The translations under genes and the position numbers were made by a program. Positions 1-57,241 of a stretch of DNA of 57,241 nucleotides are shown one piece after another. How positions within the stretch are numbered: position 1 is the first letter of the stretch; every line of letters begins with the position of its first letter. Source of the DNA: Bacteroidota bacterium (GTDB taxonomy: Bacteria; Bacteroidota; Ignavibacteria; Ignavibacteriales; Melioribacteraceae); NCBI GenBank assembly GCA_018818165.1, contig JAHISP010000064.1:1-57241 (forward strand). Direction: 5' to 3'. Below the pieces are notes generated by a model. It did not search any database, was not told the DNA's origin, and saw nothing but the letters and a program-made list of their open reading frames with translations.

Positions 1-612
1 TAAAGCAAGATTATTTCTTATTACTCTTCTTCGCCAGTTTTCCCATTGACCAGTTTCACCTTTAATTTCTTCTATTTCTTTATAAATATCTTCTGCTTCT
101 TTATACAATCAGGCTGTAAAGTATAAATCACCAATTATTTGCCGGCAAGTTACAAAACCATCTATACCACTCGCATCTTCATAAATGTTTTGAGCTTCAA
201 GTGTTGCAACCATAGCTGAATCGTATTTTTCATTTTTTTTGTAATAATCGCTTTTTGTTACCAAAACTCCTGCCATAATTCCGGTTAAATCATTTTCTTT
301 TGCGGTGTTATAAATAGAATCTAACTTTGCTATGTAATTTGTTTTCTCGTAATTAAGTGAAAATGATTTTGCGATTAAATTTGCTTTTATGCCAATTTCC
401 TTTGTCTTTTTGAGTAGTAAGTTGGAATGTTTTTTTGCGGTTTCGGGGGGCTGAACAAAAATAGACCAAGTAATTGCACCAATTGAATCTTCCAAAAGAG
501 ACTTATCTACTTTATTAAGAAAATCTATCCGTTCTTCAATTGTTTGTGGAAAAATTAACGAAGAATTTATACCAAATAAAATTACTATTACTAAATGAAA
601 AAATTTACTCAT
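1..612 (-). pseudogene. Secreted TPR protein interrupted by an in-frame TGA; runs off the window
   Basis: The reading frame begins at an ATG at 612 and encodes a hydrophobic signal peptide (MSKFFHLVIVILFGINSSLI) followed by helical, TPR-like segments (IIGDLYFTA, then LYKEAEDIYKEI). A TGA at 111-109 ends a 167-residue product, but the same frame stays open for all 36 remaining codons to base 1 and continues a typical TPR helix. The residue expected at the stop is glycine: GGA to TGA, one base, position 111. Proteins of this build in Bacteroidota are often the periplasmic sensor half of a TPR histidine kinase or regulator; that is inference, because the C-terminal part lies outside the window. 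It is divergent from the surface-protein operon at 796. Either a nonsense mutation or a sequencing/assembly error fits. Confidence 0.7.
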
Positions 613-629
613 ATCTCAAAAAATTAAAA

Positions 630-692
630 ATTGACACTACAATTTAATAAAACTGTCAATTATTTTGTCCATTTTGGTAAATGTGGACAAAA
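630..692. promoter_or_regulatory. Two inverted repeats in the divergent intergenic region
   Basis: Between the TPR gene and the surface-protein operon there are two consecutive inverted repeats: ATTGACA (630-636) with TGTCAAT (654-660), and ATTTTGTCCA (662-671) with TGGACAAAAT (683-692, 11-nt spacer, perfect 10-bp arms). There is no T-run typical of a terminator. The position between divergent genes suggests an operator or overlapping promoters. The cognate regulator is unknown. Confidence 0.4.
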
Positions 693-795
693 TAAAGCCA
701 TATTTACTTCAATTTACTATTCTAATTTAACGATAATAATCACGATTGAGAAGATTAATTATCTACATACTAAATAAATAATAAGGAGCCACAAA

Positions 796-2178
796 ATGAA
801 AAAATTATTACTTACCCTAACCTTTGCTCTTATTGCAACACAATTATTTGCACAAAATGATATTACAAATACTTTAGGAGCAACAGGAAAGTTTTATATT
901 AAAAGCGGAAGTACCGAACAAAACCTTGTAACTGTAGATGAAGCAACCGGTAATGTCGGCATCGGAACTGCGACGCCGGTTAATAGATTTGAAGTTTCGG
1001 GTTCTACTTTTAACAGGATTACTGCTTCAGTTACCGCAGACGTACAAAGTGGTTTTCAAATAATTAGAACAGCAGATGCCAACGACGTTAATTGGGAAAT
1101 GTACACGCCGGCAGGATCAACTAATTTGAGAATTGCAAAAAAACTACCAGCTGATGGGGCATCAACAGATATTTTAACATTTCAAGATAACGGCAATGTG
1201 GGTATCGGGACAACAAGTCCAAATGCTAAGTTAGATGTTCGAGGAGGAAACGTCAGTACAGATTTCAGAATCACAAGAGATCCGGTCGCTGCACCAAATA
1301 CTTATACCTATATTACTGCACCCGGTAATGATCCCGGAGCAGCTTTTATAGGAGTAAGTGATAATACATATGGAAGTACTATTGTTCAAACAATGACCGC
1401 CCAAGGCAGAGTCGGTATCGGGACTACAACGCCATACTCCAAATTAGAAGTGCAGGATAAGATAATTGCCGGTGATGAAACTTCTACTAATGGTTCAACT
1501 ATTATAGAAGGCCACTATTCGCAATCTTCCAATGATGTAGTAAATACTTTAGGTTCTATGTTCGGATCCGGTGCATGGTTGATGGGATATTGCATGAGAC
1601 CAAAGTCGGGTTCGAGTGGATACATAAGTTCAGCGGATAATGCGACGTTCGAACGCTCAGGTATGGAACTTAGTAATAGATTTTTCAAGCTCCATTATGC
1701 TCCAACTCAATCTACAACAGTGGGTAACGATATAACAGGATTAACCACCCCGTTTTATGTTGATTTGGAAAATGCTAAAGTCGGTATCAACACAACATCT
1801 CCATCTTACCGTTTATATGTAAATGGAACATCAGGAGGGACTAATGCCTGGACAAATGATTCTGATAAAAGACTTAAAAAAGATGTTAATCTCATCGAAA
1901 ATGGATTAGATAAAGTGATGAAATTACGTCCGATTACATTTTACTGGAAGCAAAGCGAATTTCCAAAACGTAATTATGATGATCGCAACCACGTAGGATT
2001 TATTGCCCAGGAAGTGGAAGTAGTTGTTCCGCAAGTTGTGAGCACAGCAGATGATGAAATGAAGACAAAATCTATTGCTTACAGTGATTTAGTTCCCGTT
2101 CTTACCAAAGCAATTCAAGAACAGCAAAAACTCATTGAAGAATTGCGAGATAGAATATCAAATCTTGAAAACAAATAA
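796..2178 (+). CDS. Secreted protein with GNVGIGT repeats and C-terminal S74 chaperone domain (copy 1)
   Basis: 460 residues. There is a signal peptide (MKKLLLTLTFALIATQLFAQ) and then a beta-rich stalk with four (G)NVGIGT-x-TP motifs near residues 52, 132, 205 and 328, a pattern seen in fibre-like surface proteins. Residues from about 353 to the end match the peptidase S74 / endosialidase intramolecular chaperone domain: SDKRLKKDV, then HVGFIAQEVE, then a short coiled coil. Ser356-Asp is the expected self-cleavage site of this family, which releases the chaperone after trimer folding. It has an AAGGAG ribosome site. It is first of a four-gene operon with 18-19 bp gaps. Inference: a trimeric surface or secreted fibre. 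The substrate is unknown. Confidence 0.8.
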   Translation: MKKLLLTLTFALIATQLFAQNDITNTLGATGKFYIKSGSTEQNLVTVDEATGNVGIGTATPVNRFEVSGSTFNRITASVTADVQSGFQIIRTADANDVNWEMYTPAGSTNLRIAKKLPADGASTDILTFQDNGNVGIGTTSPNAKLDVRGGNVSTDFRITRDPVAAPNTYTYITAPGNDPGAAFIGVSDNTYGSTIVQTMTAQGRVGIGTTTPYSKLEVQDKIIAGDETSTNGSTIIEGHYSQSSNDVVNTLGSMFGSGAWLMGYCMRPKSGSSGYISSADNATFERSGMELSNRFFKLHYAPTQSTTVGNDITGLTTPFYVDLENAKVGINTTSPSYRLYVNGTSGGTNAWTNDSDKRLKKDVNLIENGLDKVMKLRPITFYWKQSEFPKRNYDDRNHVGFIAQEVEVVVPQVVSTADDEMKTKSIAYSDLVPVLTKAIQEQQKLIEELRDRISNLENK

Positions 2179-2197
2179 ATTTATTAGGAGAAACCAC

Positions 2198-3511
2198 ATG
2201 AAAAAATTATTACTTACCCTAACCTTTGCTCTTTTAGCAACACAATTATTTGCACAAAATGATATTACAAATACTTTGGGCGATAACGGCTTTTTTTATA
2301 TTAAAGACGCAACTGCAACACCTAATACTTGGTTTACTTTGCAAGAATCTAACGGCAATGTCGGCATCGGGACAACAAATCCTATTTCACCGTTAGATAT
2401 TTCGGGAAATATAACCCAAGCCTCTGGAAACGGACTATTTCAAAATATTTATTATGGTGCTGGTGGTTGGAAATATCGTGGTAATGGTTATGGTACCGGA
2501 CTCTATCAAGGCGCTTCTGGAGAATTGTCTTTTTCAACCTTTTCAAATAATACTGATGGGGCAGGTGTCGAAGCCACAGAAAATCAGAGACTGGTTATTA
2601 CCAACGCTGGCAATGTCGGCATCGGGACAACGAGTCCATCCTACAAACTCGATATTTCATCAGGAAATAATCCTGGAATTCGCATCGGGCCAAATACCTC
2701 CTTCTCCAGATCGCTTTTGTTGGGTGGATGGAATGACACTGACTTTAGCGAGGCCAGAATACAGTCATCGATTGGTAATCTGCATCTTGACGCAAAAGCA
2801 GGACCTGGTGTTTCTGGTATTTACCTGAACCACTATCATAGTGGAGATGTGTATCTTGTTGGTGGAGGAGGCAATGTTGGCATCGGGACAACAACTCCGG
2901 GCGCAAGATTGCATATTGCCGGGTTTGGTTATGGTATCGTAACAGGTATAGCAATGACCCCAGTAAATGATACTGAAGGTGGACACTATATTACATTTCA
3001 CAACACCGTCGGTACAGCTATTGGAAGCATTGCAAGAGGTTCTGGCGAGAACGTGGTTTACAACACAACTTCTGATTATCGTTTAAAAGAAAATGTTGTC
3101 AACATCGATATAAATCAAGCCAAATCAAGGTTGATGGCATTACGACCGGTAGAGTACAACTATATTTCTGACCAGAATAAAACAGTCATCTCGGGATTTT
3201 TGGCACATGAGATGGCAGAGGCAGGATTTGCCAATGGCGTAACCGGAGAAAAAGATGCCGTAGATAAAGACGGAAAACCAATCTATCAGGCAATTGATAC
3301 AAAATTCCTTATTCCGGAAATGGTTAAAGTCATCCAGGAGCAACAAAAACAAATTAATAAACTTGAATCTGCTAATTCGTTATTAGCACAAAAATTACAA
3401 ATTATTGACGAACTTAAAGTGGAGCTTGTTAATCTTCAAAAAGCACTTGAAAATAAAGATTCAGAAACACCAAATAATCAAATTAGACTAACAAAACTTG
3501 AAAACAAATAA
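2198..3511 (+). CDS. Secreted protein with GNVGIGT repeats and C-terminal S74 chaperone domain (copy 2)
   Basis: 437 residues from the ATG at 2198, which has AGGAG 7 nt upstream. An upstream in-frame ATG at 2135 lies inside the previous gene and would bury the signal peptide, so it is rejected. The first 27 residues are nearly identical to copy 1. The stalk carries GNVGIGTTNP, GNVGIGTTSP and GNVGIGTTTP. The S74 domain begins near TSDYRLKENV (Ser292 as predicted cleavage Ser) and contains GFLAHEMAEAG in place of the usual GFIAQEVE. It ends in a longer coiled coil (QKQINKLESANSLLAQKLQI) shared almost exactly with copy 3. The spacers on both sides are the same 19 bp, so whole units were duplicated. 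Confidence 0.8.
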   Translation: MKKLLLTLTFALLATQLFAQNDITNTLGDNGFFYIKDATATPNTWFTLQESNGNVGIGTTNPISPLDISGNITQASGNGLFQNIYYGAGGWKYRGNGYGTGLYQGASGELSFSTFSNNTDGAGVEATENQRLVITNAGNVGIGTTSPSYKLDISSGNNPGIRIGPNTSFSRSLLLGGWNDTDFSEARIQSSIGNLHLDAKAGPGVSGIYLNHYHSGDVYLVGGGGNVGIGTTTPGARLHIAGFGYGIVTGIAMTPVNDTEGGHYITFHNTVGTAIGSIARGSGENVVYNTTSDYRLKENVVNIDINQAKSRLMALRPVEYNYISDQNKTVISGFLAHEMAEAGFANGVTGEKDAVDKDGKPIYQAIDTKFLIPEMVKVIQEQQKQINKLESANSLLAQKLQIIDELKVELVNLQKALENKDSETPNNQIRLTKLENK

Positions 3512-3530
3512 ATTTATTAGGAGAGATAAA

Positions 3531-4925
3531 ATGAAAAAATTATTACTAACCCTAACCTTTGCTTTGTTAGCAACCCAATTATTTGCACAAAATGATATTA
3601 TAAATACTTTGGGTACAAATGGCAGTTTTATTGTAAAAGATGTTGAAAGTACATTTTTAACACTAAGCGGGAATGGAGAATCAAATACTGCTGTTTCGAG
3701 TCTTAATGTTAATGGCAACGCCGCTTTTACATGGGCAACATCAGCTTTTGCCCCAAATCTTTCTGCCGGTAGAAATGTAATTCATATGATAGGTAAGGCA
3801 GGAAGTGAATATAATGCGGGTTATATTGGGTTTAATTTTGTGGAATCTGGAAGTGCGGGTAACTTTTTAACTTTTGGACTTCATTCACATGACAATCTTT
3901 TTAATATTACAGGTGCGGGCAATGTCGGTATCGGGACGACGGGGCCGCAAGCGAAATTGGATGTTGCAGGCGCAATAAATATTGGAACTTCTCAGGGCGA
4001 AGCGTTGAAGGTTAATACAGGTTCTGCTTGGGCTAATCAGGTTTTGTTGCGCACAGGATGGACGGATGGAATTGGCGATTGGTCTGAATTATTAGTGCCT
4101 GGAGGTACTGATAATACGGCTAATTTGAGACTCACAAGCAACGGCAACGTCGGCATCGGGACAACAACACCATCATATCCTTTGCATGTTACTTCTTATG
4201 CGACTACAACAAATGATCCCGGGTATTTTTTTACCGGTAGTACATCAGAACTTACCGCGACCTATGGGAATTGGAATGTAGGCATTTATTCTGTGAATAG
4301 CATTTTGACTAATGGTGCTTTTGTGGCGTTTTCAGATTTGAGAATTAAGGAAAATATAAAGGAAGTTCAACATTCTTTGGATTTGGTCAGGAAGTTAAGA
4401 CCGGTTTCTTACAATAAAATAGACAAAATTGAAAATGGAGGTAGAACTGAATTTGGTTTTATTGCCCAGGAGGTGGAGAAAATACTGCCCGATGCAGTGA
4501 ACACCGGCACTGGCGAAATCCCCGTATTAAAACCATTTGATAAAGTTGAGTTTGAAGATGGTGTGACTTATACTATCCTTGTAAAAAACGGCGACGATAT
4601 TAAAGAGCAAACCTACACAAAAGATGATGTAAGACCGACCGGTGAAATTATCGTTAAATCGAAAACTGTAGATGATTTTAAATCCCTTTCGTATGATATG
4701 ATCTTTACTGTTGCTGTAGATGCTATACAGGAACAACAGACACAAATAGAAGCACAGCAAAAACAAATTGATGAACTTAAAGCAGCTAATTCGTTATTCG
4801 CACAAAAATTACAAATAATTGATGAACTAAAAGTGGAGCTTATTAATATGCAAAAAGCTCTTGAAAATAAAGATTCAGAAACACCAAATAGCCAAATTAG
4901 GCTTACAACTCTTGAGAATAATTAA
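3531..4925 (+). CDS. Secreted protein with GNVGIGT repeats and C-terminal S74 chaperone domain (copy 3)
   Basis: 464 residues from the ATG at 3531, with the same AGGAG leader as copy 2. After the signal peptide, the stalk diverges fully from copies 1 and 2 apart from two GNVGIGT motifs. The S74 domain starts at FSDLRIKENI (Ser268 predicted cleavage Ser) and contains EFGFIAQEVEKILPDAV. An insertion of about 60 residues between that motif and the SYDMIFTVAVDAIQEQ segment is absent from copies 1 and 2. The C-terminal coiled coil and terminal NSQIRLTTLENN match copy 2. The pattern of conserved leader and chaperone with variable stalk suggests diversification of the exposed part. Confidence 0.8.
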   Translation: MKKLLLTLTFALLATQLFAQNDIINTLGTNGSFIVKDVESTFLTLSGNGESNTAVSSLNVNGNAAFTWATSAFAPNLSAGRNVIHMIGKAGSEYNAGYIGFNFVESGSAGNFLTFGLHSHDNLFNITGAGNVGIGTTGPQAKLDVAGAINIGTSQGEALKVNTGSAWANQVLLRTGWTDGIGDWSELLVPGGTDNTANLRLTSNGNVGIGTTTPSYPLHVTSYATTTNDPGYFFTGSTSELTATYGNWNVGIYSVNSILTNGAFVAFSDLRIKENIKEVQHSLDLVRKLRPVSYNKIDKIENGGRTEFGFIAQEVEKILPDAVNTGTGEIPVLKPFDKVEFEDGVTYTILVKNGDDIKEQTYTKDDVRPTGEIIVKSKTVDDFKSLSYDMIFTVAVDAIQEQQTQIEAQQKQIDELKAANSLFAQKLQIIDELKVELINMQKALENKDSETPNSQIRLTTLENN

Positions 4926-4943
4926 AATTGATAAGGTGATAAA

Positions 4944-5768
4944 ATGAAAAAAAAATTAATAATAGCAATATTTATTCTGCTTATTACACAAGTAATGGCA
5001 CAATCAAGCATAGTAGTAGATGCAAACTGTTCATTAGTAGCTGAAGCTGGCACAGACATTTGTGCAGGTTCAAAAAGTGGAGATGGAATTATTTCTGGAG
5101 ATGGAACATGGTGTAGTGGAGGTGCATTACCTGTTGAATTAACATTATTTACTGCGGTTAGTAATGGCAACGAAGTAATATTGAATTGGCAAACTGCCAC
5201 AGAATTAAACAACTATGGTTTTGAAGTTGAAAGATGCGTAGCACAGATTTCTAATCTGTGTAACAATTGGGAAAAAGTTGGTTTTGTAGAAGGACACGGA
5301 AATAGTAACAGTCCAAAAGATTACACATTTACAGATTCTCAAACCTTCGAGGTTTTGGAAAACCTCGAAGGTTTTAACGGTGTAATTCAATATAGATTAA
5401 AACAGCTCGATTTTGACGGAAAGTTTGAATATTCGGACGTTGTAGAAGTAAAATTGGCTGAAAACGTAAAAGCATATAAATTAGAACAAAATTATCCAAA
5501 TCCTTTTAATCCAAGTACGGTAATTAAATATTCAATTCCAACAGATGTGAAAAGTGAAATGTCAAACGTAAAACTTGTAGTGTATGATATACTTGGAAAT
5601 GAAGTAGCAACTTTGGTAAATGAGAATAAAAGTGCAGGCAATTATGAAGTAAAATTTGATGCTTCTAACTTGGCAAGCGGAGTTTATCTTTATCGCATAG
5701 CGATCCATTCGGATAAATTGCAAAGTGGTTCATTTGCTCAGACGAAAAAATTAATGTTGATGAAATAA
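4944..5768 (+). CDS. Small T9SS-sorted secreted protein with a minimal passenger
   Basis: 274 residues. It has a signal peptide (MKKKLIIAIFILLITQVMAQ), then only about 40 residues of unique, Gly/Ser/Cys-containing sequence, then the ALPVEL linker domain (about 58-175) and the T9SS type A sorting domain (LEQNYPNPFNPSTVIKYSIP through KKLMLMK at the end). The sorting domain directs export through the type IX system and surface attachment; this is known for the family. No enzymatic domain is visible. Palindromic elements lie in-frame at 5238-5264 and 5341-5374. A further extra segment (residues AIHSDK, about 5695-5718) is absent from the two larger PNPFNP paralogues at 8417 and 14388. AAGGTGA ribosome site; last gene of the operon starting at 796. 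Confidence 0.75.
   Translation: MKKKLIIAIFILLITQVMAQSSIVVDANCSLVAEAGTDICAGSKSGDGIISGDGTWCSGGALPVELTLFTAVSNGNEVILNWQTATELNNYGFEVERCVAQISNLCNNWEKVGFVEGHGNSNSPKDYTFTDSQTFEVLENLEGFNGVIQYRLKQLDFDGKFEYSDVVEVKLAENVKAYKLEQNYPNPFNPSTVIKYSIPTDVKSEMSNVKLVVYDILGNEVATLVNENKSAGNYEVKFDASNLASGVYLYRIAIHSDKLQSGSFAQTKKLMLMK
5238..5264. repeat. Palindromic element family A, copy 1 (in-frame in a T9SS gene)
   Basis: 27 nt with inner arms CACAGATT / AATCTGTG around TCT. It encodes nine codons (VAQISNLCN) in the linker domain of the 274-residue protein, between ...FEVERC and NWEKVGFVEG. Confidence 0.75.
5341..5374. repeat. Palindromic element family B, copy 1 (in-frame in a T9SS gene)
   Basis: 34-nt perfect palindrome with arms AAACCTTCGAGGTTTT / AAAACCTCGAAGGTTT around GG. 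It encodes TFEVLENLEGF in the second loop of the linker domain. Confidence 0.75.
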
Positions 5769-5776
5769 AGATTCAA

Positions 5777-5810
5777 AAACCTACGAAGTTTTTAAAAATT
5801 TCGTAGGTTT
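5777..5810. repeat. Palindromic element family B, copy 5 (in pseudogene)
   Basis: 34 nt with arms AAACCTACGAAGTTTT / AAAATTTCGTAGGTTT (one mismatch) around TA. The flanks (GATTCA before, CGATG after) match the intact copy at 7956, so it occupies the same position of the decayed linker domain. Confidence 0.7.
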
Positions 5811-5964
5811 CGATGTAAAGGTAATTATGAATGCCCAAAATTTTAACCGTAGAGATGGTATTTATCACGTCAGAATTTGCATTGTTGCAGAATTATCCAA
5901 ATCCGTTTGGCGAAGCCATCCCTTTGGGATAATCCGAAAACAATTATGAGTTATTCAATTCTTC

Positions 5965-5991
5965 GTAGCACAGAATATTATTCTGTGCCAC
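5965..5991. repeat. Palindromic element family A, copy 5 (in pseudogene)
   Basis: 27 nt, GTAGCACAGAA / TTCTGTGCCAC around TATTA. It has the same outer arms as the coding copies but a different centre, and lies in the decayed sorting-domain region rather than in the linker loop. Confidence 0.7.
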
Positions 5992-6224
5992 AAACAACAT
6001 TAAAAAATTACGACATTCTCGGAAACGAAGTAGCAACTTTGGTAAACGAGAAAAAAGTGCTGGCAATTATGAAGTAAAGTTTAATGCTTCCAATTTTGCA
6101 AGCGGAGTTTATCTTTATCGCATAGAGATCCATTCGGACAAACTGCAAAGTGGAAGTTTCGTTTAGACAAAGAAATTTGTTTTGATGAAATAACACACGA
6201 ATTACACTGATTTTCACGAAGAAA

Positions 6225-6254
6225 AAGTTCAACTTCTGCCAAGAGGTTGAACTT
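6225..6254. terminator. Hairpin after the T9SS remnant
   Basis: Arms AAGTTCAACTTCT and AGAGGTTGAACTT (one mismatch) form a stem, followed by ATTTATTAT rather than a clean T-run. It could terminate transcription of the 796-5768 operon or simply be another palindromic element. Confidence 0.35.
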
Positions 6255-6691
6255 ATTTATTATGGAAAAAACTTTTTAGGAGCTTAAAATAAATATTTAT
6301 TGTCTCAAAGAGAAGATTTGACATACAAGCGAAAAAATCGAAATTAAGTATAGGTGAAGAAATTTCTATTTGCGAGATGATTTTATCTAACTATTTATTA
6401 GTAAAATATTTATATTCATAAAGTAATCTTTTCAGAATTTAAAGCGATAGGATTATCGAAAAATAGAATCTTTTTTGTTTTTTTATTGACTTGATTCCTT
6501 ATTTCTCTTTTTAGCTGTTCCAACTTATGAAATCAATTAAGGGAATCAAAAAAATAGATAAGAATTTGCATTCAGTCAGAGAAGACGGGATGTAATTTCA
6601 AACGTTATTAGAGTCAAGTATACTTATTCCGAATGTACAGTACATTTTATTGAAATATAGATAAATTTGTCAAAAAACTACGGAGTTAACA
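6255..6691. other. Non-coding gap
   Basis: About 440 bp of AT-rich sequence with no reading frame, RNA gene or clear repeat that I can support. It presumably carries the promoter of the GLUG-repeat gene at 6692, which has CGGAG before its start. Confidence 0.4.
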
Positions 6692-8371
6692 ATGAGAACA
6701 CTTATTCTATTTTTTGTTTTATTTTCCTTTTCTATGCTTTTCGGGCAAACTGCAACACCTCCAGCGGCAGGCGATGGTTCAATTGGAACCCCATACCAAA
6801 TCACAACTCTCGAAAATCTTTACTGGATAGCGGCTTCAGATGGTGTGGTGTCAAGTCCAAATCAAGCGACCCGATGGGCTGCGTATTACATCCAAACCGC
6901 TGATATAGACGCATTGGCTACAGCGGGAGGTGATTGGGGTGCTGATGGGTGGACACCAATTGGCAATTCATCCTCAGAATCTTTCACAGGTTCTTATAAC
7001 GGACAGGGGTACTCAATTGATAGACTTACAATTTCAAGGGGCTCAACTAACTATATCGGCCTATTTGGTTATACCATAGGAGCAACAATTCAAAACCTTG
7101 GTGTAACCAGCGTCAGCATTACCGGTCAGCAAAGTGTTGGAAGTATTGTTGGCTATAACTATTCTACAACAATAAATAATTGTTATGCGACGGGAAACTT
7201 ATCAGGTGATATGACTTGCGGCGGACTTATTGGTAACAATATTTTTAATTCATCAGTTAATCGTTGTTTTGCTAATGTAGATATTCAAGCTAATGCAGTA
7301 GCTGGTGGATTTATTGGTAATAACAGTAGTTCGACAATCATCAACTGTTATAGTTTAGGAAATGTACAGTGCAGACAAGAAGGCGTGCAGGAGCCAACAT
7401 TAGGAGGTTTTTGTGGAAATCATGGGATTACTAGTGATTCTAGAATTGAATATTGTTATTCAATTGGCATGGTAAGTTATTTGTTGGCTGATGATCCAAC
7501 AAATAAGGGATTTGTTGGATCTAATAATAGTGGTGGTTATACAGCAAATTTTTGGGATACAGAGTCTTCGGGTCAATCATCAACAGGTTCAACTTCATTT
7601 GCAACAGGTAAAACAACTACAGAAATGAAAACGCAATCCACATTCTTGGATGCTGGTTGGAGTTCTGCAATATGGAATATTGGAGACGGAATTAACGATG
7701 ATTATCCATATTTAGATTGGCAAAACCCAAGTGGCACTCCGCTTCCGGTAGAACTAACATCAGTTACAGCTTCAACATCAGAAAACAAAGTAACATTAAA
7801 TTGGCAAACCACAACGGAAGTGAATAACTATGGATTCGAAATAGAGCGTTGCGTAGCACAGATTAGTAATCTGTGCCACAATTGGGAAACAATTGGTTTT
7901 GTAGAAGGACACGGAAATTCAAATTCTCCAAAAGATTATTCATTTGTAGATTCAAAAACCTCCGAGGTTTTTAAAAACCTCGGAGGTTTCGATGGAGAAT
8001 TACAGTATCGTTTAAAGCAAATAGATTTTGACGGAAATTATAAATATTCGGATGTTGTGGAAGTAACATTAACCGAAAATATAAAAGCATATAAATTGCA
8101 TCAGAATTACCCAAATCCCTTTAATCCCACAACGAGAATAGATTATCAACTCCCGTTCAATTCCGAATTAAAGATTGAACTTTATTCGATTACAGGAGAA
8201 AGAGTTGCTACGCTCGTTAACCAGCCGCAAGAAGCCGGATATTACACAATAGAAGTAAATACATCAAAGTTATGTTTGGCATCAGGGGTATATTTTTATA
8301 GGATGATAGTACAGAGTAACTTAACTAAAAACGAATTTATTCAAGTTAGAAAGCTACTAGTTATGAAATAG
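6692..8371 (+). CDS. T9SS-sorted surface protein with GLUG repeats
   Basis: 559 residues. Signal peptide (MRTLILFFVLFSFSMLFGQ), then an N-terminal YQITTLENLYWIA segment, then several GLUG-type repeats from about residue 120 to 270 (IGLFGYTIGATIQNLGV, VGSIVGYNYSTTINNCYATG, CGGLIGNN, GGFIGNNSSSTIINCYSLG, GGFCGNHG). GLUG repeats occur in bacterial adhesins and IgA-peptidase-like surface proteins; no protease motif is seen here. The linker (LPVELTSVTAS, about 348 on) contains in-frame palindromes A and B. The sorting domain starts at LHQNYPNPFNPTTRIDYQLP and diverges from the other three, ending VRKLLVMK. Likely a surface adhesin; the ligand is unknown. Confidence 0.8.
   Translation: MRTLILFFVLFSFSMLFGQTATPPAAGDGSIGTPYQITTLENLYWIAASDGVVSSPNQATRWAAYYIQTADIDALATAGGDWGADGWTPIGNSSSESFTGSYNGQGYSIDRLTISRGSTNYIGLFGYTIGATIQNLGVTSVSITGQQSVGSIVGYNYSTTINNCYATGNLSGDMTCGGLIGNNIFNSSVNRCFANVDIQANAVAGGFIGNNSSSTIINCYSLGNVQCRQEGVQEPTLGGFCGNHGITSDSRIEYCYSIGMVSYLLADDPTNKGFVGSNNSGGYTANFWDTESSGQSSTGSTSFATGKTTTEMKTQSTFLDAGWSSAIWNIGDGINDDYPYLDWQNPSGTPLPVELTSVTASTSENKVTLNWQTTTEVNNYGFEIERCVAQISNLCHNWETIGFVEGHGNSNSPKDYSFVDSKTSEVFKNLGGFDGELQYRLKQIDFDGNYKYSDVVEVTLTENIKAYKLHQNYPNPFNPTTRIDYQLPFNSELKIELYSITGERVATLVNQPQEAGYYTIEVNTSKLCLASGVYFYRMIVQSNLTKNEFIQVRKLLVMK
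7853..7879. repeat. Palindromic element family A, copy 2 (in-frame)
   Basis: 27 nt: left arm GTAGCACAGATTA, centre G, right arm TAATCTGTGCCAC (one mismatch to perfect). Encodes VAQISNLCH in the same linker loop as copy 1. Confidence 0.75.
7956..7989. repeat. Palindromic element family B, copy 2 (in-frame)
   Basis: 34-nt perfect palindrome: arms AAACCTCCGAGGTTTT / AAAACCTCGGAGGTTT around TA. Encodes TSEVFKNLGGF. Confidence 0.75.
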
Positions 8372-8416
8372 GTAATGTGTAAATAACATGTAAAAAAATA
8401 GTTAATTGGAGTTTCT

Positions 8417-11155
8417 ATGAAAACGTTTGAGTCAATCTTTTTTTTATTGCTATTACTTTCATTAAATCTTTATGCACAGCCAACTACTGCAAATCAAGAT
8501 TTTTATGTTACTAATGGCAACGTTTATGCAATTGCCGTTGATGGCGATTACACTTACATCGGAGGGGTTTTTTCTTATGTTGGAATGAATACAGGTTATG
8601 GCATCAAACTTACCGCAAGTTCAGCAGTGCCTTCAAAAACTTATCCAAAAGTGAACGGAACTATTTATTGTGTAGAACCCGACGGCAGCGGTGGTTGGTA
8701 TATTGGGGGAAGTTTTTCAAAAGTTGGAAGTTATACGCGAAATCAGATTGCTCATATTAACTCTGACGGATCAGTGAATACAACATGGAATCCAAATGCA
8801 AATTCAACAGTTTATTCAATAAAAAAAGACGGAAACAATATTTACGTGGGTGGAAATTTTACTACTATTGGAGGACAAACACGGAAAGCAATAGCAAAAT
8901 TGAATAACACGGATGGTAACGCTGATGCTTCATGGAATGCAAATCTTGATAATGCAAACCCAATAGTTTATACTATCGCAATAACTGGTAGTGATATTTA
9001 CATTGGAGGGAACTTTACATCGATAAATAGCACAACTGTTAATAAAATTGCCAAATTAAATATAAGCGATGGAAGTAGGAATTCAAGTTGGGATGCAAAT
9101 GCAAACAACAATGTTAAGAAGTTATTGATATCCACCAGCTATTTATTTGTAATTGGAGATTTCACAACAATAGGTGGTCAGTCCAGAAGCAAGATAGCAA
9201 AGTTGAATACAACTGATGGTAATGCTGAAACCTGGAATGCTAATCAAAACAGCTCAGTTTATGACATGGCTTTAAGCAGCGATGGAGGAGCATTATATGT
9301 TGGGGGGACTTTTACATCAATAGGAGGGGAATCCCGGACCAGACTTGCAAAAATAGGTGTTATAAATCCCTTGGTTGATGCTACATGGCAGCCTTATCCT
9401 AACCATGATGTCTATTCGATCGCTGTAACAAGCTCTGCTGTATATGTTGGAGGCAATTTCACAAATATTTCTTCCTCACAAGGTGTTGATGTGTACCGAT
9501 TTGCTAAGTTGAATACTTCAAATGGGGATGCCGTTTCTACGTGGTTACCTACACCAAATACTTATTCGAATGCAATTGCTATCAGCGGAGATGATATTTA
9601 TGCGGGGGGTAGTTTTTCATCTGCAGGAGGGAAATTCCAAAGTTATATCGCAAGAATAAATAATACTACCGGGAAACTGGATGAAAATTGGAGTCCAATA
9701 GGTGTTGGTGTTGTATATACAATAGATCTGGGAACTACTTACATCTACCTGGGAGGTGATTCGTTCGCTAAGAGATATATAAGATCAAACGCCGCACTTG
9801 ATGGTACGTGGACACCATCGTTTGATAATATTGTTAGAACAATTTATCCCGACGAATCAAACGATGCAATATATCTTGGAGGAGATTTTACTTCGGTAAA
9901 TTCCACTGCACGAAATTACGTTGCAAAAGTAAATAACTCCACGGGTGCTACTGATATAACATGGGATCCGAATGCCAGTAATCGTGTACGATCATTAATA
10001 GTATCCAGCGGTTCTGTTTATGCGGGAGGAGAATTCACCACCATTGGTGGACAATCAAGAAACTATATTGCTCATTTAAATACTACTAATGGTAATGCAA
10101 ATGACTTAAACCCAAATGCTAATAATTATGTTTACGATCTCGCTTTAAATGCTTCTAAACTTTACATCGGAGGGGGATTTACAGTAATTGGTGGTCAAAC
10201 CCGAAACCGTCTTGCAAAATATGATTTATCTTCAGGTTCACTTGATGAAACATGGAATCCAAATTCTGATGGTTGGATTTACACTTTGGTAACAAACAGC
10301 TCCGGTTCTTCTGTTTATGTAGGAGGAAATTTCTTCGTTATTGGCGGCTCAAATTCAATTTATTACCTCGCTAAACTTAATAACACAAATGGAAATACAG
10401 AGTCTTGGGATGTTAATTGCGGTTATTTAGTCCACTCTGTTGTATCAAGTGGTGATGATCTTTATGCAGGTGGCGAGTTCAATGCAATGAATGAGGACTT
10501 GCAGCCCAGGATTGCTCTTTTTACGACTAGAGCATTACCTGTAGAGATAGTAGCTTTTACTGCTAAATTAGAAAATAGGGTGATTAAGTTAAATTGGCAA
10601 ACTGCAACAGAAGTGAATAATTACGGATTCGAAATAGAACGCTCCGTAGCACAGATTAGTAATCTGTGCTACAATTGGGAAACCATTGGCTTTGTAGAAG
10701 GGCATGGAAACAGCAATTCTCCAAAAGATTATTCATTTGTAGATTCAAAAACCTCCGAGGTTTTTAAAAACCTCGGAGGTTTAGACGGAGAATTACAGTA
10801 CCGTTTAAAGCAATTGGATTTTAATGGAAATTATGAATACTCAAATGTTATTGAAATAAAACTAACCGAAATTGTAAAAGAATATAAATTGGAGCAAAAC
10901 TATCCAAATCCGTTCAATCCGACAACTACGATAAAATACTCAATTCCAAATAATGTGAAAAATGAAATGTCAAACGTGAAACTTATTGTTTACGATATTC
11001 TTGGAAGCGAAGTTGCAACTTTGGTAAATGAGAAAAAAAGTGCTGGCAATTATGAAGTAAAATTCAATGCTTCTAACTTGGCAAGCGGAGTTTATATCTA
11101 TAAATTGCAAAGCGGAGAGTTTGCTAAGACGAAGAAATTTGTTTTGATGAAATGA
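8417..11155 (+). CDS. T9SS-sorted surface protein with delta-60-type beta-propeller repeats
   Basis: 912 residues. Signal peptide (MKTFESIFFLLLLLSLNLYA), then about a dozen repeats of roughly 50 residues from residue 30 to 700, each of the form VYVGGNFTTIGGQ-x-R-x-x-IAKLN-x-x-x-G. This is the delta-60 / DUF5122 repeat, which forms beta-propellers in secreted proteins. The linker begins RALPVEIVAFTAK (about 708) and carries palindromes A and B in-frame. The sorting domain LEQNYPNPFNPTTTIKYSIP ... KKFVLMK closes the protein. Its last roughly 600 bp, the stop, the 3' spacer and the terminator match the end of the 14388 gene almost base for base. GGAG ribosome site near 8408. Function beyond surface display is not evident. 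Confidence 0.8.
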   Translation: MKTFESIFFLLLLLSLNLYAQPTTANQDFYVTNGNVYAIAVDGDYTYIGGVFSYVGMNTGYGIKLTASSAVPSKTYPKVNGTIYCVEPDGSGGWYIGGSFSKVGSYTRNQIAHINSDGSVNTTWNPNANSTVYSIKKDGNNIYVGGNFTTIGGQTRKAIAKLNNTDGNADASWNANLDNANPIVYTIAITGSDIYIGGNFTSINSTTVNKIAKLNISDGSRNSSWDANANNNVKKLLISTSYLFVIGDFTTIGGQSRSKIAKLNTTDGNAETWNANQNSSVYDMALSSDGGALYVGGTFTSIGGESRTRLAKIGVINPLVDATWQPYPNHDVYSIAVTSSAVYVGGNFTNISSSQGVDVYRFAKLNTSNGDAVSTWLPTPNTYSNAIAISGDDIYAGGSFSSAGGKFQSYIARINNTTGKLDENWSPIGVGVVYTIDLGTTYIYLGGDSFAKRYIRSNAALDGTWTPSFDNIVRTIYPDESNDAIYLGGDFTSVNSTARNYVAKVNNSTGATDITWDPNASNRVRSLIVSSGSVYAGGEFTTIGGQSRNYIAHLNTTNGNANDLNPNANNYVYDLALNASKLYIGGGFTVIGGQTRNRLAKYDLSSGSLDETWNPNSDGWIYTLVTNSSGSSVYVGGNFFVIGGSNSIYYLAKLNNTNGNTESWDVNCGYLVHSVVSSGDDLYAGGEFNAMNEDLQPRIALFTTRALPVEIVAFTAKLENRVIKLNWQTATEVNNYGFEIERSVAQISNLCYNWETIGFVEGHGNSNSPKDYSFVDSKTSEVFKNLGGLDGELQYRLKQLDFNGNYEYSNVIEIKLTEIVKEYKLEQNYPNPFNPTTTIKYSIPNNVKNEMSNVKLIVYDILGSEVATLVNEKKSAGNYEVKFNASNLASGVYIYKLQSGEFAKTKKFVLMK
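10646..10672. repeat. Palindromic element family A, copy 3 (in-frame, perfect)
   Basis: 27-nt perfect palindrome: GTAGCACAGATTA, G, TAATCTGTGCTAC. Encodes VAQISNLCY. This is the best candidate for the ancestral form. Confidence 0.8.
10749..10782. repeat. Palindromic element family B, copy 3 (in-frame)
   Basis: 34-nt perfect palindrome identical to the copy at 7956; encodes TSEVFKNLGGL. Confidence 0.75.
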
Positions 11156-11183
11156 CACAAAACATAATTTGATAAAAAATTTA

Positions 11184-11209
11184 AAGGCGGGAATTCTCCC
11201 GCTTTTTTT
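11184..11209 (+). terminator. Rho-independent terminator
   Basis: GCGGGA / TCCCGC stem with a 4-nt loop, followed by seven T. It lies 29 bp after the stop of the beta-propeller gene. The same terminator with the same upstream spacer occurs at 20371. Confidence 0.85.
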
Positions 11210-11337
11210 ATTTGTTGTGTTCTAACAAATAGAGATAAGCTCTAATATTAACAGCTATTTAGTGGCTTATCTTTAAATAATATATTATCTTTCTCAAACA
11301 ATTTTAGTGCTTTTCTAAATAATTCAGACAATTAACG

Positions 11338-13245
11338 GTGAGTTTTTATTTGCTGAAATTTTCTAAATATTTTCTCTCTTTTCTTGTTCTAATCTTGACT
11401 TTTATTTCTTGCTCTAATGATAAACTGCATGCTGATAAAAATAGCATTCAAATATCGTTAACTAATTTTCAATATTTTTCTGAGTCAACAGAATTATCCG
11501 GAAAAACACTTTCTATCAAAGAAGTAATTTCGTCTGCAAATTGGAAATCAATTGCATCCCCAAAAGAAATTAATGCAATCAAAAAAGGTGAAATAATTTG
11601 GCTGAAAACAATTCCTCCGGATTCCGGTTTAACTTATCCTTCAATTTATTTAGGACAAATTGTTTTCCATCTGCAAGTATTCTTTCGCGAAAAATTAATA
11701 TATGAATGGGGAGATTTTTCCTCAAATTCAAGTAAGTATTTACATTGGAAACAAGTTTTGATTCCAATCGAGGATTTGAAAAAAGGAGAGGATGTTTATT
11801 TTCGAATCAAAATGGAAGACTTAACAGATGCTATAAATAATGATTTTCTTTTCGGTTCATACGTGAGAATTGTTCAAAATATTTTTGAAGATAATATTTT
11901 TAATTTCATCCTCTTTATAATAATTTTGATAGCAGGGCTTTTGGTATCAATAATCTATTTTAATCTGGAAAAACCTTACCTGCTTTTAAGTTCAATGTTG
12001 TTTCTTTTTTCGATGGGAGTTTTTGTTGCCGTAAACAATTCATTCTTACAGTTGATATTTAGCTATCCAAACGTATTTTATCATTTGAACTATCTCTCGT
12101 TTAATATTGGCACTATCAGTTTTTATATATTGAGTGAACTTGTTGTAATTGACAAGTACAAAAAGATTATAAATATTCTTTGGAAAATAAAAATTGCAAT
12201 ATTGATTGCCTTCATTTTTGCGACAAATATTACCGATATTATATATCTGCAGGTAATAAAATATCAAGCAATTTTCGGTGTGCTTTCGCTTTTTATGGTT
12301 ATTGTTTTCTTGCTCATTAGTGCATTAAAAAGTAAGTATGAGAGCAAGATTTTAATTGTTGGAATGGCATTCATTGTTGTAACCGCTATTCTGGAATTCG
12401 TTTTTATTTTCATCAAAGGTTTTGAAGTCGGCTTTGGTTTCAAATTAAGATTTCTACCAATTGGAATATTCTTTTTTGTTTTGTCAATTATTTGGCTCGC
12501 AGTTTATAATTATTTTAAAACAATAAAAGAAAAGGAAAAAAATCAGCAATTGAGATTTGAAGCCATTCAACGAGAAAACGAAGCACATGCAAAGTTTGCA
12601 TCTCAATTAATTGAGTCGCAGGAAAATGAAAGAAACAGAATTGCATTGGAATTACACGACAGCATCGGACAAAAACTATTGCTTGTAAAAAATTTAATTT
12701 TATCTAAACTAAAGAGAACAGATAGTGAAGAGGAAACTAAATCATTAAACGGAATTAATGAGCTTACCGGCGATACAATTGATGAAATAAGAAGTATAAT
12801 TTTTAATCTGCGCCCGCAGCATTTGGATAATCTCGGTTTAACCGTAGCAATTGAAACCTTGATAGAAAAATTATTTGAATCTTCGGAAATAGAGTTTATT
12901 AAAAAGATTGATAACATTGATGATGCAGTTATTAAAGCGGATGAAATAAATTTATTCAGGATAATTCAGGAAAGTTTGAACAATATTCTAAAACACTCCA
13001 ACGCAGATAAAGCTATCATTGAAATTCAAAATTGTGAAAATTTCATTTTTGTGAAAGTTCATGATAATGGAACCGGAATTGAAAAGAACCAAAACAAATT
13101 AAATGGAGTTGGACTTAACAGCATCCGTGAACGGTCTAAAATTTTAGAAGCAGAATTAGAGCTGGATATTAATGGTAAAAATGGAACAACCATTATTTTG
13201 AAATATCCTGTAAAAAAAATTGTAAGTGATGATAACAATGAATGA
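11338..13245 (+). CDS. Membrane sensor histidine kinase, NarX/NreB type (HisKA_3)
   Basis: 635 residues from a GTG at 11338; no ATG lies nearby and no strong ribosome site is visible. The N-terminus is lipoprotein-like (LTFISC, lipobox Cys at about 26), followed by an extracytoplasmic beta-rich domain (about 30-185), six or seven membrane segments (about 188-390; a 7TMR-DISM-like layout by inference), and a cytoplasmic coiled coil. The HisKA_3 motif is NRIALELHDSIGQKLL with His440 as phosphoacceptor, followed by DEIRSIIFNLRP and an HATPase domain (HDNGTGI, GVGLNSIRER). It overlaps the downstream regulator by 8 bp, so the pair is surely a two-component system. It may control the adjacent surface-protein genes; the signal is unknown. 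Confidence 0.85.
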   Translation: MSFYLLKFSKYFLSFLVLILTFISCSNDKLHADKNSIQISLTNFQYFSESTELSGKTLSIKEVISSANWKSIASPKEINAIKKGEIIWLKTIPPDSGLTYPSIYLGQIVFHLQVFFREKLIYEWGDFSSNSSKYLHWKQVLIPIEDLKKGEDVYFRIKMEDLTDAINNDFLFGSYVRIVQNIFEDNIFNFILFIIILIAGLLVSIIYFNLEKPYLLLSSMLFLFSMGVFVAVNNSFLQLIFSYPNVFYHLNYLSFNIGTISFYILSELVVIDKYKKIINILWKIKIAILIAFIFATNITDIIYLQVIKYQAIFGVLSLFMVIVFLLISALKSKYESKILIVGMAFIVVTAILEFVFIFIKGFEVGFGFKLRFLPIGIFFFVLSIIWLAVYNYFKTIKEKEKNQQLRFEAIQRENEAHAKFASQLIESQENERNRIALELHDSIGQKLLLVKNLILSKLKRTDSEEETKSLNGINELTGDTIDEIRSIIFNLRPQHLDNLGLTVAIETLIEKLFESSEIEFIKKIDNIDDAVIKADEINLFRIIQESLNNILKHSNADKAIIEIQNCENFIFVKVHDNGTGIEKNQNKLNGVGLNSIRERSKILEAELELDINGKNGTTIILKYPVKKIVSDDNNE

Positions 13246-13897
13246 GATAACAATTATTATAGCCGACGACCATCCTCTATTTAGAGCCGGTGTTCGTAGC
13301 GAACTTGAAAATCAGAACGATTTTAAAATAGTTGCCGAAACCGGAGATGGTTTGCATGCTCTTCATTTAATTGAAGAATTGAAGCCGGATATTGCTGTTC
13401 TCGATTATCAAATGCCGAGCATGAAAGGAAATGAAGTAACTAAAAAATTATCCGGAATTAATAGCAAAACAAAAGTGGTACTTCTTACAATGCATAACGA
13501 TAAAAAAACATTCCTTAATGCGTTGGAATCGGGTGTACAGGGTTTTGTATTAAAAGATGACGCCGTGCTGGATATTGTTGAAGCTGTAAGAAAAGTAAAT
13601 TACGGCGAAAAGTTTTATAGCTCCAGGCTTACAAATCTTTTGATTGAAGGTATGAAAGAAACGGAGTCTGAAAAAAGAACAATTGCGTTAATAAAAGAAC
13701 TTACGGATTCTGAAAGGAAATTACTTTCATTAATTGCCAGGTTAAAATCAAACGATGAAATTGCGGATATTCTGTTTATCTCAAAACGAACAGTTGAGAA
13801 TAATAAGGTTGCAATTGCACATAAACTGCTTCTCGAAAACTCAAAAGGATTACTCAAATTTGCAATTGAGAATAAAGATAACTTAACTGAAATTTAG
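13238..13897 (+). CDS. NarL/LuxR-family response regulator
   Basis: 219 residues from the ATG at 13238 (starts at 13226 and 13229 are also possible). The receiver domain has IIADDHPLFRAGV, the phosphoacceptor in VLDYQMPSMKG (Asp56) and VLKDD with the conserved Lys. The C-terminal LuxR helix-turn-helix reads LTDSERKLLSLIARLKSNDE and ISKRTVENNKVAIAHKL. It overlaps the histidine kinase gene, so it is the cognate regulator. DNA targets are not known; the nearest candidates are the receiver and beta-helix protein directly downstream. Confidence 0.9.
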   Translation: MNEITIIIADDHPLFRAGVRSELENQNDFKIVAETGDGLHALHLIEELKPDIAVLDYQMPSMKGNEVTKKLSGINSKTKVVLLTMHNDKKTFLNALESGVQGFVLKDDAVLDIVEAVRKVNYGEKFYSSRLTNLLIEGMKETESEKRTIALIKELTDSERKLLSLIARLKSNDEIADILFISKRTVENNKVAIAHKLLLENSKGLLKFAIENKDNLTEI

Positions 13898-14043
13898 TAT
13901 TATCTTTACATATAGCCAAAATTAAAGTACCCTCCCAACTCAAAAAAATGCGTTGACGCACGGAAAAAAGTGTGTTAACTCTTATAAAATCTAAAACTCA
14001 AATAATTATTTTTATCCAATCTAATAAACAATTTGAGAATACT

Positions 14044-14391
14044 TTGAAATTTCTTTTGTTGAATGAAAATGAGATTTTCGGAAATTACATTAAAACCCTA
14101 ATCTCTAACCATTGTGATGAATGTATTGAAGTGAAAGATTTTGCTAACTTGAACTTTTACTACAAAAATAGTTCTCCTGATATAACTTTAATTGACATAA
14201 ATCTAAAAAATGTAAATGCATTCGTTCTGGCATCAAATCTAAAAAAAAAATATCCCAAAGCTAAAATTGCACTTCTAGCAGATTATGAAGATAAAACGCT
14301 TCAAAAAAAATCCGATCAAATTGGAGTTGACGCATTTATTCCAAAAGAAAATATATTTGAAATTTATAATAGACTAAAGGTGATTTCATGA
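14044..14391 (+). CDS. Stand-alone receiver-like protein with an altered acidic pocket
   Basis: 115 residues from the TTG at 14044. The frame is open back to a GTG at 13972, but only the TTG start gives a normal receiver with strand 1 at residues 2-6 (KFLLL) and the acceptor Asp at 51 (LIDINLKN); TTGAG lies upstream. The usual Asp-Asp of the metal pocket is replaced by Asn-Glu-Asn (LLNENEIFG) and the Thr/Ser switch by Ala (ALLADYE), while the Lys is kept (FIPKEN). Phosphorylation may therefore be weak or absent. No output domain. Its stop overlaps the ATG of the 1984-residue surface protein (ATGA), implying translational coupling. Confidence 0.6.
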   Translation: MKFLLLNENEIFGNYIKTLISNHCDECIEVKDFANLNFYYKNSSPDITLIDINLKNVNAFVLASNLKKKYPKAKIALLADYEDKTLQKKSDQIGVDAFIPKENIFEIYNRLKVIS

Positions 14392-17300
14392 AAAAATCAT
14401 TACTTTTGATTTTCTTTATTCATACAGTAACCTCTATAATACTTAATGCACAATCCACAATTTATGTTGATGCTTATGCGAGTGGAAGTAACAACGGCAC
14501 AAGCTGGTTAAGTGCTTACACATCTTTTCAATCCGCACTTGATAACGCCGTTTCGGGGGATGAGATCTGGATTGCAAAAGGAACTTACAAACCAAGTTCA
14601 GATAATGGTCTCGGCGGCGGATCTCGTTATTATCATTTCAGCTTAAAAATCGGAGTTGATGTTTATGGCGGTTTTGCAGGTACAGAAAACAGTATTGAGG
14701 AAAGAGAAAATTATGGACATGGCGAAGTAAATGAAACCATTTTTAGTGGCGACCTAAATGGCGATGATGTTGGTTTTACCAATAACTCGGAAAACTGTTA
14801 TCATGTTATTTACAATCACACTACTTCAATAAACGCTATACATTTTGATGGTGTTACAGTTTCCGGGGGTAACGCAAATGGTTCAGGCGATCATGCAAAG
14901 GGAGGCGGTATGTTTAACTACAGGGCGTCAAACCCATTGTTGAATCATATTATTTTTTCAGGTAACTCGGCTGTATATGGCGGCGGAATGTACAGTTATA
15001 ATAATTATCTGACTCATACCAATGTTACTTATAAAAACAACATTGCGGATTATGGTAGTGGAATTTGCATACAGGGGGCAATAACAGATATAAAATTTCA
15101 CAATTGCATTATCTCGGGGAACAAGTCAAATTATGATGGCGGTGGTGTTTTTATTGAAGGAGCCAGGTTTCTTCCTATAAATACAACTATTACCGGCAAT
15201 CATGCTGATAGAAACGGAGGGGGAATATATGTTAATAATAGTTTTGGTCCACAATCGGATCTGATGAATTCAATTCTGTGGGGAAATACCGCAACCAACA
15301 GCGGATCACAAGTTTATAATGCCGGTTCAAACCATCCAAATATTTACAATTGTGATGTGGAGGGAGGCTCTGCAGGTATTGGGCTTAGTTCCGGAACGTA
15401 TTCAGGAATTTATTCAAATAATATTGACGGCGACCCGAATTTTGTAACTGACGTCACTTCTCCGGCGCCAAGTGCAGTTGGCGATTTTCATCTTATCAAT
15501 GATTATCCCACAAGTACTTCTCCCTGTTTTGAAGCGGGAAATAATGATTTATTGTATTACTTGCAATTTACCGATTTTGATGGCGAAAACCGCATCCAGG
15601 TTGAGCATGTTGACATAGGTGCATACGAGGGGGGAAATTATTCCACCTCGCCCATCATTTATGTTGATATAAATGCTACGGGAAACAACGATGGGATTAC
15701 CTGGGCAAATGCTTTTACCGATTTGCAGTGGGCATTGCTGATTGCCCGTACATGCCCGGGCTTTACTACCATTAAGGTGGCTGCCGGAACCTATAAACCT
15801 ACAAGCGGCACCGACCAGACCATCTCATTTGCAATGGTTAACGGCATTTCAATACTGGGCGGTTATCCTACCGGCGGAGGCGCCCGCGATTGGGAAACCA
15901 ACGAAACCATTCTGAGCGGCGATTTAAGCGGTAACGACGTTTTTGATGTAACAAATTACGGATTCCAAGGCACAAGCGGTGACGATAACAGCTATCATGT
16001 TATTTATAACGATTCCTTAATCAACCTGAATACTACGGCAGTATTGGATGGTTTTACCATTTCCGGCGGATATGCACCAACTGAAGACGATAATGATCTT
16101 AGTACCCCACCCAATCCTATACCCGGCTCTGGAGGTGGAATGTGCAATCTTTCCGCTTCTCCAAAAGTTGTTAACTGCATCTTCACCGGTAATCAGGCAC
16201 TTTTCCAAGGCGCCGGCATGCTTAATTATAATGGTTCATCGCCCTATGTGAGTAACTGTACCTTCTTTGAAAATATATTATATGGGTCGAGTTCTTGCTA
16301 TGGCGCAGGTATGGCTAACTATAATGGTAGCAGTCCAAGTGTTGACTCTTGTGATTTCATTTCGAATTATTCCGGCGTGGGTGCTGCCGGGATGTATAAT
16401 GCAGAAGATTGTGACGTATTGATAACCAATTGCTTATTTTCCGAAAATATTGCTTTTTATGACCCTATTCGCCAGCAACCAAACGGGGGAGGCGGGATGG
16501 CTAATTTAAGTAACCATCCTGTGATTATTGACTGCATATTTTCCGGGAATGTAGCTGAGTATCAAGGCGATGGAGGGGCAATGTACAATTACTTGTCGGC
16601 TGTAACACTTACCAATGTTACTTTTTTAAACAATACAGCAGAGCATTTTGGTGGTGCAATATTTACGGGTTCTTGTTGGGAATCTGTTTACACTAACTGT
16701 ACTTTTTTCGGTAACTCAACGGATTGGTATGGTGGCGCAATATTTTTCCGAAATAGTACAGGGCTTTATGAAAATTCGATTTTTTGGGGAAACACAGCGG
16801 GAAGGGAAGGTGATCAAATTTGCTTTACTCTTGACCATGGGGAAACCGATTTTTATCATTGCAATATACAAGGCGGCACGGCAGCATTCGGCTTTACTGA
16901 AGGTAGCGGAACCTATACAGGAAACTTTATAAACAATATAGATGCAGACCCATTATTTGTTGATGCTTTAAATGACGACCTAAGGCTTTACGGAAATTCA
17001 CCTGCTGTGAATACCGGGAATAACAGTTATAATTCTGAACTTACTGATTTACGCGGGCAGGCACGTATCCAGAACACAACGATAGACATGGGCGCTTATG
17101 AATGGACCGCAGGCATTGATCCCTATATGAGCACAGGAAATACGATTTATGTTGATGTGAACGCTTCGGGAGCAAATGATGGTTCAAGCTGGGCAAATGC
17201 CTTTACTTCTTTGCAATCTGCATTGGATGTAGCTATTTCAGGAAACTCCATTTGGGTGGCAAAAGGAACTTATAAACCTTGTTCAGCTTACGATCTGACG

Positions 17301-20300
17301 AATACTTCACGCTATTATCATTTTAGAATAATTGAAGGTGTAAAAATCTACGGCGGTTTTGCCGGAACGGAAACAGCCGTCAGCCAAAGGATAAACTTTG
17401 GTTCGGGCGAAGCAAATGAAACAATCTTAAGTGGCGACTTGAGCAGCAACGATAATTTTGATGTTACAAATGGAGGATACCAAACTACTACAGGTGATGA
17501 TAACTGCTACCATGTGTTGTATCATCCCGATGGATTGAATCTTACAAGCGCCGCGATTCTTGACGGATTTACCATTACCGGTGGGAATGCGAACGGAGCA
17601 GCTGATCCACACAACAAAGCCGGTGCAATGTATCTTTATTCATCATCGCCAACTATACAAAATGTGATCTTTCATTCTAATGAGGCGACAAGTTTTGGTG
17701 GCGCAGCGTACATTTACAACAGCACATCGGAATTTTCGACTGTTACATTTTTAGAAAATATTTCCGGTGGTGGTGGCGCTTTTTACATCAGCTATGCAAG
17801 TCCGGTTTTGAATAATTGCATATTTACAGGAAACGTGTCATCCGGCGATGGCGGCGCTTTCTCCACCCATTCATCATCACCAACGCTCACCAATGTTTTG
17901 TTCTCGTCGAACATTACCGGTAACAATGGCGGGGCGATTATCTTTTATTCAAACTCGGTTCAGTTCAACGCCACATTAAACAATGTTACACTTTCGGATA
18001 ATCACGCCAATGCTAATGGCGGGGGCATACGTTTTGCCTCCAATAATGCAGCTTCAACACTTAGCTTAAACAATAGCATAATCTGGGGCAACACGGCTGG
18101 AACTTCCGGTAACGAATTATCGCTGGTCAGTACAGGAACTACCACACTGAATTATTCCTGCTTTAAAAATGAAACAAATGACGTTGCTGTTTCCAATGGA
18201 ACGCTTACTTCTTCGAATAACAATACTACCGCCAATCCCAAATTTGTTGATCCGCCTTCAGATGATTTCAGGATCATTGGGCTTTCTCCCTGCAAGGATA
18301 AAGGGTTGAATGGGTATAATGCATTGGCAAGCGATATACGAGGACAGATACGTATCCAGAATACAATAATAGATATGGGCGCTTATGAATGGACTAGCGG
18401 AATTGATCCCTACTTGAGTACCGGAGAAGTTATATATGTTAATATCAATGCATCGGGAGCAAATGACGGTTCAAGCTGGGCTAATGCCTTTACTTCTTTG
18501 CAATCTGCATTGGATATAGCAATTTCCGGTAATTCCATCTGGGTAGCAAAAGGGAACTACAAACCAAGTTCAGCTTACAATTTGACGAATACTCCACGCT
18601 ATTATCATTTCCGCTTAATTGAAGGTGTGGAAATCTATGGTGGATTTGCCGGCACCGAAACAACTATCAGTCAGAGGATAAATTTTGGTTCGGGTGAAGC
18701 TAATGAAACCATTTTAAGCGGCGACTTGGGTAGCAATGATAATTTTGATGCAACCAATGGCGGATATCTTGCCGGCTCAGGCGTAGATAATTGCTACCAT
18801 GTTTTTTATCATCCAGAGGGACTGAACCTTACAAGCGCTACCATTTTTGATGGCTTTACAATCACCGGTGGAAATGCAATCGGAACAACAGATCCACACA
18901 ACAAAGCTGGCGGATTATATCTGTATTCATCATCACCCACCATAAAAAATGTAATCTTTCATTCTCACCAAGCAAGAGAACTCGGCGGTGCAGCATACAT
19001 TTACAACAGCAGTTCCGAATTCTCAAATGTTTCGTTCGTTGAAAATATTTCCGGTGGCGGCGGGGGACTTTATGTTTCAACAGGAAGTCCTGTTATCAAT
19101 AATGCAATATTTAGCGGCAATGTATCTTCCGCTGACGGCGGGGCTTTATCAACCCATTCTGCTTCGCCAACGCTCACCAATGCTTTATTCTCCTCGAATA
19201 CTGCTGGTAACAATGGCGGGGCGATTATCTTTTATTCATCTTCTGTTCAATTCAATGCTACACTGAATAATGTTACGATTTCGGATAACCTGACAGGGCC
19301 AAATGGTGGGGGTATACGTTTTGCTTCTAATAATGCATCTTCAACACTCAACATAAACAATAGCATCGTTTGGGGCAACACGGCTGTAACTTCTGGCAAT
19401 GAATTATCGTTGGTCAGTACTGGAACTTCAACACTAAATTATTCTTGTTACAAAAACCAAGCTAATGATATTGAAGTGTCGAACGGGACTCTAACCGCCA
19501 CGAACCATAATATCAATACAGATCCTTTATTTGTGGATGCCGTTGGAAATGATTTTAGACTTCATGGTGAATCGCCTTGTACTGACGCCGGTAATGATTC
19601 ATATAACACACAAACTTATGATATTCGCGGTACAGGTTTTTCAAGGAAATTAAATAAAGCAACAGGTACTATCGGAACAATTGATATGGGAGCTTATGAA
19701 TATAAATTGGGAGATGACCCACTTCCGGTTGAATTAACTTCATTCACCGCAAATGTAAACGAAAACAAAGTTGTGTTAAATTGGCAAACCGCCACAGAAG
19801 TGAATAATTACGGGTTTGAAATAGAACGCTGCGTAGCACAGATTAGCAATCTGCGTAACAATTGGGAAACAATTGGTTTTGTTGAAGGGCATGGAAATTC
19901 AAATTCTCCAAAAGAATATAGTTTTATAGATGATAAAACCTCCAAGGTTTTTAAAAACCTCGGAGGTTTAGAAGAAGAATTACAGTACCGCCTAAAGCAA
20001 ATAGATTTTGATGGAAATTATGAATATTCGGATATTGTGGAAGTAAAATTGACAGAAAATATAAAAGAATACAAATTGGAACAAAACTATCCAAATCCGT
20101 TTAACCCAACAACTACGATTAAATACTCAATTCCAAATAATGTAAAAAATGAAATGTCAAATGTGAAACTTATTGTTTATGATATTCTCGGAAAAGAAGT
20201 TGCAACTTTGGTAGATGAGAAGAAAAATGCAGGTAATTATGAAGTTAAATTAAATGCTTCCAATTTAGCAAGTGGAATTTATCTGTATAAATTGCAAAGT

Positions 20301-20342
20301 GGAGAGTTTGTTCAGACGAAGAAATTTGTTTTGATGAAATGA
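14388..20342 (+). CDS. Giant T9SS-sorted surface protein with four parallel beta-helix modules
   Basis: 1984 residues. Signal peptide (MKKSLLLIFFIHTVTSIILN), then four modules that each open with IYVD-x-NASG-x-NDG-x-SW-x-AFT-x-LQ-x-AL (starting near residues 24, 424, 919 and 1348). Each continues with GTYKPSS, a GGFAGTE segment, NETILSGDLS, and many GGGMY / NGGGI turns of a right-handed parallel beta-helix (pectin-lyase-like, choice-of-anchor Q type). Each module ends with DIRGQ-x-RIQ...IDMGAYEW. Modules 3 and 4 are a 1287-bp tandem duplication. The linker (LPVELTSFTAN, about 1779) holds palindromes A and B in-frame; the sorting domain ends KKFVLMK. AGGTGA ribosome site lies inside the receiver gene, which it overlaps by 4 bp. 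Carbohydrate binding or adhesion is plausible; no lyase active site is evident. Confidence 0.85.
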   Translation: MKKSLLLIFFIHTVTSIILNAQSTIYVDAYASGSNNGTSWLSAYTSFQSALDNAVSGDEIWIAKGTYKPSSDNGLGGGSRYYHFSLKIGVDVYGGFAGTENSIEERENYGHGEVNETIFSGDLNGDDVGFTNNSENCYHVIYNHTTSINAIHFDGVTVSGGNANGSGDHAKGGGMFNYRASNPLLNHIIFSGNSAVYGGGMYSYNNYLTHTNVTYKNNIADYGSGICIQGAITDIKFHNCIISGNKSNYDGGGVFIEGARFLPINTTITGNHADRNGGGIYVNNSFGPQSDLMNSILWGNTATNSGSQVYNAGSNHPNIYNCDVEGGSAGIGLSSGTYSGIYSNNIDGDPNFVTDVTSPAPSAVGDFHLINDYPTSTSPCFEAGNNDLLYYLQFTDFDGENRIQVEHVDIGAYEGGNYSTSPIIYVDINATGNNDGITWANAFTDLQWALLIARTCPGFTTIKVAAGTYKPTSGTDQTISFAMVNGISILGGYPTGGGARDWETNETILSGDLSGNDVFDVTNYGFQGTSGDDNSYHVIYNDSLINLNTTAVLDGFTISGGYAPTEDDNDLSTPPNPIPGSGGGMCNLSASPKVVNCIFTGNQALFQGAGMLNYNGSSPYVSNCTFFENILYGSSSCYGAGMANYNGSSPSVDSCDFISNYSGVGAAGMYNAEDCDVLITNCLFSENIAFYDPIRQQPNGGGGMANLSNHPVIIDCIFSGNVAEYQGDGGAMYNYLSAVTLTNVTFLNNTAEHFGGAIFTGSCWESVYTNCTFFGNSTDWYGGAIFFRNSTGLYENSIFWGNTAGREGDQICFTLDHGETDFYHCNIQGGTAAFGFTEGSGTYTGNFINNIDADPLFVDALNDDLRLYGNSPAVNTGNNSYNSELTDLRGQARIQNTTIDMGAYEWTAGIDPYMSTGNTIYVDVNASGANDGSSWANAFTSLQSALDVAISGNSIWVAKGTYKPCSAYDLTNTSRYYHFRIIEGVKIYGGFAGTETAVSQRINFGSGEANETILSGDLSSNDNFDVTNGGYQTTTGDDNCYHVLYHPDGLNLTSAAILDGFTITGGNANGAADPHNKAGAMYLYSSSPTIQNVIFHSNEATSFGGAAYIYNSTSEFSTVTFLENISGGGGAFYISYASPVLNNCIFTGNVSSGDGGAFSTHSSSPTLTNVLFSSNITGNNGGAIIFYSNSVQFNATLNNVTLSDNHANANGGGIRFASNNAASTLSLNNSIIWGNTAGTSGNELSLVSTGTTTLNYSCFKNETNDVAVSNGTLTSSNNNTTANPKFVDPPSDDFRIIGLSPCKDKGLNGYNALASDIRGQIRIQNTIIDMGAYEWTSGIDPYLSTGEVIYVNINASGANDGSSWANAFTSLQSALDIAISGNSIWVAKGNYKPSSAYNLTNTPRYYHFRLIEGVEIYGGFAGTETTISQRINFGSGEANETILSGDLGSNDNFDATNGGYLAGSGVDNCYHVFYHPEGLNLTSATIFDGFTITGGNAIGTTDPHNKAGGLYLYSSSPTIKNVIFHSHQARELGGAAYIYNSSSEFSNVSFVENISGGGGGLYVSTGSPVINNAIFSGNVSSADGGALSTHSASPTLTNALFSSNTAGNNGGAIIFYSSSVQFNATLNNVTISDNLTGPNGGGIRFASNNASSTLNINNSIVWGNTAVTSGNELSLVSTGTSTLNYSCYKNQANDIEVSNGTLTATNHNINTDPLFVDAVGNDFRLHGESPCTDAGNDSYNTQTYDIRGTGFSRKLNKATGTIGTIDMGAYEYKLGDDPLPVELTSFTANVNENKVVLNWQTATEVNNYGFEIERCVAQISNLRNNWETIGFVEGHGNSNSPKEYSFIDDKTSKVFKNLGGLEEELQYRLKQIDFDGNYEYSDIVEVKLTENIKEYKLEQNYPNPFNPTTTIKYSIPNNVKNEMSNVKLIVYDILGKEVATLVDEKKNAGNYEVKLNASNLASGIYLYKLQSGEFVQTKKFVLMK
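17100..18386 (+). repeat. Internal tandem repeat unit 1 (1287 bp)
   Basis: Encodes beta-helix module 3 of the giant surface protein. It is closely similar, base by base, to the next unit at 18387; the unit length of 1287 bp is 429 codons, keeping the frame. Confidence 0.75.
18387..19673 (+). repeat. Internal tandem repeat unit 2 (about 1287 bp)
   Basis: Encodes beta-helix module 4. Identical stretches with unit 1 include GGTTCAAGCTGGGC and TTTACTTCTTTGCAATCTGC. Similarity fades toward the 3' end, where the linker domain begins. Confidence 0.7.
19833..19859. repeat. Palindromic element family A, copy 4 (in-frame)
   Basis: 27 nt in the same linker loop; the right arm has drifted (CAATCTGCGTAAC), so this copy is no longer a perfect palindrome. 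Encodes VAQISNLRN. Confidence 0.7.
19936..19969. repeat. Palindromic element family B, copy 4 (in-frame)
   Basis: 34 nt with one arm mismatch (AAACCTCCAAGGTTTT against AAAACCTCGGAGGTTT). Encodes TSKVFKNLGGL. Confidence 0.7.
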
Positions 20343-20370
20343 CACAAAACATAATTTGATAAAAGATTTA

Positions 20371-20396
20371 AAGGCGGGAATTCTCCCGCTTTTTTT
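20371..20396 (+). terminator. Rho-independent terminator (duplicate of the one at 11184)
   Basis: GCGGGA / TCCCGC stem and a seven-T run, 28 bp after the stop of the giant surface protein. The sequence from the stop codon through the T-run differs from the 11156-11209 copy at a single visible position. Confidence 0.85.
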
Positions 20397-20806
20397 ACTG
20401 GTACACTTTTAATGAATAGTAACAGTATTTCCATTTTTACTCGTTTGTCACCTATTTTATATTTCATGGATTGCTACCTAAACGACTATATTTCTGTTCT
20501 TCTATTAACGTGCGTTGTATTTCCTACTAGTTTTTGATGTACTTCCTCTCGGAAAAACTGGTTCACTTTTAGTTTTGATATTTGCTGGTAGCTTTTGGGT
20601 GAATATTGCAAACTCTTTTCGTAAATATTGACATTGTGAGTTTGTTGAATTTTTGCCCATCATAAAACATCCTTTTTTGCAAGATTAATATCTAAATTAT
20701 TTAAATCTTGTAATTATGTCAATATCTCTATTAGAGTATTTCTTCGTTTTTCGTCTCTTTTCTAATAATTTATGCCTTTTTCATGATCAACTAAATAATT
20801 TAATTT
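20397..20806. other. Gap between convergent genes
   Basis: About 410 bp between the giant surface protein and the cold-shock-domain gene, which converge. Apart from a 52-codon minus-strand frame (20505-20663) I see no gene, RNA or clear repeat. The three frames on the minus strand read like a frameshifted fragment, possibly of a lost mobile-element gene, but I cannot name it. Confidence 0.35.
20505..20663 (-). CDS. Possible 52-residue protein or decayed gene start
   Basis: The frame starts ATG ATG at 20663 and has AAAGGATG at good ribosome-site distance upstream. The product is basic (MMGKNSTNSQCQYLRKEF...KTSRKYNAR) with no recognisable domain. It follows the cold-shock-domain gene on the same strand by 143 bp. 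It may be the 5' remnant of a broken gene rather than a functional peptide. Confidence 0.25.
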   Translation of the reverse strand: MMGKNSTNSQCQYLRKEFAIFTQKLPANIKTKSEPVFPRGSTSKTSRKYNAR

Positions 20807-21274
20807 TTAATTCATTCTGTTATCGGTTGATAGCAATTTGTTAAGAATTGAGGGATTTTTTACAATTTTTTTTGATGAAATAATTTCTTTCAAATTCTGC
20901 TCGGTTAGTTTGCCAATTTGGTTTAATTGGTTTAGCGCATCAATAATTTCAAAAGGATTTGTAACGCCATCATTTAGTTCCAAAATTAAACGCTCAATAA
21001 AATTGGCTAACAAATTTTCTGGAACTTCGGCAATATTTAGCCAAACTTTATCAACTTTACGTTGTCCGTCTGAAATTTTAGAAGTAAAAAACACAGAAAT
21101 TACGCCTCTTTTCAAATCAAAAAGCGATTGTCGTTTTTCTTTATCCTTGATTTTGGAAAAATGAAAAAACACATTTTCTTGATGATACAGACTTGTAAGA
21201 AATCCAAATCCTTTATCAAAAATCTTCTTAATTCTGCAAAAATCTAAAACTTCTGTTTCGTTATTTTGATTCAT
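20807..21274 (-). CDS. Cold-shock-domain protein with a C-terminal helical extension
   Basis: 155 residues from the ATG at 21274; a TTG at 21301 lies upstream in frame but deep in the previous gene. Residues about 10-75 form a cold-shock OB fold: KKIFDKGFGFLTS (RNP1-like) and ENVFFHFSKIKDKE (RNP2-like), followed by RGVISVFFTSKISDGQRKVDKVWL. The remaining roughly 80 residues are helical and unassigned, which is unlike the roughly 70-residue CspA proteins. Single-stranded nucleic-acid binding is expected. The start codon is nested in the last codons of the racemase-like gene (14-bp overlap), so the two are probably co-translated. Confidence 0.65.
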   Translation of the reverse strand: MNQNNETEVLDFCRIKKIFDKGFGFLTSLYHQENVFFHFSKIKDKEKRQSLFDLKRGVISVFFTSKISDGQRKVDKVWLNIAEVPENLLANFIERLILELNDGVTNPFEIIDALNQLNQIGKLTEQNLKEIISSKKIVKNPSILNKLLSTDNRMN

Positions 21275-22154
21275 AATTCTTTGAAAATAATTTTTCAACA
21301 AATATATAATTTTTCAGTGCTGCGGAAGTCTTTGGAGAGTTTAATTCTAAAATGCTTCCCAATGATTTTATTTCATTTTCCCTTAACCCAACTTGCGAGA
21401 CTATTTTAACCGAAATATTAATATTTTCAAAAAATTCCGTCGAGTTTTCGAAGAGAAAATCAATCATTGTATTATTTGGATTTAATATTCCAACTTTGGA
21501 TTTCACTTGATTTGAAATTTCTGCCAAAAACAAATTTTCGCTATAACCATAATGCGTGCAGCAAAGTGCTGCAAAAATTTTATTTGGAATTGAATCCATT
21601 TTTTGCAAAGCTTCGTTTACAAAATTCGCTATTAAATTCTTGGTTTCGTCACTATTTGGGTCATTTTGAATTGCTGTTTCTAATCCAAAACAAGGCTCGT
21701 TTATTATTTGATTTTCAGAAATGCCAAGTTTTATCAATTCGTTTTTATATACATTTGAATTTATAGTTGTCGGAGTTCCTAAAAGAATTAGCTTATCGTT
21801 GCTATTTTGCAAGTTTTCCGCAAAAAGCGAAACACCACTTTCAACAATTCCAACAACCTTTGTTTTTGGATTTTTTGCAAAATTTGTGTGTGGATAAACC
21901 ACCGAAAGCGTGTTGCAAGCAATTAATATTAAATCGGGATTGTAATTTTCAACCATGGAATTTAGTGCATTATTAAAAACTCCCGCTTTTTCGGCAATGC
22001 TTTTCATTGAATTATATCCATAAACTGGACTAAATAGCGAGTTAAAAAAAATCAATTCGGCTCGTTTAAAAATTGGATTTTCGTCCAAACGTCGCTCAAG
22101 CTCGCCAACCACCGAAAGTCCGCCTAATCCTGAATCTGTTATAACAATTTTCAT
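21261..22154 (-). CDS. Glutamate/aspartate racemase-family protein (MurI-like)
   Basis: 297 residues. Family motifs are in order: DSGLGGLSV (residues 7-15), IACNTLS with Cys80, and ALCCTHYGY with Cys199. These correspond to the two catalytic cysteines and the Asp/Ser of MurI-type glutamate racemases, which make D-glutamate for peptidoglycan. The usual PYG motif after strand 2 reads SPVYGYNS, so it is a divergent member and another substrate is possible. It is followed by, and overlaps, the cold-shock-domain gene. Racemase fold is confident; the exact substrate is less so. Confidence 0.65.
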   Translation of the reverse strand: MKIVITDSGLGGLSVVGELERRLDENPIFKRAELIFFNSLFSPVYGYNSMKSIAEKAGVFNNALNSMVENYNPDLILIACNTLSVVYPHTNFAKNPKTKVVGIVESGVSLFAENLQNSNDKLILLGTPTTINSNVYKNELIKLGISENQIINEPCFGLETAIQNDPNSDETKNLIANFVNEALQKMDSIPNKIFAALCCTHYGYSENLFLAEISNQVKSKVGILNPNNTMIDFLFENSTEFFENINISVKIVSQVGLRENEIKSLGSILELNSPKTSAALKNYIFVEKLFSKNYESK

Positions 22155-22249
22155 AATTAATCATCAAATTATTTGCTTTATAAAAATACTCTTTTTAGTT
22201 TTAAATAAATACACTATCATTAATAATTGATTTTCAATTGGAGATAAAA

Positions 22250-23266
22250 ATGAAAACTTCTTTACTTTTAATCATCTTTTCTGCTATAGTTTTCATTTCG
22301 TGCAGCAGTCTTGAAACCTCGCAAAATGATGCAATTGTTGATGAATACACCACAATATTTCCAAATAAAGAAGTAGCAATTGAGTTGGAAGAAATTAGTA
22401 ATTCGTTAAAATTGATTAACAACTTAACGTTTTACAAAGCTTATATATATTCTGATAGCACAATTACTGACGAAAATTTGGACGATTTCGATTTACACCA
22501 AAAAGCTATTTCAGTGAACACAATTAGCAAAACTTCTTCTGGAACTGGAGCAATAATAAGCGTTTCCGGAAATAATGTTGCTTTGCTAACAGTTGCGCAC
22601 ATAATAAGCTATCCCGATACAATAATTTCGTATTTTACAATAACAGGAAAGCAATCAAAATATATTGAATCAATTCTTTATAAAGAGCGCCAAAAAATTT
22701 ACTCCGATTTGCCCGAAGGTGGAATGCTAAAAATTATTGCAATTGATGATAAAAACGATATTGCCATTGTTGGAAATAAATTTAATGATGTTAGACCAAA
22801 CCGATTTCCTATTTTTAATTTTAATTTTGGAAATGCAAAGGAGCTAAAATGGGGAAGTTTTGTTTACATTCTTGGATTTCCGATGCATAACAAAATGGTT
22901 ACAAGCGGAATTGTAAGCAATCCAAATTATGATAACACAGGAAACTTTTTGGTGGATGCACTTATAAATCGTGGTTCAAGCGGAGGTTTGGTTTTGGCTA
23001 TTAGAGGTGCTGCTCCAAATTTTGAACTTGTTGGAATTGTATCATCTGTTCCAGCAGAAAAACGATTTGTCCTTACTCCAAATAATCCAACCCGCGATAT
23101 AAATTTTTTGCCAGGAACTCAATATATTGGTGAAATGACTGTTGAGCAGCTTGATGGAATTAAATATGGAATTGGGAGAATTGTATCTTCCGAAAAAGTG
23201 CTTGAGTTTATCAAAAAAAATGAATCTTCACTTTATAAACAAGGCTACATTCTTAATCTAGATTAG
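22250..23266 (+). CDS. Trypsin-like serine protease lipoprotein
   Basis: 338 residues from the ATG at 22250 (GGAG 7 nt upstream). Signal peptide II with lipobox FISC (Cys18) indicates membrane anchoring. The protease fold shows a plausible triad: His117 in LLTVAHI, Asp170 in KNDIAIVG, Ser244 in RGSSGGLV (the usual GDSGG Asp is replaced by Ser). Folding and quality-control proteases such as DegP share this arrangement, but there is no PDZ domain here. The next gene starts 10 bp downstream and is likely co-transcribed. Confidence 0.75.
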   Translation: MKTSLLLIIFSAIVFISCSSLETSQNDAIVDEYTTIFPNKEVAIELEEISNSLKLINNLTFYKAYIYSDSTITDENLDDFDLHQKAISVNTISKTSSGTGAIISVSGNNVALLTVAHIISYPDTIISYFTITGKQSKYIESILYKERQKIYSDLPEGGMLKIIAIDDKNDIAIVGNKFNDVRPNRFPIFNFNFGNAKELKWGSFVYILGFPMHNKMVTSGIVSNPNYDNTGNFLVDALINRGSSGGLVLAIRGAAPNFELVGIVSSVPAEKRFVLTPNNPTRDINFLPGTQYIGEMTVEQLDGIKYGIGRIVSSEKVLEFIKKNESSLYKQGYILNLD

Positions 23267-23276
23267 GATTTTATTG

Positions 23277-24050
23277 ATGAAAAAACTCATTCTACTCGTT
23301 TTAATGTTTTGTATTTCAAGTACGCTTTTTTCGCAAACTACTTTAAATGTTTTAACTTACAATATTTTTCATGGTGCAAATACCGATGGAAGTAATAATT
23401 ATGACAAAATTGCTGAAATTATTAAAAGTGTAAATCCAGATTTGGTTGCACTTCAAGAAGTTGATTTTAGAACAAATAGAGTAAAAAAAGTAGATTTATC
23501 GCAAATAATTGGTGCTAAAATCAATATGGTTTCTCTATTTGGAAAAGCAATGAATTTTGATGATGGCGAATATGGAGTTGCAATTTTATCAAAAAGATCT
23601 ATTATTGGTTCAAAAAATATTGCTTTGCCATTTCACAATGGTAATGAACCTCGCACAGTATTGCAAATTGTTACTACTTTAGAATCGGGTGATACTGTTT
23701 CGTTTATTTGTACTCATTTGGATTATAAACCAAATAGTTTGGAACGCATTGAACAAGTGAATAAAATAAATGAATTGTTCTCTTCAAGTAAATATCCCAC
23801 AATTCTTGCCGGCGATTTTAACGATGTTCCAAATAGTAACTCTATAAATATTTTGGAAAATTTTTGGCAGACAACTTATGATAAATCAAATCCAGAACTG
23901 ACATTTCCTTCAAACAATCCCGATAGAAAAATTGATTACATCATGCTAAATAAAAATAATAATTGGGAAGTTTTATCAAGAAAAGTAATTTGTGACTCGG
24001 TTGCTACCGATCATTGCGGATATTTTGTTTCCGTTAAATTGTTGAAATGA
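23277..24050 (+). CDS. Secreted endonuclease/exonuclease/phosphatase-family hydrolase
   Basis: 257 residues from the ATG at 23277. Signal peptide (MKKLILLVLMFCISSTLFSQ), then the EEP fold: LTYNIFHGANTDG (Asn), ALQEVDFRTNR (metal-binding Glu), THLDYKPNS, AGDFNDVPNS (GDFN Asp/Asn), and ATDHCGYFV (catalytic Asp-His). This family includes DNase I-like nucleases, phosphodiesterases and sphingomyelinases; the periplasmic or extracellular location favours a nucleic-acid or phosphodiester substrate, but the sequence does not decide. It forms a pair with the protease lipoprotein. Confidence 0.8.
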   Translation: MKKLILLVLMFCISSTLFSQTTLNVLTYNIFHGANTDGSNNYDKIAEIIKSVNPDLVALQEVDFRTNRVKKVDLSQIIGAKINMVSLFGKAMNFDDGEYGVAILSKRSIIGSKNIALPFHNGNEPRTVLQIVTTLESGDTVSFICTHLDYKPNSLERIEQVNKINELFSSSKYPTILAGDFNDVPNSNSINILENFWQTTYDKSNPELTFPSNNPDRKIDYIMLNKNNNWEVLSRKVICDSVATDHCGYFVSVKLLK

Positions 24051-24084
24051 TAAAAATTACATACCTGTGTTTATTGAAGCTATT

Positions 24085-24313
24085 CACTTAATTGCATCTG
24101 GCTTTGGCTTCTAAAAATTTCATAACAAATAACAAACGTCAAAAGATAAATTTCAAACAAATTGCAAAAATGAATAGCCAAACCCCAAACTCATTATTTT
24201 TGAATGAATCATTCATAAAAAAGTTTGGATATTAGAAATTGAAATCTGTGTACTATTTGGTTTTTGTGTTTTGTCAGTTGGTCTTTAAAAACAAATTATT
24301 CGTAACCAAAACT
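24085..24313 (+). repeat. 229-nt AT-rich hairpin-like dispersed repeat, copy 1
   Basis: Aligns over its whole length with 36360-36588 in the same orientation, at roughly four fifths identity by eye. Shared blocks include AAAAGATAAATTTCAAACAAAT and TTGGATATTAGAAATTGAAA; both copies end in GTAACCAAAACT. The left half (AAATAnCAAA-type words) is imperfectly complementary to the right half (TATTTGG, TTTTTGTG), so the RNA or DNA strand could form a long hairpin. No reading frame is conserved. Identity of the element is unknown. Confidence 0.75.
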
Positions 24314-24676
24314 TCAAAGTGTTATTTTTACCCAAAGTAAAAAAATGATTTTGCTGAAATAGTCCCAAAAATTTTGTGCAAAAGATATTCTACGAAAGTG
24401 TCTTTTGCATTTAATTACCAAAATATTTTTTGTTTGGTGCTTTCAATCATGTTTTCCGCACAATTTTCAAAAGGCTAAAATAAGTTTAATTTGTAAAGAT
24501 ATTTCAAAAAATGGGTGTCCCGAGTTAATTTGTATGTGCATTTATGATAAAAGGAAAATATATATTGAAAGTATTTCAGTACAGATTATCTCAAAATAAT
24601 ATGTCAAATAAAGAATCTAAGACAATTGGTTTTTTGATAAAAAAGATTTGTTATATTAATTTCTGTAGTGTTAATA
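24314..24676. other. Non-coding gap with one short hairpin
   Basis: Nothing coding is supportable here. The only structure is a perfect inverted repeat TGCAAAAGA (24377-24385) / TCTTTTGCA (24401-24409) with a 15-nt spacer. Confidence 0.4.
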
Positions 24677-24845
24677 GCAAACTTGTAAATGGTAAAGCTC
24701 TCGAATCAGCGATTCGAGCTACAATGTAGTGCGATTCGCCGAATCGCAAAGCCGATACTGACAAACTTGCAAAACTGTATTAGAAATCGGCAAAATTACA
24801 ATAATGTTCTTAAAAAGTTGAGGTGTCCAAATACTGAAAACATGA
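24677..24845 (+). repeat. 170-nt triple-palindrome dispersed repeat, copy 1
   Basis: Matches 54243-54412 in inverted orientation over its full length. It contains three consecutive palindromes: CTCGAATC / GATTCGAG (24700-24718), CTACAATGTAG (24719-24729) and GCGATTCGCCGAATCGC (24731-24747). Both copies begin GCAAACTTGTAAATGG (one T/C change) and end near ATACTGAAAACATGA. No transposase is associated. It is intergenic in both places. Confidence 0.75.
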
Positions 24846-24992
24846 GAAAAAGAAAGACTGAATCTTTTAGCATTAATGAAAAATTTATGGTAGATAATTT
24901 TGAACAGAAAGAGAAATATCATATTATTCACAATATTTCTTATTTCCAACAAACTTATTGTGGATTATTAATTACAATATTCAAAGCACTAA

Positions 24993-25991
24993 TTAGTTGC
25001 CCAAAACCATCTCATTAAGCTTTGCCAGATTATCGGTTTCGCCAATTACAATTAACTTATCGCCTATTTCAATTTTTTCAACAGAACGAGGATTATATAT
25101 AAAATTACTGTTTGATTTATTAATAGCAATTACCATTACATTAAAATCTTTTCTGAGTGGTGATTCGGCTAGAGTTTTGTTAACAAGTGGGCACGGTTTA
25201 GTAATAGAAATTTCTTCCATGTGTATGTTCATTCCTCGTTTACGAGCAACATCCTCAATAAAGTCAGTAACGCCAGGTTTCAACAAAAGATGTACAATAC
25301 GTTTGCCACCAATTTCATATGGTTTTACCACTCTGCTTGCGCCAGCTTTAATTAATTTTGATTCAGTTCTATCCTCAATTGCTCTTGCAACAATATAAAT
25401 ACTTTTGTTTAGCTCTCTAGCAGTAAGAGTAACAAATACATTTTCAGCATCGGATTTAACAACAGTAGCTAATCCCTTTGCGTTTTTAATTCCAGCTTGA
25501 ATTAATATGCTATCACTTGACGCATCACCATTAATAAAAAGTATTCCCTTTTCAACCAATTCATCTATCTTTGCTTGGGCATTATCAATAACAACAAACA
25601 GTTCATTATTTTCAAGTAACGTTTCACAAACTTCTCTGCCCATTCTGCCATATCCGCAAACGATATAATGATTTTTTAATTCGCCAACTTGTTTGCTCAT
25701 ATTCTTTCTCCTAAAAAGTTGTGTTTCAATAATTAATTGAGCGGCTTTACCACCTGTATAAGCAATAGTGATAACACCCGAGATTATTATTAATATTGTT
25801 ACTATCATTCCAGCATTGGATAGAGGTCTTACTTCTTTAAAACCAGTTGTTGAAATTGTAATTATAGTCATATAAAAAGCTTCAAGAATTGAATGCTTTT
25901 CAAATAAAGTATAAAAAGATGTACCAAGAAGTGTAATAATGGTAAGCACCAAAATTCCTAGAGCGACATGTGTAATAAGTTTATTTCTCAT
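24993..25991 (-). CDS. Two-helix potassium channel with RCK (TrkA-N/TrkA-C) domains
   Basis: 332 residues. Two membrane helices (about 8-28 and 62-85) flank a pore loop whose selectivity segment is ITISTTGFKEVRPLS, in place of the classical TVGYGD. A TrkA-N/RCK domain follows (HYIVCGYGRMGREV nucleotide-binding loop at about 107-120), then a TrkA-C domain (about 245-332, EEISITKPCPLVNKTL ... GDKLIVIGE). The arrangement is that of MthK-like ligand-gated potassium channels. The altered filter could change selectivity. It stands alone, with 940 bp of repeat-rich sequence downstream. Confidence 0.85.
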   Translation of the reverse strand: MRNKLITHVALGILVLTIITLLGTSFYTLFEKHSILEAFYMTIITISTTGFKEVRPLSNAGMIVTILIIISGVITIAYTGGKAAQLIIETQLFRRKNMSKQVGELKNHYIVCGYGRMGREVCETLLENNELFVVIDNAQAKIDELVEKGILFINGDASSDSILIQAGIKNAKGLATVVKSDAENVFVTLTARELNKSIYIVARAIEDRTESKLIKAGASRVVKPYEIGGKRIVHLLLKPGVTDFIEDVARKRGMNIHMEEISITKPCPLVNKTLAESPLRKDFNVMVIAINKSNSNFIYNPRSVEKIEIGDKLIVIGETDNLAKLNEMVLGN

Positions 25992-26049
25992 AAATTATAT
26001 ATTGTTTGAAAATCAAAAAACAAATATTGGAATTGGAAGTAAATCTAAT

Positions 26050-26086
26050 AAAAAAAGCCTCTCAAACAAATAGTTCAAGAGGCTTT
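26050..26086 (-). terminator. Rho-independent terminator for the DUF2723 gene
   Basis: On the minus strand: stem AAAGCCTCT / AGAGGCTTT with a 15-nt loop, then TTTTTTT. It lies 24 bp after the stop of the DUF2723 gene. Confidence 0.8.
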
Positions 26087-26109
26087 AACAAATAAATCAA
26101 AATTAAAAT

Positions 26110-28995
26110 TTAATTATTTGTGCTATCAGCAGCTTGCTTTGTTTTTGCCATAACTTTATAGCGGGCAACAATTCCTTGAATATTTGCATCTCCAGGAATT
26201 TCCTTTTCAAGTCGTGAAAATAAATCAACTAATTTGTCATAATCTTGTCTGTTTTCATAAATATCACGCAAAACTACATAAGGGTTATACTGCTGTTGAA
26301 AATCTCTAGGATTAGCTTCTAAACGAGCTAGCATAACAGGCTCTAAATCTTTTACAATAGCATTATACTGAGCCATTGCACCAGCATTATAATAGAAATT
26401 TGAAACGTCATATAACAATTCATAACGCATTTCAATGTTTTTTCTAGGAAGTTTTTTCTCCATTTCATCTAAAACTTCAACTGCTTTATCCTTCTTGCCT
26501 TGATCTAAATAGAATAAAGCTAAACGTAAAAATGAATTTCGATAATTTTGTGAAAGTCGCTGATGATTTTCATCCAAATAAATTGTTGAATCGTTTAAGC
26601 CTCTAAATTTAAATCCAGGTTGATAAGTTTTACTATAACCATCTGGTTCGTTAAATAAATGCTCTCTCATTATTTTTTCATTAATGTAATAGGATTGTCT
26701 CGGACGTTTATTAGGAACCAATCTAAAAGCCATTCCTTCCATTTGCAAATAATCTTCAAGTCCAATTCTGCTATCGTCGGAACAAGTAACAGCATAGTAA
26801 ATTGGGCGTTCCCATTTTGCTTCTTGAATTAAATTAAGCGCAACAATATCTTGAACTCTAACAACTTTAATATTACCATAAGAAGTTGTGTTGTTCATTA
26901 ACCAAGTAATGCTACCTTTGTTTGTAATTGCAGTATCAGTAATGCCAGCTTCGGCAAAAACATTTTGAGAAACTGGAAGGCGCATAGTTCTAGGTTCCCA
27001 ACGAGATGGTCCAATTCTTTCAATTTCATCATCATTCAAGCTCATAGCAACTTTCATGCTTCCGTAAGGGGCTGTGTTTTTTAATTGCTTTATGTACCAA
27101 GGAGTATTTAAGAGACTAAGGTTTGCAACTCTAACATCACGGCGAACGCCTTCAACATCTTGTAAATACCAAAGTGGGAAAGTGTCATTATCTCCATTTG
27201 TGAAAAGCACTGCATTAGGCGCAACTGATTGAAGCAAATTATATGCATAATCCCAAGGAATATAATTGTTTGATCTATTGTGACTATGGTAATTTGCATT
27301 TAACATTGTAACTGGTACAGCGGCAAAAATTAAAATTAATACAAATGTATAAATTGGTTTTAACAAAGATGAATTTTTAAATTGCTCCATTACAAAATCT
27401 AAAATACCACGAGTACCAAGTGCAATCCAAATGGAGTATACAAAGAATGCCCCCACATAAAAATAATCGCGCTCACGCGGTTGGGGCTGTTGCTGGTTTT
27501 GATAAAAAACAGTTAAGTATCCGAGAAAGATAAACATAGCCATTAGTGCAGAAGCCATTTTCCAATCTCGCTTAAACTGATAAAATATTCCAAACAAACC
27601 TATTGCAAAAGGAATGCCGAGTAATTGCCAAAATTTTACTCCAGTGTCTTGAACAGTTGAATTTCTTCCTATATAATTCCATCCAAGATATCTGTTGAAC
27701 ATGTGATCCATCTGGTAATTCCAGAAGAAATCTAAATCACTACTATAATTAGTGTATATGCTTTGTTGATGACCTTCTTGCGAAAATCTACGTTTGAATG
27801 TTGGAAAATCACCATATTGTTCACGATTCATATACGAATGAAATTCTGACATTGTTTTTGGATCATTTAAATTTATTGGAGTATCTTGATTTGCACGAAT
27901 CATTGTCATTGAATATGTTGAATATCCAAGCAGAATAAATAGAGCACTTTTTGCAAGAAGGTTAGTAGTGGGCTTATTGTTTTTCTGTGACCAATAGATA
28001 AGATATCCCACTACAATAAAAATTCCAAGAAAAGCTGTAATATTCATTACGAAATCATCACCACTTAAATTATAAATAAGTTTTGGAATATATTTTACAA
28101 ATCCTGGATAAACAGAAATTAGTATTACACCACCAATCATAATTGGCAGATAAAATGAATTTTTCTGGAAAATCTTTTTCCACATTGCCCCCATAAATAC
28201 AACCCAAAAAATTCCAACTAACGTAACAAATCTTAAATCAAACGCTTTGTATTCCTCAGGCGAAGGAGCAACACTACTAGTTGCAGTTGCCCAAATAAAG
28301 ATGGCAATTACCAAAGTTCCAACAGTTTGAATTAAAAATATTAGTCCGGTTTTTTTTGTTTTAGTATCATCATTCATATATTTACGGAACATTATAATCA
28401 TTACAATAGGAACAATTGCAAGAACTGACATTAAATGCACACCTATTGACAATCCAATTAAATATGCAATCATTATCAAATACTTTTCGTTATCAGATGA
28501 ATCAGCTTTTTCGTTCCAGACTAAAATTAACCAAGTAACAAAGGCAATAAAAAATGTGGAGAATGCATAAACTTCTGCTTCTACTGCATTGAACCAAAAA
28601 GTATCTGCAAAAGCTAAAGATAAAGCACCAACAGCAGCAGAAAAATAAGTCCCGATTTGATTAAGAGAGGAATCATATTTCTTATTATTGTAGTTTTCAA
28701 TTAACTTAACAGCAGATAGGTAAACAAACAAAATTACAAAAGCACTTGATAAAATTGATATTGTGTTTACACGGAATGCGATATTTTCGGCAAACGGAAT
28801 CATTGATAAAAATCTACCAATTAGAATAAAAAATGGGGTTCCAGGTGGATGTGGAACTTGAAGACTATAGGATGACGCAATAAATTCACCACAATCCCAA
28901 AAAGAAACTGATGGTTGAGCTGTCATAAAATATGTAGCTGCAGCAATTAAAAACACAAAAAACGCAATCATTCTGTGAATGTTTTTTTGACTCAT
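26110..28995 (-). CDS. DUF2723 multi-span membrane protein (GT-C / TMEM260-like)
   Basis: 961 residues. The N-terminal DUF2723 region has the typical FWDCGEFIASSYSLQVPHPP block (acidic residues after the first helix) and about 12 membrane helices to residue 560. A large soluble C-terminal part (about 570-961) with TPR-like helices at the end follows. DUF2723 proteins are related to O-mannosyltransferases (human TMEM260) of the GT-C fold, so transfer of a sugar from a lipid donor to exported proteins is the family-based guess. Transcribed after the 73-residue gene at 29029 (33-bp gap), with its own terminator. Confidence 0.8.
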   Translation of the reverse strand: MSQKNIHRMIAFFVFLIAAATYFMTAQPSVSFWDCGEFIASSYSLQVPHPPGTPFFILIGRFLSMIPFAENIAFRVNTISILSSAFVILFVYLSAVKLIENYNNKKYDSSLNQIGTYFSAAVGALSLAFADTFWFNAVEAEVYAFSTFFIAFVTWLILVWNEKADSSDNEKYLIMIAYLIGLSIGVHLMSVLAIVPIVMIIMFRKYMNDDTKTKKTGLIFLIQTVGTLVIAIFIWATATSSVAPSPEEYKAFDLRFVTLVGIFWVVFMGAMWKKIFQKNSFYLPIMIGGVILISVYPGFVKYIPKLIYNLSGDDFVMNITAFLGIFIVVGYLIYWSQKNNKPTTNLLAKSALFILLGYSTYSMTMIRANQDTPINLNDPKTMSEFHSYMNREQYGDFPTFKRRFSQEGHQQSIYTNYSSDLDFFWNYQMDHMFNRYLGWNYIGRNSTVQDTGVKFWQLLGIPFAIGLFGIFYQFKRDWKMASALMAMFIFLGYLTVFYQNQQQPQPRERDYFYVGAFFVYSIWIALGTRGILDFVMEQFKNSSLLKPIYTFVLILIFAAVPVTMLNANYHSHNRSNNYIPWDYAYNLLQSVAPNAVLFTNGDNDTFPLWYLQDVEGVRRDVRVANLSLLNTPWYIKQLKNTAPYGSMKVAMSLNDDEIERIGPSRWEPRTMRLPVSQNVFAEAGITDTAITNKGSITWLMNNTTSYGNIKVVRVQDIVALNLIQEAKWERPIYYAVTCSDDSRIGLEDYLQMEGMAFRLVPNKRPRQSYYINEKIMREHLFNEPDGYSKTYQPGFKFRGLNDSTIYLDENHQRLSQNYRNSFLRLALFYLDQGKKDKAVEVLDEMEKKLPRKNIEMRYELLYDVSNFYYNAGAMAQYNAIVKDLEPVMLARLEANPRDFQQQYNPYVVLRDIYENRQDYDKLVDLFSRLEKEIPGDANIQGIVARYKVMAKTKQAADSTNN

Positions 28996-29028
28996 TCTTT
29001 CCTCATTAACTCAAATTAAAAATTTTAC

Positions 29029-29250
29029 TTAGCCCTTTTTAAATAAATCATCTAAACTTTTTTTCTCTCTATTAACATAATACTTCGTATAAAGTTCCGT
29101 AAGATCTGCAAAAGATAGTGAATCCAAATCTTCCTCGTCTTTATCCCTGTCTACAATTAGTCTAAAAATTTCTCGCTCTTTCGGATCCATTTTTCTTTCG
29201 TACCTTACTAGAGCTTCAATGAACTTTTTTTGGTCTCTAAAGCTATTCAT
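29029..29250 (-). CDS. Small conserved-looking acidic/basic protein of unknown function
   Basis: 73 residues, highly charged and helical (FIEALVRYERKMDPKEREIF, then a second helix SFADLTELYTKYY and a basic tail KKSLDDLFKKG). AGAAGAGAT ribosome site before the ATG at 29250. No membrane segment or known domain is recognised. It sits directly upstream of the DUF2723 gene and is probably co-transcribed with it. Confidence 0.6.
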   Translation of the reverse strand: MNSFRDQKKFIEALVRYERKMDPKEREIFRLIVDRDKDEEDLDSLSFADLTELYTKYYVNREKKSLDDLFKKG

Positions 29251-29644
29251 TTTTATCTCTTCTAATTATTAATAGAAACCCAAATATATGAAATGAGTAT
29301 GACAAATTCATTTAACATATTAGGAAATGATTTGAAAGAAGGTTGCTACAAATGTGGAAAGAAAAGTCTTTAGGAATATTATATTTGTTTTGGCTTCAAT
29401 TATAGAAAAACTGTTTGGATCATTTATTTACATTGCTTCAATTTTGTTTTAAAAAAATATTTAATTAGATTAAAATTAAGAAATGCAGATAGTGGTTGTT
29501 TTTATTGGAAGTGATTTGTTGGGTTTAATTTGAGCTGAGTTTATAGATGAATAAGATAATTTTAATTAAATAATATATCTAGATAAAGAAATAGTAAAAG
29601 ATGCAGCAACGAAATTACTTTTTGAAAGTAACCTAGAAGGATAG
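29251..29644. other. Non-coding gap
   Basis: About 390 bp of AT-rich sequence between divergent genes. It must hold promoters for both sides; I see no repeat, RNA or reading frame worth naming. Confidence 0.4.
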
Positions 29645-30256
29645 ATGAAAAAGTATTTGTATTTATTTTATTTTGGTTTATTTATTTCAATATCAGCACA
29701 AAACTTTATTATTAATGTAAAGCATACCAAATCATTTGAGGAAAATTTCGGAAGTACAAATATAATTGAAGTATTATTTGCACCTACTCCAGAAGTATTT
29801 AACATAGGAGTTTTTGCTGGATTTGTAACACTATCATTTAATTTTGATGGTTATAAATGGGTAGCAAGTTATGAGGATACAAATACAAGAATTATTTCAG
29901 GATTGATTGCATACATTTATCCACTAAAACTAATAGATTATGAGCCTATACAACCAATATATTTATCATTAGCAATGGCAAACGTTAGTAAGCATGGTAT
30001 TTTACCCGGTGGGGGTTATATGTATAATCCGCCTGGTTATGTTTATCCTGGCTCAAAAAATGAAAAGAGTTGGATTATTTCAAGTGGGTATAAAATTCCA
30101 TATAAAAAAGTAAATTTTTTATTGGGTTTTGGATATCAATTCAGAGAATATGACTTAACATTTACATATATTGAAAATGATGGTAGTAAACGTTACTCTA
30201 TTCATCAAAAAGAAAAATTTTTTCTGATTAATATAGGCTTACAAATAATATTGTAG
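29645..30256 (+). CDS. Secreted protein, possible outer-membrane beta-barrel
   Basis: 203 residues with a signal peptide (MKKYLYLFYFGLFISISAQ) and AAGGA ribosome site. The mature part is rich in aromatic and glycine residues with alternating hydrophobic strands (FAGFVTLSFNFDGYKWVASYE, FLLGFGYQFREYDLTFTYI, FFLINIGLQIIL), and its C-terminus is strongly hydrophobic, as in small outer-membrane barrels. I do not recognise a family. It stands alone between a gap and a convergent thioredoxin-like gene. Confidence 0.55.
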   Translation: MKKYLYLFYFGLFISISAQNFIINVKHTKSFEENFGSTNIIEVLFAPTPEVFNIGVFAGFVTLSFNFDGYKWVASYEDTNTRIISGLIAYIYPLKLIDYEPIQPIYLSLAMANVSKHGILPGGGYMYNPPGYVYPGSKNEKSWIISSGYKIPYKKVNFLLGFGYQFREYDLTFTYIENDGSKRYSIHQKEKFFLINIGLQIIL

Positions 30257-30356
30257 TAAAATTTAACTAGTGATTCTTTTTTAAGTATATATGTATTTCT
30301 TTTAAGTTGACTACTCATGTACATTTTAAATGTCCAAAGAGAGAAACCCTAACCCA

Positions 30357-30911
30357 CTACTTCCACTTAATATTACAGCCCATACTAGGAATTTGATTTT
30401 GGTTTATGTTTTTACCGGCAAGGATTGCATCTAACGCTGCTCTAATATCTTTTCCAGTAACTGGAATATTTAAACTCGGGCGAGAACCATCTAATTGTCC
30501 GCGATAAACCAATTTTAAATTCGAATCGAAAAGATAAAAATCTGGGGTGCATGCAGCATTGTAAGCTTTGGCAATTTCTTGAGTCTTGTCGTATAAATAT
30601 GGGAATTTGTATCCAAATTTCTGAGCATGTACTTTCATCAACTCGGGTGAATCTTGAGGGTAATTTACAACATCGTTTGAGCTAATTGCAACAAAACCAA
30701 TTCCTTTATGCAGATAGTCGTTTGCAAGTTTAACTAACTGGTCATTAATATGAAGTACAAATGGACAGTGGTTGCAAATGAACATGACTAAAGTTGCAAA
30801 CTCTCCTTTTATCTCATTTAATGAAATATATCTATCTGATATTGTATCAAACAAATTAAAACTTGGGGCTGTTGTTCCAAGTGGAAGCATATTTGAGGGT
30901 GTATTTGCCAT
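30357..30911 (-). CDS. Thioredoxin-family (AhpC/TSA-like redoxin) protein
   Basis: 184 residues. Thioredoxin fold with the redox motif FICNHCPFV (Cys46 and Cys49), an N-terminal APSFNLFDTIS redoxin strand, YPQDSPELMK, and CTPDFYLFDSNLKLVYRGQLD with the cis-Pro region. No signal peptide, so cytoplasmic. This matches the common thioredoxin-family protein of about 185-190 residues whose CNHC motif suggests disulfide reductase or peroxidase activity. It is single and convergent with the gene at 29645. Confidence 0.8.
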   Translation of the reverse strand: MANTPSNMLPLGTTAPSFNLFDTISDRYISLNEIKGEFATLVMFICNHCPFVLHINDQLVKLANDYLHKGIGFVAISSNDVVNYPQDSPELMKVHAQKFGYKFPYLYDKTQEIAKAYNAACTPDFYLFDSNLKLVYRGQLDGSRPSLNIPVTGKDIRAALDAILAGKNINQNQIPSMGCNIKWK

Positions 30912-31025
30912 TAAAAACTCCGGTTATTTATCCAATTATTGCAAATATACATTTATCTAAATTTTATTAGTAGCATAAATTTTGTAATTTTGCACTCGGA
31001 TAAATATTTATACAACAGGAAAAAA

Positions 31026-33059
31026 ATGAGTATTGAAGAATTAAGAAAAAAAATAAATTTAGTTGATGCTAATTTAATAGACTTACTTGCTCAAAGGCGT
31101 GAGTTAAGCAAGAATGTAATTCAAGATAAAAATGAGAATAACAATCCAATTAGAGACGAGAAGCGTGAAGAAGAATTGCTAAATCGCCTTGTTGATTTGG
31201 GAAAAGAAAAAGGTGTTGACCAACATTTTTTAACAAAAGTATTTTATGAAATAATTGAAGATTCAATAAGGCTTCAGCAAAGTCATGTTCTAAATCCTTC
31301 AAAAGAAAATAGTAAAAACGAAAGATTAACAATTGCCATTCAAGGAATTGAAGGTGCATATAGTTATTTAGCTTCACAAAAATACTTTGCATATTCCAAC
31401 AAAGAGTTGGAGTTTGTTTCAAAAAAATTATTTTCAGAAGTAGTTGAATCAGTTGAAAAAGGTGAAGCTGATTATGCTGTGCTTCCAATTGAAAACACGA
31501 CTTCTGGTGGAATAAATGAAGTTTATGATTTGTTGCTTCATACAACCTTATCAATTGTGGGCGAAGAAACATTTCAAGTTAAACATTGCCTTGTTGCAAG
31601 CGAGGATGTTTCAATTCACAAAATAAAAAAAATATACGCACACTACCAAGCTGCTGCCCAATGCAGTGTTTTTCTAACAAAAATTCCAGAAGCTCGTATT
31701 GAGTATTTTGCCGATACAGCAATGTCTGTTCAAAAAATTAGTGAAGAAAAAAATCCAGAATATGCAGCAATTGCCAGCGAAGAAGCGGCAAAATTATTTA
31801 ACGTAAATATTATTCGCAAAGGAATAGCAAATCAAGATGAAAATCACACACGCTTTATTATTGTTTCAAGAAACAGAATAAAAGTTGATAATCGTCTTCC
31901 AGCAAAAACTTCGCTTGTAATGGCTACTTCGCATTCGCCTGGTTCATTGGTAAAAGCATTATCCGTTTTTGATGCATATAAAATTAATTTAACAAAATTA
32001 GAATCGCGTCCAATACTTGGAAATCCTTGGGAAGAAATGTTCTATGTTGATTTTGAAGGAAACACAGAGGACGAAAATGTTCAGAATTTACTTGATGATT
32101 TGGGACCATATTTAAGATTTTTTAAAGTACTTGGAAGCTATCCTTCGCAAGTAATTAAAAAGACAAAGCTAAATCCAAATACTCCAACAGAGGAAAAGGA
32201 AGAAAGTAATTCTATTCTGAAAGAGATTCAAAAACCAATTATTAAAAAAAGTGCTAAATCAAAAAGCTATAAATTAGCAAGTCGTGAATACAAAGAAGAA
32301 GATACAATAATAAAAGTACGCGATGTAGAAATTGGTGGCAGTGATTTTGTTGTAATTGGCGGACCTTGTTCTGTTGAATCAGAATCACAAATATTTTCTT
32401 GCGCTCATGAAGTAAAAGTAAATGGAGCCCAAATTTTGCGCGGTGGATGTTTTAAACCACGAACTTCACCATATAGTTTTCAAGGTTTGGAGTGGGAAGG
32501 TTTAAATTATCTTGAAGCAGCAGGAAAAGAATATGATTTACCAGTAATTACAGAAGCTTTAGCTCCAGAACAAGTGCAAAGAATTGCAAAGCAATCAGAT
32601 ATAATTCAAATTGGCGCAAGAAATATGCAAAATTTTTCATTGCTAAAAGAAGCAGGAAAAGTTCATGTTCCAATTTTATTAAAACGTGGAATGATGTCAT
32701 CAATAGATGAATTGCTCAATGCTGCAGAGTATATTTTAGCACAAGGCAACAGACAAGTAATTTTAATGGAACGTGGAATTAGAACTTTTGAAACTGCAAC
32801 ACGAAACACACTTGATTTAAGTGCAATTCCTGTATTAAAAGAATTAACTCATTTGCCAATTATGGTCGATCCATCACATGCAATTGGTGAGAGAGATAAA
32901 ATTCCACCAATGGCGCTTGCTTCAAAAATTGTTGGAGCGCATGGAATTATGGTTGAGTTTCATCCAGAACCAGAAAAAGCTTTAAGTGATGGACCGCAAG
33001 CTTTACGCTATCCGCAATTTGCTAAATTAATGCAAGATTTAAAGAAATTACAAGTATAG
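31026..33059 (+). CDS. Trifunctional chorismate mutase - prephenate dehydratase - DAHP synthase
   Basis: 677 residues from the ATG at 31026 (AGGA upstream; the frame is open further 5' without a start that makes sense). Residues 1-85: AroQ chorismate mutase helices (Arg7, Arg24, Lys35, Arg43 available for the active site). About 100-278: prephenate dehydratase ([36 protein letters not shown]). About 294-375: ACT domain with the LTKLESRP phenylalanine-binding motif. About 439-677: class I-beta DAHP synthase ([38 protein letters not shown]). One chain thus covers the first shikimate step and two phenylalanine-branch steps, with ACT likely mediating phenylalanine feedback. Terminator at 33070. 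Confidence 0.9.
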
Positions 33060-33069
33060 ATTAACAATT

Positions 33070-33096
33070 AAAGCTGAACTACATGTTCAGCTTTTT
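33070..33096 (+). terminator. Rho-independent terminator
   Basis: AAGCTGAAC / GTTCAGCTT stem with a TACAT loop, followed by a T-run, 10 bp after the aromatic fusion gene. Confidence 0.85.
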
Positions 33097-33114
33097 CATT
33101 TGAGGAGGGAAGAC

Positions 33115-33471
33115 ATGATTATCAATTTATACCAATATCGGGCTTTTGTATCAAAAGTTTATGATGGCGATACAATTACTGTAGAAATTGATTTGGGTTT
33201 TAATGCCTTTTTGAAGGGCGAAAAAGTTAGGCTTAATAGAATAAATACTCCAGAAATAACAGGTAATTCTCGTGAGGAAGGATTAAAAGCTCGTGATTAT
33301 TTACGTTTGCTAATACTGGATAAAGAAATACTTCTGGAAACAATTAAGGATAGAAAAGGTAAGTACGGAAGATATCTTGGAGAAATATTTTCAAAAGATG
33401 AAAATGATAATTGGTTTAACATTAATGACCATCTAGTCGCAAAAGGTTTTGCAAAACATAAGGAATACTAA
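33115..33471 (+). CDS. Thermonuclease-family (SNase-like) nuclease
   Basis: 118 residues from the ATG at 33115, with a strong GAGGAGG site. SNase fold: VYDGDTITVEIDLG (calcium-binding Asp), VRLNRINTPE (catalytic Arg), EEGLKARDYLRLL and GRYLGEIF (second catalytic Arg). No signal peptide is visible, so it appears intracellular, and it is short relative to secreted nucleases. The next gene starts 2 bp after the stop, so the two are likely co-transcribed. Confidence 0.8.
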   Translation: MIINLYQYRAFVSKVYDGDTITVEIDLGFNAFLKGEKVRLNRINTPEITGNSREEGLKARDYLRLLILDKEILLETIKDRKGKYGRYLGEIFSKDENDNWFNINDHLVAKGFAKHKEY

Positions 33472-33473
33472 CA

Positions 33474-34076
33474 ATGATTAAAATAAATAATAAAAATATA
33501 GAAAGGCTGCTAATTATGATTTCTATTTTAGGATTAACTTTATTGGGGAATAATATGAATGCTCAAAATATATCTAAAGAAGAGTTGCTTAAAGATGCAA
33601 ATGTTTATAAATATTCTGTGAAGAATATTAAAAAAGAAGATGTAAGTCTAAAAAACTACGAAGGTAAAGTTTTGTTAATTGTAAACGTAGCTAGTGAATG
33701 TGGATATACTCCACAATATGAAGGACTTGAGAAGATTTACGAAAAATATCACGCAAAAGGATTTGAAGTATTAGCATTTCCTTGTAATGATTTTGGTGGA
33801 CAAGAGCCAGGAACAAACGAAGAAATTCAAAAATTTTGCTCAACAAAATTTAGCGTTACATTTCCATTATTTGATAAAATATCAGTTAAAGATGATCAAA
33901 AAGCAGATCTTTACAAAATGCTTACAGACAATTCAGTTACTGGAAAATCTGAAATTTCGTGGAATTTTGAAAAGTTCTTAGTTGATAGAAAAGGCCATGT
34001 TGTTAAAAACTTTAAAAGTAAAGTAAAACCCGAAAGCGAAGAACTAACATCTGAAATTGAAAAATTACTAAACTAA
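33474..34076 (+). CDS. Exported glutathione-peroxidase-family thiol peroxidase
   Basis: 200 residues; a basic N-terminus and hydrophobic segment (IERLLIMISILGLTLLGNN) suggest export. GPx motifs: NVASECGYTPQY with peroxidatic Cys76 (Cys, not selenocysteine), AFPCNDFGGQEPG (Gln110, Cys104) and ISWNFEKFLVD (catalytic Trp/Asn). Non-selenium bacterial GPx proteins of this type usually use thioredoxin as the donor. Its stop overlaps the stop of the convergent oxyR, tying it to the peroxide-response cluster, though on the opposite strand. Confidence 0.85.
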   Translation: MIKINNKNIERLLIMISILGLTLLGNNMNAQNISKEELLKDANVYKYSVKNIKKEDVSLKNYEGKVLLIVNVASECGYTPQYEGLEKIYEKYHAKGFEVLAFPCNDFGGQEPGTNEEIQKFCSTKFSVTFPLFDKISVKDDQKADLYKMLTDNSVTGKSEISWNFEKFLVDRKGHVVKNFKSKVKPESEELTSEIEKLLN

Positions 34077-35011
34077 ATAATTGTACTAACAAGCTCGCCA
34101 TCTGGTTTTAGCATTCTTACTGGAACGGAATTTTTAATTTCTTCTTTCAATTTTTCAATTAAAGTCCGTTTCAGAAAAGTTCTTTCAATAACTAAACTTA
34201 CTTCACGTATTGGCTGATAGTTGCTAAATGGTTTTACCATATTCATTTTTTCTTTGCTCAATAATTCTTTTGCAAACTCGGGAATTACGGTAATTCCCTT
34301 ACTGCTATCAACAATTTTCATTAAAGAATCTATTGACAAACTTTCGTACTTAAATTTACCTTCCCCATTATATTCAACACCTTTTGTACAAATATTAATT
34401 ATTTGGTTTCGAAAGCAATTTCCCTCTTCCAGAAGCCATAAATCTTGAAGTTCCAACTCAGAAGTAGCAATACTTTCTTTATTTATTGAGGGATGTTCTT
34501 TGGAAACATAAGTGAAAAATTGTTCGTAATATAGAGGAAAAGTAATTGTGTTTTCCATTGGGAATGGAGTTACTAAAATTCCAGCATCAAGAGTGCCATA
34601 TTTTAATTGAATTAAGATATCTTCTGAAATCACTTCGCTAAAAATTAGATTAACATTTGGGTATTTTAACATAAAATTATTTACAAATTTTGGAACTATA
34701 TAAGGCGCAACTGTTGGTATAATTCCAATTTTTAATTCGCCAGCAATATCTGCTTTGAATTCTGAAACAATATCCTTAAGTTTCTCAGTATCTCTCAGTA
34801 AAAATCTCGCATGCTCAATTAATTGTTCGCCAATTTCTGTGGGAGTAATTGGTTGCTTGTTTCTGTCGAAAATTGCAACCCCCAATTCTTGTTCGAGATT
34901 TTTAATTTGGATTGTTAACGCAGGTTGTGTTATAAACAGATTTTTTGCGGCTAAACTGAAATTTCTATATTTATCTAGTTCTACAAGGTATTCTATTTGT
35001 TGTAAATTCAT
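34073..35011 (-). CDS. oxyR: OxyR-type LysR regulator of the peroxide response
   Basis: 312 residues. N-terminal winged helix (FSLAAKNLFITQPALTIQIK) and a LysR substrate domain. The OxyR signature LLEEGNCFRNQIINIC places cysteines at 199 and 208, the same spacing and positions as the disulfide pair of Escherichia coli OxyR. It therefore should sense hydrogen peroxide by intramolecular disulfide formation. Divergent from dps and a peroxiredoxin gene, both typical OxyR targets, across a 109-bp region with an operator-like repeat. Confidence in OxyR over another LysR is high because of the cysteine pair and neighbours. Confidence 0.88.
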   Translation of the reverse strand: MNLQQIEYLVELDKYRNFSLAAKNLFITQPALTIQIKNLEQELGVAIFDRNKQPITPTEIGEQLIEHARFLLRDTEKLKDIVSEFKADIAGELKIGIIPTVAPYIVPKFVNNFMLKYPNVNLIFSEVISEDILIQLKYGTLDAGILVTPFPMENTITFPLYYEQFFTYVSKEHPSINKESIATSELELQDLWLLEEGNCFRNQIINICTKGVEYNGEGKFKYESLSIDSLMKIVDSSKGITVIPEFAKELLSKEKMNMVKPFSNYQPIREVSLVIERTFLKRTLIEKLKEEIKNSVPVRMLKPDGELVSTII

Positions 35012-35016
35012 ATGTT

Positions 35017-35074
35017 TTGCTATAAATATTATTTATGTGGATATAAATATTATAAATTGGATTTATTATAGCAA
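35017..35074. promoter_or_regulatory. Operator-like repeats between oxyR and dps
   Basis: Perfect inverted repeat TTGCTATAA (35017-35025) / TTATAGCAA (35066-35074). Inside it the 12-mer TATAAATATTAT is repeated directly at 35021 and 35042, exactly 21 bp (two helical turns) apart. OxyR tetramers are known to bind several ATAG/CTAT-like half sites spaced by about one helical turn. That this is the OxyR site is inference. Confidence 0.5.
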
Positions 35075-35120
35075 GTAAAATATATTAGCTCCATCAATTA
35101 AATTAATAATGGAGATTAAA

Positions 35121-35603
35121 ATGAAAAACAAAAATATTATTGGATTAGAAGTTGAAAATTCAAAAGTGGTAGCTAAATCACTAAATCAACTATTAGCAGA
35201 TCATCAAATATTCTATCAAAATCTTAGAGGATTTCACTGGCTAATTCTTGGGCGAAATTTTTTTCAACTACATGAACTGTTTGAAAAATTATACAACGAA
35301 GCAAGTGAAACGGTTGATGAATTAGCTGAAAGAATTTTGATGCTTGGCGAAACTCCTTTGCACTCTTTTGAAAGTTATCTTAATAATGCAAAATTAAAAT
35401 CAGCAGAAAATGTTAGAACAGCAAAAGAAAGTTTAGATATTTTAAACCAAAATATGCAAAGTTTATTAAGCTTAGTGCGCGAAACGTTAGTACTGGCTTC
35501 AGAAAATAATGACGAAGGAACGGTTGCTATGATGAGCGACCTTATAGTAAAATATGAAAAACAGTTGTGGATGTTTTCTGCTTACAATACAAACATAGAT
35601 TAA
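35121..35603 (+). CDS. dps: Dps-family ferritin-like DNA/iron protein
   Basis: 160 residues from the second ATG (35121), which has GGAG at the right distance; the ATG at 35109 overlaps that site. Four-helix ferritin fold with the Dps ferroxidase pattern: NLRGFHWLILG (His), HELFEKLYNEASETVDELAERI (Asp/Glu) and GETPLHSF. Dps oxidises ferrous iron with hydrogen peroxide in a 12-mer cage and protects DNA. Directly divergent from oxyR and 34 bp upstream of a peroxiredoxin gene. Confidence 0.88.
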   Translation: MKNKNIIGLEVENSKVVAKSLNQLLADHQIFYQNLRGFHWLILGRNFFQLHELFEKLYNEASETVDELAERILMLGETPLHSFESYLNNAKLKSAENVRTAKESLDILNQNMQSLLSLVRETLVLASENNDEGTVAMMSDLIVKYEKQLWMFSAYNTNID

Positions 35604-35637
35604 TTAACAATTATCAATTTTTACAGGAGATTTACAA

Positions 35638-36288
35638 ATGGAAGAAACAAAATTAAACATGCCTCTATTAGGCGACAATTTCCCAAGCATGAGCGTTCAA
35701 ACAACTCATGGACCAATGAATATTCCTGGCGACTTAAAAGGAAGTTGGTTTGTACTTTTTAGCCATCCAGCTGATTTTACACCAGTTTGCACAACAGAAT
35801 TTGTGGCTTTTCAACAAAAGAAACCAGAATTTGACAAATTAGGTACTAAATTAATTGGTATGTCAGTTGACCAAGTGTTTTCACATATTAAATGGATTGA
35901 TTGGATTAAAGAAAACATGAATGTTGATATTGAATATCCAGTTGTTGCTGCTAATGACAGCATAGCAATGAAACTTGGAATGCTTCATCCTGGAAAAGGC
36001 ACTAATACAGTACGTGCAGTATTTGTTGGGGATCCACATGGAATAGTGAGATTAATAATTTACTATCCACAAGAAATTGGAAGAAGTGTAGATGAAATTT
36101 TACGAGCTGTTAAAGCACTTCAAACACACGAAGCTAATAAAGTTGCTACTCCAGAAAACTGGCCAAATAATGCCATTCTTGGTGATAGAGTAATAATTCC
36201 ACCAGCAACTAATGTTAAAGATGCTGCTGATAGAAAAGGAAAAGCCGATTGTTACGATTGGTGGTTCTGTCACAAAAAACTTAGTTAA
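35638..36288 (+). CDS. Peroxiredoxin of the Prx6 / archaeal AhpC type
   Basis: 216 residues. Peroxidatic Cys51 in [13 protein letters not shown], plus a C-terminal pair Cys205 and Cys211 ([10 protein letters not shown]) as in archaeal-type 1-Cys-derived peroxiredoxins that form a disulfide relay. The Prx6 C-terminal domain ([16 protein letters not shown]) is present. It reduces hydrogen peroxide and organic peroxides. AGGAG upstream, second gene of the dps operon, closed by the terminator at 36300; expected to be OxyR-controlled. Confidence 0.9.
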
Positions 36289-36299
36289 TTATTCTTAAT

Positions 36300-36331
36300 A
36301 AAGACTGTCTCAAAAGGGCAGTCTTTTTTTT
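36300..36331 (+). terminator. Rho-independent terminator
   Basis: AAAGACTG / CAGTCTTT stem with an 11-nt loop, followed by a run of T, 11 bp after the peroxiredoxin gene. Confidence 0.85.
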
Positions 36332-36359
36332 ATTGGTCTCAGTAGAAATTAAAACTATG

Positions 36360-36588
36360 CACTTAAGTGCAGCTCGCTTTAGCTTTTAAAAATGTCATAA
36401 TAAATAGCAAACTACAAAAGATAAATTTCAAACAAATAGCAAAAACGAATAACCAAATCCTAAACTGATTATTTTTGCATGAATCACGCATAAAAAAATT
36501 TGGATATTAGAAATTGAAATTTGCATATTATTTGGTTTTTGTGGTTTATTATTTGGTCTTTCAACGAATGTTATTTGTAACCAAAACT
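36360..36588 (+). repeat. 229-nt AT-rich hairpin-like dispersed repeat, copy 2
   Basis: Full-length match to 24085-24313 in the same orientation and of exactly equal length. It lies between the dps/peroxiredoxin terminator and the 3' end of the MFS gene. The left and right halves are again imperfectly complementary. Confidence 0.75.
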
Positions 36589-36827
36589 ATGGACTTGCGG
36601 TCAAAAGTGGCTTATTTATTCGTTTTCATAAATTTGAGAATAGAAACTTAGGCTTAATTTTTGTAGAAACAAGTAAGAATAGCCAGCTTGGTATGGCAAT
36701 AATGTATAAACGAGCAAAGACAATTACTCCTTACAAAAAAACGACTTGTAAAAAGTATTTCTTTTGTAAAAGCAGAAGATTGGCGTGCCATTCACTACTA
36801 AATTGCATTTGGTCTGTTTGTAATAGT
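36589..36827. other. Non-coding gap after repeat copy 2
   Basis: About 240 bp, AT-rich; no reading frame or structure that I can support beyond the adjacent repeat. Confidence 0.35.
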
Positions 36828-37994
36828 TTATTCAATTTTAGTTTTTGGCAATCTGGTTATAAATAGAATTGAAATAAAACTAATTAAAGCGGCAATTATA
36901 TAAGTTGTTTTTAAACCAAATAAATCACCAAATACTCCAATCAAAAGCATAGCTAAAGCACCTGAAGCAAAATTCAAAGTCATAAAAACTCCATTAAGTA
37001 ATCCAGAGTGTTCAGATTTAATAATGTTTATTTCAGCCAGCAACACTGGAGTTGTTGCAAACATAATAAAACCTATTAAAATTAAAATAGGAATTGCAAA
37101 TATTGTTTGACTAAAAAAAGCAAAAAGTAATAACAAAAATGGAGTTGTACAAGCCATTATCATTAGTGTAAATCTTCTTCCTATTTTGTCGGAGATAGTT
37201 CCGGAAAAGAGTGTTCCTGCAGCACCAGCAAATTGAACTATTGATAAAGCAATTCCAGCAATCCAAAGTGAGGAACCATTTTCTGTCATATAAGTAGGAA
37301 GAAAAGTTGTAAGTGAACCTTTTACTAGTGATGTGAAAAAGAAAATTCCCCCAATAGTGACAAAAAGTTGAAGATGTTTTTTTAATGCTTTAATTGCGCC
37401 AGTCTCTTTTTCTTTTTTCTTAAGCTCGCCAGCAATTGGAATATTTCTAAATTTGAAATAAAGCATTAGTGAAGCCAAAAGACCTAGAGGGAGTAGGCGA
37501 TATGTTCCTTCTAATCCCCAAAGCGAGATTCCTCCAAGTATATAAAGAGGTCCAAGACTTCTTGCAATTTCGCCGCCAAGCATAAAGTAGCTCATTCCTT
37601 TTCCAATTCTATTGCCTGAAACGTGCTTAACCATTATTGGCGCGGGAACATGAAATAGAGATGCTCCAATTCCAGAAGCAAGTAATAGAATTACAATTAG
37701 TGATACACTTGGCATTAATCCAAGAAAACTCATCATAATAGCTGATAATGCTGGAATTGCAATTAGTACATAACGAATTGGAAAATTATCAGAGAAATAA
37801 CCAACAATGGGATTGAACAAAGACGGTACTCTTTGAATAACAGTTAGAAAGCTAACAAACGAAAATGATAGAGAAAATTTTACAATAAGTAATGGCAATA
37901 TTGGAGCAAGAAAAGAAGTATATACATCATGCACAAAATGCGCAAATGAAATTGTAATTACTTTATCTTGTTGAAATATTTTATTCTCTTGCAT
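36828..37994 (-). CDS. MFS transporter, fosmidomycin-resistance (Fsr) type
   Basis: 388 residues with about 12 hydrophobic helices. The N-terminus FAHFVHDVYTSFLAPILPLL matches the Fsr-like MFS subgroup, and the MFS loop motif appears in the C-half as SGTISDKIGRRFT (about 255-267). A charged central loop (ELKKKEKETGAIKALKKH) divides the halves. Predicted drug or metabolite efflux pump; the substrate is unknown. It stands alone upstream of nothing on its strand, 166 bp after menB. Confidence 0.75.
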   Translation of the reverse strand: MQENKIFQQDKVITISFAHFVHDVYTSFLAPILPLLIVKFSLSFSFVSFLTVIQRVPSLFNPIVGYFSDNFPIRYVLIAIPALSAIMMSFLGLMPSVSLIVILLLASGIGASLFHVPAPIMVKHVSGNRIGKGMSYFMLGGEIARSLGPLYILGGISLWGLEGTYRLLPLGLLASLMLYFKFRNIPIAGELKKKEKETGAIKALKKHLQLFVTIGGIFFFTSLVKGSLTTFLPTYMTENGSSLWIAGIALSIVQFAGAAGTLFSGTISDKIGRRFTLMIMACTTPFLLLLFAFFSQTIFAIPILILIGFIMFATTPVLLAEINIIKSEHSGLLNGVFMTLNFASGALAMLLIGVFGDLFGLKTTYIIAALISFISILFITRLPKTKIE

Positions 37995-38160
37995 ATGCTT
38001 TAATTTAACTAAAAATTGGTATCTCAGTATTTGTTTGTGTTAGTAATAATTAATGAGCGAAACCTTTGACAAATAAAAAGATTTCTCAATAAAACCATAT
38101 TCGAAAATGCAAAACTAATTTATTTAAGAATTGCTTATAAATAAAAAACCTAATAAGTAA

Positions 38161-38994
38161 TTAAGGCACTCTAGGAAATTTAGAAAAATCGGGCTTGCGT
38201 TTTTGGATGTAAGCGTTTTTACCTTCTTGAGCTTCTTCACTCATATAATATAGAAGAGTCGCATTTCCAGCTAGTTCTTGAATTCCTGTTTGCCCATCCA
38301 ACTCAGCATTAAAAGCTGATTTTAATAGTCGTAGCGCTAGTGGTGACATTTGCAAAACTTCTTTTGCCCATTGCACGCCTTCGTCCTCCAATAGTTCAAC
38401 AGGAACAACTTTGTTTACCATTCCCATTTGAAAAGCTTCAGCAGCACTATATTGTCGGCATAAAAACCAAATTTCACGCGCACGTTTTTGTCCAACCAAT
38501 CTAGCAAGATAGGATGCACCATAGCCCCCGTCAAAACTTCCAACCTTAGGACCAGTTTGACCAAACACAGCATTATCGGCAGCAATTGTCATATCACAAA
38601 TTACATGAAGAACGTGCCCTCCACCAATTGCATAGCCAGCAACGAGCGCGATAACTGGCTTTGGAATTGAGCGAATAAGTTTTTGGACGTCAAGTATGTT
38701 AAGACGCTGAACGCCATCTTTGCCAACATAACCTTTATCGCCTCTAATTCGTTGATCGCCACCAGAACAGAATGCATATTTGCCATCCTTTGCGGGTCCG
38801 TTGCCTGTAAGTAAAATAACTCCAATACTGCTATCTTCGCGAGCATCTATAAGGGCTTCGTGAAGTTCCAAAACAGTTTCGGGGCGAAATGCATTTCTAA
38901 CTTCCGGGCGGTTGAATGCAATACGCGCAATTCCATCCATTTTTGCGTATGTAATATCAATATATTCTTTAACTTTTTGCCAATTGTGTTTCAT
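38161..38994 (-). CDS. menB: 1,4-dihydroxy-2-naphthoyl-CoA synthase
   Basis: 277 residues, the usual MenB length. Crotonase fold with the MenB-specific segments [52 protein letters not shown] and [12 protein letters not shown]. It closes the second ring of the naphthoquinone from o-succinylbenzoyl-CoA. Last gene of the menF-menD-menH-menB run, 13 bp after menH. MenC, MenE and MenA are not in this window. Confidence 0.95.
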
Positions 38995-39007
38995 TGTATA
39001 CCAATTA

Positions 39008-39841
39008 TTATTTAATTTTATTCAAAAATTCATTTACTAAAATAGTGAATTCTTCTGGTTTTTCTAAGTGTATGTTGTGCCCACAATTTTCAATTATCTT
39101 AATTTCAGAATTAGGAATAACAAAATTCATCTCTTTATTTAAGCGTCTATACTTGCTATCAAGACTTCCAGCAATTAGCAATGTTGGAACTCTTATTGAA
39201 TTTAATTTATTCCAAAGACTTGGCATTTTACCAGTGCTAAAACCTTTTAGTGAATTCGAAAGTCCTTCTGGCGAATTTCTTTTTTTGCTTTCAATTATTT
39301 TAGAATAATCTTTATCATTAAGTGATTTAAGTGAAGTGAAGAAAGCTAAATTCATCCAGTATTCTGTAAAAGCGTCAATTCCATCAGAAATAATTTTATC
39401 TGCCAACTGATAATCAGTTTTAATGCGAGAGGTTTTTTCGTTCTGGTTTTCAATTCCAGCAGTAGAACTTTCTAAAATTAAAGCTAATACTTTTTCTGAA
39501 TTTTCAACTGCAAAAGAAAGGGCAGTGCGTCCGCCCATTGAATATCCAACAAGGATAGTTTTTTTTATGTTTAGTTTATTAAGGACTATAGAGACAATGT
39601 TTGTATAAGATTTTGCAGAGAAGAATTCTAAATTATTTGGAACAATTGATTTGCCATGACCTGGCAAATCAATTGCTATAGGAAAAAACTTGGGATTAAG
39701 TTTGTCGAAAAGAAAAAGCCAATCGTTAGCGCAACCAGTAAAACCGTGCAAAAAGACAATTGGAATTTTATCTAAAGGAACGGAATTATCTTCGCAAATT
39801 ACATTTACGGTTATTCCGTCAATCGAGAATTCCAATTGCAT
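39008..39841 (-). CDS. menH: SHCHC synthase, alpha/beta hydrolase of menaquinone synthesis
   Basis: 277 residues. Alpha/beta hydrolase with [13 protein letters not shown] (oxyanion), IDLPGHGKS, nucleophile Ser in [11 protein letters not shown], and the terminal His in [15 protein letters not shown]. The GYSMGGR block and the position between menD and menB identify MenH, which removes pyruvate from SEPHCHC. The ATG at 39841 lies inside the 3' end of menD (23-bp overlap), so the two are translationally coupled. Confidence 0.85.
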
Positions 39842-41597
39842 CTTCTACTTGTGCTTTAAGAACAGTCCAATATTTCTCACGTTCATTCTGCGAAGTTTTA
39901 GAATTAATAATTATTTCGAGAACAGTAAATTCCTTTTTCTTTTGTGCACCTTTAAACTCCTTAACAAAAGATGATGCTGAAGAAACAAGTTTATAATTAC
40001 CTCCAAAGCCTTTTACAATACTTTTGTAATCTAAATCAACTGGAGCTTTGAAATATTTTTCAAAGTCAACATCTTCTTCCTGTGCGATAGGAAGTGTTTC
40101 AAAAATTGCTCCACCACCATTGTTCAACATAATTATTATTAACGGAATATTATATTTTTTCAAAGCCAAAAGTCCAGAAATATCATGGAAGAAAGCCAAA
40201 TCGCCAATAATTAAAGCAGAAGGATTTTCGCTTTGAGCAGCTAATCCAGCGGCAGTAGAAATAATGCCATCAATTCCGCTAGCGCCACGGTTATTAAATA
40301 TTTTAATACGATTGTTATATTCAGCAAAGTAGTCAAAGTCTCTAGCAGGCATAGAGTTAGAAATCATCAAATTAGATTCATCGGGAAGCTCGGCTAAAAC
40401 TGTATTAATTATATTGCCTTCAAATGGAAATGAAGTGCTATCTAAAAATAACTCTTTAATCTCTGCTGCGGTTTCTTCTATCTTAATAATTGTATTTAAA
40501 AATTCTATTTGCTTATCTTTTGGTTTTATAGAAATACTGTTATTCAATGTTCTGCATACCCAATCAATTTTTCCAGTAATAACCTTAGTTGCTGTTTTTG
40601 TAGGGTCTTGAATTTCGCCAAATTTATGAACTAAAATTTTATTAGCATCAGATTCTTTAAAGAATTGAAGTAAAGATTCAGAAACGGGACTATCCCCAAA
40701 CTGTAATATTACACTAGGTTTAACAGCTTTTCTAATTTTATCGGATTGAAAGAATGAAGAAAAATTAATAATTATATTTTTATTGTCTTTCTTTTTAAAT
40801 CTAAGATTTGAAAATCCATCGGCAAAAATTGGTGCATTAAGAGTATTTCCAAGACTAATTATTTCATCCATTATAGCTTCTTTATATTTGCTGTTTCCAA
40901 CAATAATCATAGTTTTTGCAGAACTTTGTAATAAATCAACCAAAGATTGAATGTCATTATTTGTCTTGTTTTTATAATAAATATGTAATGAATTCTTGCT
41001 AAATTCTCTGTGCATAGATTCAACAAAACTCTGACTTGCTTCATCAGTTCCAGCGGAGGCTTCAAAAGGTTTTGCGAAAGGAAAATTAAAGTGAACTGGA
41101 CCTTTTTTACTAATGCTTTCAGCCACTGCACCACTAATTTTTTTAGAAAATCCAAAAAGACTAGGCTTATTTATTTTGGGAACACCTGCTTCGAAATATC
41201 CACGTATATGGTTCTTAAATATGTTTACCTGATTTATGGTTTGATTTGCACCTATGTTGTGCATCGCTTGAGGTCGATCTGCAGTACACAATAATAATGG
41301 GATACGTTTATAATATGCCTCCACTACTGCTGGGTATAGCTCTGTAACAGCGGTTCCAGAAGTTGTTATTAACACAACAGGTGATTTGGTTTGGTAAACT
41401 AAACCAATAGCAAAAAAGCCACTTGAACGTTCGTCCACGTGAACAAAACATTTAATTTTTTTTGATTTTTGAAATGCAACTACCAAAGGTGTATTTCGCG
41501 AGCCAGGAGAGATACACGCATATTTAATTCCATATGTTTCTAGGGCAGTAACAAGAAGATCGCACCAAAGCGCATTGTTGTTTACTAATTCATTCAT
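39819..41597 (-). CDS. menD: SEPHCHC synthase, thiamine-diphosphate dependent
   Basis: 592 residues. MenD pattern: CISPGSRNTPLVVAF, HVDERSSGFFAIGL, TTSGTAVTELYPAVVEAYY (ThDP-activating Glu), TADRPQ, and the C-terminal ThDP/Mg site GDLAFFHDISGLLAL ... LNNGGGAIFETLP. It joins 2-oxoglutarate-derived succinic semialdehyde to isochorismate. It overlaps menH and follows menF by 99 bp. Confidence 0.95.
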   Translation of the reverse strand: MNELVNNNALWCDLLVTALETYGIKYACISPGSRNTPLVVAFQKSKKIKCFVHVDERSSGFFAIGLVYQTKSPVVLITTSGTAVTELYPAVVEAYYKRIPLLLCTADRPQAMHNIGANQTINQVNIFKNHIRGYFEAGVPKINKPSLFGFSKKISGAVAESISKKGPVHFNFPFAKPFEASAGTDEASQSFVESMHREFSKNSLHIYYKNKTNNDIQSLVDLLQSSAKTMIIVGNSKYKEAIMDEIISLGNTLNAPIFADGFSNLRFKKKDNKNIIINFSSFFQSDKIRKAVKPSVILQFGDSPVSESLLQFFKESDANKILVHKFGEIQDPTKTATKVITGKIDWVCRTLNNSISIKPKDKQIEFLNTIIKIEETAAEIKELFLDSTSFPFEGNIINTVLAELPDESNLMISNSMPARDFDYFAEYNNRIKIFNNRGASGIDGIISTAAGLAAQSENPSALIIGDLAFFHDISGLLALKKYNIPLIIIMLNNGGGAIFETLPIAQEEDVDFEKYFKAPVDLDYKSIVKGFGGNYKLVSSASSFVKEFKGAQKKKEFTVLEIIINSKTSQNEREKYWTVLKAQVEDAIGILD

Positions 41598-41696
41598 AAT
41601 AAATTACTGGTTTAATTAATGATATTCTAATTTTAAGGAGAATGCCCATATTCTTCCATGTAATATTGTTAAAAAATTTAGTGTTAAGATATAAAT

Positions 41697-43088
41697 TTAT
41701 TTTTTATTATCAAATAAAGATATTATTGGTTTTAATTTTAATTCTGATTCAGCATATTCAATTTCTGGGTCAGAGCCTTTTACAATTCCACATCCTGCAA
41801 AAGCATATATTTTTTTTTCTTTCAATAAAGCCGATCTAATTGCAACTGCAAATTCACCTTCGTAATTTAAATTAAACCAACCAATCATTCCAGAAAAAAG
41901 TCCACGATTATGAGGTTCCATTTCCTTAATTGATTTAAGAGCCTTATCCCAAGGCACACCACATATTGCTGGTGTTGGATGTAAAGCTTTTAGAATTGCA
42001 AATATTGATTGGTTAGAATTAATTTTTCCTCTAATGGGGGTCCAAAGATGTTGAATATTTGGAAGTTTTCTAATAACCGGGTCTGATTTAGAAACTATTT
42101 CGCTACAAAATTGAGAAAACGAATCTCTAATAAATGAAACAACTATTTCCTGCTCAGCTAAATCTTTTTCACTTGCAAGAAGAGTGTTTGCAAGTAAAAT
42201 ATCACCTTCCTTTGTTAATCCACGCGAAATTGAACCAGCAAGAGCATCGGCTTCAATCCAACCATCTGAAATTCTTGCTAATTTTTCAGGCGAGGCACCA
42301 AAAAAAATGGAATCATTTTTTCGGAACGCAAAAACGTAGCATTTTGGATATCTTTCACCCAAAGTTTCCAAAACATTAGAAATGTTAATAAAATTAACTA
42401 GGTCTAAATCCACTTGTCGTGAAAGAACAATTTTTTGAACTTCACCAGAATCAATTTCCGCCAAAGCTTTGTTAACATTTTCTACCCAAATCTTCTTTTC
42501 TTTTCCATTTGAAGAAATTGCGATCTTACCAATTTCTTTACTATTTGAATTGTTTTTAATTAAAAGTGAATTCAGAATTTGAAAGTCTGTGGTAATTTTT
42601 TCTTCAGAAAAATTCTTTCCTAAAAAATTATATAAAAAGTATGATTTACCGTGTGATTCAAAAAATAAAAATTTTGGAACAAACCATTCGGAATCGCAAA
42701 AATCTTCCCATAATTTATCAGAATTATTAATTGTAAATGTCATTCCTCCTAAAAAGAGGGGAAAGGATTCCAAGTCAAATTCATTCCAATTTGACAAGAA
42801 TTTTTTTTCTAATTGTGATATTATTTTTTCAGTATCCTCAAGACGAGATTGCCCAAAGGTTTTAATTTGTAAAATAGAATCGAAGCCCAAAAAAGTAGTG
42901 CTTTCACTAACTTGTTTAGTGAAAAAGTAGGATTCCTTTTTACTTTTAATATTATTGAGAATTGATGAAAAATCAATTTCATTATATTCAAAAACTAAGC
43001 TTGAAAGTGTTTCGTTTTCGATTGAGTTTTGGTCAATAAATATTTTTATTTTTTCTAGGTGTTTTTTCAAAAAGCCAGCATAAATCAA
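41697..43088 (-). CDS. menF: Isochorismate synthase
   Basis: 463 residues from a TTG at 43088; no ATG is available near the N-terminus and no clear ribosome site is seen, so the exact start is uncertain. Chorismate-binding domain in the C-half: KIVLSRQVDLDL, FGASPEKLARISDGW, EADALAGSISRG, HPTPAICGVPWD and MEPHNRGLFSGMIGWF. It converts chorismate to isochorismate, the entry step of the menaquinone branch. First gene of the men operon; divergent from the ferredoxin gene at 43305. Confidence 0.88.
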   Translation of the reverse strand: MIYAGFLKKHLEKIKIFIDQNSIENETLSSLVFEYNEIDFSSILNNIKSKKESYFFTKQVSESTTFLGFDSILQIKTFGQSRLEDTEKIISQLEKKFLSNWNEFDLESFPLFLGGMTFTINNSDKLWEDFCDSEWFVPKFLFFESHGKSYFLYNFLGKNFSEEKITTDFQILNSLLIKNNSNSKEIGKIAISSNGKEKKIWVENVNKALAEIDSGEVQKIVLSRQVDLDLVNFINISNVLETLGERYPKCYVFAFRKNDSIFFGASPEKLARISDGWIEADALAGSISRGLTKEGDILLANTLLASEKDLAEQEIVVSFIRDSFSQFCSEIVSKSDPVIRKLPNIQHLWTPIRGKINSNQSIFAILKALHPTPAICGVPWDKALKSIKEMEPHNRGLFSGMIGWFNLNYEGEFAVAIRSALLKEKKIYAFAGCGIVKGSDPEIEYAESELKLKPIISLFDNKK

Positions 43089-43304
43089 ATATTATAAGTA
43101 GCAAATATAAAAGATTGTTTTATTTATTCATACCCTACAAGTTATATTCTCAAAAAATGGATGAAGCAACCAAATTATATTAAAATTTAATTAAATATTC
43201 ATTTATAAATAACACCTCAAATCCACAATAAATATTTCTAATTTGTTTCATTTAGGATAATCAATGATTATCTTTGATTCTCAAAAATGGGAAAGTAGAA
43301 GTTT

Positions 43305-43511
43305 ATGTTACTAATCGAAATACTACCAAATAAATGTGATTTCTGCGGTTGCTGCGTTGGCGTATGTCCAGAAGATGCAATTGAGTTAAAAGAAGCAGAA
43401 ATTAAAATAGATGAAACTCTGTGCACAAACTGTTCAAAGTGTGTATGGGCTTGTCCTATAGAAGTGCTAAAATTTAATAAAGAAAAATTGGGTAATCGAA
43501 AGATTATATAA
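43305..43511 (+). CDS. Small 2x[4Fe-4S] ferredoxin
   Basis: 68 residues with two complete cluster motifs: Cys11, 14, 17, 21 (CDFCGCCVGVCP) and Cys40, 43, 46, 50 (CTNCSKCVWACP). The stop is followed after 4 bp by the flavoprotein gene, so it is very likely that protein's electron donor. In archaea, geranylgeranyl reductases are known to work with a partner ferredoxin; here the neighbouring men genes point to menaquinone as the substrate. Confidence 0.85.
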   Translation: MLLIEILPNKCDFCGCCVGVCPEDAIELKEAEIKIDETLCTNCSKCVWACPIEVLKFNKEKLGNRKII

Positions 43512-43515
43512 ATAT

Positions 43516-44685
43516 ATGAAAAATGAATATGATGTAATTGTAGTCGGAGGCGGTCCAGCTGGTTCAATGGCAGCACGTTTTGCCGCTGAGCAAGGTGCTT
43601 CTGTTTTAATGATGGAAAAAGATCGGGATATTGGTTATCCGGTTCGTTGTGGCGAAGCGGTAAGCAAAGCAGGAATTGAAGAATTTATTGAACCGAATGA
43701 AGTTTTTATATCAACTATAATAGACAAATTTGGAATGATTTCTCCTGATGGAACAGAGGTAGTGATTCCTTTAGAGCAAATTGGATATATTCTAGAGCGA
43801 CGCGTTTTTGATTACGAACTAGCCAAACAAGCTGCAAGCTATGGTGCTGAAATAGTTACCAGAGCTTATGTTAACGGACTTATAATTGAAAATGGTAAAG
43901 TTTGTGGTGTTAAATATGAATACAAAGGTGAACAACTCGAACTTAGAGCAAAAGTTGTAATTGCTGCCGATGGAGTTGAATCGCGCATAGGACGCTGGGC
44001 TGGAATTAAAACGCATATTGATTTTAGAGATATGGAAAGCTGCACACAAGTTACTGCCGCTAATATTGATGTTGATCCTAACACACTGCTTTTTTATTTT
44101 GGAAAAGATGTTGCTCCCGAAGGATATTTCTGGATTTTCCCTAAACGAAATAAATCAGCAAATATTGGCTTAGGCGTTAGCGGTGCAATTGGGAAGAAGA
44201 AATCGTCACAGGCATATTTAAATAAATTTATGGATGAACATTATCCTAATGCGCCAGTATTAACAAGGATTGCAGGTGGAGTTCCTTCATCAATTACGTT
44301 AGAAAAAATATCAGCCCCTGGAATAATTTTGGTTGGTGATGCTGCACGGCAAGTAAACCCCCTTTCTGGTGGTGGAATTGTTAGTGGAATGATTGGTGGG
44401 AAAATTGGCGGAACTATTGTTGGAGAAGCAATAAAGCAAAATAATTTAAATCACATTTTAACTTATGATAAAGCTTGGGCTAGCAGGCTTGGAAAACGTC
44501 ATGAAATTTTTAACAGAATTAAAAATGGTATTTACAATTTTTCCGATGAGCAGTTTAATAGTATTGCACATGCCGTTTCTAAAGTTCCAATGGAAAAGAG
44601 ATCACTAGGAAATCTATTTAAAACAGCGTTATTAAACAAACCATCATTACTTCTTGATATAGCAAAGGTGTTTTTAATAAAATAG
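43516..44685 (+). CDS. Geranylgeranyl-reductase-family FAD oxidoreductase
   Basis: 389 residues. FAD-binding VVGGGPAGSMAARFAAEQG (residues 9-27), GYPVRCGEAVSKAG (family motif near residue 45), the DG motif in VIAADGVESRIGR, and the second FAD motif VGDAARQVNPLSGGGI. Family members saturate isoprenoid double bonds in archaeal lipids, chlorophyll tails or menaquinone (MenJ). Adjacent ferredoxin and divergent men operon favour menaquinone side-chain reduction, which is inference. 40 bp upstream of a histidine kinase gene. Confidence 0.85.
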   Translation: MKNEYDVIVVGGGPAGSMAARFAAEQGASVLMMEKDRDIGYPVRCGEAVSKAGIEEFIEPNEVFISTIIDKFGMISPDGTEVVIPLEQIGYILERRVFDYELAKQAASYGAEIVTRAYVNGLIIENGKVCGVKYEYKGEQLELRAKVVIAADGVESRIGRWAGIKTHIDFRDMESCTQVTAANIDVDPNTLLFYFGKDVAPEGYFWIFPKRNKSANIGLGVSGAIGKKKSSQAYLNKFMDEHYPNAPVLTRIAGGVPSSITLEKISAPGIILVGDAARQVNPLSGGGIVSGMIGGKIGGTIVGEAIKQNNLNHILTYDKAWASRLGKRHEIFNRIKNGIYNFSDEQFNSIAHAVSKVPMEKRSLGNLFKTALLNKPSLLLDIAKVFLIK

Positions 44686-44725
44686 ATTATTTATAAGATA
44701 AATAAAAAATGTAAATTAAATAAAG

Positions 44726-46216
44726 ATGAAAAAGAAAATTCTCGACTTACTAAGTGGTGTTCACGAAATAATAGTTGAAAATTGGAGCGCAAAATTAGAA
44801 TTCAATTTTGGCAACAAACTATCAAAATCTGAAATAAAAGAATTTGTAAATTCTAGTTTACGAAGCTTAACGGAAGTTATTAAAAGTGCTGAATATTTAT
44901 CAATTGACCAATATTTAATTGACTCGTATAATCTGTTTTCAAGAGCTAATATAAATCTTCTAGAAGTAAGTCAAATATTCAGTTCTGGAAGGTTTGCACT
45001 TCTTCATAATATTGATAAAACAGAAATAAAAAAGCATGATCCAATTATTATTCTTGGATTTCTTGATGATATTATTGAACAGATTTTTGCTCGCTATTCA
45101 ATGCTTTATCAAAATACACAGATAAAAGAAATTGAATATGATCGTGACAGACTAGCAAAAAAGCTTGAAATGAATCAACAATATCTGAACACTATTCTTT
45201 ATAAATCGGATACAGCAATTGCAGTAATTGATATTAATGAAAAGTATGTTTCTTGGAATCACGGTGCCGAAGCCATGTTTGGCTATACTGAACAAGAAGT
45301 TGTTGGACAAGATTCTAAATTGCTTTTACCAAATTTGCCAAAATATTTAGACGAGCTAGAGTTTATAATAAAGGAAACACAGATACGAGGTGAAGTACAG
45401 ATTAGTGATACAAAACGGAAAACGAAAGAAGGAATAATTATTCCTGTTCAGATAAAAGTAACGCAAATTAAAAACCAAAATGGCATTAATAGTGGCAGAA
45501 CTATGATAATGCAAGACCTGTCGCAAGTAAAAAAATTACAACAACAAGTTGATCAATCGGAAAAGCTTGCTGTTATTGGTCAATTAGCTGCTGGTGTTGC
45601 TCACGAAATTGGAAATCCTTTAACTTCAATTTCAGCCCTTGTTCAAATAATGCAAAGAAAAAACAAAGATGAAAAACTAACTGACCAACTGGGCACTATA
45701 AAAGATAATATTGATCGTATTTCCAAAATAGTTAGAGAATTGGTGGATTTTTCTAGACCACCTGGCGAGGATAAAGAATTACTTCAGATAAACGATGTTG
45801 TAAAAATTGCTGTAGGTATTGTTAAATATGATAAACGAGTTAAAAATGTTGAATTTAAAACTTGTTTTTCAAAAGAACTTCCAATGATTTTAGCTGTTCC
45901 CGACCAGCTATTACAGGTTTATGTAAATATTTTAATAAATGCGCTAGATGCAATTAATGGAGAAGGTAAAATTGAAGTTCGTACTTATCTTGACGATGTA
46001 TATATTTGCACAGATATAGAGGACGATGGCTATGGAATGGACAATGAAGTAAGAAGCAAAATATTTAATCCATTTTTTACAACAAAAGAAGTTGGTAAAG
46101 GCACAGGCTTGGGTCTTTCGGTTAGTTATGGAATTATAAAAAAAATGCAGGGAAAAATATTAGTTAAAAGTGAAATAAATGCAGGCTCAATTTTTACAGT
46201 AAAATTATTACCATAA
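44726..46216 (+). CDS. NtrB-like PAS histidine kinase
   Basis: 496 residues. Residues 1-140 are helical and resemble the RsbRD-type N-terminal sensor (VENWSAKLEF...LSKSEIKEFVNSSLRSL); this is tentative. A PAS domain follows (about 160-270, AIAVIDINEKYVSWNHGAEA), then HisKA with His293 in AAGVAHEIGNPLTSISAL and HATPase (VYVNILINALDAI, DDGYGMD, GKGTGLGLSVSYGI). No membrane helix, so a cytoplasmic sensor. The sigma-54 response regulator begins 13 bp downstream and is the likely partner. Confidence 0.88.
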   Translation: MKKKILDLLSGVHEIIVENWSAKLEFNFGNKLSKSEIKEFVNSSLRSLTEVIKSAEYLSIDQYLIDSYNLFSRANINLLEVSQIFSSGRFALLHNIDKTEIKKHDPIIILGFLDDIIEQIFARYSMLYQNTQIKEIEYDRDRLAKKLEMNQQYLNTILYKSDTAIAVIDINEKYVSWNHGAEAMFGYTEQEVVGQDSKLLLPNLPKYLDELEFIIKETQIRGEVQISDTKRKTKEGIIIPVQIKVTQIKNQNGINSGRTMIMQDLSQVKKLQQQVDQSEKLAVIGQLAAGVAHEIGNPLTSISALVQIMQRKNKDEKLTDQLGTIKDNIDRISKIVRELVDFSRPPGEDKELLQINDVVKIAVGIVKYDKRVKNVEFKTCFSKELPMILAVPDQLLQVYVNILINALDAINGEGKIEVRTYLDDVYICTDIEDDGYGMDNEVRSKIFNPFFTTKEVGKGTGLGLSVSYGIIKKMQGKILVKSEINAGSIFTVKLLP

Positions 46217-46229
46217 AAAAGGAATAAAA

Positions 46230-47600
46230 ATGGCTACAACAGTTTTAATTGTCGATGACGAAAGAGCAATAAGGGATTCGATACAAGTTGTTTTAGAGGA
46301 TGAAGGTTACAAGACAGATACTTCAAGCGATGGACAAGATGCGCTTGAAAAGATAAAGGAAAACAATTATGATGTTGTAATTACTGATATTAAAATGCCA
46401 AATATGGATGGAATGGAATTGCTGAAGCAAGCAAATAAAATTAGTCCTGAAACTTTTTTTATAATTATGACGGCTTATGCTTCGGTAAAAACAGCTATTT
46501 CTGCAATTCGTGAAGGTGCTTATGATTACTTGATGAAACCAATTGAATTCGATGATTTACTTCTTCGATTAAAGCGATTATCAAAATTTAAAAAGTTGTC
46601 TATTGAAAACAAATCGCTTAGACAAAGAGTTTCGGCTGAGCCAGGATACCAAAATATAATTGGCAATAGTAATGCTATTAAAAAAGTTTTTCGATTAATT
46701 TCACAAGTATCACAAACTAGTAGTAATATTTTAATTACTGGAAAAAGTGGAACAGGTAAGGAGTTAGTTGCAAAAGCAATTCATTATAATAGTAAAAGAA
46801 GAAACGATATTTTTCTTCCAATAAATTGTGGAGCAATTTCTGAAAATTTAATTGAAAGCGAATTGTTTGGTCATAAAAAAGGCTCATTCACTGGCGCAAC
46901 GGATGAAAAAATAGGATTGTTCAAAGTGGCTGATGGTGGAACGCTTTTCCTTGATGAAATTGGCGATCTTCCTTTGAACATGCAAGTAAAACTTCTGCGC
47001 GCAATTGAGGATAAAAAATTTATACCAGTTGGTGGAATTAAGGCTGTATCAACAGATGTAAGAATAATTGCTGCAACAAATCAAAATTTGTTTAAAAAAG
47101 CTGAAACAGGAGAATTTAGAGAGGATTTATATTACCGCCTAAATGTTATTGAAATTTCCTTACCATCTTTGAATGAAAGAAGAGATGATATTCCACTATT
47201 GGTAAATTATTTTGTGGAAAAATATTGCAACGCTATGGGTAAAAAAATTCTTGGTGTTGATAACGATGCCATGAAGGCGCTAATGAATCACAATTGGCGT
47301 GGAGGTGTTAGAGAACTTGAAAATATAATTGAACGGGCGGTAATATTTGCAATGGAAGATGTAATTAAAATGGATGATTTATCTGATTACATTAAAGACA
47401 ATGTTTCTAATTATGGCTTCCCGGTTTCCTTAAAAGAGGCAGTTAAAAATTTTGAACGAGAACATATTATTAATGTAATTAAAAACAATAGTTATAATAA
47501 AGAAGAAACAGCAAAAGCTTTAGAAATAGGACTATCATCACTTTATCGAAAAATGGAAGAATTAAATATCCCAACTAAATTTAGCGAAAATGATTTCTGA
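46230..47600 (+). CDS. NtrC-family sigma-54-dependent response regulator
   Basis: 456 residues. Receiver (LIVDDERAIRDS, acceptor Asp53 in VVITDIKMPNMDG, Lys in YLMKPIEF), AAA+ domain (Walker A TGKSGTGKELVA, sigma-54 contact loop GSFTGA instead of the usual GAFTGA, Walker B GGTLFLDEIG, sensor R-finger region REDLYYRLNV) and a Fis-type helix-turn-helix at the end (KEETAKALEIGLSSLYRKME). It activates sigma-54 promoters once phosphorylated. Paired with the kinase upstream; targets unknown. Confidence 0.93.
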   Translation: MATTVLIVDDERAIRDSIQVVLEDEGYKTDTSSDGQDALEKIKENNYDVVITDIKMPNMDGMELLKQANKISPETFFIIMTAYASVKTAISAIREGAYDYLMKPIEFDDLLLRLKRLSKFKKLSIENKSLRQRVSAEPGYQNIIGNSNAIKKVFRLISQVSQTSSNILITGKSGTGKELVAKAIHYNSKRRNDIFLPINCGAISENLIESELFGHKKGSFTGATDEKIGLFKVADGGTLFLDEIGDLPLNMQVKLLRAIEDKKFIPVGGIKAVSTDVRIIAATNQNLFKKAETGEFREDLYYRLNVIEISLPSLNERRDDIPLLVNYFVEKYCNAMGKKILGVDNDAMKALMNHNWRGGVRELENIIERAVIFAMEDVIKMDDLSDYIKDNVSNYGFPVSLKEAVKNFEREHIINVIKNNSYNKEETAKALEIGLSSLYRKMEELNIPTKFSENDF

Positions 47601-47623
47601 AAATTATTTTTGAAGGACGTTTT

Positions 47624-49186
47624 ATGGAAAAAAGAGAACAGCTCAATAATAAATTAAGCAATCTTATTAAAGATGAAAAAATTATAAATGAAGTTATTGA
47701 AATATTTAATTCTGAATTCAATTCTGAAATTGTAAAATATAACGATTCGTTTAAAAATTATTTTTTTGCAAAGACTATTTGTGATAGAAATGGTTGTAAT
47801 ATTAAATATTCAAAATCAATTTTTGATACTATAAATTATACTGCTGATCAGATTGAAGGCTTACCAAAAAAATTGAATTCAATTATTCATGAAGACGATA
47901 GATTAAGAGTAGAAAATGGTTTGAATGAATTTTTAGAGAATTCAAAAATAAACGATTACTCAGCTTCGTATAGAGTTATTAGTGAAAATGATGAAATAAT
48001 TCATTTGTATGAAACCATTTCGGCAAAGCGTGATGGCGATGGAAAGATTTATGAATACAATTCAATTTTCTGTGACATTTCAGAAATGGAAAAAAAGAAA
48101 AAAGAATTAGTAGATTATAGTGAAGAAATGATTAAGGTTAATAATAGGAAAGACAAATTTATTTCCATTGTATCGCATGATTTAAAATCACCATACACAA
48201 CCCTGCTTGGGTTTTCCGAAATTCTGCTTAATGACAGCACACTTCCAGAAGAAGAAAAAAGTGAATATATAACTTATATTTACAACAGTTCTCAGCATCA
48301 GTTAAATTTTATTGAGCATTTACTAGATTGGTCAAGATTAAAAACTGGGCGAACTGTTATTGAAAACCAAAGATTAAATCTTAAAAATATTATTTCATTA
48401 GCAGTTTCAAAACTTACTGGAATGGCAGTACGTAAAAACATTGAAATTATTCAAAATATTCAAAATGATGTTTATATAAAAAGTGATGAAAAGCAGATTA
48501 GCAAAGCAATTTCGGATTTATTGCAAAATGCAATTACATATTCCCACAGAGATTCTTCGGTTTCAATTTTGGGAAGTAGATTTAAAGATGATATGGTAGA
48601 AATTATTGTTAAGGATAAAGGAATTGGTATTTCAGACGTTGATCAAGAAAAAATATTCAAATTAGATCAAAAATATTCTACCGAAGGAACAGAAGGCGAA
48701 CAAGGTAGTGGAATGGGTTTAATTTTAGTGAAAGAAATACTCGACAAATTAAATGGTGAGGTTTGGTTTTATTCCAAGAAAAATGAAGGCAGCGAATTTC
48801 ATATTGCGGTGCCAGAAGCACAAAATATAGTTCTTCTTGTTGATGATAATGTTGAAAGATTAGAGGAAAGGGGAAAATTATTATCGGAATCTTTACCAAA
48901 CTATTTATTGTTGAAAGCTAAAAATGGTTATGCCGCTTTAGATTTTATTAATGAAGAACTTCCTTCAATTATTGTTATTAAAAATGAATTAAGTCTATTA
49001 AGTGGCGATGAAATTATTAAATCAATTAGAAATAGAGATAAATACTTTTCAGTTTCGGTATATGTTCTTGCTAATGAAATAAATGCAGAAGTTGAAGAAA
49101 AATATGATTCTTTTGTAATAAATGGACTTTTTCCAATTGATATTCCAAATGATAAACTGATTAAAATTATTAAACAAAATCTGTAA
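47624..49186 (+). CDS. PAS histidine kinase with a degenerate C-terminal receiver
   Basis: 520 residues. N-terminal PAS (about 40-160), HisKA with His185 in FISIVSHDLKSPYTTLLGFS, HATPase (LLQNAITYSHRDS, DKGIGISDVD, GSGMGLILVKEIL). The last roughly 120 residues have a receiver fold (LLVDDNVERLEERGKLL), but the phosphoacceptor Asp is missing: the strand reads IIVIKNELSL where VLDxxMP is expected. It may thus be a pseudo-receiver that modulates the kinase. GAAGGA site; 23 bp after the NtrC-like gene, so a third member of one signalling operon. Confidence 0.85.
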   Translation: MEKREQLNNKLSNLIKDEKIINEVIEIFNSEFNSEIVKYNDSFKNYFFAKTICDRNGCNIKYSKSIFDTINYTADQIEGLPKKLNSIIHEDDRLRVENGLNEFLENSKINDYSASYRVISENDEIIHLYETISAKRDGDGKIYEYNSIFCDISEMEKKKKELVDYSEEMIKVNNRKDKFISIVSHDLKSPYTTLLGFSEILLNDSTLPEEEKSEYITYIYNSSQHQLNFIEHLLDWSRLKTGRTVIENQRLNLKNIISLAVSKLTGMAVRKNIEIIQNIQNDVYIKSDEKQISKAISDLLQNAITYSHRDSSVSILGSRFKDDMVEIIVKDKGIGISDVDQEKIFKLDQKYSTEGTEGEQGSGMGLILVKEILDKLNGEVWFYSKKNEGSEFHIAVPEAQNIVLLVDDNVERLEERGKLLSESLPNYLLLKAKNGYAALDFINEELPSIIVIKNELSLLSGDEIIKSIRNRDKYFSVSVYVLANEINAEVEEKYDSFVINGLFPIDIPNDKLIKIIKQNL

Positions 49187-49265
49187 TTAATTGGAACTTG
49201 TTCGGATTATATACTTGGTATATAATAATATTTTAATGTAATAAAAAATAATAGGATTTTTAAAG

Positions 49266-49763
49266 ATGAAAAAATGGTTCCCATTATATACAAAACCTCG
49301 CCATGAGGTTAAAGCTTTGGAACAAATAAAAGAACTAGGAATTGAAGTATTTCTTCCAACAATAGTTGTTTTAAAACAATGGAGTGATAGAAAAAAGAAG
49401 GTTACAGAAGCACTTTTTAAAAGCTATATTTTTATTAATGCCATTGAAAAAGAAAGAAATTATGCTCTAACATGCGATGCTGTTCTTAAATCGATAACTT
49501 TTGATGGAAAGGTGGCAACAATTCCAGAATCGGAGATTGAGAGCTTAAAAATTATGTTAAAAACACCCGAAAGAATTCAAGTTATTGATGGAATTTCAAA
49601 AGGCAAAATTGTATTAATTGAATCAGGTCCTTTTACTGGTGTTGAAGGATATATAAATTCAATAAGCAAGGATGAAAGTACTTTGTCACTTTCAATTGAA
49701 TTGCTAAACCGCACGGTTAAAGTTGTTATTCCAAGTTCAACAAAAATTAAGGCTATTAATTAG
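49266..49763 (+). CDS. NusG-like (UpxY/RfaH-type) transcription antitermination factor
   Basis: 165 residues. NGN domain (WFPLYTKPRHEVKALEQI, IEVFLPTIVVLKQWSDRKKK, ALFKSYIFINA) and a C-terminal KOW domain (KGKIVLIESGPFTGVEGYIN). Shape and length match the specialised NusG paralogues of Bacteroidota (UpxY), which usually sit at the head of polysaccharide operons. No such operon is here: the next genes are an HD protein, a sirtuin and alaS. It could be a mobile or broadly acting paralogue. Confidence 0.8.
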   Translation: MKKWFPLYTKPRHEVKALEQIKELGIEVFLPTIVVLKQWSDRKKKVTEALFKSYIFINAIEKERNYALTCDAVLKSITFDGKVATIPESEIESLKIMLKTPERIQVIDGISKGKIVLIESGPFTGVEGYINSISKDESTLSLSIELLNRTVKVVIPSSTKIKAIN

Positions 49764-49771
49764 GGGATATT

Positions 49772-50761
49772 ATGTTAAACCAAAAAAGTATTCTTGAACA
49801 CGAAGTTGGCGAGGACGCTCATCTTTTTTTACTAATTACGAAAATTGAAAAGAAGGTAACTAGAACCAACAAGGAATTTTTAAGTCTAGAATTGAGAGAT
49901 ATTTCCGGTACAATTGCTGCAAAAATGTGGGATGGATTTGAAGCATTTTTCCAATCGGCTAATGAAGGAAAAATTACTAAAGTAGATTGCAAATTTGATG
50001 AATACAACGGAACACCACAATTAATTATTAATAGAATAAGGTTGGCAATTGAAAATGATAACGTTACTCATTCCGATTTTCTTCCACGCTCTCAAAGAAA
50101 TTTGGATGAAATGAAAGCTGAGTGGAACAAAGTTGTTGATGAAATTACTAGCAAATATTTTAGGGAATTAATTCAAAAAATATTTGATGCTGAAACATTT
50201 GAAAAGTATTGCAACGTTCCCGCGGGTAAAGCATGGCACCATTCCTATATTCATGGGTTGCTTGAACACACTCTTGAAATAATTAAAATTTGCAAAACTG
50301 CATGCGATATTCATCCAGAATTAAATAGAGACTTATTAGTTGCCGGTGCAATTTTTCACGATTTTGGAAAAACTGAAGAACTGACTTATGAAACAAATTT
50401 TGATTACACCGATAAAGGTAAATTAATTGGACACATTGTTATTGCTGCTATGCGGATTGAAGAAAAAGCAAAGGAAATAAATAGATTTCCTGAATCATTA
50501 AAGAATCAATTAATTCACTTGGTTTTGAGCCATCAAGGAAAATTGGAATATGCTTCGCCAGTAATTCCTAAAATGCCTGAAGCTGTTGTTTTATATCACG
50601 CTGATGAATTGAGTGCAAAATCTAATGCCTATTTAAACGTATCAAAAAATGATAGACAAGGAAATACAAACTGGACAAACTTTATTCGCCTTGCGGAAAC
50701 AGCAATTTATATTCCTCCAACAGATGAAAACGAAAATTTGAAAGAATCTTTGTTTGATTAA
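49772..50761 (+). CDS. YhaM-like OB-fold / HD-domain exonuclease
   Basis: 329 residues. OB fold at residues about 15-95 (FLLITKIEKKVTRTNKEFLS, SGTIAAKMWDG) followed by an HD domain (WHHSYIHGLLEHTLEI, AGAIFHDFGKTEEL with the His-Asp pair, LVLSHQGKLEYASP). This layout is that of the Gram-positive YhaM/CBF1 3'-to-5' exoribonuclease. Start 8 bp after the NusG-like gene with AGGGGA. RNA or DNA 3' trimming is the family-based role. Confidence 0.82.
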   Translation: MLNQKSILEHEVGEDAHLFLLITKIEKKVTRTNKEFLSLELRDISGTIAAKMWDGFEAFFQSANEGKITKVDCKFDEYNGTPQLIINRIRLAIENDNVTHSDFLPRSQRNLDEMKAEWNKVVDEITSKYFRELIQKIFDAETFEKYCNVPAGKAWHHSYIHGLLEHTLEIIKICKTACDIHPELNRDLLVAGAIFHDFGKTEELTYETNFDYTDKGKLIGHIVIAAMRIEEKAKEINRFPESLKNQLIHLVLSHQGKLEYASPVIPKMPEAVVLYHADELSAKSNAYLNVSKNDRQGNTNWTNFIRLAETAIYIPPTDENENLKESLFD

Positions 50762-50772
50762 AAGTTAATGAA

Positions 50773-51516
50773 ATGAATAAAATGGAAATTCCAAAAGAGC
50801 TAATCGAAAAACTTAAATCAGCAAAATCAATTTTGTTCTTTACTGGAGCGGGAATTTCAGCCGAAAGTGGAATTGACACATTTCGTGGAAAAGGCGGATT
50901 GTGGAATAAAATGTCCGCACAAGAACTTGCCAGTTTTGATGGGTTTATGAAAAATCCAAATTTGGTTTGGGAATGGTATCAATACAGAAGAAAAAATGTT
51001 CGTGAAACAGAACCAAATGCTGGACATAAAACAATAGCAGAATTTGAAAAATATTTTAACGATGTTACAGTAGTTACGCAAAATGTTGATAACCTTCACA
51101 AGCGTGCTGGAAGTACAAACATACTTGAACTTCACGGAAATATTGAACGTAATTTCTGTCTTGATTGCAAAACATTTTATGACGTTGAAAAGTTTATTGA
51201 AGCACATGAAGTTCCCAAATGTGAAAAATGTGGCGGAATGATTCGTCCCGATGTTGTTTGGTTTGGCGAAATGCTTCCACAAGGTGTTTTTGCCGAGGCT
51301 GAAAGGAAAGCAATTGAGTCGGACGTATGTTTTATTGTTGGAACTTCCGCCGTTGTTTATCCCGCAGCTTATATTCCAATATCTGCAAAAGAAGCTGGTG
51401 CAACTTTAGTTGAAATAAATATTGAACCAACAAACATTTCACATCAAGTTGATTTTTCAATAATCGGAAAATCTGGTGAAGTACTTCCACAAATATTTGA
51501 AATGCTTGAATTATAA
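50773..51516 (+). CDS. cobB: Class III NAD-dependent protein deacylase (sirtuin)
   Basis: 247 residues (a start at the second Met, 50782, is also possible). Sirtuin motifs: FFTGAGISAESGIDTFRGK, TQNVDNLHKRAG, catalytic His121 in LELHGN, zinc cysteines 129, 132, 150 and 153, and VGTSAVVYPA. Tyr69 and Arg72 in WYQYRRK form the Y-x-x-R pair of class III sirtuins (SIRT5, CobB), which prefer succinyl- and malonyl-lysine. 11 bp after the HD-domain gene. Confidence 0.9.
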   Translation: MNKMEIPKELIEKLKSAKSILFFTGAGISAESGIDTFRGKGGLWNKMSAQELASFDGFMKNPNLVWEWYQYRRKNVRETEPNAGHKTIAEFEKYFNDVTVVTQNVDNLHKRAGSTNILELHGNIERNFCLDCKTFYDVEKFIEAHEVPKCEKCGGMIRPDVVWFGEMLPQGVFAEAERKAIESDVCFIVGTSAVVYPAAYIPISAKEAGATLVEINIEPTNISHQVDFSIIGKSGEVLPQIFEMLEL

Positions 51517-51587
51517 ATTGCAATAAAAACATTCCCCTTTTCTTATATTTGCGTTTGCAAAAATTAAAATAAATTTTAGGATAATAA

Positions 51588-54188
51588 ATGACTTCAAATG
51601 AAATAAGAAAACAGTTTTTAGATTTCTTTAAAGAAAAAGAGCATCGTATTATTGAAAGTGCTCCAGTTGTTCCGTTTGATGACCCAACTTTACTTTTTAC
51701 AAACGCTGGAATGAATCAGTTTAAAGATGTATTTCTCGGACAAGGTTCACGCGATTATAATCGTGTGGCTAATACACAAAAGTGCATTCGTGTAAGTGGA
51801 AAACATAACGATTTGGAAGAAGTTGGGCGCGACACTTATCACCACACTTTTTTTGAAATGCTTGGAAACTGGTCGCTTGGAAATCCACAAAAGCCGGAAG
51901 AAGGATATTACAAAGAAGAAGCAATTACTTGGGCTTGGGAATTACTGACCAGTGTTTGGAAGCTACCGAAAGAAAGATTGTGGGCAACTGTTTACAGAAC
52001 CGATGAAGAGGCTTTGGAAATTTGGAAAAACAAGACAGATATAAATCCAACTCATGTTTTAAAGTTTGATGAAAAAGACAACTTCTGGGAAATGGGCGAA
52101 ACAGGTCCATGTGGTCCGTGTTCTGAAATTCACATCAATATTGGAGATGATTTTGAAAATCCCAAATGGGTAAATGCCGGCGTTGAACAATGTATTGAAA
52201 TATGGAATTTGGTTTTCATCCAGTATAACCGTGATGAAAACGGTGTGCTTAAAGAATTACCTGCAAAGCACGTAGATACTGGAATGGGTTTTGAACGCTT
52301 GGTTGCAGTACTTCAAAATAAAAAAGCCAATTATGACACGGATATTTTTACTCCAATAATCAACGAAATTTCTAAAATATCTGGTGTGGCTTACAAAGAA
52401 AAAGATGATATCGTTTCAATGCGCGTTATTGCTGACCATATTCGCACGCTAACTTTTGCAATTGCCGATGGAGCAACTCCAGGAAACGAGGGACGCGGTT
52501 ATGTGCTTCGTAGAATTTTGCGACGAGCAGCTCGCTTTGGAAGAAAATTAAATTTAAATGAACCTTTTTTATTTAAACTTGTCGATGTTTTAACTGAAAC
52601 AATGGGTGAAGTATTTCCGGAAATTGTTACAAATAAAGATAGTGTAGTAAAAATTATTAAAGCAGAAGAAGAAAGTTTTAACAGAACTCTTGATAGAGGA
52701 ATTGAGCTATTTGAAACAATTTCGGCAAACACAAAAGAACAAATTAGCGGTGATGATGTTTTTAAACTTTATGACACTTTTGGATTTCCAGTTGATTTAA
52801 CAAACGTAATGGCGGAAGAAAAAGGTTTAACTATTGACGAAGCTCGCTTTAACGAGCTAATGGATGAGCAAAAAGAACGAGCAAGAAGTGCAACAAAAAA
52901 CAAAATTGCAGAAGCTGGAATTACTGTTGAATCTCTTGATGGATTTGAAGGTGACATTTCTAAAGCAACCGAATTTACTGGCTATAATGAAGTTAAATCA
53001 GACGCAAAAATATTATCAATTAAAAATGCTGAAGATACTACATTATTAATATTTGACAAAACTCCATTCTACGTTGAATCCGGTGGACAAATTGGCGACT
53101 TGGGAAAATTGCAAATTGAAAATAAAGTATTTGAAATAGTTGATGTTACTAAAATTGACGGAAAAATTATTCATATAGTTAGTAATCCAGAAAATTATGA
53201 ATTTGAAATTAACACTACCGCAAAATTATCGATTGATGAAGTAAGACGGATGGATATTAAACGAAATCACTCTGCAACTCACTTAATGAATGCTGCGTTA
53301 AGAAAAGTGCTAGGTGAACATGTTAAACAATCTGGATCTTTAGTTGATAATGAAAAGCTCCGTTTTGACTTTGCACATTTTCAAAAAGTAAGTGCCGAAG
53401 AAATTGTCGAAATTGAAAAAATTGTAAATGATAAAATTTGGGAAAGCATATCAACTGGGCATCATTTAAATACTCCATTCGAAAAAGCAAAAGAAATGGG
53501 TGCGTTGATGTTCTTTGGCGATAAATATGGCGACAAAGTAAATGTTGTTCAATTTGGTGATTACTCAATGGAATTTTGCGGTGGAACTCACGTAAAAAAC
53601 ACATCGGAAATTGGGATATTTAAAATTGTAAGTGAATCATCAATAGCTAGTGGAATTCGTAGAATTGAAGCTGTTACTGGACGTGGGGTTTATGAATTGA
53701 TTTCTGCACAAGAAAACAAGATTAACGATTTAAGCCAAAAATTATCAGAAGCTAATGATGAAAAGAGAAAGCTTGAAAAAGAAATTTCAGAATATGAATT
53801 AAAATCCAAGCTTGGTGGAATTGATGAAATATTAAAATCACCAAATGAAATAAATTCAATCCATATTTTTAAAGGCAAAGTTGAAGCTTCAAACATGGAT
53901 GAATTAAAATCGATGGGCGATGAACTCCGCAACAAAATGAAAACAAATGCCGTTGGTATGTTAATTTCTGTAATTGAAGATAAAGTTGGAATTGTATGCG
54001 TTGTGAGTGATGATTTAATAAAAGATAAAAAAATTTCCGCTGGAAAAATTGTTGGAAGCGTTGCAAAAATTCTCGGCGGCGGCGGCGGCGGAAGACCTCA
54101 TCTCGCAACAGCCGGCGGAAAAGATATTTCTAAAATTGATGAAGCACTTGAAAAAGTTGATGAAATAATAGACGAATTAATGAGATAA
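51588..54188 (+). CDS. alaS: Alanine-tRNA ligase
   Basis: 866 residues, full length. Class II core with TSNEIRKQFLDFFKEKEH at the N-terminus, FTNAGMNQFKDVFLG, GETGPCGPCSEIH and the GRGYVLRRILRRAARF motif. Editing domain: RNHSATHLMNAALR and FCGGTHVKNTSEIGIF with the zinc ligands. C-terminal DHHA1 region ends GGGGGGRPHLATAGG. It charges tRNA-Ala and clears mischarged Ser and Gly. Terminator directly after the stop. Confidence 0.97.
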   Translation: MTSNEIRKQFLDFFKEKEHRIIESAPVVPFDDPTLLFTNAGMNQFKDVFLGQGSRDYNRVANTQKCIRVSGKHNDLEEVGRDTYHHTFFEMLGNWSLGNPQKPEEGYYKEEAITWAWELLTSVWKLPKERLWATVYRTDEEALEIWKNKTDINPTHVLKFDEKDNFWEMGETGPCGPCSEIHINIGDDFENPKWVNAGVEQCIEIWNLVFIQYNRDENGVLKELPAKHVDTGMGFERLVAVLQNKKANYDTDIFTPIINEISKISGVAYKEKDDIVSMRVIADHIRTLTFAIADGATPGNEGRGYVLRRILRRAARFGRKLNLNEPFLFKLVDVLTETMGEVFPEIVTNKDSVVKIIKAEEESFNRTLDRGIELFETISANTKEQISGDDVFKLYDTFGFPVDLTNVMAEEKGLTIDEARFNELMDEQKERARSATKNKIAEAGITVESLDGFEGDISKATEFTGYNEVKSDAKILSIKNAEDTTLLIFDKTPFYVESGGQIGDLGKLQIENKVFEIVDVTKIDGKIIHIVSNPENYEFEINTTAKLSIDEVRRMDIKRNHSATHLMNAALRKVLGEHVKQSGSLVDNEKLRFDFAHFQKVSAEEIVEIEKIVNDKIWESISTGHHLNTPFEKAKEMGALMFFGDKYGDKVNVVQFGDYSMEFCGGTHVKNTSEIGIFKIVSESSIASGIRRIEAVTGRGVYELISAQENKINDLSQKLSEANDEKRKLEKEISEYELKSKLGGIDEILKSPNEINSIHIFKGKVEASNMDELKSMGDELRNKMKTNAVGMLISVIEDKVGIVCVVSDDLIKDKKISAGKIVGSVAKILGGGGGGRPHLATAGGKDISKIDEALEKVDEIIDELMR

Positions 54189-54190
54189 AG

Positions 54191-54233
54191 AAAAGCATCC
54201 ATGCAGAATAATATTCTCTGCATAGATGCTTTT
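54191..54233 (+). terminator. Terminator hairpin after alaS
   Basis: Long stem: AAAAGCATC / GATGCTTTT outside and ATGCAGA / TCTGCAT inside, beginning 2 bp after the stop. The T-run is short (TTTT). It could act for transcription arriving from either side. Confidence 0.7.
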
Positions 54234-54242
54234 AGTAACACA

Positions 54243-54412
54243 TCATGTTTTCAGTATTGGGACACGTCTATTTATTTAAAAACATTACTGTAATTTAGCT
54301 GGTTTCTAAAACTGTTTTGTAACTTTATCTATATCAGCTTTGCGATTCGGCGAATTGCCCTACATTGTAGCTCGAATCGCTGATTCTAGAGCTTTGCCAT
54401 TTACAAGTTTGC
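54243..54412 (-). repeat. 170-nt triple-palindrome dispersed repeat, copy 2 (inverted)
   Basis: Reverse complement aligns end to end with 24677-24845. The centre CTACATTGTAG-type palindrome is intact; the flanking palindromes have drifted (GCGATTCGGCGAATTGC, CTCGAATCGCTGATTCTAG). It is bounded by the alaS terminator and the 3' end of the GH13 gene, so the spacer is almost wholly this repeat. Confidence 0.75.
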
Positions 54413-54424
54413 AATTCATTTATA

Positions 54425-55894
54425 CTATAATTTTAACTCCTCTTTTGCACCATTATTATTTACAAATTCTATTGTTGATTTATAAGAGTCTAAATTAATT
54501 ATCAGCGTGCAGATTTTATCATCCTTTTCCCACTTTAGTTTTAGTGCATTAGAGGGAGAATCTAAAATTATAAAATCACCATTAAAAGCTGGATATTCAT
54601 TTCTGAATTTAATTAGTTTTAGAAGTCTTTGAACCACTTCTTGCTTAATATCTTGGGCAATTTCCTGAATACTAAAGTTGTGTCTGTTAATTTCTCTTCC
54701 CTCACCAGTTTTATTAACATTCTCCTCATCATTTTTCCCTGCTAATAAACCGACATAATAAACTTGTGGAATTCCTGGTGCGAAAAATTGAATTGCCCTA
54801 GAAGCAATATAAGCGTCATCGTTACAATTAAGCATTGAATAATAGGAGCAGCGAATTTGATGAATATCAAAACCATCGGGATATTTATGGTTTGGTGAAA
54901 AAATACGGCTCAAGTTTGCACCACGATCTAAACATATATCAACTACCTTCTGTGCATCCTTTGTACTCACTAGATCGTTTAAATCAGGCATTATTGGAAT
55001 ACCATCATGGCAATCGAGCATAGTGAATTGTTTGTGGGGCCTTATTTTTAGATATTTCTGAAGTCGTTCGCTGTTTTTGTTTAATAGAGTTTCAAGAATT
55101 GTGTAAGGCAAAATAAAATCATAAACCCAATGACCCTTATCGGCTAACATAAATTGTGTAGTATAATGAGAGTGAACCTCTGGCAACAATTCAATATTAA
55201 GTGATTTTGCTAGATCAGTAATCCAATCCAAAAACTCATGAATTTCTGGTTCAATCATAAAGCAAGTTGTACCTGGTTTTTTTACTACATATCCAATAGC
55301 ATCAAGTCTAACAATTTTAACATTATTTTTGTTGAAGTTAATCATAAAATCTGTAATTAACTTTTTGGTTATTTCAGATTTAATATCAATATCAATCTGT
55401 TCAGAAGGAGTAACTTTTCCAAAAGTTGTCCAAACTTTTTCACTTTTGCCAGTATCTTCAATTGTAATATCAGAAAATGGTTCGGTTCTTCTTAAAAATA
55501 TTTTCTCAATATCTTCCTTAGGAGGCTTTCCATCAGCCCAAATTTTATCAACAGTAATAAATAAATCAGCATACTTCGATTTACGTCCATGTTTAATAAA
55601 ATCTTTAAAATATTCTGATTTGGCAGAAATATGATTAACCATTAAATCTAATAAAATATCGTGTTTTGCACTTATTTGTTTTATATCATCCCAAGTACCA
55701 AATTGAGGTTCAATTTCAAGATAAGTAAGTGGTGCAAAGCCTCTATCGCCAGAAGAAGGAAATGGAGGCAAAATGTGTATTCCTCCTTGAAAAACGTTGG
55801 GGAAATATTTCATCAAAACGTGGTTTAGAGTTTTTAAGTCTCCACCCAATGAGTCAGGATATGTTATAAGTTGTACTTTGTTTTTTATTGACAT
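54425..55894 (-). CDS. GH13_18 sucrose (6-phosphate) phosphorylase-like enzyme
   Basis: 489 residues. Start KNKVQLITYPDSLGGDLKTL and HILPPFPSSGDRGFAPLTY are GH13_18 hallmarks. Catalytic set: nucleophile Asp198 (IVRLDAIGY), acid/base Glu239 (LLPEVHS), stabiliser Asp297 (MLDCHDGI). The overall text resembles, as I recall it, the Thermoanaerobacterium enzyme shown to split sucrose 6-phosphate rather than sucrose, so products would be glucose 1-phosphate and fructose 6-phosphate; specificity is inference. The start lies 8 bp after a P-loop kinase gene. Confidence 0.82.
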   Translation of the reverse strand: MSIKNKVQLITYPDSLGGDLKTLNHVLMKYFPNVFQGGIHILPPFPSSGDRGFAPLTYLEIEPQFGTWDDIKQISAKHDILLDLMVNHISAKSEYFKDFIKHGRKSKYADLFITVDKIWADGKPPKEDIEKIFLRRTEPFSDITIEDTGKSEKVWTTFGKVTPSEQIDIDIKSEITKKLITDFMINFNKNNVKIVRLDAIGYVVKKPGTTCFMIEPEIHEFLDWITDLAKSLNIELLPEVHSHYTTQFMLADKGHWVYDFILPYTILETLLNKNSERLQKYLKIRPHKQFTMLDCHDGIPIMPDLNDLVSTKDAQKVVDICLDRGANLSRIFSPNHKYPDGFDIHQIRCSYYSMLNCNDDAYIASRAIQFFAPGIPQVYYVGLLAGKNDEENVNKTGEGREINRHNFSIQEIAQDIKQEVVQRLLKLIKFRNEYPAFNGDFIILDSPSNALKLKWEKDDKICTLIINLDSYKSTIEFVNNNGAKEELKL

Positions 55895-55902
55895 TTTAAC
55901 AC

Positions 55903-56556
55903 TTAATTAATGTGGGAAATACTGTAATCTTTGTTAATAATAAAATCCGCAAGCTGCTTATGGCCTGCAATGATTTTGTGCTCAATCATAAGAACTTGTT
56001 CGATAAACGGATCACCAATTTCATTACCACGATTTCTAGTTTCTCTGTGCTCCAAGGTATCAAGTCTATTTCTTGCAATAAATATTTTACAATCAACATT
56101 TTTTAATAATGAGGTATAAGTGCCTTCGGCAATAATAACTTTAATTCCAGCTAAACTTACCTTTTCCTCACCGATAGAATTTTTGTTATAATCTACCAAA
56201 GGCTTAGTAATTGAATCTTTTCCTTCAATAGCATCTTTTAAATTATTTTCAAGTTGGTCAAGTTTTACTTCAACATGTGGTCCTAGCCACTCAGCATCTT
56301 CTCTACGCATGGCATCGTTCGATTTTGGTGGGAAAACGAAATAATCGTCTTGCCCTAGCAAAGCAGCTTTTAACGAATATTTTTCCAATTCGTCTGCTAT
56401 TGCTTTTCCAGTTTCCGATTTACCACTGCCCGATTCTCCAGCAACAGTTATTACATAACGAGTTTTCTTTTTTTTGATTTCCCTAATTATTGTTTTAACT
56501 ATTTGCTTTGCAGCTTTAAAATGATGTTCTTCAATTACGAGTATGTCACCCTTCAT
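55903..56556 (-). CDS. P-loop kinase of the uridine-kinase / phosphoribulokinase type
   Basis: 217 residues. Walker A GESGSGKSETGKAIAD (residues 40-55), LLGQDDYFVFPPKSND after strand 2 (substrate-binding Asp-Asp-Tyr as in uridine kinases), VIIAEGTYTSLL as Walker-B-like strand and RDxxH-like IARNRLDTLEHRETRNRG lid. It is a small-molecule kinase; the substrate is not uridine with certainty, and being 8 bp upstream of the GH13_18 gene suggests a sugar or sugar-derived substrate. Confidence 0.7.
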   Translation of the reverse strand: MKGDILVIEEHHFKAAKQIVKTIIREIKKKKTRYVITVAGESGSGKSETGKAIADELEKYSLKAALLGQDDYFVFPPKSNDAMRREDAEWLGPHVEVKLDQLENNLKDAIEGKDSITKPLVDYNKNSIGEEKVSLAGIKVIIAEGTYTSLLKNVDCKIFIARNRLDTLEHRETRNRGNEIGDPFIEQVLMIEHKIIAGHKQLADFIINKDYSISHIN

Positions 56557-56624
56557 AAAAATCCTAAATTTAAATTTAACAACTTACTTTTTTCCATTTG
56601 AAAATCACATAGTATCATTAAGTA

Positions 56625-57241
56625 TTACCAAAAAGTAATTACAAGTATTAAGGTAAGTATTCCAAGAACTATTGATTGTTTTCTAAAGTTCAAATACCAA
56701 GGAACATCTTTTAATTCAATGGTTTCTAAATTAAAAGAAGCTTTTGTCCAAATTAGTGCACCTATTTTTTCTTCACTTTCTGGCTCTGATTTATTACTAA
56801 CAACAACTAGCACTATTGCGCTAAACACAAATAAGATTGGTGCCACATACAAAAAGTGTACATTGGTCCAGTGAAATACTTCGTTAAAGAAAAAGAATAT
56901 TGTTCCTAATAAAACTCCTGAAATCAAAGACGCGAAAGCACCCTTTGAATTTGCTTTTTTAGAAAATATTCCAATTAAAAACATAGCAACTACTGGCGGA
57001 ACAGTATAAGAAAGTACTTTTTGTAAATATTTAAATAATGATCCAAAATTTTCAATTTGTGGTGCCCACAATGCTGCTAATATCATAAACCCAAATGTTA
57101 CCCAACGACCAACTTTCATCAATTGCTGACTATCTAAATTGGGTTTCCATTTGTAAATAAAATCCATTGTTACCAATGTTGAGGCTGAATTTAGAGTAGA
57201 GTCAATTTGTGACATAAGCGCAGCAATGAAACCAGCAAGCA
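56625..57241 (-). CDS. Sodium:solute symporter (SSS family), C-terminal part, cut by the window edge
   Basis: The frame is open to the last base and reads LAGFIAALMSQIDSTLNSASTLVTMDF, the conserved late-helix segment of SSS/SGLT transporters, so the internal Met at 57215 is not the start. About 205 residues are visible with five or six membrane helices and a soluble loop (SNKSEPESEEKIGAL). Closest in layout to vSGLT-like sugar transporters (sodium with glucose, galactose or inositol). It lies upstream of the kinase and GH13_18 genes on the same strand, fitting a sugar-uptake locus. Confidence 0.85.
   Translation of the reverse strand, partial: LAGFIAALMSQIDSTLNSASTLVTMDFIYKWKPNLDSQQLMKVGRWVTFGFMILAALWAPQIENFGSLFKYLQKVLSYTVPPVVAMFLIGIFSKKANSKGAFASLISGVLLGTIFFFFNEVFHWTNVHFLYVAPILFVFSAIVLVVVSNKSEPESEEKIGALIWTKASFNLETIELKDVPWYLNFRKQSIVLGILTLILVITFW

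Follow-up and report, generated by a model that had tools for sequence, protein, structure and literature searches.

A GTAG-class repetitive palindrome read in frame in loops of type IX secretion system proteins in an Ignavibacteriales genome

This study concerns a 57,241-nt stretch of DNA (hereafter the window), contig C15 of a 4.88-Mb genome in 105 contigs (G000), which carries four forward-strand open reading frames (ORFs) for cargo proteins of the type IX secretion system (T9SS). All four match Por_Secre_tail: an ORF of 274 aa at 4944..5768, one of 559 aa at 6692..8371 with a GLUG motif, one of 912 aa at 8417..11155 with DUF5122 repeats, and one of 1984 aa at 14388..20342 with choice-of-anchor Q domains. 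Each was found to contain, in frame and on the forward strand, one copy of a 27-nt palindrome which we refer to as REP-A. The copies lie at 5238..5264 (encoding VAQISNLCN), 7853..7879 (VAQISNLCH), 10646..10672 (VAQISNLCY) and 19833..19859 (VAQISNLRN); those at 5238, 7853 and 19833 have an ATT-type stem, the last with an altered 3' end. VAQISNL is encoded in all four at one position of the linker that precedes Por_Secre_tail, confirming the initial annotation, which had placed the palindrome in one loop of four surface proteins. A fifth forward-strand copy (5965..5991), which had been listed together with these four, belongs to another loop: its stem is of the AAT type, and it occupies a loop of the broken sorting domain of a pseudogene. 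The five copies are above chance, a pattern search of the window with up to three mismatches giving 10 strand matches against 1.31 expected and a maximum of 5 in 100 shuffles. The perfect palindrome described at first, with 13-bp arms and a 1-nt centre, is seen at 10646, the only copy that matches both strands without a mismatch; the other copies show 1 to 3 mismatches on the reverse strand. A search of the window against Rfam gave no match at gathering scores. The window also contains an inverted repeat (24673-24814 and 54275-54416; arms of 142 nt, 87% complementary, 29 kb apart) and a direct repeat (24073-24313 and 36348-36588; 241 nt, 84% identical).

The next turn of the same linkers holds a second palindrome, family B, which is also in frame and on the forward strand (5341..5374, 7956..7989, 10749..10782 and 19936..19969), and a further forward-strand copy (5777..5810) is present in the pseudogene remnant that follows the first gene. 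Structure predictions, made with alignments of 15 rows (mean pLDDT 78.8) and 13 rows (85.3), place the two REP-A positions, and also that of family B, at turns between β-strands. The copy at 10646 is predicted to form the turn between strands 35-42 and 53-60, with a pLDDT below 50 at residues 46-49, and family B at 10749 would lie between strands 69-75 and 91-100. Judged by strand order rather than by superposition, the sorting domain's first turn corresponds to the exposed s1-s2 hairpin of RgpB, as described in an excerpt of PMC4804311. Elsewhere in the genome, two Y1 transposase genes (C92 and C22; loci L046 and L047) are flanked by CCTCCGAGG, which is the family B palindrome; the protein from C22 scores 73.4 against an NCBIfam cut-off of 80. 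At L177 and L179, the linker turn that family B occupies elsewhere holds an in-frame CTGAGCGGAGTCGAAG repeat (AERSRS), and the other copies of CTGAGCGGAGTCGAAG in the fetched stretches lie in no ORF of at least 200 aa.

The 27-nt palindrome is a repetitive extragenic palindrome (REP) of the GTAG class, an identity given by its GTAG head and its associated transposase and missed by the initial annotation. Part of the text of PMC8266576 defines GTAG REPs as palindromes of approximately 20-50 nt with GTAG ahead, and REP-A exhibits both features. Inverted REP pairs, as in BIMEs, are present at 4418-4490 and 5454-5528 of locus L040 (contig C34), outside the window, where REPs bracket a gene for a 195-aa protein in the manner of a REPtron and tandem units of ~131 bp lie upstream of that gene. 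The protein matches Y1_Tnp in Pfam and scores 87.5 bits against the NCBIfam model REP_Tyr_transpos (NF047646; cut-off 80). Its alignment to TnpA-REP of E. coli (4er8; E 5e-6) covers the His-x-His and Tyr regions, which are presumably those with roles in REP-associated tyrosine transposases (RAYTs). By family membership, the 195-aa protein is such a transposase (RAYT-A). The linkage of RAYTs with REPs and the cleavage of REPs by TnpA-REP are described in excerpts of PMC2817692 and PMC8266576, respectively.

Linkage to the GTAG head extends to RAYT homologues. In two overlapping sets of loci, a GTAG hairpin was found within 400 bp of the gene at 20 of 30 in one and 39 of 58 in the other, the distal control windows giving 0 of 28 and 1 of 95, respectively, whereas two other four-base heads occurred at 2 of 30 loci each and 4 of 58 each. 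The test used detected no GTAG hairpin at the remaining 10 of 30 and 19 of 58 loci. Stem sequence varies by lineage at these loci, for example in Hymenobacter, and a genome of the same genus carries a RAYT 96% identical to that of G000. At locus L208 of G003, another genome assigned to this genus, the place syntenic to the RAYT-A locus of L040 has a REP, and no match to RAYT-A was found in G003. Another Y1 transposase gene of G000 (C19; L045 3600-4550) is surrounded by short repeats of another kind, AACTTTTT and AAAAGTTGGG, and its product, at 68.9, falls short of the NCBIfam cut-off (80).

With up to two mismatches, the headed pattern gave 77 strand matches in G000 against 5 for the reversed control, and the palindromic core was found at 58 places against 1 for the control. 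Known REP families often have higher copy numbers. In the fetched stretches, 54 copies were mapped, about four of the 58 core places falling outside this set. Nine of the 54 are at the RAYT locus, eight in the linker loop and twelve in sorting domains (nine in open genes, three in broken ones), so that T9SS export modules hold 20 copies, 17 in open genes and 3 in broken ones. The other 25 lie elsewhere with no ORF of at least 150 aa, a criterion which stands in for gene calls and by which the copies are mostly non-genic (34 of 54). One of these 25 is in an open frame of 142 aa between two genes, before the start of what we take to be a PII-like gene, and an additional, degenerate sorting-domain copy in L062 exceeds the mismatch limit. 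At L051 (4003-4660), two REP clusters lie ~500 bp apart where the counterpart in genome G002 has one, which suggests a duplication, or a deletion between clusters.

This count of genic against other copies, proposed at the outset, supports the original view of a dispersed DNA element that is read in frame: the palindrome is not confined to one domain family, the outcome named in advance as refuting that view, since 34 of the 54 mapped copies are outside T9SS modules. It also makes it very improbable that ordinary protein homology, namely a conserved domain peptide whose DNA is palindromic by chance, accounts for REP-A. Such a reading gains from the fact that the mapped in-gene copies of G000 are all in one protein system, but it is at odds with the copies outside that system, with the use of two different frames and with related domains which do not have the peptide.

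With regard to these frames, the linker copies use one frame, giving VAQISNL, and in the sorting domains the reading is shifted back by one base, so that most copies give R- or S-STEYYSV. The initial claim that the palindrome is read each time in its only open frame therefore applies to the four linker copies and not to those in sorting domains. The sorting-domain frame is open only where the centre of the palindrome creates no TAG. In a hand tally of GTAG-oriented AAT-stem copies from G000 and G002, excluding the three broken sorting-domain copies, a TAG centre was present in 11 of 13 non-coding and 0 of 19 coding copies (p 6e-7). This test is partly circular, given that a TAG in frame would close a coding copy, and the tally therefore shows a filter and is no separate proof.

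The copies in the linker loop agree in stem type, position and phase, their paralogous linkers are 60-87% identical, and family B is present in seven of the eight linkers, the eighth being cut by the end of its contig. For these reasons, the four linker copies of the window more likely trace back to a single insertion that was then copied as the domain duplicated. Against protein homology alone, the dispersed element proposed at first holds, yet for these four copies domain duplication is the likelier source. The same features favour a broader alternative, in which each loop received one insertion and transposition then ceased, all remaining coding copies having arisen as T9SS linker and sorting modules were duplicated or shuffled. 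Two observations on the sorting domains agree with it. The codon ahead of GTAG is nearly characteristic of the species, encoding Arg in 9 of 10 copies from G000 and Ser in 10 of 12 from genome G015; together with the single stem type per loop in G000, this points to few founding insertions. In addition, a single clade of sorting-domain carriers is not rejected, since holding the 17 carriers together gave p 0.08.

Other properties of the sorting-domain copies count against this alternative. Where two copies encode the same residue, codon identity within the REP was much higher than in the three codons before and after it: 0.93 against 0.59 and 0.63 in G015 (585 of 628 REP codons identical), 0.84 against 0.57 and 0.62 in G000 (289 of 344), and 0.89 against 0.43 and 0.39 in G002 (202 of 227). 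The REP exceeded its flanks in 66 of 66, 41 of 45 and 36 of 36 pairs, respectively, the pairs not being independent. Outside the REP, identity was 39-63% in adjacent codons and 48-67% farther out; it drops sharply at the REP edge and shows no steady outward fall. This boundary fits insertion after the domains had diverged, or correction or constraint that would act on the REP only. Moreover, the upstream domains of the sorting-domain carriers are mostly unrelated, and sorting domains that are closely placed differ in the repeat which fills this loop, their groups having modest support. Once the loop had been removed, a tree built from 111 sorting domains required 14 changes for the 17 rows with REP-A, at least six of them forced by starred branches, which is weak support given 79 columns, a plain non-mixture model and an unsettled bootstrap; rows were labelled on the DNA, the degenerate L062 row by hand from its sequence. 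We regard one insertion per loop, with duplication alone thereafter, as a serious possibility of somewhat less than even probability.

Comparison between genomes revealed one orthologous difference. A gene of G002 (L254) carries REP-A, and its orthologue in G000 (L319), 79% identical over 1.7 kb, is without it, the G000 loop being itself altered. In a second pair (L261 and L074, about 85% identical), the REP is common to both genes. When loci of G001, G002, G003 and G004 were compared with the fetched stretches of G000, which make up a minority of that genome, no exact 27-nt empty site was found.

The conservation of codons within the REP could also reflect selection on DNA or RNA, with the palindrome kept as a hairpin, a transcript end or a site of recombination between sorting domains, and no new insertions. 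The resistance of REP codons to synonymous change is what such selection would produce, and three species retain one non-genic REP although the spacer around it aligns poorly. On the other hand, REP centres vary, several coding copies have altered stems, and the loop is commonly a plain turn of four residues, which was seen in 38 of 81 sorting-domain rows of G000 (11 rows were unparsed; the motif finder covered the fetched stretches and misses domains without the motif). We therefore consider this explanation unlikely.

REP-A is not the only repeat in the sorting-domain loop. The GTCATTGCGAG repeat, which we take to resemble the published CGTC class, fills the same loop in three genes of G000 and occurs at 19 places genome-wide (control 0). 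The CTCCCCTC...GGGAGGGG repeat is found in this loop in two genes by pattern and in a third, in altered form, by resemblance, and two further copies are in no long ORF. The GACATTCC palindrome occupies the loop in one gene, with no second copy in the fetched stretches. At L303, L305 and L312, the loop is filled in frame by repeats of the GTCATTGCGAG or CTCCCCTC type, and in G015 the sorting domain near position 2452 of L362 has another unlike insert (SVMVSLSNHD...) in the same loop. Tentatively, the first sorting-domain turn may serve Ignavibacteriales genomes as a general landing pad, on which unrelated families of short repeats would settle independently and in frame; some lineages, such as G015, might then keep the REP mainly as coding sequence after loss of the RAYT, which would diversify export signals.

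Among relatives, the headed pattern was found in 48 of 146 genomes searched, G000 included, and the reversed control in one genome among those listed. The two-sided form was present in 36 of 393 genomes, with no positive among those listed as 'same class'. A match to RAYT-A at E 1e-10, weak and partial matches included, was obtained in 65 of the 146 genomes: 28 of 48 pattern-positive and 37 of 98 pattern-negative ones (p 0.02). The best matches, by a cut chosen afterwards, were in 14 of 48 and 7 of 98, respectively. Genome by genome, the association between REP pattern and RAYT is thus loose and weak. From the relatives, 107 distinct copies were picked by pattern matches, which is not a random sample, and 11 of them are in ORFs of at least 150 aa. 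T9SS sorting domains account for seven of these 11; three more sit where the RAYT frame itself extends upstream, and the last is in an uncharacterised ORF of 206 aa. In G015, sorting domains hold 12 of the 15 fetched copies, which were found with a pattern written from the sorting-domain context (the context-free two-sided count is similar, 14), and no match to RAYT-A was found in this genome, which is 91% complete, despite its many coding copies.

Taken together, it is likely that REP-A is a GTAG REP spread by a RAYT, tolerated in T9SS loops, and multiplied there by module duplication as well as by repeated insertion or homogenisation. The RAYT, a single-strand HUH/tyrosine transposase, would spread REP-A through Ignavibacteriales genomes, and the palindrome would settle mostly outside genes. 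A copy within a gene would survive where it adds about nine stop-free codons and the protein tolerates them, and such tolerant places in G000 may be the β-strand turns of the T9SS linker and sorting domains. Multiplication could follow two routes. Duplication of T9SS modules is the likely one for the linker copies, and the sorting-domain loop probably acquired its copies by repeated insertion or by homogenisation at the level of the REP. The REP identity, the RAYT linkage, the reading in frame, the loop position in predicted structures, the conservation boundary and the single orthologous difference are observations; mobilisation of these copies by the RAYT, and tolerance instead of benefit as the reason for the site, are what we infer.

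As in the GTAG REP/RAYT systems, REPtrons and BIMEs described in excerpts of PMC2817692, PMC3733652 and PMC8266576, REP-A has a GTAG head, a short stem-loop, inverted pairs and tandem units, a REP-bracketed RAYT gene and mostly non-genic copies. It differs from them in that genes or their remnants hold 20 of the 54 mapped copies, every one in a T9SS module. The palindromic elements of Rickettsia, to which the initial annotation had likened REP-A, serve as an analogy, being palindromes in frame in protein genes (PMC3733652, in part); the intragenic GTAG REPs of the same excerpted source are a closer description. The likeness to the Rickettsia elements is one of description: REP-A belongs to another lineage, has a linked RAYT and, rather than being spread in frame over unrelated protein genes, has all its mapped in-gene copies of G000 in T9SS modules, with 1 of 107 copies from relatives in another ORF (the one of 206 aa). 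The intragenic GTAG and CGTC REPs in the parts of PMC3733652 consulted are likewise within ORFs, and its authors had already suggested flexible linkers or loops as tolerant places; their hosts are many and unrelated, many of them in DNA synthesis or repair, whereas REP-A is found repeatedly in the same loops of one export module. Searches of the open-licence literature for T9SS with palindromic repeats, palindromes in Ignavibacteria, RAYTs or REPINs in Bacteroidetes, and REPs or palindromes within coding regions gave nothing on T9SS loops among the papers listed, as judged by titles and the beginnings of abstracts. The text of PMC3733652 contains no word beginning with 'ignavibacteri' or 'hymenobacter'. 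Intragenic GTAG REPs have been known since 2013; what is new is the recurrent T9SS loop and the sharp boundary between REP and host codons.

In this uncultured bacterium and in some of its relatives, a repeated DNA element is now part of open genes, which brings REP/RAYT biology into an order that has received little study and ties it to the type IX secretion system. The same protein loop, filled in many genes by transposase-linked DNA, constitutes a natural set for asking by what route mobile palindromes get into genes, which reading frames persist and whether such insertions ever become useful.
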